Below are positions 1-21,749 of a stretch of 21,749 bases of DNA, piece after piece. Position 1 is the stretch's first letter; the number at the start of each line of letters is the position of its first letter. The notes beneath the pieces were generated by a model. That model was not told where the DNA came from and ran no database searches. It saw only the letters and a program-made list of their open reading frames with translations. Source of the DNA: a virus; the IMG/VR virus record IMGVR_UViG_3300034093_005458, positions 1-21,749 of that record, one strand, 5' to 3'. The translations under genes were made by a program, and so were the position numbers.

Positions 1-2367
1 CAAATTACTATATTAGATAACGCGAAATTAGAACCTGGTAGCGGCGATTGGACTATGGAGGCATGGTTTAATACTACCGCGTTTAAAACCGGCGGTGCCG
101 GTGTTATATTAGGAAAATTTGATCCGGGTGGCGTAGGGGCGGATGTTGCATATTCAATTAGAACAACCGGTGTTGGTGGATTGCTTGCTCAAATCGGAGA
201 TGGGTTGGGGGGGTTTGTAAACAGTACGGCGTACCAAACGGTTCTGAATACTTGGACGCATGTTGTATACGTTTGGAAAAATGTTGCAACTAATACTTTA
301 GAAACTTATATCAACGGAACAAGCATCGGCACTGTTTCTCACACGTTATCTTCTATATTAAACACGTCGGCGAACTTATATATTGGTTCATATAATAATG
401 GAGAATATAACCAGTATTTCAATGGGAAAATTGGTACTGTAAGATTGTATAATACGGCATTATTATCTTCCGATATAGTCCGAAATTACAACTGTGGAAC
501 ATCTTCTTTTTATGACGCAGTTCCCACTCCAACTCCCGCGCCAACTCTTACAGCGACTACAACACGCACTCCGACTCCAACTCCAACGCCTACACTGACA
601 GCAACTCCGGCGCAAGTTACATCTGGATTATTATTACAACTCGACGCTAATGACACGGGCAGTTATCCAAGTTCCGGTACTACGGTTTTTGATTTGATCA
701 ACAATTATGATCATACATTGACTGGCGCAACTTTTACAACTTTGAACGGTGTAAAATGCTTTGATTGTACTACTGGAACCAACAGAGTCGAAGTAAATGG
801 AACTGGTCCGACGCTGCCAACTACTGGATATACATACATCACTTGGGTAAGGTTGATTGCCAGTGATACATTGTTTAGAACTTTGTTATATACAAATTCT
901 CCACGCTATACTCCAATTACAATTCCAAATGGCACAAATACATTAGGATACTGGGATAGTGCGTTTAGAAGTTCTGGATATGATCTATCATCTGCCGAAG
1001 AAGTTTGGGTACAATTTGCCGCAGTTGGAGATAACGTTTCTCAAACATTCTATATAAATGATGCGCAGGTTGGAAGTTCAATTGCGTATGGTTCCGGTGG
1101 AACTACGCACTATGGTTGGGGTAATAATTTTACTATTGGACAACCTTTTGGACATGTGGCCAATTTGTATTTGTATAACAGAAAACTTTCACTTTCTGAA
1201 ATAAGTCAGCAATATGATTTTTTAGCTTCTCGGTTTGTTGAAGTTATACCAACACCAACGCCTACACCAACTTCGACACCAACACCGACGGAAACACCGA
1301 CTCTAACACCGACGGCAACCGTTACGGACACGCCTTCTCCAACACCAACACCAACTGTCACAGATACCCCATCGCCAACTCCAACGGAAACGCCGACATT
1401 GACGCCGACATTAACCGCAACAGAAACGCCAACGCTTACTCCCACTTTAACAGCATCCGAGACCCCAACGTTGACGCCAACGCCTACCGCAACCGAGACT
1501 CCGACACTAACGCCAACGTTAACTTCGACTTCAACGCCAACGTTGACAAACACGCCAACGTTAACGGCGACAGAAACACCGACGCTTACACCAACACTGA
1601 CAGCGACGGAAACACCGACATTAACACCGACGGCAACTGTTACGGATACCCCATCGCCGACCCCAACAGAAACGCCCACTTTAACGCCCACTTTAACGGC
1701 ATCCGAAACACCGACGTTGACACCAACGCCCACCGCAACCGAGACTCCGACACTAACGCCGACGTTGACAAACACGCCAACGTTAACGGCGACAGAAACA
1801 CCGACGCTTACACCAACAAACACTCCAAGTTTAACTCCCACGAACACGCCAACGGTAACTAGTACTCCAACAGTCACATCCACCAATACAGCGACAAGTA
1901 CACCAACGATCACTCCTACCAATACACCCACGCTATCAAACACGCCGACGTTGACACCAACACCAACGCCGACACAAACATTTACTCCACGACCTTTACT
2001 GACTATAAAACCTTTTATAGCTGGCACTTATGATTTCGCATTGAACGCTGGAAGTACGGATATCAGTGGTTCCGAGGTTGTTGAACCGTATGGACTAAGA
2101 TTTTTTCAAGGAGATCTGGTTGAAATCAGTGTGTCTCAAACAAAGTATAGTTTTGACTACATGCGGGTATATTCACCCAATGAAGTAGTACAATCAAAAT
2201 TCTCATACATAGCGAGGGAAATTATAAGAGAGCAACCCGGTCTTGCACGGAATTCCGGAACTTTGATTCACTTCACAGCGTCTATGGATCCGAAGACGGT
2301 TGTTAGAATAAACAATCGCGGAGATCAATCCGGCTCAAACGCCGGTATAGAAGTGGTTTACAAATGA
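1..2367 (+). CDS. Appendage/tail-fibre-like protein with two LamG-like domains and a mucin-like Thr/Pro linker (5' end outside window)
   Basis: The frame is open from base 1, so the gene starts upstream and the ATG at 55 is internal (it lies inside the GDWTMEAWF motif of a LamG strand). Order of parts: a LamG/concanavalin-A-like domain to about nt 510 (TWTHVVYVW, then [10 protein letters not shown] near its end); a short Thr/Pro spacer; a second LamG-like domain at about 613-1245 ([19 protein letters not shown]); a Thr/Pro repeat at about 1246-1990; and a C-terminal domain of about 125 residues that I do not recognise. LamG-like domains bind glycans or proteins and are common in phage fibres. 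The role is therefore probably a virion surface or receptor-binding appendage. The Thr/Pro stretch lacks Cys and aromatic residues and looks extended and mucin-like. The stop is TGA at 2365-2367. Fibre is the likeliest class, but a capsid decoration protein is possible. Confidence 0.8.
1246..1990 (+). repeat. Thr/Pro-coding repeat tract (mucin-like linker)
   Basis: Degenerate tandem repeats encode variants of the 8-residue pattern TPTLTPTL or TATETPTL. A higher-order duplication is visible: 57 nt at 1540-1596 recur exactly at 1762-1818, an offset of 222 nt. The tract encodes about 250 residues, dominated by Thr and Pro with some Ser, Ala, Leu, Glu, Val and Asn. The period and exact duplication suggest expansion by slippage or recombination. 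Confidence 0.85.
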
Positions 2368-2418
2368 TTTAAATATTATATATCATATTTCATCCGAATA
2401 TATACGCAGTTCTATAGT

Positions 2419-2426
2419 TATTTACA
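2419..2426 (+). promoter_or_regulatory. TATTTACA box just before a start codon
   Basis: TATTTACA ends one base before the ATG at 2428. Related TATTTAYR boxes precede other genes here (3835-3850, 5906-5913, 11277-11284). It could be a phage promoter element or simply A/T-rich leader; the very short distance to the ATG would imply a leaderless message or a different role. Confidence 0.2.
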
Positions 2427-2427
2427 T

Positions 2428-2628
2428 ATGAAACCAAACTTACCTGAAATCGGAAAGATCGTTAGAGACATGCAAGCTGCTAATAAGTCTGCTCCAAATT
2501 ACAACGCGGCAGCAGCCGAAATTGTGCAGCAAGGGGTAATCGATAAGAATAATGCACGTTTGAATTACGTTCCGCAACTATCGGGTCGCCAACCTAGCCA
2601 ACCAGCACCGAAGCAAGGGCTTCTTTAA
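2428..2628 (+). CDS. Small hypothetical protein (66 aa)
   Basis: A short ORF with a clean ATG, placed 60 bases after the preceding appendage gene. The predicted protein has an amphipathic N-terminal half (LPEIGKIVRDMQAAN), an Ala-rich segment and a Pro/Gln-rich tail (QPSQPAPKQ). I see no signal peptide, membrane segment or known motif. Its position between appendage genes suggests a minor virion or assembly protein, but that is only context. There is no Shine-Dalgarno sequence; the leader is A/T-rich. Confidence 0.6.
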   Translation: MKPNLPEIGKIVRDMQAANKSAPNYNAAAAEIVQQGVIDKNNARLNYVPQLSGRQPSQPAPKQGLL

Positions 2629-2634
2629 TAAAAT

Positions 2635-2808
2635 ATGGCGGGTGAATTACCAGTTCATAAAAATCCAGAAGGCGAGGTATTTGGACTTGTCGGATCAATC
2701 ATGCCGTCCGACAGTGGTAATTTATTTGTGAAAAGAACCGGCGATAGTTTAGACACTGGGTGGGAGTTTGCCACAGCAACGGAAACAACGCCACCACCTT
2801 CACCGTAA
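2635..2808 (+). CDS. Stand-alone 57-aa copy of the appendage N-terminal module
   Basis: ATG at 2635, TAA at 2806-2808, six bases after the stop of the previous gene. The 57 residues align without gaps over about 47 positions to the N-terminus of the 401-aa appendage protein at 12808. Shared features are LP(V/I)HK, PE, VFG(L/I)(V/I)G, a D-x-G turn, a K-x-T pair and a final GW. They also align with one insertion to the 496-aa protein at 11290. The protein stops just after a short TATETTPPP tail, where its relatives begin their long Thr/Pro linker. The conservation shows that this short ORF is real. It is either an appendage gene reduced to its attachment module or a deliberate short form, perhaps occupying the same virion sites. 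Confidence 0.8.
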   Translation: MAGELPVHKNPEGEVFGLVGSIMPSDSGNLFVKRTGDSLDTGWEFATATETTPPPSP

Positions 2809-2849
2809 TTATTGTTATAAATGTTACACGAAAAAATGTTTTTTGGTAC

Positions 2850-2877
2850 TTGACATTTAATAAAACCTATGTACAGT
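2850..2877 (+). promoter_or_regulatory. Sigma-70-like promoter candidate, possibly leaderless
   Basis: TTGACA at 2850-2855, a 16-base spacer, then TACAGT at 2872-2877 (four of six matches to TATAAT). The expected start of transcription, about 7 bases downstream, would fall at or next to the ATG at 2885. Transcription from here would therefore give a leaderless or nearly leaderless message. It is the best -35 match in the small-gene block. Confidence 0.35.
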
Positions 2878-2884
2878 TTTGCGC

Positions 2885-3094
2885 ATGGATAAAACATCTA
2901 GACTAAAACTCATTAAGAAACTGGTCGCAAAGCGCGCCGCCGAAAACATGAAACTCGACTCAGCATTCATTACTGCCGACGAACTATACTTGTCTCAAGT
3001 TGAGACAACGGAAAAGGATATGTTCGATGAACTGAGTAGATTGGAAAGTTTCACGTATGCTTCAAATATTCCAGTGGTGGAAGATGAAGAATAA
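2885..3094 (+). CDS. Small charged hypothetical protein (69 aa)
   Basis: I place the start at ATG 2885 (MDKTSRLKL) rather than the in-frame TTG six bases earlier. The protein is Lys/Arg-rich at its N-terminus and acidic towards the end (VEDEE), with a likely helical middle (TADELYLSQVETTEKDMFDELSRLE). There are no Cys, no membrane segment and no motif I recognise. It follows a candidate promoter and is the first gene of a run of small genes ending at a strong hairpin terminator at 3340, so these may form an early or middle transcription unit. Confidence 0.6.
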   Translation: MDKTSRLKLIKKLVAKRAAENMKLDSAFITADELYLSQVETTEKDMFDELSRLESFTYASNIPVVEDEE

Positions 3095-3140
3095 AATTTG
3101 TTAGAGTAAACTAAAACATAAACAAATAAAAACATAATAT

Positions 3141-3332
3141 ATGTCAGATAATGCTACCGATCAGAAGAAGCTCTATGCCGTTTTTCGCAATGGATTTAGA
3201 GTCTCAAACTCAGAATATGAAACCGAGTCATTTGCTCAAACAGAGCTTGACTACTGGAAAAACATCGTTCGTCGATTTCCAGACGGATCTAAGCTAGAAG
3301 TACGTTCTGTGTACATTAGAAACAGAGATTGA
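3141..3332 (+). CDS. Small hypothetical phage protein (63 aa)
   Basis: ATG at 3141 in a very A/T-rich leader; TGA at 3330-3332. The sequence has the shape LYAVFRNGFRVS - YETESFAQTELDYW - FPDGSKLEVRSV: a short beta hairpin, a helix and a strand. I recall similar small proteins in large lytic phages, but no function is known to me. The gene is followed within eight bases by a strong hairpin and U-tract, so it likely ends a transcription unit. Confidence 0.6.
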   Translation: MSDNATDQKKLYAVFRNGFRVSNSEYETESFAQTELDYWKNIVRRFPDGSKLEVRSVYIRNRD

Positions 3333-3339
3333 TAATACC

Positions 3340-3364
3340 GGGGAGGGGAACCTCCCCTATTTTT
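3340..3364 (+). terminator. Rho-independent terminator
   Basis: A perfect 7-bp GC-only-but-one stem, GGGGAGG (3340-3346) with CCTCCCC (3351-3357), closes a GGAA (GNRA-type) tetraloop. It is followed by TATTTTT. It lies directly after the 63-aa gene, and its U-tract abuts the ATG of the next gene at 3365. Confidence 0.8.
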
Positions 3365-3832
3365 ATGGCTAAGATTTCAGACAAACAATATAACACAATA
3401 TACAAGGATTTAAAATCTATAAATCCGCTGTTTGCTGAAATGTGGAAATCTCAAGAACGCATGACAATCGACGAGGACGAAGAGGGTGCGTTCTTAGAGA
3501 TATTCAACAACAATTTTAGAATAGTTGCAAATCCATCATTTTGGAAAAAATGTAATAAGCACAAAAAGCTTTTTATAATTTGCCACGAATTATGCCATGT
3601 AGCATTTGGACACTGGTTAATAAATCCAAAATCTGACAGAGAGTGGATGAATATTGCTCAAGATATACAAGTAAACGAATTTTTATTCAACAATTACTAT
3701 TTTGCAAAAGATAAAATAACAGACGATGATTGTGTTTCGATAGAATTTGTATTTAAGAATAAAGCGAAGTTTGTAGAGAAAAATAAAGACTCTTTATATT
3801 ATTATAAGTTACTGATGAAGTGCTTAAAATAA
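3365..3832 (+). CDS. Putative zinc metallopeptidase-like protein (DUF2201 N-terminal type, no VWA half)
   Basis: I choose ATG 3365 (MAKISDKQY, 155 aa) over a TTG 36 bases upstream that would put the terminator hairpin inside the gene. The core motif is HELCHVAFGH at about residues 84-93 (HExxHxxxxH, a zinc site with a catalytic Glu). It is followed by a W-M-N-I-A-Q-D-I-Q-V-N stretch, which matches the WNxAxDxxVN signature of the metallopeptidase half of VWA-like predicted metallopeptidases. Family members I know carry a C-terminal VWA-like domain. Here the protein ends right after the YYYKLL helix, so only the catalytic half is present. Substrate unknown; host or phage protein processing is a guess. 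Confidence 0.65.
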   Translation: MAKISDKQYNTIYKDLKSINPLFAEMWKSQERMTIDEDEEGAFLEIFNNNFRIVANPSFWKKCNKHKKLFIICHELCHVAFGHWLINPKSDREWMNIAQDIQVNEFLFNNYYFAKDKITDDDCVSIEFVFKNKAKFVEKNKDSLYYYKLLMKCLK

Positions 3833-3834
3833 TA

Positions 3835-3850
3835 TATTTACATATTTATA
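3835..3850 (+). promoter_or_regulatory. Tandem TATTTACA-TATTTATA box
   Basis: Two adjacent 8-base TATTTAYA boxes (3835-3842 and 3843-3850) stand just before the GTG start at 3855. The motif recurs before other starts here, in the orientation opposite to the classical T4 late TATAAATA element. It may be a promoter -10 element of this phage, or A/T-rich leader only. Confidence 0.25.
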
Positions 3851-3854
3851 ATAT

Positions 3855-4061
3855 GTGAAACTAATTATATCCGAACAAGAACTTGTCACGCGAACCAATA
3901 TCGGTAGACCGTCTTTGTGTCGGATATGTTACGATGTTAAAAAAAAGATCGTGATGGTAGATTATGACACCATCCGAAAAAAAGAAATACTATGGAGTAT
4001 GTGTGATGACTGTCAGAAGGTTATGACGCAGTGTGGTTCGTGTAAGAAGAACCAGAAGTAG
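3855..4061 (+). CDS. Small Cys-cluster (zinc-ribbon-like) protein, GTG start
   Basis: 68 residues from GTG 3855; an ATG two bases upstream is out of frame and immediately hits TGA. Three CxxC knuckles are visible: CRIC near residue 22, CDDC near residue 52 and CGSC near residue 61. This suggests a zinc-ribbon or treble-clef-like fold. The N-terminus (MKLIISEQELVTRTNIGRPSL) is ordinary and has no signal. The 3' end overlaps the - strand gene tail-to-tail by 41 bases. Function unknown; nucleic-acid binding is a generic possibility only. Confidence 0.65.
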   Translation: MKLIISEQELVTRTNIGRPSLCRICYDVKKKIVMVDYDTIRKKEILWSMCDDCQKVMTQCGSCKKNQK

Positions 4062-4329
4062 CTATATCAAGTCTGTCCCACTTAGGTGGATTATCTGGAC
4101 ATCTAGCACTGGGGATATATAATTTCCCAACAGAGCAACCGCACTTTTTACATTGCCCCATACCCGCAAACCCATCTTTATTCCAGTGTTCACACGTTTC
4201 GCATATAGACTTTCTTATATTAAAGATTTCGGATGAAACCTTTGAGAACTTGTCGTCCGTTGCCCATTTTGCCATCGAAGATATAAAATTCTTTGCTTGA
4301 TCGGTAATTTGAGTTTTTTCGTTTTCCAT
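4021..4329 (-). CDS. Small Cys-rich phage protein on the opposite strand (102 aa)
   Basis: The only clear - strand gene of the window. I start it at ATG 4329 (MENEKTQIT); a TTG seven codons further upstream is possible. A Cys cluster at about residues 49-84 (CETC, CKKCGC, RCP, ending in PPKW) fits a conserved small-protein type known from T4-like phages, with pattern R-x3-C-x2-C-x2-W, C-x2-CGC, K, CP, W. It is likely zinc-binding, with unknown function. Both ends are tight: it overlaps the convergent + gene by 41 bases, and only 14 bases separate its ATG from the divergent GTG at 4344. Any promoter for it must lie inside the neighbouring coding sequence. Confidence 0.7.
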   Translation of the reverse strand: MENEKTQITDQAKNFISSMAKWATDDKFSKVSSEIFNIRKSICETCEHWNKDGFAGMGQCKKCGCSVGKLYIPSARCPDNPPKWDRLDIATSGSSYTNHTAS

Positions 4330-4343
4330 GATACTTATATGTA

Positions 4344-4769
4344 GTGTCAAACGACCCGAAAAATTTCAAAATACCGAAAGAATTTACCTTATTTGGTCAT
4401 CGGTATACTGTAGAAGTTCAGGAAGATTTGTTCGAAAAAAGTCAGTGCTATGGAATAGCCGACGAAGATTTAAAAAAAATAATAATCCAAAGCAAAAAGC
4501 TCGTTAATAAATTATCCAAGGATGGTAAAAAAGTAACATCCCAAGAGATGGAAATTACCGACGAAACATTCTTGGAAACATATTACCATGAGATGGTGCA
4601 TATTATTTTTGATTCAATCGGGCAAGAAAAATTATCTCAAAACGAAGCGCTAGTTAACATGGTCGGAAAAGCTCTACTGGAAATATATTTATCATCAATT
4701 TATGAACAAGATTCTAAAAAACAAAAAGACGGGAAGAGACGTAACGGTTTTAGAATTACCAAAAAATAA
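4344..4769 (+). CDS. HExxH putative metallopeptidase-like protein (141 aa), GTG start
   Basis: Starts at GTG 4344 (MSNDPKNFKIP); no in-frame ATG is closer. A YYHEMVHIIFD motif at about residues 80-90 gives HExxH within a helix, as in SprT/ImmA-like zincins. It follows a beta-strand region (FTLFGHRYTVEVQEDL, then GIADEDLKKIIIQS) typical of small phage zincin proteins. The C-terminus is a basic tail. A third zinc ligand is not certain; the NEALVNMVGKALLE helix after the motif may supply a Glu. This is the second HExxH protein within 1.4 kb, of a different family from the one at 3365. Substrate unknown. Confidence 0.6.
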   Translation: MSNDPKNFKIPKEFTLFGHRYTVEVQEDLFEKSQCYGIADEDLKKIIIQSKKLVNKLSKDGKKVTSQEMEITDETFLETYYHEMVHIIFDSIGQEKLSQNEALVNMVGKALLEIYLSSIYEQDSKKQKDGKRRNGFRITKK

Positions 4770-4776
4770 TACAGAC

Positions 4777-5145
4777 ATGGAAGAATTTGTTTTGAAAAAT
4801 AAACAAACCATATACAAGTCAATTGTCACTAATATAGAAACTGCTATCAACAAACGCTGGGGAGCGGTTGAAGTTTTCTCATTCGAAGAATCCAATTTTG
4901 TCGTGGTCATTAACCGAAGAGATTTCAAAGAAAATTTACAAAACGTCTTTGATTCTAGCTTGGAAAATGAACATTTCGAAATATGCGCAAAGGCTAAAAA
5001 AGTTATAGATAAACTTGATAAAATTAGCTTCGTTGCAAACTATAAAATAAACCATAAAAAATACAATGTCAAAAAAGAAACGCCTGTTAAGAAAGCTACA
5101 AAACAACGCAGCAATCGTAAACGAAAAAAAGGAACCAACGGTTGA
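4777..5145 (+). CDS. Hypothetical protein with basic C-terminal tail (122 aa)
   Basis: I prefer ATG 4777 (MEEFVLKNKQTIYKS), eight bases after the previous stop. An in-frame ATG at 4702 would add 25 residues and overlap the upstream gene by 68 bases. The body is predicted helical with a central EVFSFEESNFVVVINRRDF strand pair, then a helix (EHFEICAKAKKVIDKLD). It resembles small conserved proteins I recall from large myoviruses, of unknown function. The last 25 or so residues are Lys/Arg-rich and overlap the start of the PhoH gene by 80 bases in another frame. Confidence 0.6.
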   Translation: MEEFVLKNKQTIYKSIVTNIETAINKRWGAVEVFSFEESNFVVVINRRDFKENLQNVFDSSLENEHFEICAKAKKVIDKLDKISFVANYKINHKKYNVKKETPVKKATKQRSNRKRKKGTNG

Positions 5146-5839
5146 CACAAGTCCAGTTGTATACCAAAAAAGTAAAATAAAAAATCCGTTAAATATAGTA
5201 TTAAGAAAATTAACGGAGAACCAACAAAAATTTATTGACTTGGCGTTAGATAAATCCACAAAAATGATGTTGGTGTCTGGTCCATCTGGTACAACTAAAA
5301 CATACTTGTCAGTACTAGCATCGCTTATGTTGATGAATCAGCAAAAAGTAAGTGATATTATTTATGTAAGAAGTATAGTTGAAAGTGCGGATGTCAAGAT
5401 GGGATCCTTGCCGGGCGAAAAAGACGACAAACTTTCTCCCTATAAACAACCGCTTCTAGACAAATTAGACGAGCTATTGCCAAAACAAGACATCGCATTT
5501 TTGACAAAAGAATGCCGTATAGATGGATTACCTGTGAACTATCTCAGAGGTCTGAATTGGAACGCCAAAGCAATTATCGGCGACGAAATGCAAAACTTTA
5601 CAAGAAAAGAGATTATAACAATGATGACCAGAACTGGTGAATTTAGTAAAGTATTTTTGCTGGGGGATCCTATGCAAGCAGATATAAAATTTGGGTCTGG
5701 TTTTAAAGAAATGTTTAACCTATTTAACGACGATGATAGTAGATCACAAGGAATATACACCTTCGAGTTCACCGAGGATGATATTCTACGAAGCGCGCTT
5801 GTAAAATTCATAGTACGAAAGATTCAGCAACTTGGTTAA
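5066..5839 (+). CDS. phoH: PhoH-like ATPase
   Basis: 257 residues with all PhoH landmarks: Walker A GPSGTTKT at 72-79, Walker B IIGDEMQN at 170-177, the sensor-like LLGDPMQAD at about 198-206, and a late R-S pair (ILRSA) near 241. PhoH proteins are P-loop ATPases related to the helicase superfamily 1 core. They are very common in large lytic phages; the phage role is still unsettled, with RNA metabolism and phosphate stress both proposed. The Walker A has Thr in place of the usual Gly before Lys. The basic N-terminus (MSKKKRLLRKLQ) overlaps the upstream gene by 80 bases. I found no later in-frame start before the conserved core. Confidence 0.9.
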   Translation: MSKKKRLLRKLQNNAAIVNEKKEPTVDTSPVVYQKSKIKNPLNIVLRKLTENQQKFIDLALDKSTKMMLVSGPSGTTKTYLSVLASLMLMNQQKVSDIIYVRSIVESADVKMGSLPGEKDDKLSPYKQPLLDKLDELLPKQDIAFLTKECRIDGLPVNYLRGLNWNAKAIIGDEMQNFTRKEIITMMTRTGEFSKVFLLGDPMQADIKFGSGFKEMFNLFNDDDSRSQGIYTFEFTEDDILRSALVKFIVRKIQQLG

Positions 5840-5905
5840 TATATATCTTTTAACTAAGATACATATTATAACATCAAAAAACCGATTATTTTTCGTGTAT
5901 TTTGA

Positions 5906-5913
5906 TATTTATA
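5906..5913 (+). promoter_or_regulatory. TATTTATA box upstream of the 1043-aa appendage gene
   Basis: TATTTATA lies 13 bases before the ATG at 5927, in the 87-base A/T-rich gap after phoH. It matches the box at 3843-3850 exactly and resembles 11277-11284. Promoter function is inference. The same gap has a weak 6-bp TATCTT/AAGATA hairpin near 5845, but no U-tract that would make it a terminator. Confidence 0.25.
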
Positions 5914-5926
5914 ACCATAATAAGAC

Positions 5927-8900
5927 ATGTCGAACCAAAAAATAACTCAATTACGTACTATATCCATAGGGGAAGTTAACCCGGGCGATGTTATTCCAAT
6001 TGTAGATAAATCGGAAATAACAAGTCCAACCGGTGAAACAAAACATGTACTGATTAACCAATTGGTTGATTATGTTGCTTCGGCAAGTCTCAATATAGGA
6101 ATACCACACCAAGCATTCCACTCTCCAAACGCACTGTTTTTCGACGAATCTTATATTCCAAATGGTAATATAAACGGGTATTGCTATGGAAAAGCCCCAA
6201 AAATAGGTGAAAATTTTACGTTAGCAGTCAGAGGGTTTGTACCATCTACGAGTACAATTTCTCCATATGAAAGAGTTGTATTTGGTGTTAGTAACTCTAT
6301 AACACAGTCGATTGGACAAGCAAATTCTGCGTATATTGCAATCGTAAATAACGATCTCCTTGGGTTGGTTAGCGACGGTGTAAATTCCAAGATGGTATCG
6401 TTTCCAAGTTTTTCTTTATATTATCCCGACCAACCATTCTTTGCTGCATTCACCAAAGACTCATATGGAATATGTCAGTTGTATGTGAATGGTACACTTT
6501 ATGCAACCGCGTCGGCTGGTCCTACATCTATTACGGCATCATATGTTAACGTGGGTTGTGGACAAGCATCTCCGACCATATCAAATTTGAGTGTGGGAGT
6601 ATACGAAGCACATATCTTTTCATCTTCCCTGAGTGCAAGTGAAATAAAGACTTTATATTATGGTGGCATAACAAAGAAGACAATTGTTGCGTCATACAAA
6701 CCTAAAAATTTGAATCCCGGTCCATCCCAATGGTTGGACGACGTTGGGAATAATCATTTATTGATACCGGAATCTGGTGCACTTGCAACCAACCCCGGAA
6801 AAGAATTTCATTTAAGATTTACTGCAACTGGGTCATCTTATCTAGGCAACGGAACTAAGCGCAGTGTATTACCAGAAAATTATGTATTGACCGATGCATT
6901 TGTTTATTCACAAGGTTCTCCACTATTGTCAATTGGATCGTCTGCATCAATGTCTTCACCCGGTGACAGTGGCGTTGATTCTTATAACAACAACCGCGTT
7001 CCGTTGGTGAGTGCATCTTACAGTAGAAACAATTTGCCGCTGTTAGAATTGGGTGTAGCACACAAAGACCGAAGCTTGTATGTATTTTTTAGCTCAAGTG
7101 CAGCCCCGTGTACATTTAGCTTTGAGGGATATGTTTCTGAATATGGTCCTATGTTGTATTCTCCGCCGACGTTGACTCCAACTCCTACACCAACGGCAAC
7201 TCCTACACAAACTCCTACAAAAACACCAACGCCAACAGCAACCGCTACACCCACTTTAACTTCGACGAGTACACCTACATTAACTCAGACTCTTACGGCA
7301 ACTCTGGGTGTTACATCGACTCCGACTCCAACGACTACTGCAACTTCAACTCCAACGCTAACGGCTACGATTGAACCAGTCCCAACTTCAACTCCAACTC
7401 CAACGCTAACTTCAACACCAACTGTATCGGCTACTAGTGGATATGTTGCTCCAACACCAACGCCAACAGCAACAGCAACGCCAACAGCAACGCCAACAGC
7501 AACGCCAACAGCAACGAGTGAGCCAGTATCAACTCCAACCCCAACACCGACAACTGTACCATTTGAATTTACAGAATTGACTGCTATTGGCGCAACGAAA
7601 TGTTCTGACAATAACGGACTAACGGCGGGGTGGTCGTCAGCCGACAATATAACAGTTGACGTTGGTGTAAGTTGGACCCGAGAAGCTACAAGCGAAGACC
7701 CTGTCAGAATTAATTTGAGTTGGGCCGGTGATATCAATATTACAAGTGGCACGTCCGTTGCATATAATGCGCAGGGCGTTGGAATTGGTGGCAACACCGT
7801 GAGGTTTGCTAGAACAACCGACACACTTGACGTGGGCACAATAACAGTGTCTCATTCAGATGGTGCTAAGATGACAAACGCATCTGCTAGATCTTGGGCG
7901 GCAGAGACAAACGCTTTGGAATTGAATCTATCCGGTATAACTGGTACTTATAGATACAGAGTGCGTGATTGTACCACTCCGTCGAACGATGATTCTGCTA
8001 CTCAGTCGGCATCTACTCAAAGTATTTCAACTGGCGCGGTTGGTCCTACAAGAATTGCATTTATCGAAGTACTTTCGCCATTATCCACATTCTCTTCTCC
8101 GGTGTTGACTCCGGATTCATGCACACCGATCCCAACACCAACCGCGACTGCGGAACCGGTTCCGACCCCAACGCCGACAACAACTGGCCCGCTCCCAGAC
8201 GAAACACCAACTCCAACCCCAACGCCGACAACAACTGGCCCGCTCCCAGACGAAACACCAACTCCAACCCCAACGCCAACCGCGACTGCGGAACCGGTTC
8301 CGACCCCAACGCCGACAACTGCGGCATGTTATGAAGTTACTCTTGAAGTTGATCCAGTCGGAGCGGGAGTCATAGATTGGCAAAGTGGGTATGAACCAAA
8401 TTGCGGCGTAGATGGTTTCCATCCGAGCGATCCGGTCGTTGTGTCGTTGGTCTCCACAGATCCAGCATATGTATTTGATTCTTGGACCGTGACTGGTGCA
8501 ACAGGAAACACTGATACACCAGGTGAAGTGAGCTTCTATATGCCATCAAATGCGGTGACGGTAATAGCTAATTTCTCATTGATACCAAGTCCAACTCCAA
8601 CTCCAACACCCTCGGCAGCTCCAACTACAACCACGATTGCTCCCTCCGATTGCTATTATTACACGAATAATAGTATGAATAATTTCGCCGGAAGCGTTAC
8701 TCTATGCGGAGGCAGTACTGGATATGACGAAATAGCTATAGGCCAAGAGTCAAACTATTGCTTGTCGCTTCCGCCAGCCGATGGTTTTACCGCGACTACC
8801 CCATGTACCGCACCGGCAACTACAACAACGACAGAAGCTCCGACGACCACAACTGAGGCTCCAGCAACAACAACGACGACCGAAGCTCCCTCCGCTTGCT

Positions 8901-9058
8901 ATTATTATAGAAATGATAGTATGGATAATTTCGGCGGAAGCGTCACTCTATGCGGAGGTAGTACTGGATATGACGAAATAGCAATTGGCGAAACTTCAAA
9001 TTACTGCTTGTCACTTCCACCAGCCGCCGGATTTACTGAAAACGGATCTTGTCCTTAA
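5927..9058 (+). CDS. 1043-aa modular appendage protein: fibre N-module, LamG-like, Thr/Pro linkers, InlB-B-like and Cys-rich repeats
   Basis: Residues 1-50 ([18 protein letters not shown], then a TK-x4-NQLVDY strand) match the N-terminal module seen on many phage tail fibres. Residues 80-250 form a LamG-like domain ([33 protein letters not shown]). A further beta-rich region reaches about 410. Residues 411-544 are Thr/Pro linker; 545-730 is an unknown beta-rich domain; 733-799 is a second linker containing a 51-nt duplication. Residues 800-884 look like an InlB B-repeat or Listeria-type repeat ([29 protein letters not shown]). Two 54-residue four-Cys modules end the protein (about 908-960 and 989-1042), separated by an APTTTTEA-type linker. 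It is probably a long receptor-binding or adhesive fibre. Confidence 0.8.
7157..7558 (+). repeat. Thr/Pro-coding linker repeat
   Basis: About 134 residues, almost all Thr, Pro, Ala and Ser, with TPTPTATP- and TSTPTLT-type units. It includes a run of ACN/GCN/CCN codons near 7459-7520 that encodes repeated ATPT. It separates two beta-rich domains of the 1043-aa protein. Confidence 0.8.
8166..8267 (+). repeat. Two exact 51-nt tandem repeats in a linker
   Basis: 8166-8216 and 8217-8267 are identical; each encodes 17 residues including [11 protein letters not shown]. They are flanked by a further direct repeat: a block of about 44 bases encoding [14 protein letters not shown] occurs just before and again just after. 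The exact identity points to recent duplication. Confidence 0.85.
8617..8766 (+). repeat. 150-nt perfect dispersed repeat, copy A (four-Cys module)
   Basis: Bases 8617-8766 are identical to 12240-12389, in the appendage gene 3.6 kb downstream. The repeat covers the end of a Thr-rich linker and the first two thirds of the four-Cys module ([12 protein letters not shown], then TLCGG). Identity at silent positions implies recent gene conversion or duplication. Confidence 0.9.
8891..9052 (+). repeat. Four-Cys terminal module, second copy in the 1043-aa protein
   Basis: This encodes the variant [14 protein letters not shown] followed by [20 protein letters not shown] and a final Cys. The four Cys positions are the same as in the modules at about 8645-8806, 12271-12432 and 12619-12777. 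It is the most diverged of the four copies and closes the protein. Confidence 0.8.
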
Positions 9059-9071
9059 TTTTATAAAATTT

Positions 9072-9278
9072 ATGAAAGTAATACTAAACCATACATCGTC
9101 GGATATTTTGCAAATATTTAAAACTAACAAAATTGTTTACATCAACAAGGGCGGCACGATTACCGAATGCAACGCAATTCTTTATAACAACGAGGCCATA
9201 AAAATGCTACCTTGTGTCCGTGGCAGTCTCATCATATTATTGCCGGAAGACGAAATTTATTATAACTCCGACTCATAA
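9072..9278 (+). CDS. Small hypothetical protein (68 aa)
   Basis: I take ATG 9072 (MKVILNHTSSD), 13 bases after the stop of the 1043-aa gene; the frame is open further upstream but lies inside that gene. The protein reads as a small alternating beta/alpha fold (KVILNH, IVYINKGGTITECNAILYNNEAIKML, GSLIILLPEDEIYY) with two Cys. I do not recognise it. Its stop lies inside a hairpin that looks like a terminator, so it appears to close the appendage transcription unit. Confidence 0.55.
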   Translation: MKVILNHTSSDILQIFKTNKIVYINKGGTITECNAILYNNEAIKMLPCVRGSLIILLPEDEIYYNSDS

Positions 9279-9299
9279 AATTTTGTCGGAGGAGTTTTA
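9265..9299 (+). terminator. Probable rho-independent terminator
   Basis: AACTCCGAC (9265-9273) pairs with GTCGGAG and the following GAGTTTT around 9286-9299. The result is a 7-9 bp stem with a small bulge and a 12-base A/T loop, followed by TTTTAATATT. It overlaps the last codons and stop of the 68-aa gene and separates it from the radical SAM gene. The U-tract is short, so strength is uncertain. Confidence 0.55.
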
Positions 9300-9353
9300 A
9301 TATTACGTTATATATCCGGTAAGTATTATTCTTACAAATTAAAAAAGGTTACA

Positions 9354-10409
9354 ATGATTAAAGATCGAATTTTATCCAGTCTTTCTAGTCAAAAAATAAG
9401 AATGGCTCAAATCGATCCGTTCAGTTACTGCAACGCCGGTTGCTGGTTTTGTCCTGTGAGATATACCCCAAATCCGACCGAAGCTAGGAAACATATGCCA
9501 ATTGAGCTATTTGAGAAAATAATAGCAAACATGGTCGAAGAAAAAAATAGGTCAGATGGAATTGTAGATCCGCGATTTGATTTCATCTATACTGCACACT
9601 ACAATGAAATTTTATTATACAAACATTTCAAAGAAATGGTATCTATATTACGGAAATATAAAATAAGAACCTTCGTGCTTTCAAACGGAATTCCACTTAC
9701 ACCCGACAAGACTGATATAATAAGAGAAAACGCCGATACCATCGTTGGAGTGTGCTTGAACACGCCAGCGTTTGACAGAGACACTTGGGGCAAACGCTCG
9801 GGTATGAATCCAAATTTATTTGATAAATTGATATCAAATATAAAATACGCCGAGGAAAATTTAAAAGTATTCACAACTAACGGGAAAAAACAACTTTCTA
9901 TTCAAATAAATGGTGTGAATAATAATAGCTTTTATGATAGCGGAGGAGCATTAGAAAAAGGTAAAAACTTTCCTATTGACATAGACTTAGACCCTGTAAA
10001 CGGAGAATTAAAAAAACAATATGATCTTTGCAAAGAGATGTTCCCCACGTTAAACGTGTATCCGGTAAATGCACTGATAGACAGAGCGGGTCTACTCAGT
10101 GATTTGGATATCATATCTAATAAAAAAACAATAGATAGTAAAATAAAAAAATCCGAAACCGAAGTGGTTGTTGGTTGTAACCACTCACATGAGGTGGGAG
10201 GTCGCCCATTTGGATGGTTGCATGTTAATGCTCTTGGGAAAGCGTTTTTATGTTGTAACGATTATAATTTTGATTACACCTTTGGGAGCTTTGAAACGAG
10301 TACACTGAGAGATTTCTGGATTTCCGACGAACACGTTGGTGTTATAGAAAAATCATACAAAGAAATTTGCAAAAACTGCTCGTCGGCCAAGTGGGGTCCA
10401 CCAACATGA
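9354..10409 (+). CDS. Radical SAM protein with SPASM-like C-terminus
   Basis: 351 residues. The CxxxCxxC cluster motif is C26-C30-C33 (CNAGCWFC) near the N-terminus and ligates the [4Fe-4S] cluster that cleaves S-adenosylmethionine. The middle is a TIM-barrel-like region (IRTFVLSNGIPL, TIVGVCLNTP). The C-terminal part has the SPASM pattern: a Cys in VVGCNHSH, GKAFLCCNDYNFDYTFGSF, TLRDFW, then CKNC. SPASM proteins modify peptides or sugars. An AAGG-like stretch 5-8 bases before ATG 9354 is one of the few Shine-Dalgarno-like signals here. The gene ends in ATGA overlap with a glycosyltransferase, so they are probably co-translated. A role in peptide or glycan maturation is inferred from context; the substrate is unknown. 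Confidence 0.8.
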   Translation: MIKDRILSSLSSQKIRMAQIDPFSYCNAGCWFCPVRYTPNPTEARKHMPIELFEKIIANMVEEKNRSDGIVDPRFDFIYTAHYNEILLYKHFKEMVSILRKYKIRTFVLSNGIPLTPDKTDIIRENADTIVGVCLNTPAFDRDTWGKRSGMNPNLFDKLISNIKYAEENLKVFTTNGKKQLSIQINGVNNNSFYDSGGALEKGKNFPIDIDLDPVNGELKKQYDLCKEMFPTLNVYPVNALIDRAGLLSDLDIISNKKTIDSKIKKSETEVVVGCNHSHEVGGRPFGWLHVNALGKAFLCCNDYNFDYTFGSFETSTLRDFWISDEHVGVIEKSYKEICKNCSSAKWGPPT

Positions 10410-11254
10410 GAAAACTTACAATCGGGATGGCCACATATGATGATTATGATGGTCTATATTTTACAATACAATCTATAAGAATGTATCACGCCGAAGTATT
10501 GGACGATATAGAGTTTGTAATTATTGACAACAATCCTGATGGTACACATTCAAAGGCTATAAAACATTTTACAAGTTCTATAAAACAGCCGGTTCAATAT
10601 ATTCCTTTCAACGAATATAAAAGTTCGTTCGTTAAAGGTCAGATATTTGATTATGCGAAAACTCCATATGTACTTGGAATAGACAGTCATGTTTTATTGG
10701 AACCAACTAGTATAAAAAAACTTATTGATTTTTATGAGTCAGGTTCCGACGAAGGAAACTTTCTACAGGGACCGTTGGTGTATGATAGCTTAAACCATAT
10801 TTCAACCCACTTCGATTTAACGTGGAGGGGCCATATGTGGGGAACGTGGGGAACCGATTCAAGAGGACACGATAAAAACGGTCCTCCGTTTGAAATACCT
10901 GCACAGGGCATGGGATTATATTCGTGTAGAAAAGATAGTTGGCTCGGATTTAATCCGTTGTTTCGGGGATTCGGAGGGGAAGAGGGGTATATACACGAAA
11001 AGTACCGCAAAGCTGGGAAGAAAACATTGTGTTTGCCATTTTTAAGGTGGATGCATAGGTTTGGTAGACCAAACGGAGTGCCATTTCCACTAACGATTGA
11101 GAACAAAATTAAAAACTATTTTATAGGGTTTGAGGAATTAAAACTTGATACTTCGCCTATATACGAACATTTTCTGAAAGAATCGAAGCAGACGCACGAA
11201 ACGTTGAAAAAATGGCATGATGATATTAAAAAAAGTATGTGTATAGCCGAATGA
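10406..11254 (+). CDS. GT-A fold glycosyltransferase (GT2 / polypeptide GalNAc-transferase-like D-S-H motif)
   Basis: ATG 10406 overlaps the preceding TGA (ATGA), giving 282 aa. The N-terminus KLTIGMATYDDYDGLYFTIQSI with DIEFVIIDNNPDG is classic GT2/GT-A nucleotide-sugar binding. The metal site is LGIDSHVLLEP at about residues 90-100: D-S-H in place of D-x-D, as in polypeptide GalNAc-transferases. Then come NPLFRGFGGEEGYIHEKYRKAGKK (acceptor/base region, GGEE) and LRWMHRFGRP, with spacing like the GGENxE and VGHxxR parts of those enzymes. There is no signal peptide or membrane helix, so it acts in the cytoplasm. The gene lies directly before a mucin-like appendage gene, making that protein an attractive acceptor. 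Specific sugar and acceptor are unproven. Confidence 0.75.
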   Translation: MRKLTIGMATYDDYDGLYFTIQSIRMYHAEVLDDIEFVIIDNNPDGTHSKAIKHFTSSIKQPVQYIPFNEYKSSFVKGQIFDYAKTPYVLGIDSHVLLEPTSIKKLIDFYESGSDEGNFLQGPLVYDSLNHISTHFDLTWRGHMWGTWGTDSRGHDKNGPPFEIPAQGMGLYSCRKDSWLGFNPLFRGFGGEEGYIHEKYRKAGKKTLCLPFLRWMHRFGRPNGVPFPLTIENKIKNYFIGFEELKLDTSPIYEHFLKESKQTHETLKKWHDDIKKSMCIAE

Positions 11255-11276
11255 TATAAAAAGCTATATATACTGA

Positions 11277-11284
11277 TATTTATG
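11277..11284 (+). promoter_or_regulatory. TATTTATG box before the 496-aa appendage gene
   Basis: TATTTATG ends five bases before the GTG at 11290, in a 35-base A/T-rich gap. It belongs to the recurring TATTTAYR set in this window. The ATG within it is followed at once by TCA CAG TGA, so it cannot start the gene. Confidence 0.2.
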
Positions 11285-11289
11285 TCACA

Positions 11290-12780
11290 GTGAGTAAACA
11301 TATACCAATTCATAGCTTTGATTCCCGCGACAACCCCGAGAGAATGGCATTCGGCGTTGTGGGAGAGATGCTGGGTGCGAATGATGGTTTTGCGTACGTA
11401 AAAAAACAATATGAGTCTAAGAATGTTGGTTGGATTTATATAGGCCCAGTACCGACGCCATCAAATACTCCAACTTTAACACCAACGTTGACAGCAACGG
11501 CAACTCCGACGCTCACGGCTACATCAACACCAACGTTGACTTCAACCTCAACGCCAACGTTGACAGCAACCCCGACACCAACGTTGACTTCAACCTCAAC
11601 ACCAACGTTGACAGCAACCCCGACACCAACGTTGACTTCGACATCAACACCAACGTTGACTTCGACATCAACACCAACGTTGACTTCAACCTCAACACCA
11701 ACGTTGACAGCTACGGAAACTCCAACTTTAACACCAACGTTGACAGCTACATCAACACCAACGTTGACAGCTACATCAACACCAACGTTGACAGCTACAT
11801 CAACACCAACGTTGACAGCTACGGAAACTCCAACTTTAACACCAACGTTGACAGCCACATCAACACCAACGTTAACAGCTACATCAACACCAACGTTGAC
11901 ATCGACGCCGCCGCCAACGTTGACAGCTACAGAAGCGCCGATTCCAACGCCAACACCTTCGGCAACCAATGCGTATATTCCGCCGACAACTACCACAACC
12001 GAAGCGCCAACAACAACGACCGAGGCACCAACAACGACAACGGTTGCTCCAACAACAACAACGACCGAGGCACCAACAACGACAACGGTTGCTCCAACAA
12101 CAACAACGACCGAGGCACCAACAACGACAACGGTTGCTCCAACTACCACAACCGAAGCTCCAACTACAACCACGATTGCTCCAACTACCACAACCGAAGC
12201 TCCAACTACAACCACGATTGCTCCAACTACCACAACCGAAGCTCCAACTACAACCACGATTGCTCCCTCCGATTGCTATTATTACACGAATAATAGTATG
12301 AATAATTTCGCCGGAAGCGTTACTCTATGCGGAGGCAGTACTGGATATGACGAAATAGCTATAGGCCAAGAGTCAAACTATTGCTTGTCAGAGCCGCCAT
12401 TTACCGATGGATTTACCGCGACTACCCCGTGCACCGCACCGGCAACCACGACAACCACAGTTGCTCCAACAACTACCACAGTTGCTCCAACCACGACCAC
12501 GGAAGCTCCGGTAACAACAACGGAAGCTCCAGTAACAACAACGGAAGAGCCGGTAACAACAACGGAAGAGCCGGTAACAACGACGGAAGAGCCGGTAACA
12601 ACGACGGAAGCTCCCTCCGCTTGCTATTATTACACGAATAATACTATGGATAATTTCGGCGGAAGCGTTACTCTATGCGGAGGCGGCATTGGATTTGACG
12701 AAATAGCTATAGGCCAAGAGTCAAACTATTGCTTGTCGCTTCCGCCAGCCGATGGTTTTACCGCGACTACCGCGTGTTAA
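11290..12780 (+). CDS. 496-aa mucin-like appendage protein with shared N-module and two four-Cys modules
   Basis: Starts at GTG 11290; no upstream in-frame ATG exists. Residues 1-52 are the shared N-terminal module ([20 protein letters not shown]), related to the proteins at 2635 and 12808. Residues 53-230 are almost pure [16 protein letters not shown] repeats, and residues 232-325 switch to [13 protein letters not shown] units. A four-Cys module covers about 328-381, a PVTTTEE linker 382-443, and a second four-Cys module closes the protein at C496. Thr is by far the commonest residue. The architecture (anchor, long extended stalk, small disulphide-capable heads) suggests a flexible virion fibre. 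The Thr-rich stalk is a plausible O-glycosylation target, with a glycosyltransferase gene on each side. Confidence 0.75.
11446..11977 (+). repeat. 24-nt-based tandem repeats coding TPTLTATS-type stalk
   Basis: The basic unit is 24 nt (8 residues). Three exact copies in a row occupy 11749-11820. A larger unit of about 108 nt is also duplicated: the block starting near 11713 recurs near 11821 with few changes. Such tracts are prone to length change. Confidence 0.85.
11983..12264 (+). repeat. 45-nt and 42-nt tandem repeats coding APTTTT-type stalk
   Basis: Two exact 45-nt units (12043-12087, 12088-12132; [15 protein letters not shown]) are followed by three exact 42-nt units (12136-12177, 12178-12219, 12220-12261; [14 protein letters not shown]). 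Exact copy identity indicates very recent expansion. Confidence 0.9.
12240..12389 (+). repeat. 150-nt perfect dispersed repeat, copy B (four-Cys module)
   Basis: Identical over 150 bases to 8617-8766 in the 1043-aa gene. After base 12389 the two copies diverge within the same codon region (SEPPFTDG here against SLPPADG), giving a sharp conversion boundary. Confidence 0.9.
12619..12777 (+). repeat. Four-Cys terminal module, second copy in the 496-aa protein (mosaic)
   Basis: The 5' part (SACYYY, MDNFGG) resembles the copy at 8891-9052. The 3' part, from the GACGAAATAGC stretch onward, is identical to about 75 bases starting near 8726 in copy A. The module is a mosaic of two parental copies. 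Confidence 0.8.
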
Positions 12781-12807
12781 GTTTTAATTTACATACGCCC
12801 AATCATT

Positions 12808-14013
12808 ATGCCAAGAGGATTGCCAATTCACAAAACACCAGAGAAAAAAGTATTCGGAATTATAGGAGAAGTTGTGTCTACAGACGAAGGTGAAGTATAT
12901 GCAAAAGAAACCAACGACACTCGTAATATAGGTTGGAATGAAGCACTGGCCTACTTACTAAGTCCAACGCCAACTGCAACTCCAACATTAACTCCAACTT
13001 CAACTCGCCCATTTATAGTCACACAAACTAGAAGTACACCAACTCCAACACCAACGCCAACTCGCACTCCCACACCAACATTACCGCCGTTCGTGGGACC
13101 AACTCCGACTCCAACACAAACGTCTACACTAACATCAACTCCAACTTTGACAGGTACACCGGCAGCATCCGCCGCGCCTGGTGCGACTCCAACACCAACT
13201 TCTACTGTATACTTCGATATTGGCGCAACCATAACTTGGTCAGTGGACCAGTTGGTTTCTCAGACCAACGGCGACGGCTATCTTGTCGGAGACATACTTA
13301 AAGCAAATTATGCTATAACAAACCAAGGTAATGTATCTAGCTTTGAAGTCAGAGTAAGAAGTGGAATTCCAGATCCATATGGTGGTGGATGGATAACAAT
13401 ATCTGGACCATCGTATACATACATCGCTCCAACGGCAGGATATTATCAGTTGGGCATATTGGTAAATTATGCCGACGGTAGGTCAATTGCGGTAGAATCA
13501 TCAGTGATAACCGTAGTGTCATTTGACAGACCGGTTGTCACAGTTAACCCCTCGAATGTGACGAGAGGAAAAGCAACGCTATCAACCATTTCTATTTCTG
13601 AAGGATTTGGCGGACTTGCTGCTGTAACAAGCTGGGGTTCAAATGGAGCATTTACATTTGAATCAAACACTCAAAGAGTTTGGGACACTTATTTAGAAAA
13701 TAATGTATCTGGGTTTGGAACTTTTTATGTGATACCATTTAAACGCTTGTCAAATGGTAGAGCCATTACCGGTATCTCCGTCCCAGTGAAAGTACAAAGA
13801 CAAACATATTATATTGCATACACCCTTGATCCAACAGGATATATAAGATTCTCATATTTAGACGCAGATGGTGTATCGGAAACACTTGATAGATATGGAT
13901 TGCCATATCAAATAATATCTCCAGCTTATTCAGATCCATGCGCATCGGAAGTGACACTGCTTGAACCGGGCGGTACCGGAAGAGCCGTATCGCTGTCCAC
14001 AATAGAGTGTTAA
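12808..14013 (+). CDS. 401-aa appendage protein with shared N-module, Thr/Pro linker and beta-sandwich C-terminus
   Basis: ATG 12808 (MPRGLPIHKTPEKKVFG). Residues 1-50 are the shared N-terminal module and align without gaps to the 57-aa protein at 2635. Residues 52-133 are a shorter Thr/Pro linker (TPTPTPTRTPTPTLP). From about 134 to the end the protein is beta-rich, with segments that look like two Ig-like folds (ITWSVDQLV, GDILKANYAITNQGN, YYQLGILVNYADG; then PVVTVNPSNVTRGKATLS, GTFYVIPFKRLSNG, ITGISVPVKVQ). It ends with a CASEVTLLEPGG segment. It is likely a virion appendage whose head differs from its neighbour's while the base is the same. The specific ligand is unknown. Confidence 0.75.
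   Translation: MPRGLPIHKTPEKKVFGIIGEVVSTDEGEVYAKETNDTRNIGWNEALAYLLSPTPTATPTLTPTSTRPFIVTQTRSTPTPTPTPTRTPTPTLPPFVGPTPTPTQTSTLTSTPTLTGTPAASAAPGATPTPTSTVYFDIGATITWSVDQLVSQTNGDGYLVGDILKANYAITNQGNVSSFEVRVRSGIPDPYGGGWITISGPSYTYIAPTAGYYQLGILVNYADGRSIAVESSVITVVSFDRPVVTVNPSNVTRGKATLSTISISEGFGGLAAVTSWGSNGAFTFESNTQRVWDTYLENNVSGFGTFYVIPFKRLSNGRAITGISVPVKVQRQTYYIAYTLDPTGYIRFSYLDADGVSETLDRYGLPYQIISPAYSDPCASEVTLLEPGGTGRAVSLSTIEC
12961..13206 (+). repeat. Thr/Pro-coding linker repeat
   Basis: This encodes about 82 residues of [20 protein letters not shown] and TPTLTGTP type. It is less regular than the linkers in the 496-aa gene, with no long exact tandem unit. Confidence 0.7.
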
Positions 14014-14030
14014 AAATTAATTATTATATC

Positions 14031-14059
14031 TTGACCGTTTGAAAAAAAACTGTCATATT
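14031..14059 (+). promoter_or_regulatory. Sigma-70-like promoter candidate before the GT60-like gene
   Basis: TTGACC (14031-14036), a 17-base A-rich spacer, then CATATT (14054-14059; four of six matches to TATAAT). The next gene starts at 14094, leaving an A/T-rich leader of roughly 28 bases. It could serve the three-gene sugar-transfer cluster. The match is moderate, and phage sigma factors may prefer other sequences. Confidence 0.3.
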
Positions 14060-14093
14060 TCTGTATATATAAGAGTAAAAATAATGGTTATAT

Positions 14094-15395
14094 ATGCAGA
14101 ACAATAAAATATTCATTCAAATTGCGGCGTACCGTGACCCACAGTTGGTCCCAACGATTCAGGATTGTATAGCTAATGCCAAGTATCCGGAGAATCTCCA
14201 CTTTTGCATAGCTTGGCAACATGGGCCAAATGAGAAAATAGACGAAATTGCTACGTTGCCGAATGTAACAATCATTGACATTCCATACATGGAAAGTAAA
14301 GGTGCTTGTTGGGCAAGAAACCAAATCCAACAGCGATATACGAACGAAGAGTACACGATGCAACTCGATTCTCATCACAGGTTTGTAAAAGACTGGGACG
14401 AGTTAATTATTGGGATGTATAAACAATTGCAAGAAATGGGCCATGCCAAACCGTTACTCACTGGTTATATTCCGTCGTTTGATCCGGATAATGATCCCAG
14501 TGCAAGAATCCAAACTCCGTGGAAAATGGACTTTGATAGATTCATACCGGAAGGTGCAATTTTCTTTTTGCCAGCGTCAATAGATGATTGGAAAGACCGC
14601 ACGTCTCCACTCCCATCCAGATTTTATTCCGCCCACTTTTGCTTTACCGGAGGAGAATTCTGTAAAGAAGTACCACACGATCCAGAATATTATTTCCACG
14701 GCGAAGAAATTAGTATCGCCGTCAGAGCATTTACTCACGGATACGATCTATTTCATCCACATAAGGTTATTGCTTGGCACGAATACACCCGTAAAGGAAG
14801 AACGAAACACTGGGACGATCATGTCGGTTCAAACGTCAATTTAGTAGAAGATAAAAAAGACTGGGGAGCTAGAAACAGTGAATGCCATGCTAGAAATCGC
14901 AAACTTTTCTCTATGGACGGAGAAAGTAGCTATTCTATCGAATGGGGACCGTATGGATTTGGAAACGTGAGAACGCTACGCGATTATGAAAAATACGCGG
15001 GTATATGTTTTAAAAAGCGCGGTATCCAACAAGAAACCGTCGATAAAAAGTATCCGCCGAATGATTGGAAAAAATACTCTTCCGAACAAGAATGGTTGAA
15101 ATCTTTCATTTCCATATTCAGACATTGCATCGACTTACAACCATTTCAAATTCCGGAAAAAGATTATGAATTCTGGGTCGTGGCGTTTGAAAAATCCGAT
15201 GGTACTTCGTTATTTAGAAAAGATGCCGATAAGGCAGAGTTGGACGCAATCGTCGCCGATGGATTGAATCCCAAGGGAGATAAATATATGAAACTCTGGC
15301 GTGAATTCAACTGCGAAGAGAAACCACACCATTGGGTCGTTTGGCCATATAGCAAATCTAAGGGATGGTGTGACCGCATCGTTGGGAATTTATAA
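14094..15395 (+). CDS. GT60-like glycosyltransferase (Skp1 / UDP-GlcNAc:polypeptide GlcNAc-transferase type)
   Basis: 433 residues. The N-terminal half carries the family signature in order: KIFIQIAAYRDPQLVPTI (1-22), CIAWQ (38-42), ESKGACWARNQIQ (67-79), YTMQLDSHHRFVKDWDELI (87-105, with the D-S-H metal site), and FCFTGGEFCKEVPHDP (182-197) followed by YYFHGEEISIAVRAFTHGYDLF (199-220). This matches the 'Glycosyltransferase (GlcNAc)' family, whose best-known member adds GlcNAc to hydroxyproline of Skp1 in the cytoplasm of Dictyostelium. The C-terminal ~170 residues are an extension I do not recognise. There is no signal peptide or membrane helix. The neighbouring Thr/Pro-rich appendage proteins are the obvious candidate acceptors. 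If Pro is the acceptor, a prolyl hydroxylase would be expected elsewhere in the genome. Confidence 0.8.
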   Translation: MQNNKIFIQIAAYRDPQLVPTIQDCIANAKYPENLHFCIAWQHGPNEKIDEIATLPNVTIIDIPYMESKGACWARNQIQQRYTNEEYTMQLDSHHRFVKDWDELIIGMYKQLQEMGHAKPLLTGYIPSFDPDNDPSARIQTPWKMDFDRFIPEGAIFFLPASIDDWKDRTSPLPSRFYSAHFCFTGGEFCKEVPHDPEYYFHGEEISIAVRAFTHGYDLFHPHKVIAWHEYTRKGRTKHWDDHVGSNVNLVEDKKDWGARNSECHARNRKLFSMDGESSYSIEWGPYGFGNVRTLRDYEKYAGICFKKRGIQQETVDKKYPPNDWKKYSSEQEWLKSFISIFRHCIDLQPFQIPEKDYEFWVVAFEKSDGTSLFRKDADKAELDAIVADGLNPKGDKYMKLWREFNCEEKPHHWVVWPYSKSKGWCDRIVGNL

Positions 15396-15403
15396 TCTAA
15401 AAG

Positions 15404-18400
15404 ATGCATATCGTATTGACTCAATTTTTTACTCCGAATGTATCATATGGAGAGTTCAGTAAAGCTATAAACGAAAAATATTGTCAAGAGAAAGGGTACA
15501 CGTATCATCTCGAATCGGATGAACAAAAGATTCGCTCTAATCTTGAGGGCCGTGCGGCAACATGGTATAAACCGAAACTATTGCTGGAAGTACTTGAGAC
15601 AAAAAATCCAGATTATGTAATGTTCTTGGACGCAGATGCAATTGTTTTGAACAATAACCATCGCGTTGAGGATTTCATTATAGAAGGAATTGATATTTTG
15701 GCGGCGGATGATCATGGACCAAGTAAATTAAACGCGGGAGTTTTCATAATTAAAAACACCCCGTGGGCAAAAGATTATCTTCAAAAATGGTGGGAGATTT
15801 GCAAAGAATACCCTGCGTATGAAAATGGTCTTTGGCATGATCAAACTTGTTTTGGGCTTTTGATGGATAGAACACCGGACTTGAGTTCACATGTAAAGAT
15901 CATAAACAACAACATTATAAATTCAAATCACGAGAATGATTATTGTTTCGTATTCCACGCATTTGCTTTCGGATCTTACAAAAATAGAACTATAGATTTG
16001 ATATATTACAGTAAGTTTGGATTAAAACCACCGACACATAGTGGAATGCCGTTAAATACACTGGCGGATTTGTATGCCGTTGACAAGGGTTCGCAAGGTC
16101 ATAACTATATAAACAGAGTGTATGAGAATTTGTTGGTACACACCAGGCACAACGTAAAAAAATTTGTTGAAATCGGGGTGTATCAGGGTAATTCACTTAG
16201 AATGTGGAGAAGCTTTTTTGATGGCAATACCACCGTTATTGGCGTGGACGCCGATGTGCCAACCGTCAAGCGGGGGATGGAAAATTGCGAACTTATTCTG
16301 TGCGATCAAAGAAGCGAATCCGACCTGCTAGTTTTAGCCGAGAAGATCAAGGGAGCCGATGTTATATTAGACGACGGTTGCCATAAAATGGCGGCACAAC
16401 AACGGAGTTTAGCATTATTGTTCAAATCGTTAAATGTCGGTGGAACATATATCATTGAGGATTTACATACCAGCATTGAATGCAAGAATCCACACAAAGC
16501 AGTGTTTGAATGGGGAGATCCCAATAAGACCACAACATTAGAGTTGCTTGATAACTACATGGCGACGGGTAAGATAAAGTCCGAGTATCTATCCGCCAAT
16601 GAAATTAAATATTTAGAACAGAACATTGAACGAGTTGAAGTGTTTAAATTGAGCAATGAAAGCATAACCAGTGTAATTACTAAAAAATTGGTTCCTGTTG
16701 AAATTTCATCGACCGCAAATGTCCCAGAAATAACAGACATCGAAAATACCGGAGAAAATACCGGAGAAAATATCGGTGTAGTATATCACGTATATTGCGT
16801 GGGTTTCTGGGAAGAATTGGTTAAGGAACAGTTACTTAAACTTAAAACCGTGGGGTTATACGACGCAGCTAGAGTGCTATGGGTAACTATCAACGATCTC
16901 AATAATAACAAGGCTAGAATTGATAGGATATTTGCAAAGTATCCAAAATTTAAGATCGAATATAGAAATGACAACGGCGCAGAAGCTCCTGGTATACAGA
17001 AGGTATATAATATATGCCAAGGAGATACCGACATGAAGGTATTATATTTTCACGCCAAAGGAGTAAGTAATACATACAGATCGGTCGTAGATAAACGAGA
17101 ATTATGTCACCGTAAAATAGAAGGTAGCAGGAGTTGGAGATTGTGTATGGAGCATTTCTTGGTAAAGGGTTGGAGAGATTGCATAAATCGGCTTGATTAT
17201 TATGATTTGGTTTGCACCACGCATACCGATGCTTGGGTGTGGGGCAACTTTTGGTGGGCAAATGCGGATTATATCCGTGCCCATCCATTTCCAGATGGTC
17301 AATCTAGGTGGTTTTATGAATACTGGATTACAATAAAGGATATAGTCCCCGAACCAAACGTTTTTGAATATTATCATTTCTCATATTTGGCGCTGATAAG
17401 CAAAATTCCAAGTTATTTGTATAATGGTACACTTGCAGACGGGCAGAAGATCAAATTGATATCTGCAACATATGGGGCATTGGATATACAACTTGACGAG
17501 GGATATCCAGTTCCACCCGATGATGCAAGTGATAAAATAGCAGACGTGACCGAGTACGTTCAAAAAAATTTAGAATCGAATGGATTTGTAGGATTTGACA
17601 AAAGAGTTCAATCACATTTTCCCGCTGGGTTCGACCCATTCTTCGGTGGGAGAAAACATTTGACTATAGATTTTAGCGTATCCGACCAAGAAGAGCATGC
17701 GTCGTTAACATTCAGAGATGCCGATGCCGATTTTAATCTTTATCAAAAAACTGTGGAGTTGCCACCGAGTAAAAGAATCAGTCGCGACAATTTAAAATCA
17801 AATAACGTCGTGAAAAAGAAAATTGCATTTGTATCTCCGATGGAATTTGAAAAAAACGGACAAAACATTCCGAATATGTATATAAAATGCATACGCCCGT
17901 TCTTTTTGACCGCGAAAAAGAATGTATTTTCAAATGATGAGAATTACGACGTGGAATTCATATTGCTTACAAACAGCAATTACACGTGCGATTTGGAGTT
18001 TGTTAAGACGATAAGAACATACGAAGAAACAACGGGATATTCATATGGATGCCTTACAAAACTTCTTCTTTTGGAGCATATACCGAATGAATATGATTAT
18101 ATATTCGTCGCGGATATAGACTCGATCTTTCCATCGGAAATGAAGCATGACGTATTTGCAGCGCCGTTTGTTTTCTTAGACCATTACTTTATGCCGCATT
18201 TAAATTCTATATTACAGATTGACACGGCCCATGTCACTATAGACGCGGACGTTTCAAACGAACGTTGGACAATGGATACATTTTTTGGAGGAACGTATAA
18301 AATGATGATGGACCTTAATAAGTTTGCAAGAGAACAGCACAACAAGTACCATGGAAAAATAACAGCAGGTCATGGATTCTACAGCAAATATCCAGGTGAA

Positions 18401-18679
18401 CTTTTTATATTAAAATATGTATTTGAAAATAAAATAGAACACAAGAGGCTGTCGGCTTGCTGTGAATTGAATTCGAATTCCGCAACAAAAAATTGGCATA
18501 TCGGGGAACTACCGAATAACTTGGAGAGTAAAAACGGACTGGGCCTTCAGTTCCTACAACATTATTCTCAGTTGCATCAAACAAAGATGTGCTTGGATAT
18601 ATTAGATGAAGTTGTTAAATACATTCTAGGACAACCATCGGCACTTCCAGAATACAAAGCGTACAAAGACAAACTATAA
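15404..18679 (+). CDS. Four-part sugar-modification fusion: GT34-like GT, sugar O-methyltransferase-like, GT-associated domain, GT6-like GT
   Basis: 1091 residues. Residues 1-205: GT-A domain with YVMFLDADAIVL (D-x-D), LNAGVFIIKNTPWAKDYLQKWW and HDQTCF, as in the GMA12/MNN10 (GT34) or related galactosyltransferase group. Residues 215-360: class I methyltransferase of the MycE-like sugar-O-methyltransferase type (YAVDKGSQGHNYI, FVEIGVYQGNSLRMWRSFF, GVDAD, DQRSE, VILDDGCHKM, GGTYIIEDLHTS). Residues 455-640: a GT-associated region I recall from other viral and bacterial proteins (VLYFHAKGVS, WGNFWWANADYI), function unknown. About 690-770: a small beta module (ATYGALDIQL, IADVTEYVQ, DPFFGGRKHL). 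Residues 803-1050: a second GT-A domain (YDYIFVADIDSIF, then MDTFFGG), possibly GT6-like. The start is ATG 15404, eight bases after the previous stop. It is probably a cytoplasmic glycan-building enzyme; sugars unknown. Confidence 0.75.
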   Translation: MHIVLTQFFTPNVSYGEFSKAINEKYCQEKGYTYHLESDEQKIRSNLEGRAATWYKPKLLLEVLETKNPDYVMFLDADAIVLNNNHRVEDFIIEGIDILAADDHGPSKLNAGVFIIKNTPWAKDYLQKWWEICKEYPAYENGLWHDQTCFGLLMDRTPDLSSHVKIINNNIINSNHENDYCFVFHAFAFGSYKNRTIDLIYYSKFGLKPPTHSGMPLNTLADLYAVDKGSQGHNYINRVYENLLVHTRHNVKKFVEIGVYQGNSLRMWRSFFDGNTTVIGVDADVPTVKRGMENCELILCDQRSESDLLVLAEKIKGADVILDDGCHKMAAQQRSLALLFKSLNVGGTYIIEDLHTSIECKNPHKAVFEWGDPNKTTTLELLDNYMATGKIKSEYLSANEIKYLEQNIERVEVFKLSNESITSVITKKLVPVEISSTANVPEITDIENTGENTGENIGVVYHVYCVGFWEELVKEQLLKLKTVGLYDAARVLWVTINDLNNNKARIDRIFAKYPKFKIEYRNDNGAEAPGIQKVYNICQGDTDMKVLYFHAKGVSNTYRSVVDKRELCHRKIEGSRSWRLCMEHFLVKGWRDCINRLDYYDLVCTTHTDAWVWGNFWWANADYIRAHPFPDGQSRWFYEYWITIKDIVPEPNVFEYYHFSYLALISKIPSYLYNGTLADGQKIKLISATYGALDIQLDEGYPVPPDDASDKIADVTEYVQKNLESNGFVGFDKRVQSHFPAGFDPFFGGRKHLTIDFSVSDQEEHASLTFRDADADFNLYQKTVELPPSKRISRDNLKSNNVVKKKIAFVSPMEFEKNGQNIPNMYIKCIRPFFLTAKKNVFSNDENYDVEFILLTNSNYTCDLEFVKTIRTYEETTGYSYGCLTKLLLLEHIPNEYDYIFVADIDSIFPSEMKHDVFAAPFVFLDHYFMPHLNSILQIDTAHVTIDADVSNERWTMDTFFGGTYKMMMDLNKFAREQHNKYHGKITAGHGFYSKYPGELFILKYVFENKIEHKRLSACCELNSNSATKNWHIGELPNNLESKNGLGLQFLQHYSQLHQTKMCLDILDEVVKYILGQPSALPEYKAYKDKL

Positions 18680-18682
18680 TAT

Positions 18683-21019
18683 ATGTTAATTAATACTATC
18701 AAAGACTGGAAGTATACTCAAGTGGATGACCGAGCACTAACCAATAGTGGATGTATCGTCGATGTTGGATGCTCGGGTTGGGACTGGTGTGGATTTTTCA
18801 TTGGAAAAAAACGAGTCATAGGAATTGATCCATATGAAAGTAAAAAAGATGGCGCGGAGTTCTTTGAGGGCTTGTTGGGACCGATCAATGGCCAATCTAG
18901 AGTAATCCGGAGGGGGCCGCACAGTCTCGCTGTGGGAGAGATGGACTTCGATGATGACAGCACTGTATTATTTCCTATGTTGAACTGGAAAACTTTCTGT
19001 AAAAAATTCAATATTGACAGAGTATCCGTATTAAAAATAAATATTGAAGGCGGAGAATATTCTTTGTTAAACAGTTTGGATGTTGACGATTTTAAAAAAA
19101 TAGACCAGATAGTTGTTAGCTTCCACGACTTCGAGAATCCAAAATTAAAAAACCTCACAGATGGGTCAATTGAACTATTGAAAAAATCTGGATTTGATAT
19201 ACAGCAAATTGAACCGACGTGGGGATGGTATTTGGCAGTAAAAACAAATCCCGAGCCAGAACTTGTACAAATTTTAACTGAACCTTTGAAAATCAAAACG
19301 ACAATGAATAAGAGTAAAACTACCATCGTGACCGGATTGTGGGATCTAGGTCGAGGAAATCTCACTGGCTGGGCCAAGCGTGATTTCCAACAATATAAAA
19401 ATAAGTTCTTCGAGCTTCTTAAAACGGACGTGAACTTGGTAATATGGATTCCAAGAGAATTAGAGGAAGACGTGTGGAAAATCCGCAGCAAAGAAAAAAA
19501 TAACACCCAGATATATTTTAAAGAGTTGAAGGATTTTGAAACGTGGTTTCCATTCTTCGGAGAGGTCCAACAAATCAGAAACAACGAACATTGGAAGAAT
19601 TTCGCCGGTTGGTTGGCGGAATCTCCGCAAGCGGCATTGGAATATTATAACCCGATGATGATGTGCAAGATGTTTATGGTAAATGATACTGCCATATTAA
19701 ATCCGTTTGATTCCAAGTATTTTTACTGGATGGATGGTGGCTTAACAAATACCGTGAATTCCGGCTATTTCACGCATGACGGTGTACTCGACAAGATATG
19801 TGAATACACAGAGTACCACAAGAAATTTACGTTTATATCCTATCCGTACGATGGCAATGATGAGATCCATGGTTTTGAGCGGAAAGCAATGGCACAGTAC
19901 TGCAACACAGACTTTGTAAAATATGTCGCCAGAGGCGGTTTCTGGGGTGGTAAGAAGGATATGGTGCATAAAATGAACGATGAATACTATGGTGTTCTAA
20001 AAGATACTTTGGCAAAGGGGTTGATGGGAGCAGACGAGTGTTTATTTACTATACTTTGCCATCGTTTTCCTAAAGAAATACAAAGATTTGAGATAGAGGG
20101 AAACGGATTGGTTTGGCCATTCTTTGAAATGATTAAAAATTTTAAAGTGCCGGAAGCAACTGGTGTAGTCTTATACAAAGAAGGCGACGTTGATGGTAAA
20201 GTTGCATATATTCAATCCAAGGAAGAAGTTGAAATGAATCGCAACGGTGACGGTGTTAATCTGTATGTGGTTACGTTCAATTCTCCACCGCAACTTCAAA
20301 TTCTACTTGATACTATCCAAGAATCCAATCCAGAATTACTCAACAAGACGACCAGATATCTAATAAACAATAGTATAGACAGAAGCACCGATGCGGCATA
20401 TGACGAGATTGCTGCAAAATATGAATTCACTCAAATAAAAGAAGGCAACTTAGGAGTTTGTGGTGCAAGATCATGGGCAGCAAAGCATTTCCATAACAGT
20501 AATGCCAAATACATTGTTTGGTTTGAAGATGACATGCTCATGGAAAAGACGCAACGGTTGTGTAGAAATGGATTGAATATGCATTGCGACAAATGGATGG
20601 AAAAGTGTATAGAAATCGTTGAAAATGAAAATCTTGACTTTGTAAAAATTTCATTCACCGAATTCTACGGCGATCACCACGAACAATGGGCTTGGTATAA
20701 CATACCGATGGATCTGAAACAGAAATATTTCCCGACCGGAGAGCACAGATTAACCGTCGAAAGGACGGGATGCTATAAAGGTTTATCCTATTTGATCGGG
20801 GAAGTTTATTATTCAAATTGGCCATCTTTGATGACCAAGGCCGGTAATTATAAAATATTCTTAGAAACCGAATATGCGCACCCGTTCGAGCAAACTATCA
20901 TGAGTCACACGTTCCAATTAACAAAAAAAGGAAGAATGCGTAGCGCGGTACTAATGGCGTCTCTCGTGAACCATCATCGTACATACCATTATTCCAAGGA
21001 AATAAGAAAAGAGTGTTAA
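18683..21019 (+). CDS. Three-part fusion: FkbM-like methyltransferase, HtrL/YibB-like domain, GT2-like glycosyltransferase
   Basis: 778 residues, starting three bases after the previous stop. Residues 20-190: methyltransferase with VDVGCSGWDW, VIGIDPYE and the FkbM-type VLKINIEGGEYSLLNSL, followed by VVSFHDF. Residues 210-480: similar to the HtrL/YibB family (TTIVTGLWDLGRGN, a Y-x2-F-x2-LL helix, LVIWIPREL, YYNPMMMCKMFMVNDT, YFYWMDGGL). That family is linked to enterobacterial LPS-core loci, and its exact reaction is unclear. Residues 523-730: GT2-like domain (NLYVVTFNSPPQLQILLDTI, EGNLGVCGARSWAA, YIVWFEDDMLM with E-D-D metal site). No signal peptide or membrane helix is seen. With the two genes before it, this forms a contiguous sugar-transfer block. 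FkbM proteins methylate sugar or polyketide hydroxyls, so the product may be a methyl-capped glycan. Confidence 0.75.
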   Translation: MLINTIKDWKYTQVDDRALTNSGCIVDVGCSGWDWCGFFIGKKRVIGIDPYESKKDGAEFFEGLLGPINGQSRVIRRGPHSLAVGEMDFDDDSTVLFPMLNWKTFCKKFNIDRVSVLKINIEGGEYSLLNSLDVDDFKKIDQIVVSFHDFENPKLKNLTDGSIELLKKSGFDIQQIEPTWGWYLAVKTNPEPELVQILTEPLKIKTTMNKSKTTIVTGLWDLGRGNLTGWAKRDFQQYKNKFFELLKTDVNLVIWIPRELEEDVWKIRSKEKNNTQIYFKELKDFETWFPFFGEVQQIRNNEHWKNFAGWLAESPQAALEYYNPMMMCKMFMVNDTAILNPFDSKYFYWMDGGLTNTVNSGYFTHDGVLDKICEYTEYHKKFTFISYPYDGNDEIHGFERKAMAQYCNTDFVKYVARGGFWGGKKDMVHKMNDEYYGVLKDTLAKGLMGADECLFTILCHRFPKEIQRFEIEGNGLVWPFFEMIKNFKVPEATGVVLYKEGDVDGKVAYIQSKEEVEMNRNGDGVNLYVVTFNSPPQLQILLDTIQESNPELLNKTTRYLINNSIDRSTDAAYDEIAAKYEFTQIKEGNLGVCGARSWAAKHFHNSNAKYIVWFEDDMLMEKTQRLCRNGLNMHCDKWMEKCIEIVENENLDFVKISFTEFYGDHHEQWAWYNIPMDLKQKYFPTGEHRLTVERTGCYKGLSYLIGEVYYSNWPSLMTKAGNYKIFLETEYAHPFEQTIMSHTFQLTKKGRMRSAVLMASLVNHHRTYHYSKEIRKEC

Positions 21020-21029
21020 TTTAATTTGA

Positions 21030-21059
21030 CAACGGACCATAGATGTATATGGTCCGTTG
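21030..21059 (+). other. Perfect 12-bp intergenic hairpin
   Basis: CAACGGACCATA (21030-21041) and TATGGTCCGTTG (21048-21059) are exact reverse complements around a six-base GATGTA loop. The hairpin fills the gap between the last sugar-transfer gene and the HD gene and ends one base before its ATG. There is no U-tract, so it is either an imperfect terminator, an RNA-processing site, or a structure that limits translation of the next gene. Confidence 0.8.
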
Positions 21060-21060
21060 A

Positions 21061-21749
21061 ATGAACACTAAATTACATTTCGGGATGGAGTTGACAGAAA
21101 CAGAAATCGATGCAAATTATCAATATTTCATCGAATTCTTGAAAGAAAGTTTTTCCGGCGAAAGACTGGAAAAGCTTTTGGTTATGTACAGTGAAGAGAA
21201 TATGGGGATGCAATTGGCACTTGCACCAGCATCGACAAGAATGAATTTCCACTGCGCTTGGCCGGGTGGATATATTCAACACGTTATGCACGTCGAAAAA
21301 GCTTCCAGAGGCGTCGTGAAACTTTATTCTGCCATTAACGGTACAGTAGATTTTACGGACGAGGAGAGAATTTTTGCCGCATTGCACCACGACTTGGGAA
21401 AATTGGGCGACGATACCGGCCCTCAATACATCAGAAATGATAGCGACTGGCACGTTAAGAATCGCGGTGAGATTTATAAAATGAATCCAGCACTCCAATA
21501 TATGAAAGTTCCCGACCGTGCATTGTATATGTTGCAGCGGCATAATATAAGTGTGACATGGAAAGAAACACTGGGGATCAAGCTTGCCGACGGTCTATAT
21601 GACAAAGCGTCTGAAGAATATTTTATGTCGCATAATCCAGATAGAAACTTGAAAACAAATCTTCCGTATATTATACACGTATCCGACTTGTTGTCATGTA
21701 GAGCAGAAAGTGATGAGTGGAAAGCTTATAATACAGGTGACACCGGTAC
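21061..21749 (+). CDS. HD-domain phosphohydrolase-like phage protein (3' end outside window)
   Basis: ATG 21061; the frame stays open to the window edge, giving 229 residues of an incomplete protein. HD-superfamily residues are visible: the helix PGGYIQHVMHVEKA (His 74 and 77), AALHHDLGKLGD with the His-Asp pair at 110-111, and the late Asp in IIHVSDLLSCR (209). Between them is the WHVKNRGEIYKMN, KVPDRALYMLQRH and LADGLYDKASEEYFMS series that I associate with a conserved HD protein of T4-like phages. HD enzymes hydrolyse phosphoester bonds of nucleotides. Here a nucleotide or cyclic-nucleotide phosphohydrolase is plausible, but the substrate is unknown. A perfect hairpin stands immediately before the ATG. 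Confidence 0.8.
   Translation, partial: MNTKLHFGMELTETEIDANYQYFIEFLKESFSGERLEKLLVMYSEENMGMQLALAPASTRMNFHCAWPGGYIQHVMHVEKASRGVVKLYSAINGTVDFTDEERIFAALHHDLGKLGDDTGPQYIRNDSDWHVKNRGEIYKMNPALQYMKVPDRALYMLQRHNISVTWKETLGIKLADGLYDKASEEYFMSHNPDRNLKTNLPYIIHVSDLLSCRAESDEWKAYNTGDTG

Follow-up and report, generated by a model that had tools for sequence, protein, structure and literature searches.

GT60 enzymes transfer alpha-HexNAc to Thr or hydroxyproline of proteins. One from T. cruzi adds GlcNAc in alpha-O linkage to threonine residues of mucins (PMC9472816). A DxH motif is common to the GT27 and GT60 families (PMC7185993). That phage glycosyltransferases possibly glycosylate the phage's own proteins is already in print (PMC5852040); among the matches listed, no paper title concerned the glycosylation of Thr/Pro stalks by phage enzymes.

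The sequence analysed here, referred to as the window, is a 21,749-b virus fragment from IMG/VR (IMGVR_UViG_3300034093_005458, positions 1-21,749). A preliminary description of this DNA listed Thr/Pro-stalk proteins interleaved with glycosyltransferases and a radical SAM enzyme, and suggested that the phage both glycosylates and methyl-caps these fibres in the host cytoplasm, perhaps for protease resistance, stiffness, adhesion, or immune or decoy effects. Every feature that it named was present where it had been placed: four stalk proteins were found together with five enzyme genes lying among the stalk genes, which encode a radical-SAM/SPASM enzyme, a GT2, a GT60, and two multi-domain GT/methyltransferase fusions, all on the + strand. 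Its core idea, glycosylation of the phage's Thr-rich stalks, is supported by the predicted fold of the GT60 enzyme, by the adjacency of two transferase families to stalk genes in different viruses, and by GT60 lying next to stalk proteins in four bacterial loci. From these comparisons, we consider it quite probable that the phage encodes at this locus an O-glycosylation cassette that acts on its own mucin-like fibres.

The first of the stalk proteins (1-2367), open at its 5' end, is a virion-type protein with a LamG domain (PF13385, 8.6e-28) and a match to the 'virion structural protein' family phrog_8510 (6.3e-17); its Thr/Pro stalks, at 481-645 and 1213-2031, hold 134 Thr. The second (5927-9058) has an N-terminal domain, two Cys modules, and three Thr/Pro tracts (7112-7600, 8063-8347, and 8759-8908) with 109 Thr, and its match to PF13385 (0.00035) is below the family cut-off. 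N-termini like that of the second protein, as sorted by a text rule, occur upstream of GT60 at other loci (L005, L022, L026-L028). An anchor domain, Thr-rich stalks of 291 aa and 77 aa, and two Cys modules make up the third protein (11290-12780), with 170 Thr in its tracts, while the fourth (12808-14013), encoded directly upstream of GT60, has an anchor domain, a Thr/Pro stalk (12937-13224) with 31 Thr in the tract, and a tip domain. Altogether the tracts of the four proteins contain 444 Thr, and tandem DNA repeats overlap seven of the eight Thr/Pro tracts. By composition these tracts are mucin-like, with long tandem stretches rich in Thr, Pro, and Ser as in mucin-type stalks.

The gene at 14094-15395 is predicted to encode a GT60 polypeptide-type HexNAc-transferase, with matches to phrog_24687 (5.1e-177) and to PF11397 (1.5e-72), the latter scoring 245.4 bits (family cut-off, 21). 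Its DSH, HGEE, and HEY motifs are invariant in 24 of 24 aligned GT60 sequences, and the DxH that takes the place of DxD in GT60 is found as D92-S93-H94 in all of them. The nearest folds to the structure model of this enzyme (pLDDT 90) are those of polypeptide GalNAc-transferases, which among the 1000 top chains from Foldseek account for the best 29 PDB entries (Z 22.6-19.4), with the first other family appearing at Z 16.2; the best row (Z 22.6) covers 279 residues at 3.4 A with 11% identity. By sequence, the GT60 profile had no match to solved chains at E<=1. Membership of GT27 was considered and rejected, as PF11397 is the sole Pfam match at E<=0.01 and only the catalytic fold is common to the two. 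From its sequence and model, this GT60 is the proposed initiator of Thr O-glycosylation.

A GT2-type glycosyltransferase (10406-11254; PF00535, 1.4e-8) has DxH, GxEE, and WxHRF motifs that are present in 81 of 81 aligned GT2 sequences, the window's own included. The preliminary description had started this ORF at a TTG at 10367; an ATG at 10406 is the likelier start. The GT2 family shows weak matches to Glyco_transf_7C, in 5 of 29 members, and to GalNAc-T7 (E 0.085), the best match to a solved sequence is to the GlcNAc-transferase TarP (3.6e-7), and the GT60 and GT2 profiles did not align significantly (probability 7.8). We propose that the window GT2 is probably a second, stalk-dedicated transferase. 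The radical SAM/SPASM enzyme (9354-10409; PF04055, 4.2e-10; PF13186, 1.5e-6) would be accessory; a relative lies upstream of GT2 in one of the 80 GT2 loci searched (L269), and a search of the phage collection at E<=1e-5 yielded no relative of the radical SAM protein or of the GT2 protein from the window.

The first fusion protein (15404-18679) joins a GT34/DUF273-type glycosyltransferase (about aa 1-212), a methyltransferase-like Methyltransf_24 domain (about aa 213-445), and two further domains (aa 455-740 and aa 780-1091). Its methyltransferase domain matches solved sugar O-methyltransferases, with hits to the demethylmacrocin O-methyltransferase 8ia9 (2.9e-12) and to 3ssm (2e-7); in sequence it resembles macrolide-sugar O-methyltransferases, and we take it to be MycE/TylE-like. 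The last domain, aa 780-1091, may by eye be GT6-like (ABO-like); sequence comparison with Pfam and the PDB gave no relevant hit, and its model (pLDDT 33.6) was too poor for a fold search. The second fusion (18683-21019), at the far end of the GT60 cassette, consists of an FkbM methyltransferase, an HtrL_YibB domain, and a GT2-like domain. A gene related to this second fusion was found repeatedly near GT60 at other loci; HtrL-GT2 was near a stalk at 16 of 36 loci against 10.5 expected, a modest enrichment that is too weak to rely on.

Much of the argument depends on how often transferase and stalk genes are neighbors in other viruses. Loci were picked by similarity to the window genes, adjacency was defined as a stalk or Thr-rich gene within 500 b of the transferase gene, and the expected adjacency was taken from other genes of the same loci, since the PhoH control marker was present in only three viral loci. 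In clade A, the window's own GT60 clade, whose limit was set after seeing where adjacency ends and whose separation the tree supports (100/98), 30 of 31 viral loci have a stalk gene no more than 500 b from GT60, against 4.7 expected; members of this clade are kindred and some contigs near-identical, so this adjacency is partly inheritance. In one member, L025, the upstream ORF is a short one of 76 aa that is not a stalk, and the 32.6-kb contig as a whole lacks a stalk gene. Within the clade, the gene 3' of GT60 belongs to 11 families and the stalk protein 5' of GT60 has at least three head types. A DNA pattern of the stalk anchor matched 17 viral contigs, all 17 with GT60, and a whole-contig rank test gave p=4e-6 for 13 contigs treated as independent. 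Among window-GT2 relatives at least 58% identical, a Thr-rich gene was within 500 b in 38 of 44 loci (3.9 expected), and some GT2 loci consist of a lone GT2 behind a short, near-pure Thr/Ser/Pro protein. The picture changes with distance. Of 49 loci with GT60 relatives at 59-67% identity, a single one had a stalk no more than 500 b away, below the 5.1 expected (5 of 49 with a limit of 600 b), and only 24 of 49 had a Thr-rich gene of any kind in the flank that was retrieved. Among GT2 relatives below 58%, a Thr-rich gene was within 500 b in 3 of 36; after clustering of GT2 at 85%, 14 of 19 clusters were stalk-adjacent at 58% or above versus 3 of 21 below. The preliminary description had counted it against its own proposal if such glycosyltransferases were commonly found without a Thr/Pro stalk. 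This is the case for the distant GT60 and GT2 relatives and not for clade A or the closer GT2 group, so that the pairing belongs to particular clades rather than to whole families.

Similar pairs are seen in bacteria. In four of nine Bacteroidota GT60 loci (L241, L235, L237, L383), GT60 adjoins a divergent Tat-like stalk protein that, judged by sequence, is apparently exported; there was no stalk at the other five (L239, where the sequence ends at GT60, L245, L257, L384, and L385). In the environmental isolate Jiulongibacter sediminis JN14-9, GT60 and HtrL-GT2 occur with a stalk protein as neighbor. Four more loci that had been scored as stalk-adjacent were left out of the bacterial evidence: L242, L263, and L264 possibly reflect wrong-frame ORFs in GC-rich DNA or, for L264, masked sequence, and L243 appears to be viral sequence in a MAG.

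The alternative that survives best, although we think it unlikely, is that the cassette glycosylates other virion proteins (capsid, tail tube, or fibre tips) and that the Thr/Pro tracts serve simply as flexible linkers. Glycans on mycobacteriophage capsid and tail tube are known (PMC12619734), and GT60 relatives without an adjacent stalk retain the cassette. The isolated phage XacN1 encodes a relative of the window GT60 (ORF334, 51% identity) and has at least two glycoproteins according to its authors, which also speaks for the favored reading, yet no credible Thr/Pro stalk was present in the 49 kb read; the single stalk match was an ORF in another frame within an annotated endonuclease gene. 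In RAS14, a 3138-aa protein has a Thr/Pro tract. What this alternative explains poorly is the repeated adjacency to Thr-rich tracts across unrelated heads, including near tract-only proteins. Somewhat less probable still is that the enzymes remodel host surface glycans (LPS or capsule), which might serve, for instance, to keep other phages out, and lie near fibre genes as shared host-interaction cargo of the tail region. Surface-polysaccharide loci contain HtrL_YibB, GT34, FkbM, and GT2 domains as well, YibB is reportedly named in a paper on Acinetobacter LOS loci, and in one genome (G011) the cassette is 5' of a baseplate gene. However, such remodelling predicts that Thr-rich neighbors are not preferred to the rest of the genes at these loci, contrary to the counts in clade A and the closer GT2 group, and the lone GT2 genes behind near-pure Thr/Ser/Pro proteins are hard to account for in this way. 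The predicted GT60 fold is polypeptide-transferase-like, and membrane anchors are not indicated: in agreement with the preliminary description, no 19-residue Kyte-Doolittle window exceeded 1.31 in the nine proteins covered by a simple hydropathy scan rather than a dedicated predictor. Glycosylation of modified bases in phage DNA, which some phage glycosyltransferases perform (PMC12619734), is very improbable here, as profile searches matched no base-modifying enzyme within the 21,749-b window, itself a genome fragment, the predicted GT60 structure is polypeptide-GT-like, and bacterial chromosomes have the cassette beside an apparently exported stalk protein.

For the favored reading, glycosylation of the phage's own fibres, we infer the substrate, the order of steps, the donor sugars, the methylation of the glycan, and the presence of the product in virions as follows. 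The phage would make modular fibre proteins with an anchor or LamG-type head, a Thr/Pro stalk, and a variable tip. GT60, working in the host cytoplasm, would put the first HexNAc on stalk threonines, as a GT60 does on T. cruzi mucins, with the DxH-type GT2 (10406) probably serving as a second, stalk-dedicated transferase; the two fusion proteins would then extend and O-methylate the glycan, methyl-capping being suggested by the likeness of one domain to enzymes that O-methylate sugars, and the glycosylated stalks would be built into virions. A broader proposal, to which we give even chances, is that there is a mucin system proper to prokaryotes and the viruses that infect them, in which a cytoplasmic GT60 (or DxH GT2) and a Thr/Pro stalk are followed by exchangeable glycosyl-, methyl-, and carbamoyltransferases, often with HtrL_YibB-GT2 last, yielding bottle-brush fibres in phages and acting on Tat-exported surface proteins in some Bacteroidota. 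If true, mucin-type O-glycosylation would not have been invented by eukaryotes, and phages would bear swappable glycan coats. A pairing of stalk and transferase that is conserved across dozens of viral contigs would account for the function of many orphan phage glycosyltransferases, allow prediction of glycosylated virion proteins, bring a variable coat into the phage-host arms race, and yield soluble enzymes for mucin-like glycoprotein production in bacteria.

In comparison with known systems, the locus shares with mycobacteriophages and XacN1 the combination of phage-encoded glycosyltransferases and glycosylated proteins, but mycobacteriophage glycans are on capsid and tail-tube termini and XacN1 has no identified mucin-like acceptor. 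Its GT2 family has the DxH, GxEE, and WxHRF motifs of the GT2-CHS/GT7/GT27/GT60 group of GT-A enzymes, although TarP is its best match among solved sequences and the acceptor is not readable from sequence. The fusions recall A064R and A111/114R of chlorovirus PBCV-1, virus-encoded fusions (three-domain GT/GT/methyltransferase, and GT) that assemble the glycan of a capsid protein in the cytoplasm and O-methylate it (PMC7826918); in contrast to the window, this is an N-glycan on an algal-virus capsid protein that lacks a Thr/Pro stalk, made by other GT families. The predicted GT60 resembles GT27 polypeptide GalNAc-transferases in closest solved fold and DxH motif, whereas those eukaryotic enzymes have an added lectin domain, a different CAZy family, and very low identity to it. 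A further parallel is T. cruzi TcOGNT1, also of GT60, which adds a first sugar, followed by more sugars, to Thr of mucin-like acceptors (PMC9472816). While TcOGNT1 is a Golgi enzyme acting on GPI-anchored mucins, the window GT60 is predicted to be a soluble phage protein encoded beside virion-type stalks.

All main genes of the window, a 21,749-b IMG/VR virus fragment, lie on the plus strand, running from a LamG protein with Thr/Pro stalks through small genes, one of them matching a metallopeptidase, and PhoH to a block of stalk and enzyme genes. The four stalk proteins (1-2367, 5927-9058, 11290-12780 and 12808-14013) carry 134, 109, 170 and 31 threonines, respectively, in their Thr/Pro(/Ser) tracts. 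Between and after them are placed genes for a radical SAM/SPASM enzyme (9354-10409), a GT2 enzyme (10406-11254, ATG start at 10406, + strand), a GT60 enzyme (14094-15395) and two multi-domain fusions (15404-18679 and 18683-21019), confirming the interleaving of stalk, glycosyltransferase, methyltransferase and radical SAM genes claimed in the preliminary description. Its claim that membrane helices are absent was also borne out, as a scan of nine window proteins found no hydrophobic stretch typical of such a helix. Two stalk proteins have in common a small Cys-bearing module starting with CYYY (four copies, at 8651, 8897, 12274 and 12622), which suggests an exchange of tips between them. The 3'-open ORF at 21061-21747 (phrog_5889 match; HD-like motif by eye) has a relative that also lies 3' of an 18683-type fusion in another locus (L083), and is probably outside the proposed glycosylation cassette.

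The GT60 enzyme matches PF11397 (1.5e-72) and phrog_24687 (5.1e-177), and DSH, HGEE and HEY were invariant in 24 of 24 aligned GT60 sequences; a passage in PMC7185993 describes replacement of DxD by DxH in GT27 and GT60. No sequence match to solved chains was found. When its AlphaFold model (pLDDT 90.1) was re-aligned to Foldseek's 1000 top chains, the best 29 entries were all polypeptide GalNAc-transferases (Z from 22.6 down to 19.4, the top row aligning 279 residues at 3.4 Å), after which Z dropped to 16.2 (SpsA). Among GT60 enzymes, excerpts of the literature give GlcNAc-alpha-O-Thr as the product of the T. cruzi enzyme on mucins (PMC9472816) and hydroxyproline of Skp1 as the target of Toxoplasma Gnt1 (PMC6939170).

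A scan of viral contigs (viral_contigs) returned 210 GT60 relatives, of which the best 80 were analysed as clade A (31 loci at 69% identity or more to the window enzyme) and clade B (49 at 59-67%), a limit chosen after adjacency was seen, with a split that the tree supports (100/98). In all 30 clade A loci with at least 1 kb upstream, a stalk gene ends within 500 b upstream of GT60, with a small ORF in between in five. In the 31st (L025), whose 0.5 kb upstream of GT60 holds a 76-aa non-stalk ORF, no stalk gene was found in the 32.6-kb contig. Among the 46 clade B loci with 1 kb upstream, a stalk lies within 500 b in one and within 3 kb in eight; raising the limit to 600 b makes five clade B loci count (L036, L038, L064, L079 and L081). 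Compared with expectations derived from the remaining non-stalk genes at these loci, adjacency was 30/31 versus 4.7 +/- 1.9 in clade A and 1/49 versus 5.1 +/- 1.9 in clade B. A whole-contig rank test gave p = 4e-6 in clade A (13 contigs) and 0.36 in clade B (three contigs), and in the 297-kb viral contig G011, with five stalk genes in 385 predicted ORFs, three lie directly upstream of GT60. On a GT60 tree of the 83 viral, phage and bacterial rows left once identical proteins were removed, 34 rows were stalk-adjacent (within 600 b, all-ORF test), and this label changed 12 times versus 26.6 in shuffles, with starred branches forcing at least 8 of the changes. Close pairing of GT60 and stalk genes, the subject of the neighbourhood survey that had been proposed, is the rule in clade A and rare in clade B.

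In clade A the stalk is constant while the rest of the enzyme set changes, and the pairing is not just inheritance. The upstream protein carries a short anchor domain in 23 loci, a LamG-type head in five and another head in two (one lineage), all with a stalk, and the gene 3' of GT60 belongs to 11 families among the 31 loci. A DNA pattern built from clade A anchors and searched in 2.9 million viral contigs matched 17, of which 16 bear the names of clade A contigs and the 17th encodes a more distant GT60, preceded at 267 b by a stalk ORF; an anchor-alignment search gave 16 loci, each on a contig named in clade A. As both queries derive from GT60 neighbours, they speak to linkage within this anchor type only, not to absence elsewhere.

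For the window GT2, the best 80 of 245 relatives were analysed, with the stalk criterion widened to Thr/Ser tracts. DxH, GxEE and WxHRF were kept in 81 of 81 aligned sequences; Pfam assigned GT2 to 29 of 29 members and Glyco_transf_7C to five of these, and a PDB profile search matched TarP (3.6e-7) and chondroitin synthase (9.7e-4). The pairing with stalks stands among relatives of at least 58% identity, where a Thr-rich gene lies within 500 b in 38/44 (3.9 +/- 1.7 expected), but not below 58% (3/36); counted as 85% clusters, the figures are 14/19 versus 3/21. In 18 of the 44, tract accounts for 85% or more of the upstream ORF (118-215 aa; some ORFs end at a contig edge), and the gap to the GT2 start is usually 14-17 b. 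Among these best 80 loci, many of them short, one has GT60 and one the radical SAM gene, so that the GT2-stalk case is largely separate from GT60. Very short, near-pure Thr/Ser/Pro proteins lie directly 5' of a lone GT2 in L284 (9308-10837) and L296 (9470-10780), with opposite-strand genes 3' of GT2 and the pair itself, in our reading, 3' of putative fibre genes.

A genome scan for GT60 gave 30 bacterial loci, 22 of which were inspected. Nine Bacteroidota loci were examined (L235, L237, L239, L241, L245, L257 and, via order-level searches, L383-L385). In four, the neighbour of GT60 is a divergent gene for a Tat-like stalk protein, whose start was judged by eye to be twin-arginine-like and whose Thr/Pro/Ser tract spans 97-219 aa: Jiulongibacter sediminis (L241:7960-15157), a Saprospiraceae MAG (L235:8507-13089), a Bacteroidia MAG (L237:2687-6582) and an order-mate (L383:4887-9449). 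HtrL-GT2 follows downstream in three of the four; in L241 and L383 the stalk gene also adjoins another GT60-like gene. No stalk gene was seen in L239 (where the sequence ends at GT60), L245, L257, L384 or L385. PF11397 matches occurred in 7/390 and 16/396 genomes of two orders sampled, and were mostly weak. At L385:7674-12718, GT60 adjoins genes that resemble, by eye, those for a peptidase-domain ABC exporter and a secretion protein, perhaps serving a glycosylated secreted peptide. In Burkholderia, Cupriavidus and Trinickia (L246-L261), GT60-like genes adjoin a secreted-type protein and, in several, type VI secretion-like genes (by eye).

In the phage collection this GT60 occurs in three records, XacN1, CM1 and RAS14. 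XacN1, where GT60 is ORF334, and RAS14 combine this enzyme with a carbamoyltransferase and HtrL-GT2; in RAS14 the next gene block also encodes a 3138-aa protein containing a Thr/Pro tract of ~61 aa. XacN1 is an isolated phage for which at least two glycoproteins are reported by its authors. Since no credible Thr/Pro stalk was found within the 49 kb of XacN1 examined, GT60 may serve other proteins too. The isolated Microcystis phage Mel-JY01 (L267) possibly pairs another stalk type with glycan enzymes: a Gly-Thr-Ser repeat, fibre-like ORF (2-3049, partly annotated on the other strand) lies close to a 1227-aa protein (4750-8430) annotated as methyltransferase FkbM and resembling a glycosyltransferase/methyltransferase fusion.

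The gene order of G011, matched by eye, resembles that of the window (small genes, PhoH-like, LamG-type stalk, anchor stalks, GT60), and GT60 is followed by an Hsp20-like gene and then tail genes, as we label them. Its gene at 233891-235843 matches Mel-JY01 at 44% and the Flavobacterium phages immuto (annotated baseplate) at 36.5%, the isolate proteins matched being baseplate or hypothetical proteins. This gene order and the baseplate match make a large contractile-tailed phage the most likely source of the window.

The GT2-like C-terminal domain of the 18683 fusion was matched in the fetched flanks of 25/31 clade A and 38/49 clade B loci, the matching gene being nearly always joined by HtrL; HtrL-type matches of any kind occur in 31 clade A and 40 clade B loci, some of them ambiguous as they also match the GT60 model. 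In the 15404 fusion, the methyltransferase domain has sequence similarity to macrolide-sugar O-methyltransferases. In the proposed pathway, GT60 would initiate the stalk glycan, and the two fusions would extend and O-methylate it.

Judged from sequence and a predicted fold, the core interpretation of the preliminary description, that the phage glycosylates its own Thr-rich stalks, is the best-supported reading and quite probable, drawing on the GT60 fold, adjacency in two glycosyltransferase families and the bacterial loci; for the more far-reaching idea that prokaryotes in general have a mucin system, we see an even chance. The encoded multi-domain glycosyltransferase/methyltransferase fusions are reminiscent of PBCV-1, whose three-domain proteins, as described in a portion of PMC7826918, build and methylate the capsid glycan. 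Virus-encoded glycosylation of virions is already known, and a mucin-type acceptor would be a new variation on it.

Follow-up and report, generated by a model that had tools for sequence, protein, structure and literature searches.

The window (the whole stretch of DNA analysed here, a 21.7-kb viral fragment) carries an intact gene for a glycosyltransferase of family GT60, together with genes for Pro/Thr-rich (PT-rich) proteins and for further glycosyltransferases. The relevant genes and motifs, with the means by which each was recognised, are as follows:

55..2367, + strand: LamG-domain virion protein, 770 aa (Pfam, PHROG, composition)
5927..9058, + strand: large tail/fibre-like protein, 1043 aa, with three PT-rich segments (Pfam, composition)
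10367..11254, + strand: GT2-family glycosyltransferase, upstream of the mucin-like gene (Pfam)
11290..12780, + strand: mucin-like protein, 496 aa, 178 of them Thr (ORF, composition)
12808..14013, + strand: Pro/Thr-rich protein, 401 aa; residues 43-148 PT-rich, 33 Thr (ORF, composition)
14094..15395, + strand: GT60/PF11397 glycosyltransferase, intact, 433 aa, ATG start (ORF, Pfam, PHROG, AF2)
14364..14402, + strand: LDSHHRFVKDWDE, DxH metal/UDP-sugar motif (D92-S-H94) plus W101-D102 (alignment; motif and fold)
14652..14708, + strand: GGEFC...HGEE, with G187 and G203-E204-E205 invariant (alignment)
15404..18679, + strand: cargo protein, 1091 aa, with a GT34/DUF273-type glycosyltransferase, a methyltransferase and further domain(s) (Pfam, PHROG)
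18683..21019, + strand: second bookend of the cassette described below, 778 aa, with an FkbM methyltransferase, HtrL_YibB and a second GT-A-like domain (Pfam, model)

The GT60 protein comprises a GT-A domain (residues ~1-306) and a C-terminal domain of ~90-120 aa that is kept in most phage and bacterial relatives. An initial sequence-only reading had placed the 14094-15395 ORF in PF11397/GT60 on the basis of four ordered motifs, AAYRDPQLVPTI, GACWAR, LDSHHRFVKDWDE and GGEFC...HGEE. All four are there, in that order, and the HMM check confirmed the family, with PF11397 matched at 245 bits (cut-off 21; E=1.5e-72) over positions 94-350 of the profile and a further stretch at the N terminus; the observation is correct, well beyond chance. 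The family as such is already known from phages: PF11397 proteins of uncultured phages are named ‘Glycosyltransferase, GlcNAc’ in public tables, and there is an existing PHROG 24687 (‘glycosyltransferase’), which the window protein matches with E=5e-177. In IMG/VR, relatives are encoded by 210 stretches, 80 of which were retrieved (59-100% identity), and in INPHARED the only carriers are the Xanthomonas phage XacN1 and the Stenotrophomonas phages CM1 and RAS14 (48-51% identity). More than 100 positions are invariant in the alignment of 49 dereplicated viral sequences, among them D15, D92-S-H94, W101-D102, G203-E-E205 and H229, indicating a real gene under purifying selection. When bacterial homologues (to 31-38% identity) are included, D15, D92, H94, R96, W101-D102, G187 and G203-E204-E205 stay invariant and H229 nearly so, with D92, H94, R96, F97, W101 and D102 conserved in all 23 of the phage and bacterial homologues compared.

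Comparison of an AlphaFold2 (AF2) model of the protein (pLDDT 92.9, pTM 0.90) with solved structures, using Foldseek and VIA-align, gave the polypeptide GalNAc-transferases of family GT27 as best matches (29 entries, Z 19.1-22.4, rmsd 3.3-3.9 over ~270 residues); other enzymes, with heparosan synthase and a Leptospira transferase among the next in line, had a Z of at most 17.0. GT27 enzymes initiate mucin-type glycosylation in animals, use a DxH motif and act on Thr/Ser in Pro-rich acceptors. The likeness is one of fold only: neither phmmer nor profile searches found a sequence-level match between the window protein and any solved structure, in a collection that held GT27 structures. D92-S-H94 we take, by motif and fold, to be the equivalent of the GT27 DxH, and GGEFC...HGEE is presumably the counterpart of the GT27 GGE...E region. 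The model, its structural matches and the conservation of D92 and H94 (23/23) thus describe a GT-A fold with a conserved metal/donor motif. A whole-protein Pfam scan returned PF11397 as the sole match and no ricin-type lectin domain, in keeping with the absence from GT60 enzymes of the C-terminal ricin-type domain that GT27 enzymes carry (PMC8724618).

Four PT-rich proteins are encoded in the window, with ~445 Thr within their PT-rich stretches. The nearest gene, 12808..14013, ends 81 bp 5' of GT60 and its product is the predicted nearest acceptor of the enzyme. Upstream of this, the mucin-like protein contains TPTLTATP and TTTTEAP repeats (residues 43-339 and 360-445), the 5927..9058 protein has a weak match to a LamG-like domain and the 55..2367 protein has a 270-aa PT-rich stalk with 117 Thr. 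The N-terminal part of the last of these matches PHROG 8510 ‘virion structural protein’, and the contig boundary may truncate it on the upstream side. The GT2 protein (10367..11254) possibly belongs to the same pathway as GT60. Its gene overlaps that of a Radical SAM/SPASM protein (window 9354-10409), which lies between PT-rich genes and shows weak likeness to known maturases, all matches being far below cut-off; this is possibly another fibre-protein modification enzyme or a sugar-modifying one. In addition, a ~55-aa cysteine-containing module is repeated near the ends of the 5927-9058 and 11290-12780 proteins, between Thr-rich stretches.

The link between GT60 and PT-rich fibre proteins that was suspected from the window is statistically real across viruses. 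Within the window's own clade (identity at least 71%), all representatives whose sequence extends far enough 5' of GT60 have a PT-rich gene in the same orientation, ending 44-355 bp short of GT60. Counting related phages as independent (the window's close clade shares synteny), and using environment-unmatched control loci picked by a P-loop DNA motif, an ORF passing a strict PT-rich threshold was found within 1 kb of 17 of the 49 dereplicated viral GT60 loci and of 0 of 80 controls (Fisher 9e-9), and within 5 kb of 23/49 against 1/80 (6e-11); PT-rich density was 6.3 per 100 kb at GT60 loci and 0.63 at controls, a tenfold difference. Use of the window PhoH as a neutral control anchor gave 3 loci only and was dropped for the P-loop sample. 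A loose PT-rich threshold was likewise rejected, having produced many false matches in antisense ORFs of GC-rich genomes; under the stricter one 6/20 background regions were still spurious, and the density of TP/SP dipeptides was compared too. Sampling from the other direction, again with related phages counted as independent and with environment-unmatched controls, PF11397 was present in 15/79 viral records selected by a TPTxTPTxTP DNA pattern and in 0/50 control records (p=4e-4), or 8/13 and 0/6, respectively, for records of at least 100 kb (p=0.018), an enrichment part of which may stem from a single ecological type of phage.

Mapped onto the GT60 tree, PT-rich linkage requires 8 changes, having been gained or lost repeatedly, and is therefore not one inherited block. 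In around half of the viral clades a PT-rich gene is missing from the 3 kb to either side of GT60, and some long GT60 records (180, 130 and 97 kb) contain no match to the TPTxTPTxTP pattern, implying either that PT-rich repeats are not the sole acceptor or that the linkage is looser than adjacency.

What might the enzyme modify? A review describes GT60 enzymes as the polypeptide alpha-GlcNAc-transferases behind protist mucin-type glycosylation (PMC8724618). The Skp1 Gnt1 enzymes of Dictyostelium and Toxoplasma, both GT60 and cytoplasmic, need prolyl hydroxylation of one target protein and act on the resulting hydroxyproline (PMC6939170). Trypanosoma cruzi TcOGNT1, a UDP-GlcNAc:polypeptide alpha-GlcNAc-transferase of the same family (by the HMM match of the window protein), makes GlcNAc-alpha-O-Thr on Thr-rich mucins, after which other transferases extend this first sugar (PMC9472816). 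The sequence-only reading had leaned towards the Skp1 precedent, allowing for glycosylated hydroxyproline or Thr on the fibres. Its description of GT60 as a cytoplasmic, that is soluble, enzyme is supported, and of its two acceptors Thr survives better. In the hydroxyproline version, Pro residues of the PT-rich repeats would be hydroxylated and GT60 would add GlcNAc to them, giving an extensin-like product; the targets are indeed Pro-rich, but the 2-oxoglutarate/Fe(II) prolyl hydroxylase sought on this account is not, as a rule, encoded beside phage GT60. PF13640 (prolyl-hydroxylase domain) was detected in 2/50 viral GT60 records, and in none of the 50, most of them fragments, did PF13661 exceed its cut-off; neither domain is present in the complete genomes of XacN1 (385 kb) and RAS14 (320 kb). 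A hydroxylase of the host could serve instead, and PF13640 is present in 9/15 bacterial GT60 genomes; it is missing from the other 6/15, and the L368, L370 and L374 genomes combine a PT-rich neighbour with no PF13640. Furthermore, many of the repeats are runs of Thr with few Pro (TTTTEAP). Even allowing for the fragmentary records and for a possible contribution by the host, we treat hydroxyproline as disfavoured, and put it down as an improbable acceptor, with TcOGNT1 a better functional analogue than Skp1 Gnt1. TcOGNT1 differs in being Golgi-located, whereas the window GT60 is a soluble enzyme of the phage/bacterial type, in which the C-terminal extension is conserved and HtrL_YibB is the fixed partner downstream. 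The one place to seek a hydroxylase-linked variant is a 180-kb GT60 phage record (G033, locus L053) that has three neighbouring 2OG-Fe(II) oxygenase (PF13640) hits at G033:C1:32797-35529 and lacks a TPTxTPTxTP match.

GT60 opens a gene cassette that is usually closed by an HtrL/YibB double glycosyltransferase. In 36 viral representatives GT60 is followed, after 6-6478 bp and in the same orientation, by a full-length homologue of the HtrL-GT part of the window's second bookend, and one is also found 3' of GT60 in XacN1, RAS14 and most bacterial loci. HtrL/YibB (PF09612, TIGR02192) forms the N-terminal half of this partner, which is fused to a second GT-A-like domain, and the HtrL part scores 55 bits with the TIGR02192 equivalog, whose cut-off is 265. 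The bookend was modelled as two domains (pLDDT 89.3, pTM 0.54) resembling the tandem glycosyltransferases LH3 and Mimivirus R699, with a low global TM and an unsure domain arrangement. Across 37 cassettes, 0-7 genes separate the bookends, giving 125 cargo ORFs in 35 families, all on the GT60 strand. Cargo recognised by Pfam (GT10, GT25, GT34, GT2, GT17 and GT47 enzymes, and O-methyl-, carbamoyl-, sulfo- and pyruvyltransferases) is of glycan-building or glycan-decorating type; carbamoyltransferases account for 3 of the 122 cargo proteins scanned and occur in XacN1 also. In appearance the cassette is an interchangeable kit for making glycans, with no clear flippase or polymerase, of the sort that stepwise glycosylation of an acceptor in the cytoplasm would call for.

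Similar gene sets have, however, been given another meaning. The glycosyltransferase clusters of jumbo phages and cyanophages, likewise polymorphic sets of glycosyltransferases with carbamoyl-/methyltransferases, are read in the literature as capsule/LPS modification systems (PMC7824862). By analogy, the main rival explanation for the cassette is that, in the course of infection, it alters the surface polysaccharide of the host (LPS, capsule) and so blocks rival phages, the PT-rich neighbours being no more than adjacent tail-fibre genes. HtrL/YibB has been reported in papers on LOS/LPS loci, and GT25 and rhamnosyl-methyltransferase-like cargo occur in polysaccharide synthesis too. The cassette differs from the published clusters in being bounded by GT60 and HtrL, in its PT-rich linkage and in having no membrane exporter. 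By crude hydropathy over the GT60..HtrL span, the 125 cargo ORFs of the 37 cassettes include no clear membrane flippase or polymerase (one weak TM segment was seen), so that no Wzx/Wzy locus lies within that span and export of this type is not indicated. The nearest fold of GT60 being polypeptide-directed, and the pairing of bacterial GT60 genes with genes for secreted PT-rich proteins instead of tail fibres, also argue against host polysaccharide as the target, and we judge this explanation unlikely.

In bacteria, full-length PF11397 proteins are rare and scattered (1/395 Bacteroidota and 3/298 Gemmatimonadota genomes sampled). A PT-rich ORF is found within 3 kb of GT60 at 8 of the 15 bacterial-genome loci: L362, L363 and L366 (Jiulongibacter) in Bacteroidota, L368 and L374 in Gemmatimonadota, L370 in Vicinamibacterales, and L369 and L373, which together with L364 are short MAG contigs that may be phage. 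The PT-rich gene is divergently transcribed from GT60 at L362, L363 and L366. The proteins themselves are of unrelated kinds, with signal-like arginine-pair (RR) leader peptides, a T9SS C-terminal sorting domain (L362) or a PqqD-like part (L368). TP/SP dipeptides at the linked loci number 6-16 per 40 aa, mostly 8-16 with only 6 at L368, compared with at most 7 in 20-kb background regions. No strict PT-rich neighbour is present at L367, L371, L372, L439 or L440, although L372 reaches 10 TP/SP per 40 aa, and two further loci end at a contig edge. L439 and L440 were new Gemmatimonadota loci at which a blind prediction of a PT-rich neighbour failed; both have the HtrL partner.

Two other targets may be weighed against this distribution. 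GT60 could glycosylate some other phage or host protein, such as a regulatory target, leaving the PT-rich linkage as a by-product of location in an accessory region, and the clades that have a GT60-HtrL cassette with no PT-rich gene nearby would fit this. The adjacency of GT60 to PT-rich genes is nevertheless repeated and crosses phyla, and cargo for a multi-step glycan is more in keeping with an exposed glycan than with a switch, making such a target very improbable. Alternatively, GT60 and its partners could glycosylate or carbamoylate hydroxymethylated DNA bases, given that DNA glycosylation occurs in phages and that a few cassettes include carbamoyltransferases. Here Tet_JBP went unmatched in 50 GT60 records, a weak argument as the search was silent in controls too; the cargo is of glycan type (fucosyl-, galactosyl- and sulfotransferases), and both the bacterial loci and the PT-rich linkage would go unexplained. 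We consider DNA hypermodification scarcely credible.

Taken together, family, fold, gene linkage and cassette structure lead us to favour, as the likely function of this locus, a cytoplasmic mucin-type O-glycosylation that primes and builds variable glycans on Thr residues of fibre and surface linkers; the virus, in other words, probably coats its own fibres with sugars. We infer the donor sugar, the Thr acceptor, the order of steps and the benefit as follows. GT60 would be a soluble, retaining polypeptide O-alpha-HexNAc-transferase that, in the cytoplasm of the infected cell, adds a first sugar (probably GlcNAc) to Thr, and perhaps also to Ser, in the PT-rich stalk and linker segments of the phage's own proteins. 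Priming would precede virion assembly or, in bacteria, secretion. The GT34/DUF273-methyltransferase and FkbM-HtrL_YibB-GT proteins would then extend and decorate this sugar one residue at a time, and exchange of the genes lying between the GT60 and HtrL bookends would give each phage a different fibre glycan. Some bacteria may apply the same module to secreted PT-rich proteins. The benefit might be protease resistance, stiff stalks, adhesion or concealment of the fibres.

More tentatively, phages and scattered bacteria may share a dedicated, modular mucin-type O-glycosylation system with GT60 and HtrL_YibB as bookends and a separate glycan for each phage, a generalisation that we find plausible without leaning towards it. 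If true, the antigenic variation of virions would lie in their sugars instead of their protein sequence, and Thr-directed mucin-type O-glycosylation, as described in eukaryotes, would have a prokaryotic counterpart to its protist form. A phage-borne cytoplasmic version whose extension genes are exchangeable would explain the long PT-rich stalks and glycosyltransferase sets of many environmental phages, would cause part of the phage ‘polysaccharide modification’ clusters to be re-read as virion glycosylation, would give a concrete hypothesis for HtrL/YibB, hitherto labelled ‘unknown function’, and would offer one-pot enzymes for the production of mucin-like glycoproteins. In a literature search that took in few subscription journals, we came across no account of a prokaryotic GT60 that acts on PT-rich proteins, of a GT60-HtrL cassette or of a phage or bacterial mucin-type system, and the novelty of all three is provisional.

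Several bacterial loci have features of their own. In Jiulongibacter sediminis, the PT-rich gene is flanked on its far side by a second, shorter PF11397 paralogue (L366 7957-8877; 306 aa, 30% identical), in which the C-terminal domain is missing and Arg stands in place of H229. The Gemmatimonadota loci L368 and L374 (for example L368 6292-13014) carry a GT60-HtrL cassette and resemble peptide-maturation loci, the PqqD-like protein at L368 9164-9883 having a PT-rich tail. Finally, in a Sphingomonas MAG, two tandem GT60 genes (L372 10001-12447) adjoin an eCIS_core gene and large phage-tail-like genes, which puts GT60 in an extracellular contractile injection system locus and hints that bacterial tail-like machines may be glycosylated too.
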